This document shows positions 1 to 64,000 of a DNA stretch of 64,000 bases, piece after piece. Position 1 is the stretch's first letter; every line of letters starts with the position of its first letter. The stretch covers positions 434,001-498,000 of the forward strand of contig JAYJMM010000068.1 in assembly GCA_037349105.1 (NCBI GenBank), given 5' to 3'. The notes beneath the pieces were generated by a model, which was given only the letters and a program-made list of their open reading frames with translations, was not told where the DNA came from and ran no database searches. Made by a program: the position numbers and the translations under genes. Origin of the DNA: Limnomonas spitsbergensis (Eukaryota; Chlorophyta; Chlorophyceae; Chlamydomonadales).

Positions 1-58
1 CAGTGACACACGGCGGGACTGTGAGCCTGAGGCCACGCCACAGCAGAATCCGCCCAGG

Positions 59-2035
59 GTGGCAAGGGTTGCGCAGCGGACCAAAGATGAGCCCAGCTAT
101 CCGGATCAAAGGCCAGAGGTCGCCACAGCCCCTGGTGGGTTCCGGGGTGGCACCTGCCCAGACAGGCCGCGGATAAGAGCAGAAGGAGCGGAGGGCATGA
201 GTATGCCTGCAGGGGTCAAACGCGAGGGGGCTGAGGCCCAGCCAGCGGTGAACAGGCAGGACTCGCAGGTCAGCAAGGAGAGGGAAAAATCAGCTGTGCC
301 GGTGGGAAAGCCTTGGGCTGACCTAATATCCGACCTGTGGAAGCAAGTTTGCTCCAAGACGTTCTTGCATTTCCAGGACCAAGTCACAGCCATTGAGGAG
401 TTCAAGGCCCATCATCTGCAGGGATGGGCAACAAAGGCCATGATGGGTATTCCCCACACAGGGCAGGACAGGGCGACGCTGTTAGCCGCCCTTGGACAGG
501 TGTCCAAGGGAGGGGCGGGACGCGAAGCAGCCCTGGCTGTTAAGGCCTTCGCAGATGAATGGTGCAACGAGGTAACAGGAAATCAGGTGGAACCTGGATC
601 CGAGCCAGAGGATGAGGAGGACCAGGCATGGGAAGGATTTCAAACAGCGGTGCAACGGCCGGAGGAGCTCAGGGAGGTCCAAATGTGGCAGCAGCATGCA
701 AGGGCCGCGCCAACCCCAACACTCAGATCTGAAGTTTTCGAGGTCAGCAGCGAGCCAAGCCTCAGGGGGGGGCCAAGGGGCAGGGAAGCGCCCAGAGCCA
801 GCAGCCCAGCCGCCAGCGAAAGGGCGGAGTTGACTAGCCGATCGCTTGCCAGGATGGCAGAGCAAGGCGTAGCAACACGCAGAGCAAACAGGCAAGAGTC
901 GTATGCACTGCTGCGCATAGTCGAGGACATGCTGCATTATGCATGGCAGACAGTTCATGCCAGAAGGGGGACGGTGCTGCATCATGCATGGCAGGCCACA
1001 TGCCAGGAAACCCATGTGGATTACATCGAGGAATTCCTGAGGAACAGGCAGGCGTGCCCAGCAAGAGGAACCAGGCAGGATGAGTCTGCAGGCAGTGTGC
1101 GAAGCAGTGGACCAAGAAGGCAGGAAGCCAGAGATGAAACGCAGTCTGATTTCTACGCCAGGAATTACACAGGCGGGACGCAACCAGGCTGGCAGAGCCA
1201 GGGTCCGCTCAGGGGGCAGGCAGACGGCGAAGAACAGCCGCATTGGCAAAGCCAGGAGCCTCCCAGGGGGCAGGCATACAGCAGAGAACAGCCAAGCTGG
1301 TACAGTCAGGAGCCGCCCATGAGGCAGGCAGATGGCAGGGAACAGCCAAGCCGGCATAGCCAGGAGCCGCCCAGAGGGCAGGCAGATGGCAGGGAACAGC
1401 CAAGCCGGCAAAGCCAGGAGCCGCCCAGGGGACCAGCTGAACACAGCGGAGGGACGCAGAAAGATTGGCAAAACCAGGAGCCGCCCAGGGGGCAGGCTGA
1501 ACCTAGCAGAGCGCAGCCTTGGAGGCCCGGCTCTGACAGCAGACCAAGCAGAAGTGAGTCTGAACGGCCGCCACCTGATGGGAGTAGAAGCTCCGCAGGA
1601 AGAGCAGGCAGACAGCCGTCACGAGAAGATCATGCTCAGGAGGAAGATGATAACAGACATGACAGGTACCATTCAGGTCGCAGCCCATCGGGGGGCGGCG
1701 GAGGCGGATCTGGGTCACGGTCAGAATCAGTAGATTCGGGACCAGGAGGAGCGGACAGGCGCATGCCGGGGGCCAGGCAGGAGTCCAGCGACCAAGAATT
1801 GAAAAGGCTCGATAGGGAGCAGGCAAGGGTGAACCTGCAGCTGCAGCAGCAGATGGTCCTGCAGCTGACAGGGGTAGCCAAATTCACCAAAATCCCAGCT
1901 ATCCAAGGCAACGTGCCGGTATTGGATATGCCGCACCCGGGCGCGGTTGCCAGGCGTGTGGATATTGGGGATCGCACAACAGGCTGGCGCTGTCAGATGA
2001 CCCGCCAGCCCTGGCTGTGGTGGCCGGAGAAATAG
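59..2035 (+). CDS. Retrotransposon ORF1, gag-like, low-complexity C-terminal half
   Basis: Open for 658 codons from a GTG; no convincing start is visible and the true 5' end may lie upstream. It has no domain I recognise. The first third has a mixed composition with hydrophobic and Trp residues around codons 95-185 and could be a capsid-like region. The middle holds about six copies of an 18-residue Q/P/R/S-rich repeat, and the end is Ser/Gly/Arg-rich with a short basic, Gln-rich helix (RVNLQLQQQMVLQ). It overlaps the next ORF by 19 nt in the -1 direction, an arrangement seen where retroelements shift frame between gag segments. Gag role is inferred from position only. Confidence 0.5.
   Translation: MARVAQRTKDEPSYPDQRPEVATAPGGFRGGTCPDRPRIRAEGAEGMSMPAGVKREGAEAQPAVNRQDSQVSKEREKSAVPVGKPWADLISDLWKQVCSKTFLHFQDQVTAIEEFKAHHLQGWATKAMMGIPHTGQDRATLLAALGQVSKGGAGREAALAVKAFADEWCNEVTGNQVEPGSEPEDEEDQAWEGFQTAVQRPEELREVQMWQQHARAAPTPTLRSEVFEVSSEPSLRGGPRGREAPRASSPAASERAELTSRSLARMAEQGVATRRANRQESYALLRIVEDMLHYAWQTVHARRGTVLHHAWQATCQETHVDYIEEFLRNRQACPARGTRQDESAGSVRSSGPRRQEARDETQSDFYARNYTGGTQPGWQSQGPLRGQADGEEQPHWQSQEPPRGQAYSREQPSWYSQEPPMRQADGREQPSRHSQEPPRGQADGREQPSRQSQEPPRGPAEHSGGTQKDWQNQEPPRGQAEPSRAQPWRPGSDSRPSRSESERPPPDGSRSSAGRAGRQPSREDHAQEEDDNRHDRYHSGRSPSGGGGGGSGSRSESVDSGPGGADRRMPGARQESSDQELKRLDREQARVNLQLQQQMVLQLTGVAKFTKIPAIQGNVPVLDMPHPGAVARRVDIGDRTTGWRCQMTRQPWLWWPEK
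1190..1510 (+). repeat. 54-60 bp coding tandem repeat within ORF1
   Basis: GCAGGCAGA-type unit starts occur near 1214, 1271, 1325 and 1379, with diverged units near 1431 and 1492. The best-preserved units are 54 bp and encode 18-residue repeats like GQADGREQPSRHSQEPPR. Unit length is a multiple of three, so copy-number change keeps the frame. Confidence 0.8.
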
Positions 2036-3420
2036 CTGGGTCGTGCCAGTCACCACCGGTTATGACAATGCTGGTGAAATCGCTGGTCAAGCTATGGGAC
2101 AGCAAGCCGGCTAGCGTGGGGCCGCTGATGGTAGCCATCAGGGCGGCGCCCCATGCAGGAGACAGGGCTGCCAGAGAAGTGGAAAGGATCAGGGGGCTGT
2201 GGATTGCCCCAGCAGAGGAGCAGTGCTGCGAAGCCTCGCTGCTAACCTTGTGGATCAAGGTGGTTCAAGCAGAAGTGGGGAAGCCAACCTCAGATGAGAG
2301 GACAGCCATCTCCAACCGCAAGCTAGGAGTGAAGACCACTCTCGACCCTGACGTCAAGCCAGAGGAGACGGTGGAAGCATTTGCTCACAGAGTACTGTCG
2401 ACAGCAGAGTTGCTGCAGATCTCAAGGGATGCAGTGGACCACTTCGGCAGGAGGCACTCTGTCTCGCACCTGTTCCATGACGGACTTCCAGCGGTTGCTA
2501 AAGCCAAGCTGAGCAAGTTTGTTATGACAGTACCGGGGTACCTCAGCATGACTGATGAAGATCAGATTGCAGTGCTCACACAGCAGGTGGTGCTGTGGGA
2601 GAAGTTTGCCCTGGAAATGGGGGACCTGGGAGGTGCAAGCCTCAAGAAGATGGCCAACATCGGGCCTAGCCAGGGAGAGGCGCAGCCCAACAGAACAAGA
2701 AGGGAGAGAACAGGACAGTGGGAGATGCGGACGCGCCTTGAAGGGGCAGTGAACCCCGCAGGCTCAGCAGTTGTCCAGCAACTGCGGATTGACGGTAAAC
2801 CCATAGGAGTTACCTGGGCAGATCAATCCGGGGCACCAAATTACAGCGCAGAAGGCGCTGCGGGGGCAGCCAAGGCGTGCTACCAGTGTGGCAGCACGGC
2901 GCACCTGGCCAAGGACTGCAGGGTGCCCAGGGCCAGGGATGAGCGCAGGCCTGCGCCACTCGCTACAGACATTACAACTGGGCAGGCAAGGCCGCCGCAG
3001 CAGCAGTACCCTCTACCGCCAAGGCCACAGCAGGGTCAGACTGCAGGCAGGCCGTACGAGCGGAATCAGAACAACAGGCAGTACCAAAGGCCAGGGCCTG
3101 GCCAGGGGGGTCAGGTTCAGCAGGCGGCACACGTGTCGCACCTAAGCAGCCCAACGGGGCAAGCTGAGCCAGAAGGCTGGCACCAGACTATGGCTGAGAT
3201 GCTCAGCGAGTCTGTGGCACTAATGACGCAGATTGGGCTGGTGCCCAAGCCTGCTGAATTCAAACAGGCGGCTCACAACGCCCGCCCTAGGTCGTTCCCG
3301 CCTGAACCTTGCCAGGAGGAGGAACCTGAGCGCAGGCTCATGGAACCTGCCTCCAGGAAGGGAGCAAAGAGGCTGGTTTTGAGTAAATTGGCTGATGATA
3401 TGTCTGACATCCGCCTGTAG
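2017..3420 (+). CDS. gag: Gag-like protein with CCHC zinc knuckle (nucleocapsid)
   Basis: 467 codons to a TAG at 3418-3420. Around codons 288-301 (about 2878-2919) lies CYQCGSTAHLAKDC, a perfect C-X2-C-X4-H-X4-C retroviral-type zinc knuckle, expected to bind element RNA. The preceding roughly 250 residues (MVAIRAAPHAG to the LTQQVVLWEKFALEMG helix) resemble a retrotransposon capsid in composition and position, with predicted helices and a VKPEETVEAFAHRVLSTAELL stretch. A Pro/Gln/Arg-rich segment follows the knuckle. The same frame stays open after the TAG and enters the protease, so the stop separates Gag from the protease as in readthrough systems; whether readthrough occurs is inference. 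Confidence 0.8.
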   Translation: MVAGEIAGSCQSPPVMTMLVKSLVKLWDSKPASVGPLMVAIRAAPHAGDRAAREVERIRGLWIAPAEEQCCEASLLTLWIKVVQAEVGKPTSDERTAISNRKLGVKTTLDPDVKPEETVEAFAHRVLSTAELLQISRDAVDHFGRRHSVSHLFHDGLPAVAKAKLSKFVMTVPGYLSMTDEDQIAVLTQQVVLWEKFALEMGDLGGASLKKMANIGPSQGEAQPNRTRRERTGQWEMRTRLEGAVNPAGSAVVQQLRIDGKPIGVTWADQSGAPNYSAEGAAGAAKACYQCGSTAHLAKDCRVPRARDERRPAPLATDITTGQARPPQQQYPLPPRPQQGQTAGRPYERNQNNRQYQRPGPGQGGQVQQAAHVSHLSSPTGQAEPEGWHQTMAEMLSESVALMTQIGLVPKPAEFKQAAHNARPRSFPPEPCQEEEPERRLMEPASRKGAKRLVLSKLADDMSDIRL

Positions 3421-4692
3421 GTGTTCAGGCTGAACGAAAGGCTGACATCGTTGTCCTTTACCACTATGCCCATGGGTTCAGACGATCACAGGGGTGAGGC
3501 CAGTAAAGGCAGGCAGGAGAGCAGGGCTGTGACAGCTGCACCCAAGCTGCAGTACTTTAAGAATGACAGAAGCAACCTGGAACAATGTGTGGGACTTATG
3601 GTAAAAGGGAAAGTCCTGGTGGCTCAGAAAGCCCTCATGGACTCAGCATGCTCCTGTCATGTGATCACCGTCAACATCGCTGAACAGTTAGTCGCCATGG
3701 GGGCTGAGCTGATCCGTACGGATGAGAAAATCCGTACCACAGACAATGCAGGGGCAGATCTGTATGGGGTGCTATTCATTTATGTGGTGTACGGGTACGG
3801 TGGGCCCAACGCCATTATGAAACCCACGGTGGTCAGGGTCGTTAAGACGCCACCCGATGCATATGAACACTTGGTAGGGAACCCGGAGTTTCTCAAGTAC
3901 AGCGGGATGTTGGAGGCAGCAGGAAGGCTGACCTTACGCCCCAGAGAAGGTCCCCAGAGGGCACGGGGGGTCAGGGACCTCACGCTGCCGCTGGTGCTGG
4001 CATCCCCGGCAGGGGGGTACCAGGCAGCAGCAGTGGCGTGGGCAGGAATCCAGTGCGGATTATTAGAACGAGAAGGGTGGCCTGCAACCAGTGTTGAAGA
4101 AGAACACGAGCCACTCTTACAGCATGCCATGGCCACACACGCAAGTGCCGCCATGCGGGCTGAACAAGAAGGGGGGCAGAGCCGCGGAAAAGCCGCAGAT
4201 GCAGGCAGAAGTGCCGCAGATGCAGGCAGGAGTAGCCGTGGGGGCCCACAGGAGGTCCCTTCCAGGCCGCGCCAGCACAGGCAGGTGTCGGCTGCAGTGC
4301 CCAGGGAGGGCAAGGTGGAAGCAAGGGCTGCTGCATCACAGCAGAGCCAGGCGGCAGCACATGCAGAGGCCGGTGCTGCAGTATCAGATGAGACAAAGAG
4401 GGCGTGCAAGGCAGCATTGATGCCAGCATCAGAGAAGGAAATCATCAGGAGGTGCTTGGCGTCAAGCCCAAGCCACCCGTGCGTCTTGTGCGGAGCGCCA
4501 AGCCAGCACTCACCAGAGGAGTGTGAGCAGAGGATCCGGGAACTGACGCAGAGTTCTGTGGCAGTCCCCGCGGCCCAGGTGGCATCACCAGTGGCAACGC
4601 AGAGGGTGGCATTCGGGGCAGCTGCAGCTGGAAGCGGGATCAGCAAGGCGCTCGGAGGTGCGAGTACCCAGCAGGGGCGAGAGGGCTTGTGA
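3421..4692 (+). CDS. Retropepsin-like aspartic protease ORF
   Basis: 423 codons in the same frame as the knuckle-bearing Gag ORF, directly after its TAG stop. The sequence ALMDSACSCHVIT, Asp codon at 3640-3642, matches the retropepsin active-site region (hydrophobic-hydrophobic-Asp-Ser/Thr-Gly/Ala). It is followed by a beta-rich stretch and a flap-like DNAGADLYGVLFIYVV segment. DSA instead of DSG/DTG is unusual but occurs in retroelement proteases. The C-terminal half (from about codon 230) is Ala/Gln/Arg-rich linker and ends with a CVLCGAPSQHSPEEC cluster that could bind zinc. Expected role: processing of the element polyprotein. Confidence 0.65.
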   Translation: MFRLNERLTSLSFTTMPMGSDDHRGEASKGRQESRAVTAAPKLQYFKNDRSNLEQCVGLMVKGKVLVAQKALMDSACSCHVITVNIAEQLVAMGAELIRTDEKIRTTDNAGADLYGVLFIYVVYGYGGPNAIMKPTVVRVVKTPPDAYEHLVGNPEFLKYSGMLEAAGRLTLRPREGPQRARGVRDLTLPLVLASPAGGYQAAAVAWAGIQCGLLEREGWPATSVEEEHEPLLQHAMATHASAAMRAEQEGGQSRGKAADAGRSAADAGRSSRGGPQEVPSRPRQHRQVSAAVPREGKVEARAAASQQSQAAAHAEAGAAVSDETKRACKAALMPASEKEIIRRCLASSPSHPCVLCGAPSQHSPEECEQRIRELTQSSVAVPAAQVASPVATQRVAFGAAAAGSGISKALGGASTQQGREGL

Positions 4693-5521
4693 GGAGCAGC
4701 TGCCAGGGCCGCCACAAGATACCAACTCGCGCAGGATCCCTGCGGAGACGCCGCCAGCTGGGGCAGGGCCCAGCGCGCAAACAGAGAAGACCGATGGTGG
4801 CGATGGGGGAGACGCCCCAGATGCAGAAGGCAGAACGCGGGGGGTACCAGCAAACCGCGGCCAGGGGGAGCCTGGCAGCGAGGAGGAGGAGGAAGAGCCA
4901 GAGGATTCCGATGAGGAAGAGGCCCACTAGGAGGCGATGCCCAGTAGGAAGTTCAGGCAAGTAACAAGGCTGCAAAACCAGGTGAAGGTGATGCAGCAAG
5001 ACATCAGGTGGAAAGAGGAACAGCTACTCCGCCAGACGGTAGCGACAATCGAATACCTGCGGTTGCAGCATGTCAGGTGGACGTGCCTCCAGGATGCAAA
5101 TGAGCGACTCACGGAAGTACAGCAACAGTACATCTTGCGCGCAGACCAGATGCGTGAGCTGTACATCGCCCTCGGAAACCAGCAGGCAGGAGGGCCACTG
5201 AACCAGGGGAAGCAGTTCCCAGTCCCAGTAGACATGGACCTGGCAGAGTGCTTCAGAGCAATGCTTCAGCCCCCGCCCTCGCTCACAGACGAGGAGAGCG
5301 AGAATCCCGGCCAGGGGGAGCCGCAGGAAGAGGAGCAACATGCCACAGGTCAGCAAGGACCAGGGGGCAATGACAGGGCCAGGGAGGCCAGTGCGGAGGA
5401 ACGCGCGCAGCACGGGGGAACAGCTCCAGAGGCTGCAAAAGAACCAGGGGCCCAGAGAGCGCAGCAGGAGCGCACAAAGGGCCCACAGCGTAGAACGCCA
5501 CGGGGTGGTGCCTACGCCTGA
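4658..5521 (+). CDS. Retrotransposon ORF, acidic stretch plus coiled coil, split by TAG
   Basis: One reading frame runs from 4658 to a TGA at 5519-5521, broken by a TAG at 4928-4930. The first part ends in a run of Glu/Asp (EEEEEEPEDSDEEEA). The second part has a long helix with heptad-like spacing (QVTRLQNQVKVMQQDIRWKE), probably a coiled coil for oligomerisation. No catalytic motif was seen. It overlaps the preceding protease ORF and the following knuckle ORF in other frames. Function unknown; an additional structural (gag-like) protein is plausible because another zinc knuckle follows. Confidence 0.4.
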
Positions 5522-6044
5522 GGCTAGGACCCAGCGGCCGGACCGCGCTGAACGATACAACCAGCCTGACGAACAAGGCAGGGGCAGAAGGCAGCGGTCA
5601 CCCAGCAGGGAACGTGGGAGCCAGCCCAGGGGCAGGTCACAGGAGCGTGGCTCAGGTGGTCAAGCCAGGACATACAGGCGGGAGGAGAGAGAGCAGGATA
5701 AGAGGAGAGCCTCCGGCCAGAGTCCGCCGGGCAGGGCCCAGGCAGGGCGCATTTGGATGGGGGGACAGAAGAGCGTCCTCGGACCCCATGATGGGGGAGT
5801 CTGCTTCAATTGCTTGAAGCCAGGTCACTACGCTAATGCGTGCCCAGAGCAGGGAGAGGCCTTGCAGGCAGGCGAGAGCAGCCGCTTCGACCGGCTGCGA
5901 GCGCCAGCAGGCCCAGAGCGGGGCTGGGGAGTCAGGGGGCCTGGCAGGAGCCAGGACGCCTCAGAAGACAGCATGCGGCGGGCATATGAGGCTGCCCAGG
6001 GGAACTCATACGCAGACTGGAGGGAGCTGCAGACGGCAGCATGA
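5340..6044 (+). CDS. Second CCHC zinc-knuckle ORF of the retrotransposon
   Basis: 234 codons, Arg/Gln/Ser-rich, with CFNCLKPGHYANAC around 5802-5843, again a perfect C-X2-C-X4-H-X4-C knuckle. Two knuckle proteins in one element, one on each side of the protease, is unusual. The N-terminal basic stretch (RRQRSPSRERGSQPRGRSQER) is typical of an RNA-binding nucleocapsid. This could be a duplicated gag, a captured gag from another element, or part of a long second gag polyprotein. Confidence 0.6.
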   Translation: MPQVSKDQGAMTGPGRPVRRNARSTGEQLQRLQKNQGPRERSRSAQRAHSVERHGVVPTPEARTQRPDRAERYNQPDEQGRGRRQRSPSRERGSQPRGRSQERGSGGQARTYRREEREQDKRRASGQSPPGRAQAGRIWMGGQKSVLGPHDGGVCFNCLKPGHYANACPEQGEALQAGESSRFDRLRAPAGPERGWGVRGPGRSQDASEDSMRRAYEAAQGNSYADWRELQTAA

Positions 6045-6262
6045 CCAAGTGTGCTGCCAGGCCCGCCAGGATGGCCGGGGCCAGCAGGGCAGTCAGAAGA
6101 TTCCAGGTGGGCAGATCAAGAGAGGCACATTTGCCTGATGTCTATTTACGGGGGATATGGCCAGGACACAGGCGCAGATCAGGTTGAAAGCAACCAAGCA
6201 GCAGAGGTACCTGTCGCCTTCCAAGTGGTGCCAGAGGGGCAGATAGCCCGGCAAAAACACCA

Positions 6263-7039
6263 TTGGAAGATGGCATTGGAATCCCTGGCAATGAACCATT
6301 ATGGTACTATGCCAGCAGGTTCAGCCAGATCCATGGCACACGCAGTGGGTTTCCTGGGGGCCTCCAGCAGAGGGGGTGCCCAGCCCCGTGTGAGGGATGG
6401 CCTGGCATGTTCCAGCGATTCCTAACCAAAGAATGGGACAATTATGATGCCCAGATGGATGAGTTTGAGAGGCTAGAGCGGGAGGCAGTGCCCCAGCACA
6501 GAGTAGAAGAGTGGGAGACCAGTTCCAGTGGGGACGGCTCCAACTTCTCAGAGGGAGGCTACGAGCCTCAGGACCCTTTAACATTGCGTGAGGAGGAGGC
6601 TGCCTTGTTCTGTCCAGGTACCCCGGAGGGCAACAACGACACAGGCGGCGAGGTAGCGGGGGCAGCCGCCAAGATCCGGGATCCGCTCAGCGAGCAGGTT
6701 CGCCACCCAAGGGCCAGGGGGGCGGCAGCTATGAGTCAAGAGGACGATATGGCGGGGCCCGTTGGACCCATCACAGTACCACCTCTCAGTACAATCTTGG
6801 AAGATGGGAAGAGGCGGACAGAGAGCCGCAGCGCAGCCGCAGCAGGGACGGGAGGTCCGCTGTGTGGAGTTAGGATTCCCAGTTCGACCAGGCCGGTGAG
6901 GACCGCCGCGACAGGTCGGGCAGCAGAGGGCGTATTCGCCCCGTGCCAGACCCGCCGAGCCCGCCAGAGAGCAGGTGCTTCGTGCAGTGGTACCGCCTGG
7001 GGGAAGAGATGCCAGAGGCGTCGTCTTCGGAGGCCATGA
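6263..7039 (+). CDS. Unrecognised retrotransposon ORF
   Basis: 258 codons, acidic in the middle and Arg/Ala-rich at the end. I recognise no domain. It overlaps the following ORF by about 97 nt in another frame. It may belong to the long second gag-like region between protease and reverse transcriptase. Confidence 0.3.
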   Translation: MEDGIGIPGNEPLWYYASRFSQIHGTRSGFPGGLQQRGCPAPCEGWPGMFQRFLTKEWDNYDAQMDEFERLEREAVPQHRVEEWETSSSGDGSNFSEGGYEPQDPLTLREEEAALFCPGTPEGNNDTGGEVAGAAAKIRDPLSEQVRHPRARGAAAMSQEDDMAGPVGPITVPPLSTILEDGKRRTESRSAAAAGTGGPLCGVRIPSSTRPVRTAATGRAAEGVFAPCQTRRARQRAGASCSGTAWGKRCQRRRLRRP

Positions 7040-7740
7040 TCACTCTGCCAGCAGAGTCCAAGGACGGGCTGTGTAGGTTGCAGAACCACAGGCTCCTGGA
7101 AGGCAGGACGCAGACGTGCGTAAACATAATGACAGCCATGCAGGCCGTGGCCATGATGATTTTCCCGTGGGACGCGGTGACCGCAGTACTGCTGGGCGCA
7201 GCACTCAAAGGGTTCATACGGCCCAGCACGAGGATGGCGGATTCTATGCAGAGGGGGTGGTCACGGCACCCCATCTACGCATACTGCGTACATGAGATGG
7301 TGGGCCTGGCCATCAAAGAAGGCATCACAGCGGTGGACGCAGCCGACAGGGCGCACCCAGACGTGCCTGACAGCACGCGCACCGAGGGGATGTGGAAGGG
7401 CGCGCAGCCTGGGTTCATGCGCACGCCGTGGGCAGAGGATTGCGTCCATCAGTTGATGGAGCATCCCGCTCTCAGAGACCGCGCTTTCTACGTGCCCGTG
7501 CAGGCCATAGGAGGGCACGGAAGGGGTGATGGGTCAGCGGATGGAACCTACGACGGGGCAGGGCTGTGCCATTCCGGCAGGCCAAGGCGGTGTGAGGCCA
7601 CCATTGAGGCGTCAGTCATCATCCCCAGGATGGTCGCAGGTCAAGCTGTACCGTGGGGAGTGGCTTCTGGGGAAGCCAGGGCAGCCATCACAGTACAGCA
7701 GCTGGTATCTTACTACTACGAGGAGCTGCAAGAGGGATAA
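6943..7740 (+). CDS. Unrecognised retrotransposon ORF, helical, capsid-like composition
   Basis: 265 codons ending with TAA at 7738-7740; the next ORF begins immediately in the same frame, so the two may once have been one protein. The sequence is well mixed and looks globular (TCVNIMTAMQAVAMMIFPWD; HEMVGLAIKEGITAVDAADR), unlike the low-complexity ORFs around it. No family recognised. Confidence 0.4.
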   Translation: MPDPPSPPESRCFVQWYRLGEEMPEASSSEAMITLPAESKDGLCRLQNHRLLEGRTQTCVNIMTAMQAVAMMIFPWDAVTAVLLGAALKGFIRPSTRMADSMQRGWSRHPIYAYCVHEMVGLAIKEGITAVDAADRAHPDVPDSTRTEGMWKGAQPGFMRTPWAEDCVHQLMEHPALRDRAFYVPVQAIGGHGRGDGSADGTYDGAGLCHSGRPRRCEATIEASVIIPRMVAGQAVPWGVASGEARAAITVQQLVSYYYEELQEG

Positions 7741-9948
7741 ATGCCCGTTTCAGCGGCATGGATCCACATGCATGCATCGCAAGATGACATGCCAGTCTTC
7801 CTGTTCGCAAGGAGCAAAGGAAATGTAGCGATCACCAAGTGCGCATCAGTGGACGAGGCAGAGTTCCACGCACACACACACGCCAGGGGAGCAGACCCAG
7901 CAACGTGGGCGGTCATGCTCATGGCGCTGCAGCGGGACATGCTGCCAGGACAGCTATCAGCAGCCATGCGGCACGTGTGGAGAGTGGATGATCAGTGGGC
8001 ACCGGTGGAGGTGACAGACTGCCCCACATGGCCATATGGGACCCAGAGGTCGCCTGCAGATGGGTCCATGTGGGAAGGAGAAGAGGAGCTAGCGCGCTCG
8101 CCGTTCGCAGTGGAGCGGTTGCAAGCGTGCGTGCACCAGTGGGTGCGTTGGGAGAGGAGAGCGTGGCGTGACAACAGGGACAGCAGCGTGGCGCCTTATT
8201 GGCAGGCAGACGTCATGACAGTGCAACTGTGGAGGCAAGCGCACCCGGCAGGGGTGAGCTCGCTGCATCCCTTGTTCAGAGGGACAGGATCAGACACCTA
8301 CGAGGAGGAGCTGGAAGAACTGAGGAACCAACCCGTGCTGGGGCGCTGGATAGTGGGCAGACATGGATCCCACTGGTGGGACCCCACTGCCGACAGCGAC
8401 GGACCGGTCCAGGAAACGTTTGAGCCGCCAGAACAGTTGCATGTGGCTTTTTTCACCACACTCGGGGCAACAGCATCCTCTTGGGAATGGCTGGAGCCCC
8501 TGGAGGAGATGGAGGTGTCAGCACCGGATACTGAGCCCGGGGATAGGGCGGAGCCCCAGACGCCCCCGGACAGTACCAGCAGACCAATTGCAGGGGACCT
8601 GGACAGCGGGAACCCAAGGTCCAGCGAGGAGCTTCACTCCCGTCTGGGGGGCACGAGTCTGCTAGGAGGGGAGAGCGAAGACCCTTTGGAAGGGCCACCA
8701 TCACTGGTGAAGGATTCAGAGTCAGAAGAGGAGTGGTGCGCTGGCGGAGCCCCGTCCCCGGAGCGGATCAGCATCACAAGAGGAGAGGCTCGGGATGCAG
8801 ATAGGATGGAGGAGCCAACCGACACAGGCCCAGGACCAGGGAGTCCAGGGTGGGACCTCGAGGAGGAGTTGGTACAGCTGCGGCAACAGTGGATGAACAT
8901 CGTTAGTCAGGAGAGGGCTGCGTGCGATGAGGAGCGCAACAGCAAGAGGGAGCTGGGGGTTGGGGCGCGCCAGACCGCAGTGGGGGTCAACCCGCGGCAG
9001 GCGGCAGCCCCACATACCTCAGGCTCAGGGGTTGCAGCAGCCTGCGGAGCAGGCAGTGACCGCCCAGGGGATGCCCATTCCAGCACGCCGGTGCCGGCAA
9101 AGGCAAGGGAACCCTGGGGTGACCCAGCAGCGTACAGTACAAGATGCTGGACAGCTGTGCTAAAGACCTTTGTAGATCAGCTGGACGAGCAGAGGAGGCA
9201 GGACATGGGCCTGCAGGAAGCAGGCCAGGAGTCCAGCCTGCGGTTCCAGCTGAGAGCGCTGCCAGAGCCCGATATGGACCCAAGGATGGGAGGGTACAAC
9301 CAAGCGCTCAGGGATCTGCAAGAGGAGTTGGCGGGACAAGTATCAGCCCTCGGGAAGACAGGAGCGAAGGGAGTAGCCACCCAACAGCCATCGGACAGCC
9401 GCTGCAGCCAGGCCCCAGGAATGCAGCAGTCCAGGCCAGTTGGCCGGGTTGGTGGAGCAGCCACACGAGAGGGCAGCCAAGCATGCACCAGTGGGGTGGA
9501 CGGCCCAGCGAGGCAGTTTGCCAACGCTCGGAGAGGCATGAGACAGTGCGGGGGGCCAGAGGAGTCCGCGTGCGCAGGCAGCAGCGAGGCTGTGCAACGC
9601 GCCATTCACAGGCAGGAACAGCTGGCACAAGGCAGCACAAGACAAAACCCAGGGGCAGGGCCAGAGAGGGCCGGTACAGCTTGGGCTGACACAGCCGAGT
9701 TGCGGGGGGAAAAGTCAAAGAAGGCTAGGCGACGCGCAAGGAAGGCGCAGAAGACGGCCGAGGACAGGGACCGCGGCAGCAGGCCGGGAGTGGACTGCCC
9801 AGTCCTACCACTCAGGATCAGCCAGGTAGACCTGGAGATCACGTGGGCCAAAGGGCAGCAGAGGCCAGAACAGAGGGCAGAGCCACACGTACAGCCCACA
9901 GCGCACCAGCCGCAGGAAAACGCGCGGCAGCTGCCAGCATGCAGATGA
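7741..9948 (+). CDS. Unrecognised 735-codon retrotransposon ORF
   Basis: It starts with ATG directly after the TAA of the preceding ORF in the same frame and ends at TGA 9946-9948. The first roughly 240 residues look globular and are rich in Trp and His (SHWWDPTADSDG; WEWLEPLEE). The rest is acidic then basic low-complexity linker, ending in a Lys/Arg cluster (KSKKARRRARKAQK) that could act as a nuclear localisation or RNA-binding tail. No known domain. After the TGA the same frame is open straight into the reverse transcriptase ORF, so this may have been the N-terminal part of a giant polyprotein. Confidence 0.4.
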   Translation: MPVSAAWIHMHASQDDMPVFLFARSKGNVAITKCASVDEAEFHAHTHARGADPATWAVMLMALQRDMLPGQLSAAMRHVWRVDDQWAPVEVTDCPTWPYGTQRSPADGSMWEGEEELARSPFAVERLQACVHQWVRWERRAWRDNRDSSVAPYWQADVMTVQLWRQAHPAGVSSLHPLFRGTGSDTYEEELEELRNQPVLGRWIVGRHGSHWWDPTADSDGPVQETFEPPEQLHVAFFTTLGATASSWEWLEPLEEMEVSAPDTEPGDRAEPQTPPDSTSRPIAGDLDSGNPRSSEELHSRLGGTSLLGGESEDPLEGPPSLVKDSESEEEWCAGGAPSPERISITRGEARDADRMEEPTDTGPGPGSPGWDLEEELVQLRQQWMNIVSQERAACDEERNSKRELGVGARQTAVGVNPRQAAAPHTSGSGVAAACGAGSDRPGDAHSSTPVPAKAREPWGDPAAYSTRCWTAVLKTFVDQLDEQRRQDMGLQEAGQESSLRFQLRALPEPDMDPRMGGYNQALRDLQEELAGQVSALGKTGAKGVATQQPSDSRCSQAPGMQQSRPVGRVGGAATREGSQACTSGVDGPARQFANARRGMRQCGGPEESACAGSSEAVQRAIHRQEQLAQGSTRQNPGAGPERAGTAWADTAELRGEKSKKARRRARKAQKTAEDRDRGSRPGVDCPVLPLRISQVDLEITWAKGQQRPEQRAEPHVQPTAHQPQENARQLPACR

Positions 9949-10005
9949 CTCCTGACTTGTACAGCATTTAAGGGGATCCTTACGAGGACGCTCCAGCTGA
10001 TACTG

Positions 10006-11850
10006 GTGTGGCTCCTGCTGTCGGTGTGTGTCCCGGGGGCGCGAGCCACCGGGCAGGGAGTGCGGGGTGGAGGTTTCACGGCGAGCCAGGGGGCTTTTGT
10101 GTCCGGTCAAGAGGCAGCAGCGAAGCTTACATCCGGCTGGTTGCGCCCGCCAGCGGTCATCCCCATGGGGGGTGCCAGCAGGGCTGGGGGCGCCTACAGC
10201 CAGCGTGGGGACTGGCAACGCAGCAACAGCACTGGCGAGGAAGCGCCGCCCGCGGAGGACGACCCGCAGGCGGCGGAGATGATCGACATGTTCCAGCCGG
10301 GGGGAGTGGTGGAACCACCCTCGGAGTACGTCAAAACAAAGGAGGGGTGGCTGCTGGGCAAGCACCCTGACTTCACTGCGGAACAGCGTGAGAGCCTTGA
10401 GCAGAGCCTCAGGGATCGCCAAGGAGCGTTCGCTTACTCCATGGAGGATCTACCCGGCTACTGCGGCACGCAGGGTGAGTTTACGCTGGCTTTGGAAGAC
10501 GAGGTCAGTTCGTGCTTTCAGAAGTCCAGGGACATGCCACCTCCCAAGGCGGCCATTTTTAAAGAAAAATGCCAGCCGATGATACAGGCAGGTATCATCG
10601 TCAAGGTGCCCCAGGGGGGGCCTATCAAGTTTGCAGCCAACTCAGCGGTAGCAGCCAAAAAGAGTGCTGAGACTGGCGAGTGGACTGACCACCGTATAGC
10701 GCACGATATGCGCAGGTTGAACCTGCGAACGGCTAAGCAGGAGTTTGCCATTCCCAGAATGGAGACTATTTTTCAGAACCTGGGAACGGCCAAGATATTC
10801 AGCAAGGTTGATCTTAGGTCGGGGTTCATGCAGATCCCTATCAAGGCTGAGGACTAGCCTAAGACAGCTTTCTGGATGGGGCCTGACTTTTGGATGTACA
10901 CAAAGCTCAACTTCGGTCTGCGCAATGGGCCTCCCTTCTTTCAGCGTATGATGGAAGAGGAGATTGCCAGGGCAGGCCTGAGTGCTTTCTGCGTGGCATT
11001 CATTGATGACCTGCTAGTGTACAGTGATACACCGGCAGAACACATCAGGCATGTGGAGCTGATGTTGGACATGCTCCACAATGTCGGGTTGAGGGCACAC
11101 CCCGACAAGTCCCTGTTTGGGTGTGCAACGGTAGAGTACCTGGGTCACAATGTGTCGGCCCAGGGGCTCACGCCGCATGCAGCTAAGATAGCAGCGGTTA
11201 TGGCGTTGCCAGAGCCCGCGTCGGTGAAGAACATCCAGGAGGTCATGGGATTCTTGAATTTCTACCGGTGCTACATCCCGGACTTGTCGAAAAAGGCGGC
11301 ATGCATCAACGCGTTGCTGGTCAAGGGGGTCCCGTTTGTGTGGGGGCCAGAGCAGTCGCAGGCGTTCCAGCTGATCAAAACGGAAATGTGTGAGGGCGGT
11401 AGAGTCCTGCGCAGACCAGATTACAGTGGGACAGGGCCAGATGGCAGGGGGCGGCCAAGGCCCTTCTTGTTGTACACAGATTTCTCTAAGCAGGGCATTG
11501 GCGCCGTGCTAGGGCAGTGTGACGACAGCGGGCGGGAATATATGGTGGCATGCACGTCCAGATCCCTGAACAAGAGCGAGAGGAACTATTCCTCGTTCCA
11601 AGGGGAGATGCTGGCTGCAGTGTATGCAGCACGCACGTATCGCCACATGCTGTTTGGGTGCAAGGTGCATCTCATTACTGACCATGAGCCGCTCACTTAT
11701 CTCATGGACAACCAGACGTTGTTGGGCCAGCACGCTCGGTGGGCTCTCATGCTCCAAGAGCTGGACATTACCATTGTCCACCGCTCAGGAGCATGCCACC
11801 AGAATGCGGACATCCGTCCCGTCCAGGTCGCCGCTCCCATCCTCAGCTGA
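10006..11850 (+). CDS. pol: Reverse transcriptase-RNase H of Ty3/gypsy type, interrupted by TAG
   Basis: One frame with a TAG at 10855-10857 that splits the RT fingers/palm. Before it: DHRIAHDMRRLN and FSKVDLRSGFMQI (first catalytic Asp). After it: PKTAF, NGPPFFQRMM and FIDDLLVYSD, with the catalytic Asp pair at 11005-11010. HPDKSLFG, VEYLGHNVS and PEPASVKNIQEVMGFLNFYR follow as in gypsy elements. RNase H shows LYTDFSKQGIGAVLG, FQGEMLAAVYA and LITDHEPL, covering the D, E and D of the active site, and ends at TGA 11848-11850. A single base change at the TAG would explain the break. The copy cannot make full RT unless the stop is read through. Confidence 0.9.
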
Positions 11851-12445
11851 TCGCACGGGGGCCAGGCTTGATACAGCCGCCCCCGAGCCAGCAGTCAAGG
11901 GGGAGGCGAGTGGGAAGCAGGTAGCTTTGCTCACGGGGTTGGGCAGAGTGAACCAGCTGCATGCAGACCAGATGGTGCGCATGGCGCAGGAGGGAAGAAG
12001 GAGAGTACAAATGTTGCGGGCTGCAGAGGCAGCTTGCGTGACAGCCTCAGTGGGACAGGAGATATCCTCTGCCGCCACTGAGGACGATGATCAGGCGCAG
12101 CCTGTCAGCACGGCAGAGCAGGCGTTCAGCAACCGGGAACGAGCCAGGAATATGATCAGTGATGTACTGTCTGACTTGCCTCGGGTGACGCCACCTCACT
12201 TACATGCAGGAGTGGACACAATGTGCCTGCCGGTCCAGGCTGTGCAGGCCATGGAGGCAGAGGGAGTGGTCCTTTTCGAGCCCTTTGGAGGTATGTGCTC
12301 GGGTTTGGAAATGGTCCTCAGGGCAGGTATCCCAGTGGTGCGGTACCTGTATGCGGATATTAGTGAGGAAGTGAGGGAGATCGCTGGGGGTCATAGTGCA
12401 GTTGCACAAACGGTATCCCCAGTTGCTCCCAGTCAAAGCGTTTGA
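11624..12445 (+). CDS. Linker and N-terminal (SAM-binding) part of DNMT3-like methyltransferase
   Basis: Only the part after about 11850 is likely coding; upstream the frame is a shadow of RNase H. Near the end is VVLFEPFGGMCSGLE (about 12266-12310) followed by MVLRAGIPVVRYLYADIS, matching motif I of C5-DNA methyltransferases, the S-adenosylmethionine binding loop, and the DNMT3-like hydrophobic strand and acidic residue after it. The frame then fails at a run of five G (12386-12390). Dropping one G leads directly into the next ORF, where the catalytic motifs lie, so this is the front half of one domain split by a 1-base indel. The roughly 140 residues before motif I are an unrecognised linker. 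Confidence 0.75.
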   Translation: MQHARIATCCLGARCISLLTMSRSLISWTTRRCWASTLGGLSCSKSWTLPLSTAQEHATRMRTSVPSRSPLPSSADRTGARLDTAAPEPAVKGEASGKQVALLTGLGRVNQLHADQMVRMAQEGRRRVQMLRAAEAACVTASVGQEISSAATEDDDQAQPVSTAEQAFSNRERARNMISDVLSDLPRVTPPHLHAGVDTMCLPVQAVQAMEAEGVVLFEPFGGMCSGLEMVLRAGIPVVRYLYADISEEVREIAGGHSAVAQTVSPVAPSQSV

Positions 12446-15365
12446 TGAGGCATTCAGAGCGCTGCCCCAAGATGTGTATGCCATTACGGCGGAGCACCTC
12501 CAGGGGGCAGGCGCCCAGGACGGGCGCCAGTGGTTCATGGTAGCAGGCTGGGAGTGCCAGGATCTTTCGTCAGCAGGCAAGGGGCGTGGACTCGAGGGGG
12601 AAAGAAGCAAGTCTTTCTTCCCGTTAGTCAAGTTGTTGGGCACATTGCAGATCCTGCAGAGGCCTAGGCCGCCCGCATACCTGATTGAAAATGTAGCGAT
12701 GCAGTTAAACCAGAGGAGTGCGAAAGCAAGTGTGGATGCTTTTCATGAGGTGTGCAGGGTCCTGGGGACACCTGCACTGTTTGATGCGGCACATGTGGGG
12801 TCTTACGCCCACCGCACGTGCAACTATTGGGGAAATATCGCCCCAGCAGCGGATATTGAGTATGTGATTTGTGCATCGGAAAGGCCCCACGGGGGAGTCG
12901 TAGACGACATTCTGGACAAGGGCAGCAAGGCCCAGGTAGTCGCATGCCCAGACAATGGGGGGTATCGCATCAATGTGACAGGACATCCCAGGAGGGTGCT
13001 GCCCTGCCTGATGGCAACTCCCGCATCATATTCTTTCAGGAACGGGCAAAATGAGATGGTGTACAGACCCATGGGAGACCTACAGGAGCCCAATGCAAAT
13101 GAACGTGAACGTGCCATGGGGTACGCTGTGGGGTCCACATTGCCCCGCCCAGACTTCCCAGAGGTTGCCAGGAGGGCAGCCCTGGGCAGGTGCATGGATT
13201 CATGGGCACTAGGAGCATGGCTCAATGTCGCGCTCACATGTGCTAAAATCATACCAGAGGAGTTGAAACGCAGAGCACGGCTGCCGGGTCCGGACAGGGA
13301 TCCCGCGCTTGGTGCAACTTTAATGTCCAGCCACTACGCCCTTGCCACCGCAGGAAACGCGTGCTCTGGCAGTGGGGAAGTAGCCGCGTCGTACAGGCAG
13401 TGCCTAGGAGAATCTGCTGCGGCAGATTGGGCCGACGCAACACAGGAACCAGGTGGGAACGCGCATGTGGCAAAAGCAGATGCTGGCAGCGATGTGACAG
13501 GGGACAAAGGGGGTGAGAAAGACCCTACAGGATATCCTGCAGGACCATCGGCCAGGGTGGATGTGTGGGCAGATGAGCCTGTGTTGCGGTTTCTCCGCGA
13601 GAAAACACATGCTCCAGGAACAGAGCTAGGAGAGCAGACCAGGGTACAGCGCAGGGCCGCTCCATTCCAGTGGGAATCAGAGAGGGGAGGAGTGCTGATG
13701 AGACTCACGCCCGACGGTAGACGTTGCGTGGTGCCCAGGCCAGAGGACAGGCTGGCAGTGATCCAGGAAGCCCATGCTGGTACAGGCCATGTTGGCAGCC
13801 ACCGCACGGCTTTCATGGTCATGCAGCAACACTGGTGGCGGGGGCTCAGAGCAGCAGTCAAGAAGGTGGTGCAGGAATGTGGTGTGTGTGACAGGGCCAG
13901 GGCGTCCACATTCAATCACACACAGCCCGACCTGCACCCGCTAGCCATTGAAGGGTTGTTTTTCCGATGGGGAGTAGACCTGTGTGGACCATTCACGACC
14001 ACTCCCAGGGGCAATCGGTTTGTGATGGTGTGTGTGGAGCATTACTCCAAATGGGTGGAGTTGATCCCCATTCCAAGCAAGGCGTCAGATGTGACGGCCT
14101 TGGCTTTCTTTCAAAATGTAGTCGCAAGATTCGGGGGCTGCGCAGAGGTGGTGACGGACCAGGGAACAGAGTTCCAGGGTGAATTCCAAGACATGTTGCT
14201 GGACTGCTTCATTGATCACCGCACCACTTCTGCCAACCATCCCCAGGTAGACGGGCTGTCCGAGAGGGCTGTCCAGACCCTCAAGGTAGGCATGCGCAAG
14301 TGCTGCGAGGAGGGCAGCAACGACGAGTCCTGGGACAAAATGGTGCCTTGGGTGGCCCTAGGCTTCCGCTGCTCGCCACAGCAGGCCACGCACATGGCGC
14401 CATACGAGGTGCTATTCGGGCAGAGACCCACCTTTCCCTCCAGAGTAAGGGCGGACCTGTGGAACACAACCAAGGTGGCAACAGCAGAGGAGGCGGCAGA
14501 CCTGCTCTTGGCCAGAGTGGCCAGGATCAAGGAGGCACTGCCAGTCGCGGGTGAGCATCTGAAAATTGCGCAGCACCGCGACAAGCTGCGGTATGCACGC
14601 ATCCGTGGGGGAGGGTATGTCCCCCAGGTCAGGCGTTTCGCAGAGGGAGATTTTGTGTATGTGAGGTACTCGTCAGAGCGCCGCAGCCTCGATCCCAAGG
14701 CTAGGCCTGAGATTCTAAGGGTGAAGAAGCTGGGGGCGACGGGAACCTTGGTTCTGGAGGGGGCAGATGGCCTCACAGTAACAGAGAATGCTGTCAACTG
14801 TTCTCCGTGCCACTTGCCCAATCTCAGGGGAGTGGTTGATTTCAGTGGAACCAGGCCCAATAACAGCCTGTCTTGCGAGGTGTGCCAGCTGCCTGATCGC
14901 GGGGAAGTGATGCTTTTGTGCGATGTCTGCAACACAGGTTGGCACATGGATTGCTTGGTACCGGCACTCGAAGAGGTGCCTGAGGGCGAGTGGGTGTGCC
15001 CAAGGTGCACACCTGAAGACGAGGGAGCTGGGCCCGTTGCGATACCAGGGCCCGCTAAGGAAGCCCACAGTGTGGTGGGCCAGGGGCGGCCTAGCCCAGC
15101 AGCCAGAGCGGCTGCCAGAGTGGCTCCGGAAGCCAATGTCATGGACAAGCCTGAGGTGGAAGTTATGGCCACCAACCCAGCAACAAGACAAATGGAGCGG
15201 GACATCGCAAGGCCAATGGCGAACGGGTTGTACGACATCTCGTACACCACTGGCAGGGGAGAGGCTGTTGTCACCCCGAGGGCAGTTGCGAGAAGGGCTA
15301 AGGTGGCCAAGGAAGCGGCAAAGGAAGAAGATGAGTCAGCACTTGAAGGGTCTACTGAGACCTGA
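12396..15365 (+). CDS. DNMT3-like methyltransferase catalytic part fused to DDE integrase and PHD finger
   Basis: 989 codons, intact. Residues about 45-75 carry AGWECQDLSSAGKGRGL: the catalytic Cys (codon 12554-12556) in the DNMT3-like C-N/Q-D-L-S setting, with Glu replacing the usual Pro. YLIENV (about 12681-12695) supplies the motif VI Glu; SYAHRTCNYWGNI matches motif VIII; ERERAMGY and ALGRCMDSWALGAWL match motifs IX-X. From about residue 455 comes integrase: an HHCC zinc motif (EAHAGTGHVGSHRT, ECGVCDRA), then Asp in VDLCGPF, Asp in VTDQGTEF and Glu in GLSERAVQTLK. After an SH3-like integrase tail, CEVCQLP, CDVCNTGWHMDC and CPRC form a C4HC3 PHD finger (about 14874-15008). Inferred jobs: methylate DNA, integrate the element, and read a histone tail. 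Confidence 0.9.
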   Translation: MQLHKRYPQLLPVKAFDEAFRALPQDVYAITAEHLQGAGAQDGRQWFMVAGWECQDLSSAGKGRGLEGERSKSFFPLVKLLGTLQILQRPRPPAYLIENVAMQLNQRSAKASVDAFHEVCRVLGTPALFDAAHVGSYAHRTCNYWGNIAPAADIEYVICASERPHGGVVDDILDKGSKAQVVACPDNGGYRINVTGHPRRVLPCLMATPASYSFRNGQNEMVYRPMGDLQEPNANERERAMGYAVGSTLPRPDFPEVARRAALGRCMDSWALGAWLNVALTCAKIIPEELKRRARLPGPDRDPALGATLMSSHYALATAGNACSGSGEVAASYRQCLGESAAADWADATQEPGGNAHVAKADAGSDVTGDKGGEKDPTGYPAGPSARVDVWADEPVLRFLREKTHAPGTELGEQTRVQRRAAPFQWESERGGVLMRLTPDGRRCVVPRPEDRLAVIQEAHAGTGHVGSHRTAFMVMQQHWWRGLRAAVKKVVQECGVCDRARASTFNHTQPDLHPLAIEGLFFRWGVDLCGPFTTTPRGNRFVMVCVEHYSKWVELIPIPSKASDVTALAFFQNVVARFGGCAEVVTDQGTEFQGEFQDMLLDCFIDHRTTSANHPQVDGLSERAVQTLKVGMRKCCEEGSNDESWDKMVPWVALGFRCSPQQATHMAPYEVLFGQRPTFPSRVRADLWNTTKVATAEEAADLLLARVARIKEALPVAGEHLKIAQHRDKLRYARIRGGGYVPQVRRFAEGDFVYVRYSSERRSLDPKARPEILRVKKLGATGTLVLEGADGLTVTENAVNCSPCHLPNLRGVVDFSGTRPNNSLSCEVCQLPDRGEVMLLCDVCNTGWHMDCLVPALEEVPEGEWVCPRCTPEDEGAGPVAIPGPAKEAHSVVGQGRPSPAARAAARVAPEANVMDKPEVEVMATNPATRQMERDIARPMANGLYDISYTTGRGEAVVTPRAVARRAKVAKEAAKEEDESALEGSTET

Positions 15366-15940
15366 TCCTCAGGGAAGGCCGAGCCCAGAGCGGCAAGGCC
15401 GCTGAGCACGTGACGATACCGGTAAGGAGCGGGCAGGCGTCTGCGTAGCAAAAGATGCCTTCAGACGCAGCACGGCTCGTCTGAAATTTGTTTCTCAAAG
15501 AACCATAGCAGCAAGGCTGCAGTAGTACATATGCTGGGGAGATGATGGATGAAGATAATTATTCAATTCGTGTGATGATAACACAACGGGGGGCAGATCC
15601 CGCTGCTACGGCGCACATTTCCTGTGGCCTTGAAGACCAGGTGTCTATGGCGCAGTGGGGCGAGAGCAGCAGTTATTCTTGGCCTGGCCTGATGACTTTG
15701 GAGGAAGCTCTGTTTGCTAGCCGGTAGTGGGCTGAGCAGTTAGGATTTGTAGGATTCCGCGCATGTCCGCATCAGCAGCTGAACTCTGTGGAATTTTTCT
15801 TTTGAAGAAGGCCTGAACCAGGCAGATTTGCTAAAGACGATTTGAGCTTCTACGTACATATTTTCCAGAAGTTTCTTTCAGTACCACCCCTTTTCCGGCT
15901 CCCCGCGCATGCCTGGAGGGCTTAACGCTGGGGAGCGGGG
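15366..15940 (+). other. 3' non-coding region of the retrotransposon, possible LTR start
   Basis: No ORF of note. A G-run preceded by ACAAC at about 15583-15597 could be a polypurine tract, which would put the 3' LTR start just after it. No repeat of this segment exists elsewhere in the window to confirm an LTR, because the 5' LTR is missing. Confidence 0.3.
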
Positions 15941-15942
15941 GG

Positions 15943-17775
15943 CGAGTAAAGTAGTAGGGGCGGTACCCACGAGACAGGGGCACCCAGACAGGCCCTAGAC
16001 GGGAAGACTCTCCTACTAGGGCTGTGCCTTACTGTTATCTTGTTAACAGCTCTTGTATGTAGTACAAGGAGCCTGAGTGTACGACGCTGTACCGTATTTG
16101 TGAGTAGAGGACGCCTCTCTAAGGCGTCCTGACCGGAGTTCACGGTATTTACCATAGTATTGCAGTTACTGCTTTATGGTGCGACAGCTGTCACAGTATA
16201 TTACCGTATACGTGACAGAACCGTTTGAGCCGCCACTAGCGGCCACGGAGCCTCCGCAGCTTCTCTGCGGAGTCTCCTGATTTGAACTGAGACCTAGAAA
16301 CCCGCTTACGCAGGGTGAAGTGCATAATCTACGTACTCTGAATTGGGCCTGCCGGGTCCCTGTATCCCGGCAATAGCCTAAACTAGTTACTTCGTCCCCT
16401 TCTAAAGGACAGACCTCTATTTGTAACAAGTACCGGCCGTCATCTGTGAATGAGACCTTCTGCGTTCCCATAAGTCAGTACCTTAACTCAAGTCAAGCCT
16501 ATACAACCTCTGCTGGTATAGCAGGAGATAGAATCCTCAGTTGAGGACCGAGACCCCTGCCGAAGAAGAAGCACGCAGTCTACGCCTCGGCCACTATCTG
16601 AGATATATCGTATTTGATGTTCGTAGGGGTCTTGCACAGTAGGTCAGATTAGGCAGCTGTAATGAAATCAGAGATACAAGCAAGTTGATGTCATTGCACC
16701 TCTGGGCCATGCTGAAATGAAGCTCGGCCACGTCGGCAAACAAAAAGTCAGCTAGGAAATTCAAGGGAGAAGGCACAAAAGGAAAGAAAGGATGGCAAGT
16801 TCACACACACAAAAACAAGAACATAAAGGTTTAACAAATCGCAACCCCTGAATACTACCCTTCAAAAAGTTCAAGTACAAGTTGCAGAAAACCAGGTGTC
16901 GCACCATAAAGCAGTAATAGTGTCAAAATGGTGGAAGCTGTCCGTACTGCCTGAGTGGCTCACACTACTCACAACTATGGTTCAACACCGTACACACGTG
17001 CACCTTGTACTACAATGCGGAGGCACAAGGGCCATAAAGGGGTAACTAGGTACAGCGTACCATGTAAGAGGGAAGGCTGGCCTACCCGGGCGCCCCTAGC
17101 TGCGGGTACCGCCCCTACTCGTGAGGTTTGCTTCGGGTCCGTGGCGGACTTCTTCCCCACTAAGTGGCGGACGCCTACGGGCGGCCTCAGCGACTACACG
17201 CTGGCCGCGGATGCGCCGCGCGTTAAGCTGTGGCTGGAACCTCTAGATGACAGACACGGAGCTGCGCTTGTAGAGCTAGACTTCAGGCTTTCCTGGTAGC
17301 GAACCGGGCAGGCCGAGCTGGGTCACTTACCGCGTGATGCGGGGGATGCCGTAGACGTAGACTGCGGACGTCGTCCTAGGTCGAGTTGGGCATCTTGCTA
17401 GGGAGTCTATAGCTTGCTATGTCGGCTGGGTAGCTGATCTAGGCTTGACTGTTGACGTGGTACTGACTTTATGCTCTTCACTGGGCATATACTGGATACT
17501 GGCCGGTGCTGTTTACAATTAGAGGTCTGTCCACTTAAAGGAACGAAGTAAGGGACAGTGGGCAAGCCGGGATACAATGTCCCGGCAAGCCCTTATTACT
17601 AAGGTACGGGGAATCTTGGCCTCAGATCTTCCCGAAAGTGGGAAGCTGGGCTTCTAACCCTAAAAGGGGGGCTCCGCAGGGAAGCTGCGGAGTCTCCGGG
17701 GCCGCAGTAGCGGTCCCTACGGTTTTGGCACGTATACTGCATTATACCGTGACACAGGGCCTCCCACCCCTGCCT
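15943..17775. repeat. Two pairs of diverged inverted repeats in scrambled order
   Basis: Segment A (about 15943-16195) is the reverse complement of about 16895-17125; shared blocks include GTAGGGGCGGTACCC and TACTGCTTTATGGTGCGACA. Segment B (about 16195-16525) is the reverse complement of about 17395-17775; shared blocks include ACTCCGCAGCTTC, TGTATCCCGGC, GGACAGACCTCTA and CAGTCAAGCCTA-like stretches. A and B touch each other in the first copy, but A' and B' are separated by about 270 bp and are in the opposite order to a simple hairpin. These could be terminal repeats of another element inserted in opposite orientations. Similarity was judged by eye. Confidence 0.6.
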
Positions 17776-17964
17776 GCGGGCTCTCTGACATCCTCTCTGG
17801 TTGGGAGGAAAAAGGAAAGGAACTAAAGGCTAGAGGAAAGACAGAGAGGAGCACAAAGGTCAAAGAAAAAGCCCCCTCCAGAAAACGCAAAAGTCAGACC
17901 GAAGGAACCCTGCCTCTAGAAGCAAGATAGAGACAAAAAGGGAAAGAGCCAGTCCCGATGGAGG

Positions 17965-18660
17965 CAAAAAATGACAGCAGACTAGCCCTCAACAGAGTCT
18001 GGTACATCCTCAACAAAAGCCAGAGCCTCCCACCCATGCCTGCCCTGGTACAACTGCTGAAAGTCTGTGGCGCCCTTCCGAGGGCCGGCCCAACCTCTCG
18101 CCCTCAGCCTCTCCTTCACACTAGGGCATTGAAAGCACACATGCAGCGTATCCTCCACATGTTAGCCGTGTCTCTCAGCCCAGCACCGTTGGCAGTAGCG
18201 TGTGTCACGCTGCTGACCGCTGCTCCGCCCTCTATTATCAGCTGTGCTGGCCGCTCCGAGTGGCAGCTATAAGTTAGTGCACACACGAGCGCACACCCTT
18301 TTGCTTGTGCAGTTCCTGGCGTGCGCCAGCACGGCGCCTGCTGCTGTAGGCTGAAACCAGGCGTGGTAGGAAGCTGCAGACCTGTGTTTGGTGGCGGGGT
18401 CTCTAGGTTCTGCCCGGCCGACGACCTCCATCTGCACCCGCTCATAGGCAGCGTCCACTAGCGCTAGCACCTTCGCGACGGGGAGAGGTTGTAGGTCAGC
18501 CGCTGACTGACGCAGTTTGGCGGCGGCTGCTCCCCGCTCTAGCTCCTCTAAGGCACGTCGCAGTTCACTGCACCAGTCGCATCGACGCTCCAGTGGTCTG
18601 ACAGAGCTCGAGCTGCATATTAGCCATGGCTGCCGCCATGAGTGGGCTGTCTTCATGTGC
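17965..18660 (-). pseudogene. Decayed C-terminal fragment of a retroelement (LINE-like) polyprotein
   Basis: On the minus strand a frame reads RYCQRCWAERHG, a stop, then VEDTLHVCFQCPSVKERL. The C-X2-C then E-D-X3-H-X3-F-X-C-P pattern is the zinc-binding tail found at the C-terminus of many non-LTR retrotransposon reverse transcriptases. Upstream on the same strand a 129-codon ORF (18267-18656, Ala/Leu/Arg-rich, ending with TNL) may be an adjoining piece in a shifted frame. Stops and frame changes show it is dead. The family cannot be fixed from this fragment. Confidence 0.4.
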
Positions 18661-19005
18661 TGCTGGTGCTACCGCTGCACTGTAGAAGCGAAGTACATGG
18701 CGCCACCAGCTTTGTAGCTCTCTCAGGACTCCCCAACTGGCGGCTGAGGCAGGGAGCCCCGCTGCCTGACGCAAGTGCTGTAGAAACCTGGACTACAGCT
18801 TGCTCTGGAGATAGTGTTGCGGTCTGAGGTGTTCGGTGGCCCACACCACATCCCTGTAGTTGGCTGCAGGCGCTGCATACGTGGCCCCGCAAGCCGGATG
18901 CGAGGAGGCAAATTATGCCTCAGGCACACCTTGGCAACACTCATGGCCACCCTTGAGGTTTAATTCATACCTCAATTAAAACTCAAGGAATAAAGGGAGA
19001 TTAAG

Positions 19006-19825
19006 CTGCCATGGAGGCGTGGAGGCAGGCTTGGAGGCATGGAGGCATGTATGGAGGCAGGGAGGCAGGCAGGGAGGCAGGCAGGGAGGCAGGGAGGCAG
19101 GCATGGAGGCCTGAAGGCAGATATAGAAACAGGGAGGCAGGCATGGAGGCAGGGAGGCAGGCATGGAGGCATGGAGGCAGATATAGAAGCAGGGAGGCAG
19201 GCATGGAGGCATGGCGACAGGCAGGGTAGCATGGAGGTAGGTATAGAAGCAGAGAGGCAGGAGGGAGGCAGGCGTGGAGGCATGGAGGCAGGGAGTCAGG
19301 CGTAGAGGCATGGAGGCATGGAGGCAGGCATGGAGGCAGGCAGGGAGGCGGGCATGGAGGCGGGCAGGGAGGCATGGAGGCAGGCAGGGAGGCAGGGAGG
19401 CAGGCAGGGAGGCAGGCATGGAGGTGGGCAGGGGGCGGGCAGGGAGGCATGGAGGCAGGCATGGAGGCAGGCAGGGAGGCAGGCATGGAGGCAGGCAGGG
19501 AGGCAGGCAGGGAGGAGTGGAGGTAGGCATGGAGGCAGGCAGGGAGGCAGGCAGGGAGGCAATCAGGGAGGCAGGCAGGGAGGCTGGGAGGCAGGCAGAG
19601 AAACATGCAGGTAGGCATGGAGCCTTGGAGGCATAATGGCATGGATGCAGGCAGGGAGGCGGGCAGGGAGGCGGGCATGGAGGCGGGCAGGGAGGCATGG
19701 AGGCAGGCAGGGAGGCAGGCAGGAAGGCATGGAGGCAGGGAGGCAGGCAGGAAGGCAGGCAGGGAGGCAGGCAGGGAGGCAGGCAGGGAGGCAGGCATGG
19801 AGGCATGGAGGCAGGGAAGCAGGCA
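19006..19825. repeat. Minisatellite of GGCA/GGGA-type short units
   Basis: About 820 bp of imperfect GGAGGCAGGCAGGGAGGCAT-like sequence built from 4-bp modules (GGCA, GGGA, TGGA). It is purine-rich on the plus strand. Long Cys/Pro/Leu-rich minus-strand ORFs and Gly/Arg-rich plus-strand ORFs across it are by-products of the repeat. Confidence 0.95.
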
Positions 19826-22031
19826 GCGAATCATCACGATTGATCTGAGACTGACCTATCACAACGAGCGAAAAAACAATGCAAACCATCAAGCCCAACT
19901 ACGCTCACCAGGCCCAATGCTCGTTGACACCATCCCCATCTAATGCTCCTTGACTTGCATGCTGAGCCGGCCAGCACTACATCCCTTGAGGTGGCGCACG
20001 CTGTGAAACAGATGGTATAGCTGTTCGTTGCGACATCCTTCCACGTCTGCCCCAGCATAAGGGGCGCTTCACAACGCCTGCGAGCATGCACACTAGTATG
20101 ATAAGTCAAGCAAAGCCATGCAATTTCTATCTCATACAAAGGAGCACAGCAAAAATCTGATTGGATGACATGGTGTGGATCATGCCAGTCATGTGCACCT
20201 TTGAGCAGAATCAGCCTCTTCTTCGCCAACAGCCTTGACTTGGCCGCAAAAACGCACAACGACCCACTTGAGCTTTGATCAGGTTCACCTGCTGTCCAGA
20301 CGCCTGCTCCTTGGATGCATGAAAGAAACTACGCAGGCCTACGAAGGCCTATGCATGGCAAGCCACCAGTGGCGGTGGCGGCATCGTCGCCGGAGGCTTG
20401 GTCACAAAAGAGGCGGCAATACTGGTGTTGGCCCCGCCCGCCGCACTGCCCCTGCTACCGCCACCCGCCTTAGCTACTTTCCCAAAGGAAGCCACAAACT
20501 GGTCTGGCACCTTGTCCCCCCATACTAAGCATGTGAAGCATGAGAAGCTTCTTGCATGCATCGTGGTTGATGACTTATCCCAGCTCGGGGTCAATTAAGT
20601 CCCGCAGCTCCAAGCGAGAGCTGTCGTGCTGGTCAACAAAAGGCACTTTGCCATGGTAGTCACTAGGTGTGGGAAGCAGTGAGCAGCTACTAGACTCATG
20701 AGGGATGTTCCTGGTCATCAGTCCCAGGCAGCCCCTTGGTCGCGCGATGACGGCGAGCCGGCCTCGACTCGACCCGTGGCCGAGTGCCCACATGTTTTTA
20801 ATTCGAATGGTAAATTATTATACACGCGAAAGGCAAAGGCGCAACGTAAAGGAAAGTAACCAGCCTATGTCCATCTGGCGTGCCAGCGTGGCACTTGAAA
20901 GATTTGGTCCCTTGGAGTTTGGTCCCGTGAACTCCAGGTAATATTTTGCTTTCGTAGCACCTCACAGAACACTTGCGTGACCATTATTTTTCTTGCGGCA
21001 TGTCTCTCTAGGGAAATACAAAAGGTTGGGGATGCGTCAGAGTGGCAACAGCATGGGCAGCACATGGAGATGCCAGAATCCGAGTACAGGCATGTGCACA
21101 AAATATGCCAGAGAGACATGCTCAAGATAAGGAGGAATTTAAGAGGACCGAAGCGGAGGGGCTGTCTGAGGTCGGCCCATAGGCTGCCACTCGCCATGTA
21201 AGATCAGCTCACTCAGCCCAGCTCGCAGCACTTGCATGGGGCGTCCCACCAGTCCGAGATTGAGCCATCCTCTGGCCCATGCACGGCAGCCCTGCCAGGT
21301 CTCACATAGCCGGCATGACCTCAACGCTGTTGATCAGTTGGCTGGGCAATGCAGATGCCTGGTTGCACATTCTCCATGAGCTGCCCTCCGAGGCGCTGAG
21401 GCAGCATGCTAAGGAGAGCGCCACCATGTTTTCCATGCCTTCACTTCCTTAGTCAAACGCTGCGGGTTCAAGACCACATAGACCGTGCTGTACGGGGCCC
21501 ATGGCGTCCATCGTCTTCCTCGCCCAGGCGCACTCGCAGTCACGGGAGGAGAGAGGCTTTGAGTTGCTTGGGGATGCTGACAGGAACGTGTACGGCTGTA
21601 CAGAAGAGGCGGGAGCTCTAAGCACCTGGAACAATGGACCTACGCAGCGCACTGCGTAGGTCCGGCCGAACTGCAACGCATCTGCTAGGCGGCAGCTGCA
21701 GCGGCCAAGCACCGGGTCGAGACCGTGCGCTCCTACTTCAAGCCGCGAGCTGTAAGATAGCTTGTGATGAGACTGCACGAGGTCCCTCGCTTGATGATGC
21801 TGTTAGCTAGCTAGCGGTGAGCTTGTGACCCTGCCTCCATTTCCCTCCATGCATACATGTGCTGAGGACGCCAGGCAATTGCGCAACATGATGCCGGCCA
21901 CTTGAGGTGTCTTGAGGGGCGTGCCTTGAGACTTCATGTGATGTTTTATATTCTCTTGATGTCTCCTTTTGCTGCTTGACTCTGGCTTGCATGGCCATCC
22001 AAACTTTCCCGGCAGACACAAGTATGCTACA

Positions 22032-22160
22032 ACAGGCTGTTGGTGGTGAAGATATTCACGCCCCTGAGAAAACAGGCTGTTGGTGGTGGAGATATTCACG
22101 CCCCTGAGAAAAAAAAAAAGGCTGTTGGTGGTGGAGATATTCACGCCCCTGAGAAAACAG
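22032..22160. repeat. Three tandem copies of a ~43-bp unit
   Basis: GGCTGTTGGTGGTG and ATATTCACGCCCCTGAG recur three times at about 43-46 bp spacing; the second copy has an expanded A-run. Near-identity suggests recent duplication. Confidence 0.9.
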
Positions 22161-22575
22161 GGCTTTGGGGGGATGCACTCCGTGGGGGGAGTTGGAGATC
22201 CCTTCCTAGGCCTCTAGTGTGGATGTAGTTAGGATCATCTCAGGATTCTGTATGGCGCCCACTTTTGGCTCGGATCACCCCCAACGTGAATGCGCCCCTG
22301 GCATTCTTGACAGGGGCAGGTGGCTCGACCGCGCCTTCAAGCTACATTGTTGATTTTCTGAAGTGCTCGCTGAAGGTACTATGTGTTTGATCCTTTATAT
22401 TATTATGGCATGTTACGTGTCTAAGCCAGTTTTTCAGCCTTGAGCAGCTCACAAGCGGAAAGCTTAACCACAATTTTTACACATTCCGTAAAAGTAGGCA
22501 CGAATTTAACACGTCTCCGGCTTGAAGATAAAAGCGGAGAGGGCAAAATTTGAGTATGGCTGACCCTATGAGATG

Positions 22576-22727
22576 AGTGCCGTGCCATTGCACCGTAATT
22601 CAGAAATCGTGTTGGTAATTACGGTCCCTTACTGGTAAAAATAGCTGAATTTGCCTTGAAATTACGGTGACAACAACTCAGCTACGTCATTCAGCCACCG
22701 TAAGGACTGTAATTGGCACAGCACAGT
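22576..22727. mobile_element. hAT-like MITE family D, copy 1
   Basis: About 152 bp with inverted ends (AGTGCCGTGCC against GGCACAGCACAGT) and internal TTACGGT/ACCGTAA blocks. It is flanked by near-identical 8-bp repeats, ATGAGATG on the left and ATGAGATC on the right, as expected for hAT-type insertion. Related copies lie near 41674 and 45181. Confidence 0.65.
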
Positions 22728-24099
22728 ATGAGATCCTAGACCCATTGTAGGACCATACCACCCATGCTGTGTCCGTGCACCTGTTTTGTACCCATATTCA
22801 GTGTATTCCCTTCATTCTTTACTCATGCCTTGTTCATTCACTTGATTCTGTACCCATGCTCTGTTTATTCATTTTATTTGGTCATCACAACCGTATACGT
22901 TGTTCTTGATTTTTTGTCCTTACCGTAAAACCGGATAGGGCCCGCGCACCCCTTTTGAGAAGAAACGGATCAAATTCGCCGCGTAGGCAACTAAATGACA
23001 CACTTCGCGCACGCGCAGCTGATTTTTTTAATAGTTATTTGCTAAAACGCGCTGCTGGTCCGAAACAATTCATTAAACACCGCGCAACGCTTTCAGTCAG
23101 TCGTAATATAAACTGCGCGCAACTCTAACAGCCACTACGTATCGTATCAAAACCCTGGTTTGTTGCCTGAAAGAACACTACCGGTACACGGTCTACAATC
23201 AGTGACTGGATGTCAAATCAATCGGTCGTGCGCTAGCCCGCGACCTTTTGATGGTAGGTACGGAAAAACTACTCCGCGCACCCCCCAAGATAGTTGTTTT
23301 GGTCCATGACTGACCGGCCGTGCACACTTTTTGCTCATTTTTATTCTATCGTGCATGTACTCTGTGCGCCCCCAGAATTGTTAATTAATGGCATAGTCAG
23401 ACCCTTTATAATACCGTTATAAGATATATTACGAATGACTCAGTAATCCTCCCGGTAACCTCCCCGCATTTGTACTAGTATCACTAATTTCCCTGTTCGC
23501 TTCCTCTCTTTGTACACCAGGTTATTTCACAGTTTCGTCAACCTACTAGCACTCTTCCTTTCAAGGCACCAGAAGTTGATTTCAAAATCACGATGAGATG
23601 TAAACCCTTCCATTTTTTGCAACGCACGCACGTAAGAGGAAGGTTAGTGATGACCTAGTGACAAATTGCAAGCCAAGACCATGCAAACGTGTAGCAATGT
23701 CATTTGCTACTCGTGCGTCGTTAAATGCGCAAAAGGCAAAGAGGCTATGTTACCAGGTTGTCATCGAGTCAGTGAGTAACGCGAGCCGTCAAGGCCGTGG
23801 TTTATACCCCTGGTTGATACTGAACAAAAAGGGGGCAGGCCCTCGTCGCACTAGGATGCCTTATTTCATACTTCCTGACAGACTTTGCTGGACAACACAG
23901 GGCCAAGAGTCGTGTCATAGTGGATTAGTATAATTGAAGGCCTTTAAACATCTGTCACCCAGCATATCTTCTCATTTGTCATCCCCTTTCCCACCTTTCC
24001 TACTGCTAAGTATTGGTTCAAAACAGAAACTCGAAAGGCGTGGCCTTCGCCGCCTGGCTTCCCTTTCCTAGCCTAAATAGTATATCGTTTCTGCATTGA

Positions 24100-27000
24100 A
24101 TGGCCCTGACACCAACAACCAAGACAGCGAGTAAAACTATCACCGACACATTGGTTGGGGAGCACCAGCACGTTATCGTTGGATACAGCCTGGTGAAAGG
24201 CATTGGTGACGGAGAGCCCATTGCAAGCGAGCGCTTCACTGTTGGCGGACACGAATGGGTATGTTCGCTTTTGGAAGTCCAAGTCACTCGTGGGAACGCA
24301 TCATGGCTTATCCTACGAAAGCCAACATAAGACATTTCTTCCCGACTCTTTCTACTCCAAGTATACCTGTACAATTTTCACCCTTTCACCTCACACCTCT
24401 TGCCAGGTGCTCCTCTTCTACCCAGACGGAAAGAGGTCGAGCTCAGCCGAAGGGCACGTTGATGCTGGTGGGCAGCTCTTGCCTCAGCCAATTAATGCGG
24501 CTCCTGAAGCAGGTGCTGGTGGTGGCGATGGCGGCGGCCACGCCCATGCGCATGCTGTTGGTGCCCAGGCAGGCGGGGGAAACCCTGCTGCAGCTCCAGT
24601 AGGAGGTTTACTGGTTCAGCAACATCTTGTTGCACCTCGGCTGCCCGCCCAGAGACGGGATACAACGGTGAGGTGAACCGATCTGGGGACGGAGGCTTGA
24701 CTGTTGAGGTTGGAACTTCCCAGTGAGGCAACGTTCCGAAAGCCTGACATCTCCACCATGACTTTTCCTGTGCTGCCTTCCTACTTTATGTGACATGCAG
24801 AATGAGTACGCTGCACTGTTTGTAGCGCTTATCGGTGAAGGTTCCAACCCCCAGGTAAGCTGCTGTAACCCAGTGTGGCCCTTCGGACCAGGAATTTGGG
24901 GGGGCTACTGGTTTTGAACCGATTAAATCGCACGGTGACGAAACAGGACAAAATCAATTTGAATCGATAATTGTTTTGGCGCTTGAGGTGCGCACTTCTC
25001 CAAGAACTCCAAAACTTCTGGTAACCATGATTAATTCCAAATACCACCCCCCAAAATGCTTCATACTGGTCCCTGGATGTCTATTTTCTCTGCACAGGTT
25101 CAGCCCGTCAGACCTTACTGATCGATTTTTGGTCATTGGACTGCAGGGCATAGTGAACACCAGCGAGGGCAAGGTGGTGCGCGCCTTCCACCGCTTCACG
25201 TTGGTGGACCAGACAGGTGGGTGGGCGCCCACCTGTCACTGACTCATTGATTCAACCAATTCACCTGTTCTTCCCTGTTTTTTTGCTGAGGCTTCAGGCA
25301 CGTGTCAAGTGCCTCAGTAAAAATCTGTTTGATCCTTCATGAATCATGATCATTAACATCCATTCCCCGTGCATCAAATGTGATGCCCTGCTGGACCGTA
25401 AAACTTCACATTAACGACCTCACTGCCTGGCTGGTCTGACCAGGTGTGTCCCCCATTTTGTTAAGCAGGCCAAGGCAGGGACCTGACCAAGGGACGAACT
25501 CGGGACGCAGGAGCTGTGAAGATCAGCTGTGCTCGCCAGGTGAAACCTCTCCTAGGATTTTGTTTCATCCCCGCAGATTCTACCAGGATTTCGATGTATC
25601 CCAGCTCTGCTTCCTCCATAATTTTATCTTATTCCAGCTGATTCGATCTGAGTTTTGTTTCATCCCAGGTGTTAGGCTATAATAGCTTTAGCATTAACAC
25701 GAGTCATCCTTGTCGTCTGAAAGTTTTGATTTGCATACATCAACACTTTTAATATTCTTTCTGCACACGGTTGCAGATTTGATTACCTTATGACACGTCA
25801 CACGTCCCCTGGATACTCTATGGCTTCCCTGCTTGTGCATGTCCCTGCTTTTATCCTCGCTTCCCTACCCGTCTTCAGGACCCTAACGCTCGCAACTGCC
25901 ACGGGTACCGCAAGTTTGTCAAGCGGACTATCCTGGAGGACCCCACCAAGGGCTTCCTTGCTAATGACACCATCATCATCAAGTACACCATTGAGCTGGT
26001 AGTATCCACAGGTGGGTGGGTGGGTGGGTGGGTGGTGGTATCCAGACAGGTACTCAACATTGTTTTCCTTGTGCCTTAACCACTGGTATATGTAGATTCT
26101 CATCATAGGTAGTTTACTAGTATCTCTGGTGTCTTAAGGTGTGGGACAATGGGGGCCAGGTACATTTTGGGCTTCCGCTGCCTAGGCATGATAGGTGATG
26201 AGGGTGTGGGCTGGTGTGATAAAAAATGTATCTTGCTTGTGAGCTACCAAATGCATGTACACTACGGCAGTGGATGCAGCTTTGACCACAGAGTAGTCCT
26301 CGATATTTGAGGGCGATCGTAGGCCCTGCCCCCTGGTCCTACATGTACTGGTTTTCTCTGACTGCGCCAAAACCCTTTGTTTGAGCGTCTCCCTGCCCTT
26401 TACTGCTCCCTGTCCAAGCCTCTCACCCTATTCAAGTCGCTATTTCATGGGTATGAGCTAAAATCGCTAGAGACAGTACTGTTGCAGAACCTATTGAAAC
26501 TACGCCCTTCACGTTCAAGCTCCACAAGGAACAGCGCCTCCCGCGCCTGGTGTCCTGTAGGAGGGGCGCTCTCGCGTGGTGGGGGCTCCAAGAGTGACCT
26601 GATCAGAGTACCGCCGCCTTCGATGGGGACCGAGATGGGGCTGCTGCTGGCCTCAGGCACGGGCACGGACTACACATTCATCGTAGAAGAGGAGGAGATG
26701 AAGGTGTGATCTTGTTTTTTAAGCGGACATGTCCACCTTCGATAGTCTGCTAGGCAGCCACCTCTGGGGACCGCGACTGGTGTGCCAAGCTGGCAAGCAA
26801 GGGTAGGTGTAACAGCCCCCCCGCCCCCCCCCCGCGGTGCAGGCTTCAGCTCTCTAAAAATGGCAGCCCAGTACTGTGAAGTATCTACAACCTACTAGTA
26901 CCTCACAGTACTAGGTTGCTAGATAGCACTGGATGGAGTCTGTTGGTTGCAGATGCTTCAAGTGGGCCATTCATTGGGCATGTCTCCCTCTGCCTCACAG

Positions 27001-29092
27001 GGATAGCTTGCACAGGCGAACACCCTGAAGGAGTCCTGACCTCGAGGCATCCTTGCACAAATCGTTACATACATTAAGACAAACGGTCACACTCTGGCGT
27101 GCTGCATCCAACTGCGCTGCTTGCTTTTGTGCACAGCCTATAGCATGTGTCTGCTCACCCTCAGAGCATTACAGGCCATGCAAATCCTCAGCATGACAGG
27201 CCGTGTAGGTCCACGATTTGGCGTGCTGTATGCACGTGCGACGGGTGCATGGTCTATTCAATGCATGCGCGAAGTCAGCTGTAGCAGAAGTGAGTGCCTC
27301 TGCCTCATTCTGAAGTAGTGCTTGCTAGACCCAGCGCGGACCCTCCACAGAACGAGCCCCAGGCAGGTCCACATATTCCTGCGCGTGTGAACTTTCCTCA
27401 TATCCATCCATGCACGCCTGGTGCTGTCAAATACAGCTACATCCCCACAGCCAGCCACAACCCCAGCCAGCCACCTCAATTGTAATGTGGCATGACATCA
27501 TTCAGTCCTTGGGCATGATCTGTAGAGCGTGTTGGTGGTCTTCTTTTGATTTGTAGGAATGAATTAAAATTCGCCCTTGTGTTAAAAAGTGTGGGGGAGA
27601 AGTGTGCGCTCTCACTTGACCTGATAGGACTACTTGTTGTCTTATTTAAAAGGCATAGTAGAAAGCTACGCTTATGATTTGTATGCACCTGCAGGTCCAC
27701 AAGATCCTGCTGGAGGCACGTTCCAAGGTGTTCCGCGCGCTCCTCAACACGCCCATGCGGGAGGGGCAGGAGGGCCAGGTAGTGATCAATGACATGAAGG
27801 CGGAGGTGTTCCGCGTGATGCTGCACTTTGTTTACACGGATGTGCTGCCGGAGGAGCATGAGGGGGTCAACCTGGAGGTGGCGCTGGCACAGCACCTGCT
27901 GGTTGCGGCTGACAGATACGAGCTCATACGGCTTCGCAGGTGTGGAGGGAGCCCGGCCATAGGGGTCAACGGGTTCATAATGAAATCTTGTACGGGTATT
28001 GAGGAAGATTTGTTAGACCTCTTCTCTGGTAGCTTTTGTACTATTTGCTGCCTGGTGAGGAATTGTGCATTTGGTATTTGTGGTCAAATGCTTGGGCAGC
28101 ATTTTGTTTGACCGATTAATTGTTTGCACCTACAAGTGTGAAGGAAAGTGTGGGCGTAGCAAAGCCAATGGGCATAGGAAGAAATACTTTGCTGGTAGGC
28201 TGTGCTGTGACACAAGCCCAAATGTGCCTACTGCCACGTGGGCCCTTATCAGTGTTTCTTTTTCTTAGGTAGGCCGCTCCGAAGGAGTGTAGCTGACATG
28301 TAGCTGGGTCACAAGAGAAGAAATACTGGGCCCCTTCCAGCACTAATGGGTATCCCATAGTGGCCTGGTGCCAATCCCTTGCGCTGGTAGGAATTCCGTG
28401 AGCAGCTGCCATGAACCCACCAGGAAATGGGAACCTGACCTCTGAATGTATCCGCGCAGGATCTGCGAGCGTCGCTTGTGTGAGACCGTGGATGTGGAGA
28501 CAGTCGCAACCACTCTGACTCTGGCAGAGCAGAATCATGCTGATGAACTTAAGAAGGTGGGGCGGCTGTGCTGACACCAATGTTATGAAGGGCTTTGTTT
28601 GGCTCGCTTTGCTGGGGCCCTACTTTTGCCCTGATTTTAAGTCGGACAAGTACCCAATGTTGACTGCATGCAGCAGCATCTGTTCTCTGTAGGTCAGGTT
28701 CAGGGACATGCTTGTTGTGTGTGTTTTTGCATGCCCTTTCCCTGTTCATTTTTGTTACTCTTTGTCTTTCCCTGTTTACTTTTTGGTCTTGACTGTCACC
28801 CTGCGTCCACCCTGTCGCCCCACAGGTGTGCCTGGACTTTGTGAGCCGAAACCTGTCATCTGTCATCGCCACGGATGGTTACCGCCACATGACGGTGAGC
28901 TGTCCTCAGTTGCAGGCCGAGATCTTGCAAACCATTGCGACAACAGGGGGAAGTGGAGGGGAGCGGAGCGGCCACGGTGCAAGTGGCGCTGGCGCCGGCG
29001 GGGGTCCCGGTGGCCATCGTACTGCGAGGCCCCGAGACATGACTGTGGTTGAGGAAATCAACCCGAGGCGTGTACGACCCAGGCTTGAATGA
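24100..29092 (+). CDS. MATH-BTB (BPM-type) protein, CUL3 substrate adaptor
   Basis: Exons 24100-24258, 24407-24457, 24801-24854, 25147-25216, 25469-25539, 25879-26011, 26561-26703, 27695-27939, 28460-28556 and 28826-29092 join in phase into 429 aa, close to the roughly 400 aa of land-plant BPM proteins. Residues about 10-178 are a MATH domain (TETV-like start, [38 protein letters not shown]). Residues about 205-310 are a BTB/POZ fold ([48 protein letters not shown]), followed by a short BACK-like helix region ([18 protein letters not shown]). Such proteins bind cullin-3 through BTB and present substrates held by MATH for ubiquitination. All introns are GT-AG; the second exon's donor (GTTGAT) is weak and least certain. 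The start is the first ATG before the MATH domain. Confidence 0.88.
28250..28328 (-). mobile_element. MITE family A, short internally deleted copy
   Basis: 79 bp in the last-but-one exon gap of the MATH-BTB gene. It keeps the ends (CAGTGTTTCTTTTTCTTAGG and GAAGAAATACTG) and the AGCTGACATGTAGCTG block of the family but lacks the middle. Confidence 0.6.
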
Positions 29093-30351
29093 GGAGGGTC
29101 GAGGCGGAAATGTAATGGGCATTGGGGCAAAGGGTAAAGGCGTTGCACCTGTGGGCCCCGCTCGAAAACGCTTAGCCACGTGGGCGCCCAACCGAGCATT
29201 TAGGAGAAGGAAAGTAATGGAGGAAGGGGGATGTAGGGTCCTGTGTCTCTGAAGCTGTTTGGGGGTAGGACATGTCCGTAGTTAAGATGCCTGCCAAGAG
29301 CCTCCAGGGATCAGAGGGACGGCTTAATCGGATTGGACATGTGTGGACTGACGGCAGCCTCGCGTTTGGTGGTGTGTTGACCTGGGTGTTTGGTTGCAGA
29401 CCAATTTCTTGGTTGAGCAACAGCCCAGGTAATTCAGCAAATGTGCTCTTTGCTTGCAAGCGCAGCTTTGTGGCTGGTTCAACGGTTTGTTTGATCCCAT
29501 ATTTTGAACCACTATTTGACACCTGTGGCATTTATTTCGCAGCAGTTATGTTGTAGGTACCTGGCCCGCAAGGCCCATGTCGTCTAAGCTGCAAATCACA
29601 ACACTGCGATAGAGTGTCATTGATGCCACCACTGCAATTACTCAAGGTTTGGACGTCCAATTTCTGTCTTTGCTGCCGTGGGCGTATTTCATTTCACTGC
29701 GGTGTCTCACAATGATTAAGCTTCCATCGGTTTGAAGCAAGGCCTTATTCCACCAGAGAATGTCCTTCCGCCGGCTCGATGACTTCCAAGCAGTAGAGTA
29801 GCGGGCATTGCCAGGTCCAGGGCGTACTTCAGGTTGCATGGAGTGAGGCCAGGACATTCCTGCACGATTTAAACAGCACGAGAGTTGGTAGCACTTTGTT
29901 GCAACAAGGGTTGTGGGCATGTCAGTCAGAGATGGCCTTGGAGAGTGCCATTAGTGCTATGTCTAAGCTTGGCTCAACATGCATGCAGCTGCCCTGCATA
30001 CTCAGTCCCCACAGAGCTGGGGGGCACTTCAGGGCCGCAGGAAAGCGGCAGCTTGCCATGCTCACAGAAAGCTGTTTGTTGGGTAGATGCAAGCAGGTCA
30101 ACATGGACAGCAGCACAAATAAAAAAGGCCACAACACATTGGGAACACACCGGGAGGTTCACAGAGGCAAAGGCAGGTCGGCAAGAAAATGAGTAAATCA
30201 CTCATTAGCCGGCTCAATAGGGTCTTACCAAAACCGAACAAAATTTAAGTATGATGCATAGGCTCTACTGACAGCGTCCTTAAACGTAAGGGTGGGGGGA
30301 GTTATTTTTGTGTCGGCGTGACCTGTGCGCAGATACCCCTTCTACGTCTGC
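29093..30351. other. Intergenic spacer between MATH-BTB and prfC genes
   Basis: About 1.26 kb. It includes a family B repeat fragment near 29143-29200 (TTGCACCTGTGGGCC, GGGCGCCCAACCG). No gene is supported; the region should hold the 3' UTR of the MATH-BTB gene and the promoter and 5' UTR of prfC. An AG just before 30336 could be an acceptor for an upstream 5' exon. Confidence 0.4.
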
Positions 30352-33300
30352 ATGATGTGGCAGCGACTGGGTTCAGGTCGACCTCCAGTGGGGAAGACTA
30401 TTGCCAATCCTGGCGGTCGAACAGCAGGCGACAGCATCCGCCCCACCTTACATGTACCTTTTATCCGATGCCTGCTGAAGCTGAGGCCAGCGTCATGCCA
30501 CGACGTCGCTTCCTCCGACTCTCTTTTCGATGAAAGAGCGCAAGCCGCGACAGCAGTGCTGGTAGATGGGATGCAATGCACCCTTGAAGCAGCCTATCAT
30601 CAACCGTCAGATGAGCAGCTTGGCGTCCCCGGAGTAGCATCTCAGCCACCCCCTCTTCCTCAGAGGCCGGTAGTCTCCCCCGAGGTCCTAGCCAAGCAGC
30701 TGGACAAGCTGCTGCATGACGAGGTGGCCAGGCGTCGCAATTTTGCCATCATCTCCCACCCCGATGCCGGGAAAACAACGTTGGTGGGTGAATGCTAGCA
30801 AGAGCTTCAAGACAGGCTGAATGGCCAGCCACAATCGTTTTCATAGCCATCATCTCCCACCCAGATGCTAGAAAATTACTCTGATGTGTGCTTGCATGGC
30901 TGGCGGGTGTATGCAAGGCTCGTGGATTCTTGCATGCGCCAGCCTAGGTGATGTTCCTGAACATCCCAGAGCCATGCAGCTTTTGGATAATGCCCAGTTT
31001 TTTGTGCCATGCAGCCATGCAGAGCATGGCTGCATCATTAGGAGCATTTAGATGCATCCATCACAGTGTCCTTTCAAACTGTTCTGTGAGCACCAGCCTC
31101 TGCAGCAGCAGCGCACACCATTGGTGACTGTGCCTTTTTCTCTGCTGTGTGGATGAACCCTGTCTGTCTCAGTTGCCTCTGTCTCATTTTGGCCCCTGCA
31201 ATTTCGAGTGCAGACGGAGAAGCTTCTATTGTATGGAGGTGCCATTCACGAGGCCGGGGAAGTGAAAGCAAGGCGCGCAGCCAAGTCAGCGACCTCTGAC
31301 TGGATGGAGCTGGAGAAGCAACGAGGTGCGGCAACCACGTGTGTCCATGTTGCTGATGGCGTTTCAGCTACAGTTTAGCTATATCATGGCCTTGGGCCGG
31401 TTTGTGGGCTTCCTTCAGCAAGCCTTGTTGACGCACGAGCCCCTGGCATTGGCTAATCAATGTGGGGTTCATCCTCCCCTGCATTCCTGTGAACATCTTC
31501 CCGAATGTTTTGTACATACGCCCTGGACCATGTAGAGAGGGTTGCCGTGCAGCCACCACCAGAGCGTTGGGAGTCAAGGACCTTCAAGGACCTCCAGCCG
31601 GGGGCCCAGGCAGCTTGACATGCTGTACCAAGTCCACCTGGACGTTTACTGGGCGGTAGCTGAATTGCGGGCGGTAGCTGAATTCTGAAAGGTGGCCTAA
31701 TTGCAGGTGAAGTGACAAGTAACAAGTAACACTGGCAGACCCAAGGCTGACCCAAGGCTGACTGTGTGCCTAATGTAGGTATCTCGATCACGTCCACGGC
31801 ACTCACGTTTGAATATTCTGGGGTTCAAATCAACTTGCTCGACACGCCTGGGCATCAAGACTTCTCCGAGGACACGTAAGTCACTGTAGGCACATGCATC
31901 CATGCCCATGCCCATGCCTACCATGCCATGATCAGATTCTGGCACAAAGTTAAACAATGTATAACTGGCATAGCAATGTGTAAACAATGTGTGCAGCGTA
32001 CTCCCAGGTCAATCGGGCACATTTTCTGGCTTCAGGGTCTCTCAGCGTTTAGATGGCGCTCATAGAGATTAATTCACCATACTTCAATTACCTATGCGGC
32101 CATGCCCATGCACCCATACGCCCATGCACTGATAGGGCCATGCCCATGCCCATGCCGACGTCATTGCACTCAGTGTTCATTGCCGTGCACACAATACTGC
32201 CATGGCATTGTTTATTTTTTGGGCTACATGGCAAATTAGGCCGGCCGCCCAGCGGCTGCTTAAGGCCCTATTAGGACCCAACCTGGACCGGCCTTCCATT
32301 GGCGACCTAAGCAGAAAGGCTGGCCACAAGTGGGGTCTAAGGCCAGCTGCCGGAGTGTAGCTGACATGTAGGGGATTCACGAAAAAGTAAACACTGCTCC
32401 ATGCCTCCGCCTCTGGTCAGCTACCACTGGGCCGATGAGGACCACTCCGTCGCCTTACCTCGGCCAGTGACGCTAGAGCATGCGCGGCTATGAGCTGTGA
32501 CGTATCTGAATTATGTCGGAAGCGCCCTTTAAGTAGCACCTTTCACCTAGTGTTATGGATGCTCTTTTGGAGGACATGTCACCGCTGGTTGGAGGACATG
32601 TCACTGCTGGTTGGGGGACATGTCACCACTGGTTGGGGGACATGTCACCACTGGTTGGGGGACATGTCACCACTGGTTGGGGGACATGTCACCACTGGTT
32701 GGGGGACATGTCACCACTGGTTGGAGGACATGTCACCACTGGTTGGAGGACATGTCACCACTGGTTGGGGGACATGTCACCACTGGTTGGGGGACATGTC
32801 ACCACTGGTTGGGGGACATGTCACCACTGGTTGGAGGACATGTCACCACTGGTTGGGGGACATGTCACCACTGGTTGGGGGACATGTCACCACTGGTTGG
32901 GGGACATGTCACCACTGGTTGGGGGACATGTCACCACTGGTTGGAGGACATGTCACCACTGGTTGGAGGACATGTCACCACTGGTTGGAGGACATGTCAC
33001 CACTGGTTGGAGGACATGTCACCACTGGTTGGAGGACATGTCACCACTGGTTGGAGGACATGTCACCACTGGTTGGGGGACATGTCACCACTGGTTGGAG
33101 GACATGTCACCACTGGTTGGAGGACATGTCACCACTGGTTGGGGGACATGTCACCACTGGTTGGAGGACATGTCACCACTGGTTGGGGGACATGTCACCA
33201 CTGGTTGGGGGACATGTCACCACTGGTTGGAGGACATGTCACCACTGGTTGGAGGACATGTCACCACTGGTTGGGGGACATGTCACCACTGGTTGGGGGA

Positions 33301-36300
33301 CATGTCACCACTGGTTGGGGGACATGTCACCACTGGTTGGGGGACATGTCACCACTGGTTGGGGGACATGTCACCACTGGTTGGAGGACATGTCACCACT
33401 GGTTGGAGGACATGTCACCACTGGTTGGAGGACATGTCACCACTGGTTGGGGGACATGTCACCACTGGTTGGAGGACATGTCACCACTGGTTGGGGGACA
33501 TGTCACCACTGGTTGGGGGACATGTCACCACTGGTTGGAGGACATGTCACCACTGGTTGGAGGACATGTCACCACTGGTTGGGGGACATGTCACCACTGG
33601 TTGGGGGACATGTCACCACTGGTTGGGGGACATGTCACCACTGGTTGGGGGACATGTCACCACTGGTTGGGGGACATGTCACCACTGGTTGGGGGACATG
33701 TCACCACTGGTTGGAGGACATGTCACCACTGGTTGGAGGACATGTCACCACTGGTTGGAGGACATGTCACCACTGGTTGGGGGACATGTCACCACTGGTT
33801 GGAGGACATGTCACCACTGGTTGGAGGACATGTCACCACTGGTTGGAGGACATGTCACCACTGGTTGGAGGACATGTCACCATTGGTTGGGGGACATGTC
33901 ACCACTGGTTGGGGGACATGTCACCACTGGTTGGAGGACATGTCACCACTGGTTGGGGGACATGTCACCACTGGTTGGGGGACATGTCACCACTGGTTGG
34001 GGGACATGTCACCACTGGTTGGAGGACATGTCACCACTGGTTGGGGGACATGTCACCACTGGTTGGGGGACATGTCACCACTGGTTGGAGGACATGTCAC
34101 CACTGGTTGGAGGACATGTCACCACTGGTTGGAGGACATGTCACCACTGGTTGGGGGACATGTCACCACTGGTTGGGGGACATGTCACCACTGGTTGGGG
34201 GACATGTCACCACTGTTTGGGGGACATGTCACCACTGGTTGGAGGACATGTCACCACTGGTTGGAGGACATGTTACCACTGGTTGGAGGACATGTCACCA
34301 CTGGTTGGGGGACATGTCACCACTGGTTGGGGGATATGTCACCACTGGTTGGGGGACATGTCACCACTGGTTGGGGGACATGTCACCACTGGTTGGAGGA
34401 CATGTCACCACTGGTTGGAGGACATGTCACCACTGGTTGGGGGACATGTCACCACTGGTTGGGGGACATGTCACCACTGGTTGGGGGACATGTCACCACT
34501 GGTTGGAGGACATGTCACCACTGGTTGGAGGACATGTCACCACTGGTTGGAGGACATGTCACCACTGGTTGGGGGACATGTCACCACTGGTTGGGGGACA
34601 TGTCACCACTGGTTGGGGGACATGTCACCACTGGTTGGAGGGCATGTCACTGCTGGTTGGAGGACATGTCACCACTGGTTGGAGGACATGTCACCACTGG
34701 TTGGAGGACATGTCACCACTGGTTGGGGGACATGTCACCACTGGTTGGAGGGCATGTCACCACTGGTTGGGGGACATGTCACCACTGGTTGGGGGACATG
34801 TCACCACTGGTTGGAGGACATGTCACCACTGGTTGGAGGACATGTCACCACTGGTTGGAGGACATGTCACCACTGGTTGGGGGACATGTCACCACTGGTT
34901 GGAGGGCATGTCACCACTGGTTGGAGGACATGTCACCACTGGTTGGGGGACATGTCACCACTGGTTGGAGGACATGTCACCACTGGTTGGAGGACATGTC
35001 ACCACTGGTTGGAGGACATGTCACCACTGGTTGGGGGACATGTCACCACTGGTTGGGGGACATGTCACCACTGGTTGGGGGACATGTCACCACTGGTTGG
35101 GGGACATGTCACCACTGGTTGGAGGGCATGTCACTGCTGGTTGGAGGACATGTCACCACTGGTTGGAGGACATGTCACCACTGGTTGGAGGACATGTCAC
35201 CACTGGTTGGGGGACATGTCACCACTGGTTGGGGGACATGTCACCACTGGTTGGGGGACATGTCACCACTGGTTGGAGGACATGTCACCACTGGTTGGGG
35301 GACATGTCACCACTGGTTGGGGGACATGTCACCACTGGTTGGAGGACATGTCACCACTGGTTGGGGGACATGTCACCACTGGTTGGAGGGCATGTCACCA
35401 CTGGTTGGGGGACATGTCACCACTGGTTGGGGGACATGTCACCACTGGTTGGAGGACATGTCACCACTGGTTGGAGGACATGTCACCACTGGTTGGAGGA
35501 CATGTCACCACTGGTTGGGGGACATGTCACCACTGGTTGGAGGGCATGTCACCACTGGTTGGAGGACATGTCACCACTGGTTGGGGGACATGTCACCACT
35601 GGTTGGAGGACATGTCACCACTGGTTGGAGGACATGTCACCACTGGTTGGGGGACATGTCACCACTGGTTGGGGGACATGTCACCACTGGTTGGAGGACA
35701 TGTCACCACTGGTTGGGGGACATGTCACCACTGGTTGGGGGACATGTCACCACTGGTTGGGGGACATGTCACCACTGGTTGGGGGACATGTCACCACTGG
35801 ATGGGGGACATGTCACCACTGGTTGGAGGACTTGTCACCACTGGTTGGAGGACATGTCACCACTGGTTGGGGGACATGTCACCACTGGTTGGGGGACATG
35901 TCACCACTGGTTGGGGGACATGTCACCACTGTTTGGGGGACATGTCACCACTGGTTGGAGGACATGTCACCACTGGTTGGAGGACATGTCACCACTGGTT
36001 GGGGGACATGTCACCACCGCATTAGCTACAAAAAGAAATTGGACCAAACCTTGACTGGTATTCCCAATTGTTTCAGCGATGGCCACCGGCTGCCCCCAGT
36101 GTGGTAAGAACCTAGCAAGCATAAAATACATAATTTTTAGAGTCAGTGAGCTTCACTCTCGTGGTATAGAATCAGCACTGGAATGCTGTGTGTGCTTCCT
36201 ACACTGTTTGGCCTGAACACCAGCAAAATATGTTTTCTTTAGTGTATTTTTCAGGCAACTTGAAACGAATTCCATGATACATCTGTTGGTCATTGGTCGA

Positions 36301-39300
36301 TTGTTCGAGGTCAATGGGGCCTGGCAGTTTCGTTTTTTTCGTGACTCAGCTACTTGTCAGCTACCCCCAACCTCTGGGCCGTTTGTGGCCAGTCATGCTG
36401 CTTTGGCAACCAGTCGAGGCCAGACTAGGTTTTTTCGGGCCTTCGATGGCCGTGGGGCGGCCTGCTCAAGGTGATCTCGTAGCAAAAAAATAAAAACTGG
36501 GCAATTTCCTTGCCGCATTTAGATAATACCGGTACCTGCCAGCGAAGTTACAGGCCTTTTTTAAAGTTTCGGCTCCAGCCGAAAGTCACCTTTTTTCTTT
36601 TCGGCTGCCGCCGATTTTTTTTTTTTTTTTCGGCCGACTTGGTCGTTTATTTGACCAGCCGAAGGTCCAAATTATTCTTTCGGCCGGTTCCAATATTTTT
36701 TTTCGACTGACGCCGAAATTGTCTTATTTTCTATTCGGCCGTTTCTAGTTGTTCTCATGTCAAACATTGATGGCTATATGTTACATCGGGGGACACTGGT
36801 TACAAATCACTCGGACTCGGACTCACACTCTCACACATCTACACCTAGAGAATTCATAAAGTTAAATTGCGATGGCGTTAATGAAAATAGTGAACACTTG
36901 TTTTTAGACAGCTGAGAGCACGGTGCACCACTTGAAGGCCTTCTTCCACTCAGCGACGGTGCCAGACTTCACGGCAGTCTTGTTGGGCCGCTGCCGCTTG
37001 CCGTCGGGCTCCACTTCGCCGGCCTCCTCCGCATGGTCTTCTGGCTGCACCTCAGTATCCTGTGCCGCCTGCTGTTGAGCTGACCGTTCTTGGGCGATTT
37101 GCTTGTCATGAGCCTTTTCGCGGGCTGCCAGTTGCACGTCGGTCGGTGGTAATCGCTGAAAACTGCTGAAAAGGGTACCTTGGCGAAGGATAGGTGAAGG
37201 CCCACCTGGTTGAGCAGCCCCTACTGCTAAAGGATGCGGCTGTTCGTCGAGCATTTCAAAGTCTGATTCTGAAATTTCGAAATATGTGGTCGGCCGAAGT
37301 TTCACCTCAACTAAGTTAAAAAACCTTCGGCCAAACCGCGGTCGGGGTTCGGCCTCCGGCCGAACCCAGCTGTCGAAAACTTGCGGCCTACGGCCGCAAC
37401 CCCCCTTTTTTTCGTTCGGCTACCGCCGAAAGCCCCTGCCGGCGCTTTCGGCTATTTTTCTATTTGTCCCAAAATCTTCGGCCGCCGATCGGCTGTAACT
37501 TCCCTGGTACCTGCATCAATTTGCAGGACCCTGTCCTACACAGTAGACCCTCTTGGATTTTTTTAATCTGAACCCTGTACCCTTAACAGACAAAGCAAAA
37601 TCTGGAATGTCGGCACAAATTCCGTTCACACTGCCATTTTGAGACCCTGGCCGGCGCCTACCGGCCCCAAAACATACCCCAGCCCGGCGAATAACGGCCA
37701 TTTGGCTGTCCCCTGTCACTCCCCTGTATACAGGACTTTCCCCAACCATCAAAGTTTTCAAATCTCCCTCTCACTCGTTTGAGCCAGATCCCAGCATTGA
37801 CCGACCTTTCATACTCACCCTTCTCACACATGGGTGGACAGGTACCGGACACTTGCTGCAGCTGACAACGCGGTCATGCTGGTCGATGGAGCCAAGGGTA
37901 TCGAGCCGCAAACACGCAAGCTATTTGAGGCGAGCAAGGGAGGGGCAGTCTTTCTTTTTTCGTGACTCAGCTACATGCCGGCTACACTCCAGCCGCAAGC
38001 CAGCCTTTCGTGGCCTGCCTTGTTGCTTCGGCCACTAGCTGTAGCCCGGTCCAGGTTTGGTCATAATCGGGCACTTGGTGTTTGTGGGACAGACTTCCAG
38101 TAAGTTGGACTCGTGGGCAAAAAATAAACACCGGGGCGGGTGCCGAGGGTCATGACCAAGGAAGAGGTCGGGGCCCATCTACAAGAATATGCTTCCTCTG
38201 TTATTCGCCAAGAACCAAGAAGGATGAGATGGGAAGTCAGTAGAGGGCGCCGAGGGACTTACGGGGGCAAGTTTTTAATGAAGAACGCAATGTAGCTGCC
38301 TTGGAGTGTTCCTGGACCTCCGCTCCCCCCCACAAGGCCTGGTGGCCTCGCTTTCATGGTCAACTTTCCCCACTAGTTCACACTTGTTCACACTGCAGGC
38401 TCCTACAAAAGCAAGTCGCAAATCTGAAAGCAGAAACACTGGGAGGGGCCCAGGCAGTGGCCAAGCAATGCACATCAGCTACCTTTGTGTACCGCATTAG
38501 AAGAATTCATGCTCATCAATATCCGGTAAATTTGAACTTTGCTAAACCAGTATAGCCATTGATAGTTGCATTCAGACAACTTGAGAACGGTGCAAACCCG
38601 CCAGGCCCTGCCTCCAGACAAGTGTGTTGCACTATGAGACGGCCTGGGGGGCGCCCGCCTAGAAAGCAGTGTAGCCAGGCAGGCCATGGAACGCGTTGTG
38701 TGCAACCTGCAGTCTAATAAACTTGACCCTGGCTATCGGTCGGCTAGGATCCTGTATTGTTTCTTACGTTGTTCAGGTGGCCCGTATGCGAAAGCTGCCC
38801 ATCTTCACCGTTGTTAACAAGATGGACCGGCCTGCCCTGAATGGTTTTGAAATCATCGAGCAACTGGAGAAGGAGTTTGGGCTTCCGACCTACCCCGTCA
38901 ACTGGTGAGTGATAAGAGGGTGCCGGGGGGGGATACAGGCGACAAAGGGAGCAAGGGAAAGCATCGAGCAGGTGGAGAAAAAAATTGGGTTGTTGGCATA
39001 GCCAATCTGCTTTTGAGGGAAAGGAGATGAATTGGCGATGAAGGGTTGGTAGGTGGACAGGACGAGACGAGATATGACCCAAACCGCTATGATAGACGAT
39101 GGACGAGACCAGTGCTTATTTTTTTGAGACTCAGCTGCATGCCAGCTGCACTCCGGCCGCTGGCCGGAGGCCCCATTCGTGACCAGCCTTGCTGCTTTGG
39201 TCTCAAATTCCAGGCCGGTCCAGGTTTGGTTCTTATTTGACCTTTGGCGGCCGCTGGGCGGCCTGACGTAGTTGATCATGCAGAAAAATAAGAAAGGCTG

Positions 39301-42300
39301 GACTATACTGGCTGTATCATTTGATGATTAGGTATTCAACGTGAATATGATCGTGTCTGAGACCTTCCCAGTCGCTAGCAGGGGGCGCTCTTCACCAAGG
39401 GCAGGTCGCGTTTCCCTGTGGGGCTCGGAAAAATCCGGAATGCTGTATGCTTGCGGGACTTGCTCAGTCTGAATCTAAAATATTCATGGTGCAGACGGGG
39501 CCTCGGCCCATGCCGCACTGTTGCCTTAACCCTCACGGCCCTGCGAGGCGTAGTTTTTTTCCTTTCGTAAGAAAGAAAAAAGCTACGCCCTCTTGGGGCG
39601 AGGAGGTTCAAGAAACAACGCAGCTTGGGGCCGTAGCCACATCCGCGCTGTTGCCATCAAAGGTTTCCTCTGTGATCTGAATCGCAATCCTCCGCGTGGC
39701 TTCTTGACGAACATGGCTGCAGCTCATTAGGGTGGTGGATGGGGTCAAGAAAACTACAAATCAAACAACGCCCGCCTAGGGGCGTGCGGGGTAAAGGAAC
39801 AGCGCAGCTCGGGGCTTGATAGGGTCAGGGTTCCCTTGGATCTTGCTTGAGACTTGACTTCCGCGTGGTTTTCACGAGACAAGTTAAAGTTTTCTCGGAC
39901 AGGGGGCGCGTTTCGCACCGCGACAAGATCTTTTGTGTGCTCTAGAGGGGGCATACTAGCAAACCTGCCGAGCTTGACTCGTCACGGAAGAAATATTTGC
40001 AAAGCTCTCGATCAGGACCTTGAGCAGAGCTTGTATGTATTGCCGCACACGGTCCATGGACATGGCTAGCTTCTTGAAAGAGCTCGTCTCGGTTGGTGGA
40101 CCTCTGGTTTGGTACTTCTTCAAGATGGTCCCTTATGGTAACGACGTGGCTGTGGCCCCAAGCTGCGTTGTTCCTTACCTCCCCCCCCAGTAGGGTGTAG
40201 CTTTCTTTCATGGTTGTCTGTTGCTTAGCCAAACATGTGTTAATGCAGAGGTGTGAGGATTGCTATGAAGGATTTGTGCAAGGGGTAGAACTTTGCAGCA
40301 AGGGTCATGTTTTTGTTTCCTCAACATACGTGGGAGGGTGGGAGAGTGGCGTTTAACACTGCAAGCGCAGCTCACGACCGAAGCCACTTCCGCACTGTTA
40401 TCATCAAACAAGAGCGACGCCTAGCTAGTTAGGCTATGGCGGCTTGCTTTTCTGTTTTTAGCGGTTGCCCTCCAATGGTGGTGTGGTGTAACCACTTTAA
40501 AAGGTGTGACATTTCTTCTGCTTGGAATTTACTAAGTATGAGGCTGGCCGCCCAACGCTGCCAAACCTGAGACGTAAACACCGATAAAACAGCCTGGGTG
40601 CGTAACTTGCTAGTGTGAAACATCTTTCAACCCCATTTGGTTGAAGTGAGGCATCTGTGCAGTGCTTGGCCAAAGTGTGATACATGTGCCCCTTATGACT
40701 TTCCTCAGGCCCATCGGCTCAGGTGACAGGTTCTGCGGAGTGTATCACCGACCCACCAGCAAGGCGAGTGCCTCAGGGAGGGTGTAGGGTTGATCTCCCC
40801 AAAGAACTTACAAACCCACCAGCAAGGCATGTGCATCCAAAAGGGAACTGGATACAGGTTCAGGATGCAGGTTAAGGATAAGGGCTCCAGACTAAGGATA
40901 AGGGTTCAGGATTAAGGACAAGGGTTAAGGAGAAGGGTTCATGATATGTTTAGCTTAACCCTTACTGACCCACCAGCAAGGTGATTGCCTTCCGGGGGAG
41001 GGTGGGGATGAAAATATTGACCCTTACCAACCCTATTTGACAAAGAAGGTGTCCCCATGAGGGTTTAGGCATAAAGAGGTCAACCCTAACTAACCCACAG
41101 GCAAGGCGAGCGCCCCCATCTCACTTGCTTGATTTGTTTTGTACTATTTTTGTGGAACAAACTGCTGCGGAAGCATATAATTTGTTAGATAAAGCGCATA
41201 TTTTTGCTGTGGTTAGAGATTGCGTGCGAGTGTCAGGCATGTGTTACGTCCGTTACGTCACCCCCCTTTCCTTGCAGACAGTCTGTCTTGCATGGTCGCA
41301 AAACTAATCGCTTCCGAATGCCTAGTGCCTTCTTTCATCATGTCACCTCTCCGTGCATCTCTATGTTCTTCAGAGATCATAAATATCACGGCCTCTGAAC
41401 CCCAGGCATAATAATCCATCGTGGCAACCCCTCTTAGCATCTGAGTGATCTGATATCCGCGCAACAACACGTTTTTTATTGCCGAGTTCATTTCCATCCT
41501 TCCATGGTTACGGCGCGGACGGTGGCCTCAGCCCATGCCGCGCTATTTCCTTCACTCTCACGCTCCTGCGGGGCGTAGTTTTCTTTCTTTTTTCCTCCGT
41601 CCCTCCATTACCCGGTATTGAACGCCAAATATATCTATATCCCTCCCTTCATTGATCTCCTGATGGTCCCAGGTGGTGCTGTATCATTGCCGATTACGGT
41701 CCTCACAGTGGCTGGATTACGTAGCTGAATTTCAGTCACCGTAATTTCAAGCCATTTAATTACAGTCCCTTACTGGTTAAGTAGCTGAATATTCAGCTAC
41801 TTCAGCAGTAAGGGACCGTAATTACTTACACAATTTCTGAATGACGGTGCACAACACTGATTTCCATCCTTCCATTGATCTCCATGGTCCTAGGTGGTGC
41901 TGTATGATCGCAAGGAGCGCTCAAAAGCTCCGACGAAGAGGGAGTTCGATCTCGATGATCCTGAGCTTCACGGTGAGAGCAAGTCTATTCCGGGTAAACA
42001 TGTCACGGGCATTGGCCAAAGTGGGCGGCTTTCTTAATCCATGCGTACCTATTTATTTTTGAGCCATAGCATGTGGGTCCTCAGGTGTGGATACAAACTT
42101 AAAATAGGTGAGGGGGTCTACCCCCCCCCGATCCCCCAAGGAAAGTGCATGAATCATTGGCTGCCCCCTTCCCACCCAGCGCCGCCAGCAACCAGCGCAT
42201 TCTTATTTATAAGAAACAAAACGTCATAACAGTGCATGTGTGTGTGTGTATGTATGAGCGGTCTCATCCAAATTATTTAAAAGGCACTCCTCAGGGTATC

Positions 42301-45300
42301 GTTCAATCTTGTCTATGAGCAAATATAAGGTATGGCATCAAATATCATTCACAGAATTTATGGACCAAGCTCGCAACAGCCGTCCTGCATTTGTGGACTT
42401 GGCATTGCTAAAGATGAAATTCCCTAAAAACTGGAGGCTTGTGGCATCGTGGCATCGGTATATGTATTTCCTAGAACACTTATTCTTTGTAAGTAAGACA
42501 TGATACTCCATTGCCGTTTCCAGGGCTTCTGTTTTGCCATTCATCCCCCATTGGCCCCTTTCTTGCAACAACCATGCAACATCCGCTTGCATTATTCCTG
42601 GTTGTTCTTGAGTTTTATTGATTTTCCACAAAGCTCATATGTAGTCTACAGAAAAGTACGCTATACAATTACCTTCAAGCCTTTCATAAATATTTATCCT
42701 AAGAGATCCGTGATTGAATGACATACTTAATGACTTAAAGATACAAAAAACGTGTAAGTCGTTATGATAATGACAATGAATGCAATGGCAATCCATTGCA
42801 GTCAGCATAGCGGCTCCATGGCTCAATGGGTTTATAACGACATCCATTTGTGTGTTGCGTAGCCGGCACCCTCCCCTTCATGCATGTGTGCATGCCAGGG
42901 TCATCAGGTGTCCATGCATGTTACATGGGTCAGCGGACGGTATTGGACACAAATAGTAGGAAGGCCTTCCTAGCGTGGACCTTGTAAGCTTGGTAACATT
43001 AGGAAGAGTTTAGTAAGGAAGAGAATAGGGAGAAGAGGGGGGGGGGGGCAAGTGCCCCAGAAATGTTGTATTCTAAAATGTATTTCTGGAGCACTCGCCC
43101 CGCCCCCCCTTCTCCCTATACGCTTCCTTACTATGCCCCCCCTTTTCTTACCCCCCCCCCCTCCCCCAGCCTCAAATCCCTCCCCCGACTCCACCTCAGC
43201 CCCAAGCAAGACATCAATTTGGCACTTCTGTTGAGCAACCCTATATTTAATTGTACCAACTGAGGCTACCGCTTAACCTCCAGTTTTCGAAAGCTCTGGT
43301 CAACTCGTTTAGCTCTTTACTCTCCGAGGACAGGGTTCCCTCAATGTTTCTCCTCCTTCCTCCCCATCCATCCCCTGTCCAACCCCCCAGCGTAAACAAT
43401 GTGGAAATACTGCGTCATTATGGGTGTACACACATGTTTGAAAGAGTTTGTAAGTCCTTAGCTCATATCCCTTGTCACTGCCGCCTTTATCTGTTTAAGG
43501 CAGTCCAGCATTCCCTTGCTCTCCCGCGTTTTCCTCTCTCATCATGCATTTGTTTTGTCCTATCCGTACAGAGCTCATTGAGGAGGAGCTTCTGACCCAG
43601 CTGATCGAGGACGTGGAACTGCTCCAGGTAGCAACATGGGTGTTGAAGTGCTTCAGGGTGTACTTTCCGGGTGCTGAAGGGTGCCTTAGGGTGTTTGCGG
43701 TTACTTAAGCAACACCCAAGGTACAACCCGGCAGACGGCCGGCATGGCTAAGTGTAGCAAATTTACTTCTTCTACGCCTATTCCTGCGGTGTACAATCCC
43801 GTCTGCTATGTTTGTCAAACTTGTGATTCTGGATGAACTGACACTCCAATGATTGGCTAGAGTGAATGGCAGGACAGTGACGATCCGACACGTCAGCATG
43901 CACTCAACACGAGAGGGCCTTCCATCCCTCAAGTTAGCCCCAAGTGAAGCCTCCAAAACCGAACCCTCTAGAGGAGAACCCTCTGGCCGAAGCCTGGCCT
44001 CAGAAAACTGGCTTGCTAGATTGACTAGCTTAGTCATAATAATAATAATGATCCTCAAGGGGCTTATTTCTTATGACCCCTCCGTTTTCCCGCTAAGTGA
44101 CAAATAAACTGGGTGGAACATATGCAACAAATTCCCTTAACTAACCAGCCACCCGTAGTTGTTATTGGAGTGATGTGGCTATGTATTAAGTAAGGACCAC
44201 TCGTACGGACCATGGGACAAGATTATATTTTTGCAATGCATGATGGTCAGGGGGCTTACCGTAGTGGCACTATCATTTGGTGCAATGGCATTGGAGGTAG
44301 CCGTAGTTGCACCATGGCTATGACATCCCGCGGGTACCCCCAAGTCGAATCACCAAACATTTGTTAACCCAAGTGTGGAATGTTGAGTTTAATACCGCCG
44401 ACACTCTCCTGCTATACAGGTATCTAAAGACATCATTGTAATGATGGATGGCTCCGACCCGCCTCCACGAATACCCCCTAGCTTTTGGTACTATAAAACA
44501 GATACAAACAGCTAACGGCATGAAGAAACATATCGGATGCTGCCTTAGGAAGGGATGAGGCACACTGTTTTGGGGGGGGGGGGTCTACTTGCAAGGATCT
44601 GCTGTGTGTGTATTACTTTTAATTCCCCCCTTTGAGATGAAGACAGGGTGGCAAGCTAGAACCGATAATTGCCCTGAATTGTGGGGAAATCAACCCTCTG
44701 ACTCGTTATACCGGAATATACTGCATGCTCTGTGAATCCCCCAGAGCAAAGCACCAGAATATTACTGATTGCCTGAAAATGTCCAACCCTAAGGACATTG
44801 AAGTACCAAATGGCCAGCCGGCAAGCATGGGCTCAGTGCATGGCATGTGCAAAGTAGGGACTTCCATCCAACGCCACTGGGTCAGGGCCAATGTGATCAT
44901 CAGCACGGCCTGATTTTGTATCTTGTCCCTAGGCGTCCTTGCAGATTTTTTCTTGAATAATGAGTCCAGTCTCCCTAACCCTTGAGTCCAGTCTACCTAG
45001 CCCTTGAGTCCAGTCCCCTGGTCCAGTCCAGTCTCCCTGGCCCTCCAGGCCAATCCCCTGGTCCAGTCCAGTCTCCCTGGCCCTCCAGGCCAGTCCCCTG
45101 GTCCAGTCCAGTCCAATCCTTTGGTCCAGTTCCTAGCACTTTGGAAGCAATTGTTGCCCCCTCATGAGCAGCATAATACTCAGTGCTGTGCCTATTGCGG
45201 ACCTTACGGTGGCTGAAATACGTAGCTGAAGTTCAGCCACCGTAATCTTCAGGCAAATTCAGCTACTTTTGCCAGGAAGGGACCGTAATTAATTCACAAT

Positions 45301-48300
45301 TTCTGAATTACGGCACAATTGCGCAGCGCTGATACTACTGCTCCATGTCGAAGGAACATCGAATCGAAGTTGAAAGTATGTTAAAGCACGAGCGATAGTT
45401 ATGTGACAGGACAAGAGAAAAATCAAGAGAGGTGGAGACGGAACTGACAGGGGCGCAAATTTAGTTATGCACCCTAACAAGCCCAGGTGTGGACTAAATG
45501 TAAGAATTTTGGTGCAGTGTTAGCGATCCTTTTAAGGCTTACGGATGAGGGTATGGGGACATGTGGGCTGAGGGTTCAGGTCTGAGGGTTGGTGACACTC
45601 TCCCCTCCCCCCCACTGAACATGTGCTTGTAGAAACGGTGAGGGCCCAATTGCACCAGGGAAATATGCGCCGATCGGCAGCCGAAACATTTGAGAACAGA
45701 GCGAAAGCGCCGAACGCCACGAGATCGGCCGATTTGCAGCCTCCCACCCCGCTCGTTGCCATCTCTCTCTCTCCTCCCCCAACTTGCGCAGGTTCTAGGA
45801 GAGGAAATGGATTACGAAGCTGTGTTGAGGGGGCAGGTCACCCCGATGTTCTTCGCCAGCGCCCAGTCCAACTTTGGAGTGGAGCTGTTCCTCAAGCAGT
45901 TCATCGAATATGCGGCCAGACCCAGTCAGTGCTGGAATTTGCAGCCGTACTTGAATATTGTCTTAGGTTGCATCCTGGTCAAGTGTGTGCTTTGATTTGC
46001 AGCCATACCCAGTGGGAGATCAGGTTTCGGGATTTAGACTAAATCCAATGAGTCAGTTGATTTGCAGCCAGATGAAGCCAATGGTCACGGACCCAGTTAA
46101 GCTTTTACCATGTACTGAAGCATCACATTGTATCCATGGGACAGATGCTTGCAAACTGGTCAGAGCATTTTCCATGCAGCCAGTCCCCGTCAGGTTTAAG
46201 GGCTAGAAATAAAATAAAAATAAAAAGAGGCCACGCGAGCGCTTGACATGACTGGTTGGTGCATGGCTGATTCCACAAACACGCGGCTTGGCCGACAACT
46301 TTTGGATGCTCCCATGCTCTCACAAGAGGTTCGGTAGTCCCAGTTTGCTTGTATTCAAGCTTGTTTAGGTATGCACGCTTCAGCTGTAATCCTTAAACAT
46401 AACGACTGAGACCCGAGGGGGACTCATGCAACAGGCTGTTGCGTAGGACTGTTGCACACTGAAGTAAATGCGGGTCCACCCACTTATCGACTGTGGTCTC
46501 ATGTTTGTATTCTCCTGCGTTCTTCAAAGCAGTTCAGTCTAACTCACTAAACATATGCTCCGTCCAGTTAACACCAGGGGTACTGTTGTACCATGGGAGG
46601 GTTTATAAAAACGACTGAAGACAAGGCGCTTTGTCTGTGCCTCGCCCCCAGGTATTTCGCGTCCCGCAGCGAAGCCTTGTGCCCTTGTTTTAACCCTAAG
46701 CCTCAAACTCAGACCCCCCTTCCCTAGGTGTTGTTGTGTTCTGCAGCGGGTCCCCGTCTTTGTTTTAGCCTTAATCCCTTAACCCTAAACCCTCTCCCCA
46801 GGTGCTACTGTTACCCGCAGCGGGCCGCCCGTCTCCCCGACCAGCCCACAGTTCACGGGGCTCATCTTTAAGCTGCAGGCAAACATGGACCCAAAGCACA
46901 GGGATAAGGTCGCTTTCGTGAGGGTGGTGTCAGGTGCGCGCTGTTAGTGTGATGTCCAGGTGCGGGCAGTGAGAGTCTTGTATGGTGCGGGCAGTGAGAG
47001 CGTTGTGGAAAGTGCAGGCAGGGTTGGAGAGTGACCTAGAGGGGGAAGTGCGGCACAATGTGGCCGCCCAATACGTCCTATACCGGTGCTCCCTTATCAA
47101 TGTTTATGTTTGTGACTCAGCTACATGTCAGTTGCACTCAGGGGCCCTATTTATGGCCAGCCGTGCTGCTTTGGCCACCGGTCGTAGGTCGGCCCTAATT
47201 TGGTCCCAATCAGGCCGGTCGCAGCGGTGAGGCTTCCTGCACTAGGTGGACTTATGGCCAAATAAAGAACCACTGTGACGGACCCTGGTCATCCTGTTGA
47301 CAGGTGTTCTCTGTTGACTGATGCGTTTTTGTGACCGCTGCTTCATGCTGATCGCTGCCTCCTGTTGATCTCATGCAGGGAAGTTCGAGAAAGGCATGAA
47401 GGTCAAGGTGGCCCGGACAGGACGAGTCGTGACGCTGGCGTCACCGCAGCGCATGTTTGCAAACGAACGCAGGTACACTGCCCCCTTAGGGCTGCTGCTT
47501 CTGATGCAGTAGATATGATTGCTAATGCATGGGCTGCTGTTATTTCTATTGTTGCTGATTTTTTAGTTGTTGCTGTTTCTGTTGATGCTGCTGTGGCTGT
47601 GGCTGCTGCTGCTGTTGCTGCTCATGATGTTTCTAAACCTTGACCAGCCAACCGCTGGCGGCCCGCGAAGCAAGGAGAGCTTCATTCACACACCCCAGCC
47701 GTAGGCAGGGATGTCGTTGAATTGTGGCTGAAGTGCCCTCACAGGCACTATATGTTATAATAGCGCCTGCCCCACCTCCCCTTTCCTGCGCTTTGCTCCT
47801 GTAGTACCGTCCTGGAGGCCTTTGCTGGCGATGTCATTGGTGAGGGGCGGAGGGTTAACTTCGCAAGCTGGAAACATTGCGTGAGACAGTGCGTTCGCGT
47901 GCTGTTTTGAAAGGGGTCCAGCATGAAAGGACTGGGTGCAGAGGCCCACAGACGCACAATATGGTACATGGGCTTGACTCCATCTTCAAAAACAATGTAA
48001 TAATTAGCTGACAATCTGGCTGTAACATTTTGTAAGGGGCTAATATTGATCACTGCCAAATGCTCTGGACTGTGAACATGAAACCCTAATCCTCGCTATG
48101 GGACTGCACTTTCAGGTCTGACCAACCCTGGGGCGTTCGCGATTGGAGACACACTCTGCACCGGATCCGTGTTGCACTTCCCGCCCATCCCCACCTTCTC
48201 TCCAGAGTTGTTTTCTTATATGAGATGTGCACCTAGCGCTCGCAAATCATTCAACAAGGGGGTGGAAGGTAAGGCTGCTATATCCCTGCTTATATCTACG

Positions 48301-49850
48301 ATGTTATTGGTCGCTTCCTGCTTTAATCTGTGATGATGCTGTCGGCTGACCTACTTTTATCTGTGATAATAAGTGTAGCTTCCTGCTTTAATCTGTGATA
48401 ATGTATGTAGCCTCCTGCTTTATCTTGGGTAAGGCCAGCAGCTTCCTGCTTAAATTTGCTCTCTACATTTGGTGGTTCTGCTCCTGCTCTCATGCGTGTG
48501 CAGGGTTGCTGGGTGAAGGGGCAGTTCAAGTCTTGTACTCTACAGATGAATACAAGACGGATCCGATCCTTGCTGCCGTTGGACAGCTTCAGTATGAGGT
48601 ACAATTTCTCCTTTGTTTCTTATATTTTGTTTCAATGGAGAATATCGGCAATTCCGACAGTGTTATATCAGGGGTGGAATTCTTCATTTTGATGCATACT
48701 GGTGTTGATCAAGATTGTGTCCAGCCCTTATTTCTGTGCGCCAAGCCACATTTTAGTGGCCGCCACAGGTATGCATTGGGCCAAAGCCTGACCCGTCTAC
48801 AGCCGATGTCCCAAGCAGCAGGACTTGCTGCATAAGGCCTCCCCGGCCGTGGGCCGAGATGTAGCTTCATTGGAGCTGAACCGCGCTTCACTTGTGTCCC
48901 AGGTTGTCCAGTACAGGATGCGAGATGAGTATGGGGTTGAGACAACGCTGGAACCTATGCCGTTTTCCATTGCAAGGTGAGGGCATTTGTATTTCAGTTT
49001 CCAATATTGAGATGCCTTTTGAATGCGGTACTGTATGTCTTAAGAGCCCTGCCTGTTCCTGAGGTTGCTTTACATTGCGTCTCAGCTTTAATTCAGCTGC
49101 TTCCCAGCGAGTGGCCGAAGGGTCATGGGGCACCATGCCTTGTTGTGAAGGGCGCCCGCTTGAGGGCAATCATGTTGTTTTGCTGTGCTAATCGGCCCAG
49201 TAGTGGCCTCCAAACAGCTGGCCATAGGTGGTCTGGTGCGGACTGGGAATAGCACTGAACTGGCCTGTTACCACCGCTGTTTCTTTCTTTGGCCATAACC
49301 GAGATGGTAACAAAGCAATTCATTCCAAATATTATTAAAAGTCCACTGGTTATTCCTTGCCTAGGTGGGTCGTGGGTGGTTGGCCTGCGGTGGCGAAAGC
49401 TGGACGTCTGTTCAACACCGTGTGTGTCAAGGATTATTATGGCAGGCCCGTCCTGCTGTTCAAAAATGAGTTTTCACTGCAGCAGGTGAGTGTGACGCAT
49501 TTTAAGGCAAAACTGTTTTCAGGGGGGCATGATAGATCAATGACGTGACACCTCTGGGCCCTGCTGAAAAGGCTAGGCGGCTAGGCGCCCAACGATGATG
49601 TTGGGAGAAGGAGAGGGTTTTGCTTCTCGTAGCTCATGGCCTTAGAGAAGGACACGTTTCTCACAACGTTCATGACATGACGACTACCAGGTTGGGGCCC
49701 TACTTACAGCCCGGCTGCGTAAGTGCCACATGTCTGGTTGGGTCCGTAAACATAATGCTGAGTGTGTGAATGCTTTGCTTGCAGGTGCTCGGGGAGGCAG
49801 GACAGAAATTGGGGATGCTTAGCCCCTTCGCGCTGCCTCCTGATCTTTGA
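30352..49850 (+). CDS. prfC: Bacterial-type peptide chain release factor 3 (RF3), probably plastid
   Basis: Exons 30352-30783, 31214-31325, 31779-31875, 37842-37929, 38777-38904, 40709-40763, 41894-41972, 43572-43627, 45792-45924, 46802-46933, 47379-47472, 47805-47839, 48116-48268, 48504-48598, 48903-48976, 49365-49485 and 49785-49850 join in phase into about 649 aa. RF3 is a GTPase that recycles RF1/RF2 from the ribosome. GTPase motifs: [10 protein letters not shown] (about 135-144), [10 protein letters not shown] (about 202-211), NKMD (about 257-260). Later blocks [50 protein letters not shown] and [11 protein letters not shown] are RF3-specific. About 120 residues precede the G domain, rich in Arg/Ser/Ala, fitting a transit peptide. 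Introns 4 and 6 use GC donors. The start ATG is uncertain; the frame is also open upstream. Confidence 0.92.
30846..30900 (+). repeat. Decayed copy of prfC exon 1 end and 5' splice site
   Basis: GCCATCATCTCCCACC recurs 101 bp after its exon-1 original (30745); CAGATGCTAGAAAA-TACT then follows the exon's CGATGCCGGGAAAACAACG, ending in a GTGTG where the true donor GTGGGT would be. It is a broken copy of the P-loop codons inside intron 1. Confidence 0.75.
32206..32396 (-). mobile_element. MITE family A copy in prfC intron 3
   Basis: 191 bp, inverted ends CATTGTTTATTTTTT and AAAAAGTAAACACTG, and internal GGAGTGTAGCTGACATGTAG. Flanking 8-mers TGCCATGG and CTCCATGC agree at 5 of 8 positions, consistent with an aged 8-bp target duplication. 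Confidence 0.7.
32569..36018. repeat. 22-bp minisatellite, about 157 units, in prfC intron 3
   Basis: Unit GACATGTCACCACTGGTTGG plus GG or AG. Copies are almost identical apart from one two-state site (GGGGG or GGAGG before ACATG) and rare variants (GGGCATG, CTGCTGG, CTGTTTGG). Each unit contains the palindrome GACATGTC. Because 22 is not a multiple of 3 and the unit has no stop in any plus-strand frame, all three plus frames are open for over 1,140 codons; these are not genes. Confidence 0.98.
36325..36499 (+). mobile_element. MITE family A copy in prfC intron 3
   Basis: 175 bp from CAGTTTCGTTTTTTTCGTGA to AAAAATAAAAACTG, with the family's GACTCAGCTACTTGTCAGCT block near the start and GGCGGCCTGC near the end. 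Confidence 0.7.
36540..37506 (-). mobile_element. 967-bp hAT-type DNA transposon with ORF remnant
   Basis: Inverted ends CAGCGAAGTTACAGGCC and GGCTGTAACTTCCCTG, and a perfect 8-bp target duplication GTACCTGC at 36532-36539 and 37507-37514: the hallmarks of the hAT superfamily. Both subterminal regions are full of TTCGGC/GCCGAA inverted motifs and T/A runs. The minus strand holds a 133-codon ORF (36904-37305) starting [20 protein letters not shown] and rich in Gln/Glu/Ala; it is too short for a transposase and I do not recognise it. The element is therefore non-autonomous, inserted in prfC intron 3. Confidence 0.85.
36904..37305 (-). CDS. 133-codon ORF inside the hAT-type element
   Basis: Starts at ATG and ends in LSAV before a TAG. 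Composition is protein-like: an acidic N-terminus, a Gln/Glu/Ala-rich helix ([20 protein letters not shown]), a KRQRPNK basic patch that could be nuclear localising, and a C-terminal WKKAFKW. No known domain. It may be the remnant of a transposase N-terminus or a captured host fragment. Confidence 0.4.
   Translation of the reverse strand: MKLRPTTYFEISESDFEMLDEQPHPLAVGAAQPGGPSPILRQGTLFSSFQRLPPTDVQLAAREKAHDKQIAQERSAQQQAAQDTEVQPEDHAEEAGEVEPDGKRQRPNKTAVKSGTVAEWKKAFKWCTVLSAV
37946..38133 (+). mobile_element. MITE family A copy next to prfC exon 4
   Basis: 188 bp from CAGTCTTTCTTTTTTCGTGA to AAAAAATAAACACCG; flanking 8-mers GGGAGGGG and GGGCGGGT match at 6 of 8. It sits only 16 nt after the exon 4 donor. 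Confidence 0.75.
39110..39300 (+). mobile_element. MITE family A copy in prfC intron 5
   Basis: 191 bp from CAGTGCTTATTTTTTTGAGA to AAAAATAAGAAAGGCTG; flanking 8-mers GACGAGAC and GACTATAC match at 6 of 8. Confidence 0.75.
39494..41590. repeat. Repeated GCCCATGCCGC / GGGCGTAGTTTT segments (family C)
   Basis: About 70 bp at 39494-39560 (CGGCCCATGCCGCACTGTTGCC, split here, then GAGGCGTAGTTTTTTT) recur diverged at 41513-41590. Related GCAGCTTGGGGCC and CCGCGCTGTTGCC-like pieces lie near 39615 and 40365. Only the two outer blocks are clear copies; the span between them contains prfC exon 6 and unrelated sequence. Confidence 0.5.
40745..41120 (+). repeat. Tandem decayed copies of prfC exon 6 5' splice junction
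   Basis: The exon end and donor ACCCACCAGCAAG|GCGAGTGCC (40751-40772) recurs as CCCACCAGCAAGGCATGTGC (near 40815), ACCCACCAGCAAGGTGATTG (near 40968) and AACCCACAGGCAAGGCGAGC (near 41091), with a weaker copy near 41027. The intervening sequence is itself a degenerate AAGGATAAGGGTTCAGG-like repeat. Confidence 0.85.
41645..41905 (+). repeat. Duplicated prfC exon 7 3' splice junction flanking a MITE
   Basis: CTCCTGATGGTCCCAGGTGG continuing TGCTGTAT (to 41684) is repeated as CTCCATGGTCCTAGGTGG continuing TGCTGTAT (to 41905), the second being the true acceptor and first codons of exon 7. Both are preceded by CATTGATCTCC. The MITE family D copy lies between them. Confidence 0.85.
41674..41860. mobile_element. 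MITE family D, copy 2
   Basis: About 187 bp rich in inverted GATTACGGTCC / GGGACCGTAATTA blocks and TAGCTGAAT-TTCAGCTA pairs, ending GGTGCACAACACTGA. Its left end merges with the duplicated exon 7 edge, so the boundary is unclear. Confidence 0.55.
43011..43134. repeat. ~124-bp near-perfect hairpin in prfC intron 7
   Basis: TAGTAAGGAAG at 43011 onward with AATAGGGAGAAG and CCAGAAAT pairs with ATTTCTGG, CTTCTCCCTAT and CTTCCTTACTA on the right. Arms are about 57 bp around a short AT-rich loop, interrupted by a G/C-run length difference. It may be a small foldback element. Confidence 0.8.
44961..45132. repeat. Short minisatellite of GGTCCAGTCCAGTCTCCCTG units
   Basis: Two and a half units of about 41 bp (from 45011) preceded by degenerate GAGTCCAGTCTCCCTA units. 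It lies in prfC intron 8. Confidence 0.85.
45181..45331. mobile_element. hAT-like MITE family D, copy 3
   Basis: 151 bp from CAGTGCTGTGCCTATTGC to GCAATTGTG-complementary CACAATTGCGCAGCGCTG. Flanks ATAATACT and ATACTACT match at 6 of 8. It lies in prfC intron 8. Confidence 0.65.
45912..46025 (+). repeat. Decayed copy of prfC exon 9 5' splice junction
   Basis: Exon end GCGGCCAGACCCA|GTCAGTG (45912-45931) recurs as GCAGCCATACCCAGTGGGAG at 45999, 87 bp on; TTTGCAGCC also repeats at about 45939, 45997 and 46061. Confidence 0.6.
46644..46830 (+). repeat. Three tandem copies of prfC exon 10 3' splice junction
   Basis: AG dinucleotides at 46651, 46727 and 46801 each follow a pyrimidine tract and precede GT..T..T.....CGCAGCG: GTATTTCGCGTCCCGCAGCG, GTGTTGTTGTGTTCTGCAGC and the true GTGCTACTGTTACCCGCAGC. 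Spacing is 76 and 74 bp. Only the third continues in frame with RF3. Confidence 0.9.
46926..47010 (+). repeat. Three tandem copies of prfC exon 10 5' splice junction
   Basis: GTGTCAG|GTGCGCGCTG (true donor at 46934), GTCCAGGTGCGGGCAGTGAG (donor-like GT at 46960) and TATGGTGCGGGCAGTGAG (46985), spaced 26 and 25 bp; a fourth weak unit AAGTGCAGGCAGGG follows. Confidence 0.8.
47098..47275 (+). mobile_element. MITE family A copy in prfC intron 10
   Basis: 178 bp from CAATGTTTATGTTTGTGA to AAATAAAGAACCACTG with the GACTCAGCTACATGTCAG block. No matching flanking repeat is seen. Confidence 0.7.
48312..48445. repeat. Imperfect tandem repeat of CTTCCTGCTTTAATCTGTGA
   Basis: Four imperfect units at roughly 45-55 bp spacing in prfC intron 13, near the donor side. 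Confidence 0.7.
49540..49605. repeat. Family B dispersed repeat
   Basis: ATGACGTGACACCTCTGGGC, a pyrimidine/purine core and GGCGCCCAACGATG; related copies at about 16684-16740, 29143-29200 and 51384-51450 share TGCACCTCTGGGCCATGCTG-like and GGGCGCCCAA blocks. It lies in prfC intron 16. Function unknown. Confidence 0.5.
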
Positions 49851-52736
49851 GCCTGATTGGGTTGCTTTGGTCCGGCAGGACTGGATTGTCCAGTCCCATA
49901 AATCAGGCCAGGGTACAAGATGATGGGAACGGTGCATTGCACCATAAATTAATAAGGCTCGTTGCAGCCAGTATTCACACATTGACGGATGAATCGAAGA
50001 TTTTATTGCACAGGAACGTGTTTGTGAAGAGTTGTATGCATCAGAGGGGAACTTCCCTCCGTCATAGTAACGTCTGTTAAGAGCTACCGGAAGGATGGAA
50101 ATACCCCAGGGGTGTGTTTTCCAGGACTAAATTCAGGGAATTGACGTTAGGTACTCAAAGTCCTTCTGACAAACTAATAGCAAACTAATAAAAATGAAAC
50201 GGACGTAACATCACGACGTCCGGAATGGTTTCCTCTTGTGAAATACTCTCGAAGATTTTAACATGGTACAGTGAATGAAACAGTGAATGAAAAATGTAGA
50301 TCTGCTTCAGCTCAGATTCAGGCAATCTTAGACGCCTAGAAGAGATAAAAAAATTAAGAGAGATTTGCACAGCGCGGGAAGATCTTTTTGGAGAGAGCAT
50401 GCCACTCGAAGAAAGCCAGGCTCCAAGAAAGCATGCCACTTCAACAAGCATCATCAAGGTAGAGTCTTTAAGCCCTGAAGACCTGGCTTTAAGAACTATC
50501 ATAAGCTAAAGCGACAAACGCATCTTGAAACAGCTCATAAACCGGGACTGAGATTGACCGGTCCAGGGACTACCACAGCAATGGAATCTGGCCTGAAGGT
50601 ACAGATAAGAGCCGGCTGCAAAGAACATATGTGAAGTGCCGTCACCATTTTAGGTCAGCCCATGCAGCAACTCGAACCACAAGGCTAGCTGCTCACCCTG
50701 TCCCTGGACACCAAAGAAAGGGTTGTATGAGAGCAACTTCTACCACGTGACAACCACGTGACTGCCACGTGACAAAGGCTAGAGACACGAAGTCTTGCAA
50801 ACAATGCCCAAATTGATGCACAGCCCAGTGGAACACTAGGTCACCTACCAATGAAAACATCAGTCAGCTGAACCTGACAAGACTGGGAAGCAGGTGATGA
50901 TGACTCATCACCATGGCATGAGTCACGACTTTGAAAGACTGTTTAGGGTTTAAGCTGACTTTGTCTCCTCACTGCCACAAGCCAGCGCCCAGAGGTAGCG
51001 GTGCCCCCAGTCCAGAGCCCCTATGGCTACCGCGCATGCCACTGCCCAGACTCCAGCGAGGATGCCTGGCGGGGGCTGCAGCAACCACACTGCTGAGCAA
51101 GGGAGACGCGTCATCGCGGGCAGGCCTGATCCACGTGATGCTCAAACGGCTGACGCCACAGGGCACGACCAGAAAGCTTGAGCCTGCTGTTGCATAGCTT
51201 GGCACTGCTGCTCATCTTCTGGAGGTGAGCCCCGCCAGCAACAAGGGCAGGGACCAGCATGAGGAATGCCATGTTCTCCAGGAAGCGGAAAATATACAGT
51301 CTCACAACACACTCCAATGTCAAGGGACTGTCGCACCTTGTTTGATAGAAAGGAAATGGTTTAGTGGTACAACTTTGGTGGCATATGTCAATGATATTAC
51401 ACCTCTAGGCCATGCTGCAAAGGCTCGGCTGCATGGGCGCCCAATTGTATTATTAGTATGGTCGGGTGAAAAATAAAGTAAAGTGTAGAGCAGAAAGTAA
51501 AGGAACGGACGGAAAAGAAGAAAAAAACATCCCCTCAATATGCTATAATATCCATCGCTTGAGTGGAATGCCGAACAGCAAACAGCAATGTGCCCCATTC
51601 TTTATCGGATGCATTGATTGTCATGCTAAAAACAAGGTGTGGTCACAGTGATAACTGCTATTGGGCATGACCTGACGAGTGTGTTGTTTAAGTTGCTGTT
51701 CAGTTGGCTAGCCGCAAGAAAACTGACAAACACTGGTTTAATGGTATGAAGCGAGCCTAAACATTCGCCTCCTACCGTATAAGAGCATTCACAGCATTTT
51801 GGAATGCAATTCCAGCCCACATGAACACGTTCAGCCAAGAAACAAAACATCCCACAATTATACGCAGCATATGACATGCATTTGTAACTTCTGCCCGAAT
51901 CTGGAGCATTGCAATGCATGCACATTATCCTAGCCCATGCATGAATGCACATTGCCCCGCTCTCCAGCACACCACCCGCATGCCATGCGCACCACATGCA
52001 TGCACATCTCCCGCCCACATGCACACTGCCTACATGCACGCACACCTGCCCACATGCCCAGCACCCCGCGTGCATCCGCGTTGCCTGAATGGACAGCTCA
52101 CTGCACGAATTCACAGCCCCTACCCTCATTCGCGGCCATCCACCCACATCCTCAGCCCCTGACCATGGACGCAACATCCCCGTTTCCACTACACATTCAG
52201 TTCCTGCATGCTCAGCATATAATAATAGAACTGGGACCTACAACCACCATAACACATGATGATTTTCCATGACCAGACACACCGGTATCCAGGCCCTTTT
52301 CACCAGGGGGCTTTGCACAGTAATTCCAACCTCTGAATTTCTTTCTGCTCGAATATCTACTGACATAATATTACGTTATATAGATGCCGTACGTGAGTGT
52401 ACAGTTTTCAAACAGGGGTTCCCCCCCGGTTTCGAAGTATGGCCTGTAGCCAATCAACAAGTGTACGGCCGATCGATATCTGCCATATCAATTGGAGATG
52501 TTGAAGTCGCACCGACCCTGCTTACCAATTGGACATCGCAGAATTGGCACTAATAGGAACGCGTCCTAGGACGTTGAACAGAGTCTATAAACCACGTATG
52601 CAAACAGCGACGCATCACTCTTGTGTGCCGCAGAAAGGTTGCACAGACCCACACTGAGTATTCTTTCTAGTGACACCGTTTGTACCATTCAGACTATTGC
52701 AACCTCGAATCAGACATGTTGTAAAGCAGCTCATAA
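49851..52736. other. Intergenic region upstream of the TIR-like/EF-hand gene
   Basis: About 2.9 kb. It holds a family B repeat (51384-51450), a triple CACGTG cluster (50744-50771), and a C/A-rich degenerate CATGCACA repeat at about 51910-52160. ORFs of 60-190 codons here show no recognisable domain. Confidence 0.5.
50744..50771. promoter_or_regulatory. Three CACGTGAC (G-box-like) sites at 11-bp spacing
   Basis: CACGTG at 50744-50749, 50755-50760 and 50766-50771, each followed by AC, spaced exactly 11 bp, about one helical turn. CACGTG is the plant G-box bound by bHLH and bZIP factors. The nearest start downstream is almost 2 kb away, so a regulatory role is only suggested; it may be a small tandem repeat. 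Confidence 0.35.
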
Positions 52737-55700
52737 ATGTTGAGGAAAAGTCTTGAGTCGCCCGCTATCGCAGCTTCTCCTGCTGCCAAATGGACAGCAC
52801 TGGCGCAAGAACTGGACCTCCTGACAACTGACAAAGATCCAGGCTCTCACGCTGTACCCACCCGCCGCTGCGGGGTCTCTCTTAGATACCTCGAAGTGCT
52901 GGCTGAAACCATGATCACAGTCAACAACGAGTGCGCGGTTCGCAACAATGTGACCCGAACCGCAACGACACAGCTTACCATGCAGCGATTAGTGATTCCC
53001 CTCGCCACAAGGTGCGCAAAAACACCCCTCCCCCCTCTCCCCCACGCCAAACATAGTAATCACTTTACCCATGTCATGCCATGCCGTTTCTGTCCTGTCT
53101 TTATATGCCATCTCATACCATGTCCTGTCATGCTGTGTCATGCCTTACCATGCCCTGTCTTACCCTGTTCATACTCTGTCATTTTGTTTCATTCCATGCC
53201 GTGCTATTCCGTGCCAACAAGTGCCCTATTCGGCCATGCAGTGCCATGCCTTACCATATTGCCATGCCATGCCAGCCATGCTTTGTCCTGCTCCGCCATG
53301 CCATGTCATACCTTGTCATGTCTGGGGATTATTTACGCATGGACAGGCATGGCTCTGCTGCTGACATGCTTACGGCTCAGGCTCTGCATCACGCACTGTG
53401 ACCTCTTTTTGTTCAGAAACTTCATGTTTATGAAAGCCCCTGATAACCGTCCACGTCCCTTGCTACAGGGCCACGTTCTGGCCCAGCATGGTTGGATATT
53501 ACTGGTAGACGGTCAGCACGCTGATCTGAGACCTGGCTCCTTCAATCTGATTCCATAGCCTCCCGTACTCATACAGGCCGTGGGACCACTTCTGAGCACC
53601 GCACGGCAGATCTTAAGTTATCTTTCATGGTCTCGAAACCTTGTGTCCTTCTATATCCTAAGCCCCCGCATTTACCCCACATCCGCCACATCCCCCACAT
53701 GGCCCAGGCTGTGGATTATGTCCCATGTCGGACCTCCCCATGGGTACATCATCGTCGCAGGGTCACGTTCATCCGGAAATCTTGTTTGTTTTACCCCACT
53801 CTCACCATTACCCCTATGTGCACTAGGCTTTAGGACCATGTTCCAGCTCACCATGTCGGACCATCCCTATAGTTCATCGTCCACGCTTGGTACAGAAAAT
53901 TGGAAACCCTGAGCTATGCCTCCCCCGCTCCCATCAACTCCCATGCCCCAGGCTATGGGACCACGTTCCTGCTCAGCACGTTGGCTTGCCCCAGTGGTAT
54001 ATCATCCACGCATGGTCAGGGAACTTTCAGGAGATGATCAGCACGCTGATCAGAGACTTGGCTCCGGAGCCCCCGCCGCCCCCGCCCGTTGCCGCGCCGT
54101 CCCCCAAGTCGCCCTGGCCCGTCCAGGTCAAGCTAGCCCCAAAGCCTGATGTGAAGGAGGAGCCGTCGGTGGAGAAGGACCCAAAGTCATCCATCTATGT
54201 GTGGCTAGGTGAGAGCTTAGTGGACTGAATGTATTTTAGGTTGCGCCTGACTACGTTGGGGGGGCCGCCGGGTGGCGACAACTGGGGCACTGGGCCCATA
54301 GTGATCATTTCTTGACTGGCCTATGGCTGGTGGCCTGAACAGCAGGGCTTGCAGCAACAAGCCTACCCAGCCACAGGCCATGGTGAAGCTGGATCAGTGT
54401 TTCTCTTGTAGGCTACCAGTCCACCTTCGACAGGCTGCCCTGCGGCCGCCAAAGGCGCGGTTGGTTACAAACCTGGACCGTCTACGGCTCGTAGCTAAAG
54501 CAGCATGGCTGGCCAGTGGCCACAAATGGGGCCGACAAGCAGAGGCCGGTGTGCAGCTGACATAGAGCTGAGCCACGAAAACGAAACACTGTATTGTAGC
54601 TGAAGCGCCCTGCAAAAAACAGTGATGATGGACTAGCCAGTGCTATGGTGGAATGGGGGACTTCCTTGATCCACGCATCAAGATAATTTTGTGTACTTGT
54701 CTAGGTGAGCTGCAGCTCAGCACTTGTATTCCACATGACACAACAAGACACTGGCTACAATCGGAAGGCTCTCTCGCACTAGCACTCTTGGCAATCTCAC
54801 AACTGTTCTCTTGTGACTTTTGGACCCTGGACCCTAAGCCATCAAACCCAAAGCCTCTCCACCATATAGGAAATAGGTCATGGGGAGGGGTGCAATGACT
54901 GGCAATCGTTTCTCAACGACCCTACTGGTGCCACTATGCCAGGCCAGTTTTTGTCAGCATGCTTCAGATACAGTTCAGATACATCAAGACCTACGGCTGG
55001 CAGAGGTCTAGCAAGCCGAGCGATCATAGGGTGTCAAAACGTGCATTTAAATAAAGACTGGGCCCAACAGTGCCGCAACTCTAAGCCAGGCAACAGGAAT
55101 GCATGATCAGGCGGATGACACACTCTAGTGTTTAAACAATCTCTAGTTTTTGCTCTTGACCAACTGTGAATGCTGTTAGAGATATTATTGCGACCTTCAG
55201 CTTTTTATTGCAAGTCGCCCTTCTACAGACCCTGCTCTACCGACCCTCCTCCACCTGCCCACTGCCCATCCTGTTCCCAACCTGAAATGCTTGTCGGCCG
55301 CTTGCCAACAGATATCTTTGCCATCAACCACGCCTTCGGCCATAAAAACACCTCAGAGGCCGCCAACATCGTGGAGGAAGCGCAGAGTGTGTGCAATAAA
55401 GGTGAGGGGGCGCATAGTGTGTGCAAAAAAGATGAGACGGTGCATAGTTATTTTGTTGCACCATCAACGCCTTTTGCCTTTGCGCGAGGCAATTCACACG
55501 TTTTCCCCCCACGCGGGACAATTAGCATTAAACGGTGCAAAGGCGAAGGACGTCTTTGGTATATGGTCCATGTGCGACGACGACCTGGCACAGCAACGCA
55601 GTGTCTATGCGTGCATTTTGAAGTTTCTCCTAATAAGGCGTTTGCCGCTGCAGTGGGCGAGCAGATGACCTTGCCCTCCCTGAGATGCTGCAGAGTAGCC

Positions 55701-58700
55701 TGTGCTTAAACAAACGTCTGCAACGGAAGCAAACTGCACCTGCAACAGAAAACATGTGCAACAAGCGCACATGGCTAAGGTTATCCCTGCTCCCCCCTAC
55801 CGCAGGCACTGTGCTTGTGCTGGACCGCAGCCTAGCGGCCCTCAGCAGGATGTGGTGCATGTTTGAGGTGGCGGTGGCATTGCGGCGTCAGGGACAAACG
55901 CGCTTCCGCATTGCCATCCCGGGTGAGTGATATGGGAGTGGGACGTGGGCATGGGCATGGGCAAGGCAGCGGTCCTGAGAGAGACATCCTAACCCTTAAT
56001 CCCTTAACTTGTACAAAAGCGCTCAACCTGATTTTGCGTCCCCATCCCTTATGAGAGACTGTGGGGCTGGGGAAGAGTGTTTGTGCCGGGGCCCAAGCCA
56101 CTGCTGCTGGGCTAATTATGATTTATGACGAGCACATGCCTGGCCTGTCCAGGAGGCCTGGCGGTGAGTGTCGTGGAGGGCATGTACTCCAAGTTCAGCA
56201 CAATTGACATCACAAAAACCGTCGCCAGCCAGGAGCGTGACCAGGCAGAAGTACTGTCAAACGTGAGTGAAGGGTGAACAATCCAGAACCTAACTATGCC
56301 AAACGTGAGTGAAGGGTGTAAAGGTGAATGGTGCACAATCTAAAACCTAAATATGTCAAACATGAGTTAAGGTTGTTAGGGTGAAGGGTGAACGATCTTA
56401 AGCCTAAATATTTCAAACATGAGTGAAGGGTTAAAGGGTTCAGGTTGGGCTTGTTAAGGGTGAGGGTTAGTTTAGGAGGTTCAAAATGCTGGATATAATC
56501 GCATGCATGGCCACAGCCATTGATTGCGCACTTCCGCTCGGGACAGCAAACCAGGCAATCCATTCTAGTCATTCATCCCATGCAACCCCAGGCCCCCACA
56601 AAAACCTTGCATGGAATGACATCCACACCTCATGACTTGCATGGCGGACTAGGTCGTAGGAAACTCCTCCCATCTTCACTGAACATTGCATTTTATTAAG
56701 AGACACTAAAATATAATGGGAGGTACTTACTTTTCCTAAAACAGCACGTCCAATGTCACAGATCCCGATGCTCAGGAGGCAACATGCCTAAGGCCGGGCC
56801 GCTAGGCCGTCCAAATCATCCTGTCATACACAATTATATAATTCTCCCTCACACACAACCCTCACCCCCAAACAAAGTTGATTATGAGGGAAGGCTATTC
56901 GAGCCTACAGTATGTTCTGGAGTCTTTCCCCCCATGCCTCCTGTCTGGTGCAGAGCTGCAACTTGAAGCTGCAGCCCAACAAATACTGAAGAAGAAACGT
57001 ATTATGAAACCTATCTTTCCACCCAACCAGTGGTATGCTCCCCTGCACTCAGTCTAAGAGCTGTTGATGCTGCAGCGATGCAACCGGGGACTGGCATTAA
57101 TGAAGTATCCTGATTGAGAAATGCCGGATAATAGCATTTGTTACCCCTATCATCTCATGGCCCCCCCTCCCAATCCAATCCCCTGCATTTGCCCCCGCTC
57201 TCAGGTGAAGAGCTGTGGAGGCTGGAACGCTCCAACGTGCACTGGCCTAAGTTCATCATTTTGACGAGGTGTATTATTTTTTAAAGTGATTTGATTTCTG
57301 CTCCCCCAGGTGCGGAGCTGCTGGGGTCTTCAGCGCTCCAACCGGGAGCTAGCAGAGGGCCTGACGCACGGCCTGTACTACCGGCTGCGCTGGGGAGGGA
57401 GGCCGGAGGACTGTGCCGCGCTTGCGGTCATCCTGCTCAAGGTGGGAGAGGTGCCCATGGATGAAGGTTGCAATAGAGGTTACAGTGTAGGATTTTGGCC
57501 TTAACAGTGTAGGTTTGGCTTGACAAAATAGATTTGAGGGCTTAGGGGATGCCCAAGACTGCACAAGGCTAGCGGATGGCGATCATCCTGCCCAAGGTTT
57601 GGAGATGGGCACTGACGAAGGGTTCCATTGTGTATCTGGATGGTAGCTGAATCCAATTAACAGGGCCTGTCAATATGTGGTGCTGGCGGTCATCCTACTT
57701 TTGGTGGTCGAAGGGGCCGTCAGGGTGCAGTGACTAATTGAATGTGACTGTGTGCGCCATGCACCTGCGGGTGGCTGCCAGGCAGTTCCAGGTGGGCCAA
57801 TGGGGACCAAGCCTAGACCGGTTGACAGCCAGTTGCCCGTCTTGTGTGTCTGCCTTTGGGGATGAACATATGGTTCAATACGGTGCTTTGGGGTTCTGTG
57901 CATGTGCTTGCTTGACTTTCCTGGCGTGGTGCTTTCCTAAGCTGCCTCAACCTAAGTCTGCCTGTCTCGCCTTTCTTGATTAGTGCAGTATTTTTCTTAG
58001 CATACCCCTGCCTCACCTTGCCTCGCCTCCATTTGTCTGGCCTTGTTTGACTTCTATGGTGCCCAAGTTTAGCTTGACTTGTGTGATGTTTAGGCTTTGC
58101 CTGACTGGTGCAGTGTCTAGAGTTTGCTTCGCTGCCTCTGTATTTTCACTTTGCTTGCCGTCGTGGTATTCCCCGTATGTGCCTGCAGAAGAAAGAGCTC
58201 TTCCTCCTCCAAATGCACTTGTCCCACGCCTTCAAGAAGTCGGACGAGAGCATGATACAGGATATCTTTGATGTGAGTCTTGGGGTTTGGGATTTTCAAG
58301 CCTCATGCCCTCAACCCTGAACCCTGAACCATAAGATAGGAATGTTTTGTTTACATTCTATCCTGCGGGCTTTGGGTTTGCAGCATTCCACAACGCTCGT
58401 CCATGAGGTTCACATGCGTTCCGCCTCCACCTGACACCATGCGCAACAACATGGTCCACCCTCCACTCAATCATCCACTGAACAGCGCAGTTCATCATTC
58501 GCCTGCTCATCTCTGGACCTGGGCCTTGCCCCCCTCTTGCTTGCAGACCTATGACGCGGATCACAGTGGGAGCATCGAGGAGGACGAGCTGGTGGAGGGA
58601 CTGAAAGCTTTTGGTGGGAACAGTGCGACCCACCCATGTTTCTACTTTCTACCTTACCTTGAGTTAACTTATAAGACCTGTGAGCGGAGGCGATCCTGAA

Positions 58701-60203
58701 CCGCTCAGGGCAGAACAGGACAGGCAATTGTTCTTGTTGGATGAAACCATTGGGTGGAGGTAAACCCCTGCACCAGGGGGTGTGATTCCTTTTGTGTTGA
58801 TGGGGCCAGTGAGGGCAGCGTGGTTCAACGACGCCTCAATGTGTACATTCATTGACCAGGTCGTTGGCTCTGTGGGGTCAAAAAGCGGTGCGGTGGGCAT
58901 ATCAGCGTCTGTCCAGCGCGTACCACCAGGGTGTTGTTAGTTGATGTTTGAGACGAAATGTTTAAAATCACGATATTTGAAAACAATGAAAACAATTTTT
59001 AGTCGTTGAACGCATCCACCCCAATGTCTCGATGAAAGGGGCATCAGGTCGGCGGCTTGCTCGAAGCTAGACAATTGATGCGTGATGGGTTGCGTAATGT
59101 GTGTTGTCCGGATTTCAGAGCAGGATACCTTGACAGCTCTTGTGTGTCATCCTTTTTCAGTAAAGGGTACTTATTCAGGTCTTCTTGTGTCTACCTGTAC
59201 ATTCCGGCCCAGGGCACCTATTCAATACTTCTGGTACCCATCTGGTATGCTTTTGTAGCCGGGTAGCTTTCCAGTCTTGACGGTGCCTGTCTCTCATGCT
59301 TTTAAAGCAGGTTAGCTATTCAATACCTCGGTGCCCATTGTTGTGTTTTCGTAGCACTTCACAATCCGAGGCATTCAAACCTCTGCTATGAATTGCTTTG
59401 CATGGCACAGAGAATACTTTTTATGTGAGTAGCCATGAGAGGTAATTATCAGTAATGGTAAATGGTCAATTGGTCAATTATGACATACATATTCAATTGT
59501 GGCATAATAACAAATGACGCGCACGTAAGGAATTTCAGCTTACATGCAAGCAAGGGCGAGCTGTACTTATGACCGCAAGTAGGAATTAGGGGATTTCTAG
59601 TTTTCTGGGACATAAGTACATCAGTAAAAGAGTTTTTCAAGGTGGGAAGCAGCATCTTCCTGCATGTCACTCAAAATAAAGATCTCGTGACAAACATTAA
59701 AACATTAAAACCTACATGTTCATATATGACTTCTAGTCGCAAGGCTTGTAGGCTCCGAGCCGAAAACCCCATTTGTGGTTTATCACTAGGGTTTAACCTG
59801 TAATTTTGCTGTCAGCATTTTGCCGTAATCGTGCTGCTTGCGGTCCTTGTTGTAAATCCCCCATAATTTACACCGTTAGCGTAAACTGTCGAAAACTCAA
59901 CACTGATTGTACAGCATTTTACAACATTTTACAACATAGTATTGCTTACCCCCCCCCCGACCCCTGCTCGCCCCTCCCTCCCGACTCTCCCCCTTAAAAC
60001 CCTGATGTCCCTAACTCTCATCTCCCCATCCCTGGACCTCAACCCTTGTCAACCTCAACCCTCATCCCCCAACCCTTGACATTAGCCCTTGGCAACCCCA
60101 TGTAGGCGGGTTCTCCACGAGTGACTCCATGACAATCTTCCGCCAGATTGACGCGGATGGCGGTGGCAGCATAACCATGACCGAGTTTACAGACTGGTGG
60201 TCG
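52737..60203 (+). CDS. TIR-like domain plus EF-hand pair, partial (3' end not found)
   Basis: Exons 52737-53011, 53952-54208, 55312-55401, 55806-55922, 56153-56262, 57310-57441, 58189-58272, 58547-58613 and 60106-60203 join in phase, 410 aa so far. TTQLTMQRLVIPLATR (about 76-91), VGLPQWYIIHAW (about 101-112), VWLDIFAIN (joined over an intron, about 175-183) and LSRMWCMFEVAVAL (about 217-230) form the conserved series of a family of large algal and protist proteins whose pattern (HAW, WLD, WCxFE) resembles TIR folds; the WCxFE Glu sits where TIR NADases have their catalytic Glu. Then KKELFLLQMHLSHAFKKSD and two EF-hands: DADHSGSIEEDE (358-369) and DADGGGSITMTE (393-404), 35 residues apart as in a calcium-binding pair. 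The last exon ends at a good donor, so the gene probably continues. Start ATG has stops just upstream. Function unknown; calcium-responsive signalling is inference. Confidence 0.75.
53040..53330. repeat. Degenerate CATGCC/TGTC low-complexity tract
   Basis: About 290 bp of imperfect CATGCCATG, CCTTACCATG and TGTCATGC modules in intron 1 of the TIR-like gene. Confidence 0.7.
53460..54075 (+). repeat. Five tandem copies of TIR-like gene exon 2 3' splice junction
   Basis: AG dinucleotides at 53468, 53576, 53707, 53826 and 53951 (the true acceptor) each precede a diverged version of GGCTATGGGACCACGTTCCT and the following HAW-encoding sequence. Spacing is 108, 131, 119 and 125 bp. The first copy also keeps GGTCAGCACGCTGATCTGAG, matching the true exon's GATCAGCACGCTGATCAGAG. 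Upstream copies have lost the reading frame. Confidence 0.85.
54395..54591 (-). mobile_element. MITE family A copy in TIR-like gene intron 2
   Basis: 197 bp from CAGTGTTTCTCTTGTAGG to CGAAAACGAAACACTG with the reverse-oriented GTGCAGCTGACATAGAGCTG block. Confidence 0.75.
55379..55450 (+). repeat. Three 30-bp copies of TIR-like gene exon 3 5' splice junction
   Basis: CGCAGAGTGTGTGCAATAAA (55381, true exon end), CGCATAGTGTGTGCAAAAAA (55411) and TGCATAGTTATTTTG (55441); the donor-like GGTGAGGGGG becomes GATGAGACGG in the second unit. Confidence 0.85.
56255..56440 (+). repeat. Four tandem copies of TIR-like gene exon 5 5' splice junction
   Basis: TCAAAC|GTGAGTGAAGGG (exon end 56262) recurs with exon-equivalent ends at 56304, 56361 and 56418: CCAAACGTGAGTGAAGGG, TCAAACATGAGTTAAGG and TCAAACATGAGTGAAGGG. 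Spacing is 42, 57 and 57 bp. The second copy keeps a perfect GTGAGT donor. Confidence 0.9.
56945..57335 (+). repeat. Four tandem copies of TIR-like gene exon 6 3' splice junction
   Basis: GAGCTG followed by a variant of CTGGGGTCTTCAGCGCTCCAACC occurs at 56953, 57058, 57210 and 57314 (true exon), spaced 105, 152 and 104 bp. The third copy keeps AGGTGAAGAGCTGTGG and GCTCCAACGTG with an intact AG acceptor. Confidence 0.85.
57424..57720 (+). repeat. Three copies of TIR-like gene exon 6 5' splice junction
   Basis: GCGGTCATCCTGCTCAAG|GTGGGAG (exon end 57441), GCGATCATCCTGCCCAAGGT (equivalent end 57596) and GCGGTCATCCTACTTTTGGT (57713). Spacing is 155 and 117 bp, and similarity continues into the intron (GATGAAGGTTGC against GACGAAGGGTTCC). 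Confidence 0.85.
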
Positions 60204-61480
60204 GTGAGTCTGAAGCGGTGCATGTTTAGGGCTGATGCGGCGCTGTCGCGTTGCTAGCTTGTAGCTGACAGAGTGCTTGATGGGCGTGTCGTTAGTGCCG
60301 TGTATGGCATATTGTGACATTGTTTGCCGCAGTGTTTGTCGGTTTTCTTAGTATCGTACGGGCGACCTGATTTGCACCAGATTCTACACACTTAGGCCGC
60401 CCCAAAAGGCACTTCGGCCACCCGAACACTTCATTTTTATATAACACCTTGCGAACTTGAAATCCATCCGGTCACTTGCGTCACTTATAATCGTCCCTGC
60501 CGTCCTCAATTGCTGGCATGCCCACCCTTTGCCAAGGTCATAGTGTGCGTGAACGAAGGTGACCTGTCTCCCCTTCAATGCAAACAATGAATTCACCCGG
60601 AACTCACCTCACAGATTGCGCGCTCATCCATGGCAAGCGTAAGGGGTGCAGTGCAGTGCACTTTGGTGCAGTGCAGTTTCCGCCCAAGGTTCTCTCGACG
60701 GACCCGCAAAATCCAATACTGTGCATAAGCCACCAACCATCGTATTGTAGGCAGGGACATTCCTTGGTGTGCTTCTCATTTTCCCGCCCAGTGCTATCTG
60801 GCCCTCTCTCTCCGCTTCATGAGCTTTATGAGCAGCGCTCAGAGGCGTCAAGTCATTTACTGTTTACTGTTTACGGCCCCATTTCTGCTCTGCGCTTCTG
60901 GTGCTTCCTTGCAGACTTTGTAGACAATCTGCCTCCTAGCATCCTTATCATTACCGGGGACACACCCATTGTTATGTCTGTTTGCCGGGCTCTGTTCTCT
61001 GATTAGGGTTTCCTGTGGAGGCCCCCCTCCTGACACCTGGATCTGACTCTGGCTCCTGAATTTGACTATGCTGCTGGAATAGGTATTGTTTTCGTTCTAG
61101 GCTGCTGTTCTGGTTAGACTGGTGTCTTTTGTGTGCTTCGGATTTGTTCGTCTTCTGTTCTCTCGTTTTAGATTAGTTCTGGGTAGCTCTAGTTTGTCCT
61201 CGTCACCGGTTTGTGGTTTTCTTTGTTTTTCCCTGCTGGTTTCCTCGCGGATCGCTCTGCCTGGCCTTTCATAGGAGACTTGGGGTGTGAGTAAAAAAGG
61301 CAGGCCAACATAGGACAGCTGACGAAACTTGGCATGCCCATTTGCATGTCTTGACATTGAGGCCAACTCATCCATGCCTCAAATCTGCAGCACAAATATC
61401 TCTGGCTGTTCTTACCTCCATCCTTTTAATAGTGCCCTGCCTCTCTTTCTCTCTCTCTTCCTCCCACCCGTCTGTTAATA
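60204..61480. other. 1.3 kb after the last recognised exon
   Basis: No further exon of the TIR-like gene could be identified. Small ORFs only; a GTGCAGTGCAGT-type short repeat occurs near 60645-60675. The region is probably intron or 3' flank. Confidence 0.4.
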
Positions 61481-61490
61481 TCTCCCCTCC

Positions 61491-64000
61491 CACCACTCCC
61501 TCCCTCCCACCAGTCCGCGTATCCCCCCTCCACACACACACACTGCCGTCCTCCCTCCCACCAGTCCGCGTATCCCCCCTCCACACACACACTGCCGTCC
61601 TCCCTCCCACCAGTCCGCGTATCCCCCCTCCACACACACACTGCCGTCCTCCCTCCCACCAGTCCGCGTATCCCCCCTCCACACACACACTGCCGTCCTC
61701 CCTCCCACCAGTCCGCGTATCCCCCCTCCACACACACACTGCCGTCCTCCCTCCCACCAGTCCGCGTATCCCCCCTCCACACACACACTGCCGTCCTCCC
61801 TCCCACCAGTCCGCGTATCCCCCCTCCACACACACACACTGCCGTCCTCCCTCCCACCAGTCCGCGTATCCCCCCTCCACACACACACTGCCGTCCTCCC
61901 TCCCACCAGTCCGCGTATCCCCCCTCCACACACACACACTGCCGTCCTCCCTCCCACCAGTCCGCGTATCCCACCTCCACACACACACACTGCCGTCCTC
62001 CCTCCCACCAGTCCGCGTATCCCCCCTCCACACACACACACTGCCGTCCTCCCTCCCACCAGTCCGCGTATCCCCCCTCCACACACACACACTGCCGTCC
62101 TCCCTCCCACCAGTCCGCGTATCCCCCCTCCACACACACACTGCCGTCCTCCCTCCCACCAGTCCGCGTATCCCCCCTCCACACACACACTGCCGTCCTC
62201 CCTCCCACCAGTCCGCGTATCCCCCCTCCACACACACACTGCCGTCCTCCCTCCCACCAGTCCGCGTATCCCCCCTCCACACACACACTGCCGTCCTCCC
62301 TCCCACCAGTCCGCGTATCCCCCCTCCACACACACACACTGCCGTCCTCCCTCCCACCAGTCCGCGTATCCCCCCTCCACACACACACACTGCCGTCCTC
62401 CCTCCCACCAGTCCGCGTATCCCCCCTCCACACACACACTGCCGTCCTCCCTCCCACCAGTCCGCGTATCCCCCCTCCACACACACACACTGCCGTCCTC
62501 CCTCCCACCAGTCCGCGTATCCCCCCTCCACACACACACTGCCGTCCTCCCTCCCACCAGTCCGCGTATCCCCCCTCCACACACACACACTGCCGTCCTC
62601 CCTCCCACCAGTCCGCGTATCCCCCCTCCACACACACACACTGCCGTCCTCCCTCCCACCAGTCCGCGTATCCCCCCTCCACACACACACACTGCCGTCC
62701 TCCCTCCCACCAGTCCGCGTATCCCCCCTCCACACACACACACTGCCGTCCTCCCTCCCACCAGTCCGCGTATCCCCCCTCCACACACACACACTGCCGT
62801 CCTCCCTCCCACCAGTCCGCGTATCCCCCCTCCACACACACACTGCCGTCCTCCCTCCCACCAGTCCGCGTATCCCCCCTCCACACACACACACTGCCGT
62901 CCTCCCTCCCACCAGTCCGCGTATCCCCCCTCCACACACACACTGCCGTCCTCCCTCCCACCAGTCCGCGTATCCCCCCTCCACACACACACACTGCCGT
63001 CCTCCCTCCCACCAGTCCGCGTATCCCCCCTCCACACACACACTGCCGTCCTCCCTCCCACCAGTCCGCGTATCCCCCCTCCACACACACACACTGCCGT
63101 CCTCCCTCCCACCAGTCCGCGTATCCCCCCTCCACACACACACACTGCCGTCCTCCCTCCCACCAGTCCGCGTATCCCCCCTCCACACACACACACTGCC
63201 GTCCTCCCTCCCACCAGTCCGCGTATCCCCCCTCCACACACACACACTGCCGTCCTCCCTCCCACCAGTCCGCGTATCCCCCCTCCACACACACACACTG
63301 CCGTCCTCCCTCCCACCAGTCCGCGTATCCCCCCTCCACACACACACACTGCCGTCCTCCCTCCCACCAGTCCGCGTATCCCCCCTCCACACACACACAC
63401 TGCCGTCCTCCCTCCCACCAGTCCGCGTATCCCCCCTCCACACACACACACTGCCGTCCTCCCTCCCACCAGTCCGCGTATCTCCCCTCCACACACACAC
63501 ACTGCCGTCCTCCCTCCCACCAGTCCGCGTATCCCCCCTCCACACACACACACTGCCGTCCTCCCTCCCACCAGTCCGCGTATCCCCCCTCCACACACAC
63601 ACACTGCCGTCCTCCCTCCCACCAGTCCGCGTATCCCCCCTCCACACACACACACTGCCGTCCTCCCTCCCACCAGTCCGCGTATCCCCCCTCCACACAC
63701 ACACACTGCCGTCCTCCCTCCCACCAGTCCGCGTATCCCCCCTCCACACACACACACTGCCGTCCTCCCTCCCACCAGTCCGCGTATCCCCCCTCCACAC
63801 ACACACACTGCCGTCCTCCCTCCCACCAGTCCGCGTATCCCCCCTCCACACACACACACTGCCGTCCTCCCTCCCACCAGTCCGCGTATCCCCCCTCCAC
63901 ACACACACACTGCCGTCCTCCCTCCCACCAGTCCGCGTATCCCCCCTCCACACACACACTGCCGTCCTCCCTCCCACCAGTCCGCGTATCCCCCCTCCAC
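61491..64000. repeat. 49/51-bp minisatellite, about 50 units, running off the window
   Basis: Unit contains CTCCCTCCCACCAGTCCGCG, TATCCCCCCTCCA, a (CA)n tract and CTGCCGTC. Units are 49 or 51 bp long because the embedded dinucleotide tract has one repeat fewer or more; other differences are very rare (for example CCACCTCC near 61972, TCTCCCC near 63482). The 841- to 869-codon minus-strand ORFs across it are repeat artefacts. Confidence 0.97.

What the first reader, a model, noticed from the sequence alone, without database searches (positions are those of the whole stretch)
12260..13240. DNMT3-like cytosine methyltransferase inside a Ty3/gypsy pol region
Seen: motif I (LFEPFGGMCSGLE), catalytic CQDLS, ENV, motif VIII AHRTCNYWGNI and an LGRCMDSW motif X, all between RNase H and integrase. 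Known: as I recall, cytosine methyltransferases have been reported in retrotransposons of a few lineages (dinoflagellates and charophytes), so the principle exists but is rare. The AHR...YWGN and C-Q/N-D-L-S signatures point to the DNMT3 side of the family rather than DNMT1. Inferred: the element may methylate its own or target DNA, or its cDNA, to hide from host defence or to choose insertion sites.
Basis: partly seen in the sequence, partly recalled or inferred. Interest (0 to 1): 0.88.

Follow-up and report, generated by a model that had tools for sequence, protein, structure and literature searches.

The report
DNA methyltransferase inside algal retrotransposons
A jumping gene of a kind found in green algae carries its own DNA-methylating enzyme, kept intact in most relatives examined but dead in those of Chlamydomonas reinhardtii and its kin, which gives a way to ask what the enzyme does for the element.

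Summary
Confirmed. Window 12245-13247 encodes a C5-cytosine methyltransferase (MT), in two frames, between RNase H and integrase of a Ty3/gypsy pol. It is not peculiar to this copy: of 120 proteins listed by an RT-RH search, 94 reach the integrase; 86 carry the MT there, 8 do not (2 of these from an arthropod). 81 of the 86 also carry a PHD finger. Named hosts include chlorophytes (Haematococcus, Monoraphidium, Cymbomonas, Chlamydomonas). A sister MT group with order protease-MT-RT occurs in streptophytes (Closterium, a liverwort). Profile and predicted folds lie nearest DNMT3A/3B. Catalytic Cys, Glu and Arg are kept in 85 of 92 full domains. In a lineage whose named hosts are C. reinhardtii, Pleodorina and Tetrabaena the domain persists without them and diverges faster. 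Best reading: the MT methylates the element's new DNA copy; activity is untested, this copy is broken, and its own genome could not be searched. DNMT-carrying retrotransposons are known (PMC5890265), so this is a variant, wider in range and with a natural dead-enzyme control.

The parts
2878..2919 (+). gag-type CCHC zinc knuckle in ORF 1816-3420
   Evidence: (zf-CCHC E 0.0037, below the curated cut-off)
3631..3660 (+). possible aspartic-protease motif (ALMDSACSCH); read by eye only
   Evidence: no Pfam family for the ORF at E<=0.1
5802..5843 (+). second CCHC zinc knuckle in ORF 5232-6044
   Evidence: (zf-CCHC E 1.3e-4, above the cut-off)
10249..11814 (+). reverse transcriptase and RNase H, frame 1, with one in-frame stop
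   Evidence: RVT_1 6e-15, RT_RNaseH 6.7e-31; tblastn by relatives
11813..12244 (+). linker between RNase H and MT, frame 2
12245..12397 (+). MT domain, N-terminal part with motif I (EPFGG 12278-12292), frame 2
12396..13247 (+). MT domain, rest: motif IV GWECQDLS 12546-12569, VI LIENV 12681-12695, VIII AHRTCNYWGN 12807-12836, IX-like VLPCLMA 12996-13016, X LGRCMDSW 13182-13205; frame 3
13743..14243 (+). integrase: H2C2 zinc-binding domain and rve core
   Evidence: Integrase_H2C2 1.7e-11, rve 2.5e-10
14637..14663 (+). integrase C-terminal stretch (FAEGDFVYV), perhaps of the SH3-like/GPY-F type; name recalled
   Evidence: no family model matched it
14874..15008 (+). PHD finger at the C-terminus of pol
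   Evidence: PHD 6.8e-11; PDB matches CHD4, WSTF, KDM5 lid

Best explanation
The segment is an old domain of pol in a large Ty3/gypsy lineage of green algae, order RT - RNase H - DNMT3-like MT - integrase - PHD finger. Most likely it works as a de novo cytosine methyltransferase, cut out of or acting within the Gag-Pol particle, that methylates the element's double-stranded DNA copy before or at integration. The new insert then looks like host-methylated DNA and escapes whatever recognises unmethylated foreign DNA, or starts life in a tolerated methylated state. Shown by sequence: identity, position, conservation, collinearity across relatives, and loss of catalytic residues in one lineage. 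Inferred: substrate, timing, benefit and PHD ligand. Identity about 0.97; copy-DNA methylation as the main function about 0.5.
For: Domain identity. Same place in relatives: 86 of the 94 RT-listed proteins that reach the integrase. Constraint: over 81 proteins with catalytic-type MT, 51 of 334 MT columns are >=90% conserved, against 51 of 296 in integrase and 73 of 418 in RT-RH. Catalytic Cys, Glu and Arg are all kept in 85 of 92 full domains of the RT-listed set and 134 of 145 of the whole set. MT distances correlate with RT-RH distances (Mantel r 0.59, p 0.001) and with integrase distances (0.70, p 0.001) in those 81, as expected of a domain inherited with the element. Dead domains diverge faster: MT/RT divergence median 3.35 in 10 dead pairs against 1.78 in 47 active pairs, so slower change goes with catalysis. 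In print: two SymbioDIRS DNMT3s methylate CG de novo in yeast (PMC5890265, passages).
Against: No activity was measured here, and the tested Ty3/gypsy relative, KnitGypsy-Dnmt3, showed none in yeast (called inconclusive there). The residue before the catalytic Cys is Glu in 95 of 137 Cys-bearing domains and Pro in only 29; Pro is near-invariant in C5-MTases (recalled), so the chemistry may differ. The MT changes faster than the core: in the 47 active pairs MT/RT divergence has median 1.78 and integrase/RT 1.35, and the active (1.00-3.44) and dead (2.19-4.13) ranges overlap. Some elements lack the domain (6 listed proteins besides the arthropod ones) or carry a dead one (8 proteins, 2 of them judged by eye on partial matches), so it is dispensable somewhere. 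There is no element-specific CpG depletion. This copy has lost the second motif-VIII Arg and its reading frame.
Confidence: 0.5

Rival explanations
1. The MT acts on host or target-site chromatin during or after integration: it methylates around the insertion, helping the element settle in silent chromatin chosen by the PHD finger and limiting its own harm.
For: MT, integrase and PHD are in one protein in 81 of 120 RT-listed proteins. PHD matches include CHD4, WSTF, KDM5 lid, BAZ2A and PHF21A; several of these read unmodified H3 (recalled). The discussion of PMC5890265 offers a slowing of transposition as one option.
Against: In the streptophyte arrangement the MT lies between protease and RT, not beside integrase (P0038, P0091), which fits a copy-DNA role better than a target role.
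Confidence: 0.25
2. The domain is mainly structural or regulatory, like DNMT3L: it binds nucleic acid or keeps the polyprotein folded, and catalysis is secondary.
For: A full-length MT-homologous domain persists without the catalytic Cys and most other catalytic residues in full-length polyproteins of C. reinhardtii, Pleodorina and others.
Against: Dead domains are the exception (6 of 92 full domains) and change about twice as fast relative to RT; elements without the domain exist.
Confidence: 0.13
3. The MT modifies RNA (the element's genomic RNA or a tRNA primer).
For: Considered for SymbioLINE-Dnmt in PMC5890265.
Against: The profile is nearer DNMT3 (6.6e-17) than DNMT2 (0.0045).
Confidence: 0.05
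4. A passenger: a host or viral gene captured by chance, without function in the element.
For: This window copy is broken.
Against: Presence in 86 of 94 relatives and conserved columns close to those of integrase.
Confidence: 0.02

Closest known systems
KnitGypsy-Dnmt3 of the charophyte Klebsormidium nitens (PMC5890265; abstract, passages and sections 9 and 11 read)
   Same: DNMT3-type MT inside the Pol ORF of a Ty3/gypsy LTR element, catalytic residues kept, purifying selection reported there.
   Different: Reported there as an independent acquisition in the K. nitens lineage, with repeats arranged as in DIRS. 'phd' and 'chlorophyte' occur 0 times in its main text. Its sequence was not at hand, so kinship with this lineage is untested.
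SymbioDIRS-Dnmt3 and SymbioLINE-Dnmt of dinoflagellates (PMC5890265)
   Same: Retrotransposon-encoded DNMTs; SymbioDIRS-Dnmt3 methylates CG in yeast.
   Different: DIRS (tyrosine recombinase) or LINE elements, not Ty3/gypsy with an rve integrase.
Methylase-bearing Ty3/Gypsy and DIRS elements of green algae, stated in one sentence of a 2019 article (PMC6338049; passages read)
   Same: Says that DAM- and DCM-encoding Ty3/Gypsy and DIRS elements were found in green algae and charophytes, among others.
   Different: No domain order, PHD finger or dead domains in the passages read; it also says that such transposons are not present in land plants, such as tracheophytes, whereas a liverwort protein with protease and MT is found here (P0092).
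DNMT3A/DNMT3B
   Same: Nearest solved sequences and folds; motif VIII AHR-type; unpermuted motif order.
   Different: No ADD or PWWP model matches the pol pieces of the window; motif IV reads ECQDLS, not PCNDLS as in the printed DNMT3A alignment; identity 23-27% in the fold table.
DRM (plant)
   Same: Matched by the profile about as well as HhaI (DRM2 1.8e-09; 4onj 6.3e-11, DRM by recall).
   Different: DRM is rearranged (VI-X before I-V; PMC9861306 passage); the element's MT is not.

Membership tests
C5 cytosine methyltransferase (PF00145) | Motifs I, IV (Cys), VI (ENV), VIII and X in order | tested here: met
   in this copy motif I is in another frame and the second motif-VIII Arg is Cys
C5 cytosine methyltransferase (PF00145) | Pro before the catalytic Cys in motif IV (near-invariance recalled) | tested here: not met
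   Glu in this copy and in 95 of 137 Cys-bearing relatives; Pro in 29
[quoted passage not shown]
   No host DNMT3 set was at hand for a tree; profile E-values and folds put DNMT3 nearest
DNMT3 family | De novo CG methylation | not testable with these tools
   needs an assay
DRM | Permuted motif order | tested here: not met
   Motifs run I to X
Ty3/gypsy pol | RT-RNase H followed by an rve integrase in one pol | tested here: met
Ty3/gypsy element | Flanking LTRs | tested here: inconclusive
   The gag-type ORF is already open at window base 2, so the 5' end lies before the window; no direct-repeat pair flanks the element in 1-22000 at length 40 and seed 14
DIRS with Dnmt3 (SymbioDIRS type) | Tyrosine recombinase instead of rve integrase | tested here: not met
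   rve integrase
KnitGypsy-Dnmt3 | Direct sequence kinship of MT and RT | not tested

The most novel reading that the evidence does not exclude
A DNMT3-like domain has been a standard part of pol in a Ty3/gypsy lineage spanning both branches of green plants, in a phylum (Chlorophyta) where two surveys report no host DNMT3. Its catalysis is kept only where the host makes enough use of 5mC: in elements of Chlamydomonas reinhardtii and volvocine hosts it has become a dead, DNMT3L-like remnant. With the PHD finger the polyprotein is a split counterpart of DNMT3 (histone reader plus methylase) that ties insertion-site choice to methylation of the new copy.
Probability: 0.18. Interest if true: 0.85.

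Novelty: new variant of a known kind. Interest (0 to 1): 0.62.

Why it matters
Why retrotransposons carry DNA methyltransferases is open (PMC5890265 calls the role unclear). This lineage offers a natural experiment: related elements with a live domain, a dead one, or none. The dead form sits in Chlamydomonas reinhardtii, a tractable model; live forms sit in other chlorophytes. Removing or swapping the domain in a laboratory alga would show directly whether methylation helps transposition, hides copy DNA, or only shapes the polyprotein. It also places DNMT3-like catalytic domains in a phylum in which host DNMT3 was not found by a transcriptome survey (PMC9998398 passage) or by a survey of 12 algal genomes reported in a review (PMC9861306 passage).

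Tried and rejected
Two independent catalytic deaths: the RT-RH tree put the dead domains in two places and an AU test rejected one clade (p 0.002). That test had left out P0144, whose gene model breaks inside the MT and which nests among them. With P0144 included one clade is not rejected (p 0.90) and the held tree is 49 log units better than the free one; the MT tree groups the 6 full dead domains (support 92). I therefore claim one death. It also means that the quick RT tree is not the best tree, so its deep order, and the number of MT losses, should not be leaned on.

The highest values are short stretches around motif IV; none of the matches spanning more than 200 query residues exceeds 30%. 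No close donor was seen among those kept. BFVD folds match C5-MTases of phages and giant viruses.

Self-methylation scar: CpG o/e is 0.57 in the element, 0.54-0.62 in three host stretches and 0.69 just after the element; uninformative.

Host 5mC as the reason for the dead lineage: a review says that V. carteri methylation is much lower and CG only, but also that V. carteri methylates transposons and repeats preferentially and that methylation is implicated in silencing transgenes there, and it speaks likewise of C. reinhardtii. That speaks against a simple absence of 5mC control in these hosts.

TAG read as Gln: the RT stop aligns by eye with a Gln of relatives, but ORF 12375-15365 runs 996 codons without a stop, so a changed code is unlikely; not tested further.

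LTRs: no direct-repeat pair flanks the element in 1-22000. tRNA scan and Rfam at gathering thresholds were empty for the window. Literature: seven searches; I saw no paper on this lineage in the listings, but the library lacks most subscription papers and bioRxiv.
Full report
What is there. Window 1 to about 15.4 kb holds most of a retrotransposon on the + strand whose 5' end lies before the window. It shows a gag-type zinc knuckle (2878-2919, below Pfam's cut-off), a second knuckle (5802-5843), RT and RNase H (10249-11814), the MT (12245-13247), an integrase with H2C2 and rve domains (13743-14243) and a C-terminal PHD finger (14874-15008). The order RT-RNase H-integrase is that of Ty3/gypsy. 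The MT reads in frame 2 up to just past motif I and then in frame 3. With the in-frame stop in RT and the frame change after RNase H this makes at least three breaks in pol, so this copy is either decayed or carries assembly errors.

Is it more than chance? A profile made from 58 relatives, not the window, finds the two MT pieces at E 1.9e-102 and 5.9e-18 among 1265 window ORFs and nothing else at E<=10; 30458 ORFs from 20 shuffles give nothing. Pfam DNA_methylase passes its cut-off on the second piece (26.3 against 22 bits).

Relatives. A search with the MT part of ORF 12375-15365 gave 45 proteins. A profile search with 12 MT domains gave 97, one of them seen before. A search with the RT-RH part of P0009 gave 471 at E<=1e-20, of which the best 120 were listed and analysed. 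Together these are 253 proteins. Each search scored only 7145-7995 candidates, so the lists are not exhaustive. The first two searches select for the MT; the third does not, though its query protein carries one. In the third set all 120 have RNase H and 94 reach the integrase. Of these 94, 86 have the MT between RNase H and integrase; 8 lack it: P0157, P0160, P0161, P0172, P0182, P0196, and the two proteins named Cordylochernes scorpioides (an arthropod by recall), P0214 and P0225. Of the 26 that do not reach the integrase, 19 show the MT and 7 do not. In the six non-arthropod proteins without MT the RNase H to integrase spacer is 178-216 residues, against a median of 637 in the 99 proteins of the whole set with RNase H, MT and integrase, so there the domain is absent rather than unrecognised. 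The PHD finger follows in 81 of the 86, and also in 5 of the 8 without MT.

Hosts. Names given by sources: Haematococcus lacustris, Monoraphidium neglectum, Chlamydomonas eustigma, C. reinhardtii, Pleodorina starrii, Tetrabaena socialis, Volvox reticuliferus (its gene model ends before the MT) and Cymbomonas tetramitiformis among chlorophytes; Closterium species, the liverwort Calypogeia fissa and a Mesvir1 entry (Mesostigma by recall) among streptophytes. Ranks were checked for Haematococcus, Closterium NIES-68, Cymbomonas, Calypogeia, Pleodorina, Tetrabaena, Monoraphidium and C. eustigma. Two proteins bear bacterial MAG names (P0063, P0166), most likely misbinned. The window's own host is not known; it has RF3-like matches below cut-off in two separated ORFs and a BTB match.

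A second arrangement. In Closterium and Calypogeia the MT follows the protease (P0038 and P0092 by precomputed Pfam domains, P0071 by eye) and in P0091 (Closterium) and unnamed P0122 it precedes RT. One MT group (13 rows, SH-aLRT 97) holds 9 Closterium rows, Calypogeia P0092, unnamed P0078 and P0117, and P0063 with its bacterial MAG name; it stands apart from the RNase H-MT-integrase rows. Motif IV begins GWECQG in 6 of the 9 rows of this kind printed, with the same Glu before the Cys. A shared origin followed by a move inside the element, or capture from a common source, are both open; the tree is a quick one, rooted only on three long bacterial branches.

Constraint and its loss. In the RT-listed set 92 domains are full length: 85 keep Cys, Glu and the first motif-VIII Arg, 1 (P0193) lacks the Arg, and 6 have lost the Cys (P0143, P0158, P0165, P0167, P0170, P0207). 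In the whole set 134 of 145 keep all three; the other 11 are those 7 and 4 with a gap at one or two of the positions. P0198 and P0227, matched over part of the domain only, also lack the motifs by eye. Over 81 proteins with catalytic-type MT, the MT has 51 of 334 columns at least 90% conserved, integrase 51 of 296, RT-RH 73 of 418; MT distances correlate with RT-RH (Mantel r 0.59) and integrase (0.70), both p 0.001. For pairs with RT-RH identity 65-95%, MT divergence over RT divergence has median 1.78 (1.00-3.44) in 47 active pairs and 3.35 (2.19-4.13) in 10 dead pairs; integrase over RT is 1.35 and 1.62. So the active MT changes faster than integrase in close pairs although its count of conserved columns is similar, the two ranges overlap, and the pairs are not independent. 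The dead domains still run nearly the full length of the model (153 bits over positions 4-336 of 343 for C. reinhardtii P0165) in full-length polyproteins; P0158 stands for 46 member sequences. Named hosts of dead domains are C. reinhardtii, Pleodorina and Tetrabaena; named chlorophyte hosts of Cys-bearing domains are Haematococcus, Monoraphidium, Cymbomonas and C. eustigma. This is one event on present evidence, so a tie to host methylation is a lead, not a test. A review read in passages says that V. carteri methylation is much lower and CG only, but also that V. carteri methylates transposons and repeats preferentially, which weakens that lead.

How it may work. Pol domains act in the particle on the copy DNA, and the MT sits among them. 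Two retrotransposon DNMT3s methylate CG in yeast (PMC5890265). The simplest reading is methylation of the new copy before insertion, selected where hosts treat unmethylated DNA as foreign; that paper's discussion proposes the same for DIRS elements. The PHD finger's PDB matches (CHD4 6.2e-20, WSTF 4.3e-14, KDM5 lid 1.6e-13, PHF21A 5.1e-12, BAZ2A 8.6e-12) suggest a histone H3 reader that could guide insertion; several of these bind unmodified H3K4 (recalled). CpG depletion is about the same in element and host and decides nothing.

What is known. PMC5890265 reports DNMT3 in Klebsormidium Ty3/gypsy and dinoflagellate DIRS elements, and a Symbiodinium-specific orphan DNMT in dinoflagellate LINEs; 'chlorophyte' and 'phd' occur 0 times in its main text. 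PMC6338049 states in one sentence that DAM- and DCM-bearing Ty3/Gypsy and DIRS elements were found in green algae, among others (passages). PMC12344493, in the passages read, mentions retrotransposon DNMT3s (LTR Copia and DIRS) as reported in streptophytes and dinoflagellates, and a ChloroDNMT lineage of chlorophytes and charophytes. PMC9998398 could not identify DNMT3 in any green algae of MMETSP (passage). I therefore file this as a new variant of a known kind. New here, as far as these searches show: the breadth of the RNase H-MT-integrase-PHD lineage in chlorophytes, the protease-MT-RT order in streptophytes and a liverwort protease-MT protein, the Glu in motif IV, and the retained dead domain in C. 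reinhardtii and kin.

Noticed in passing
window 32567-36017: About 157 copies of a 22-base unit (97% matches) lying between two ORFs with RF3-like matches below cut-off (GTP_EFTU in 30322-30795, RF3_C in 48392-48832), so perhaps a minisatellite in an intron.
   Followed up: partly
window 61499-64000: A 51-base tandem array, about 50 copies at 98% matches, running off the window end with strong GC skew.
   Followed up: no
window 19010-19825: Degenerate array of 8-, 12- and 20-base units downstream of the element.
   Followed up: no
window 1184-1431: 54-base tandem repeat (4.6 copies) in the gag-type ORF.
   Followed up: no
window 4931-9948: About 5 kb of ORFs between the protease-like region and RT with a second zinc knuckle and no other Pfam family above its cut-off; long for a Ty3/gypsy element (recalled).
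   Followed up: no
P0230, P0239, P0242 (proteins): After RNase H these proteins carry a Cys-rich stretch instead of the MT, perhaps another accessory domain or a gene-model artefact.
   Followed up: no
   Followed up: partly
whole window: CpG o/e 0.5-0.7 with TpG and mostly CpA in excess, in the element and in the flanks, as in a genome with widespread CG methylation.
   Followed up: partly
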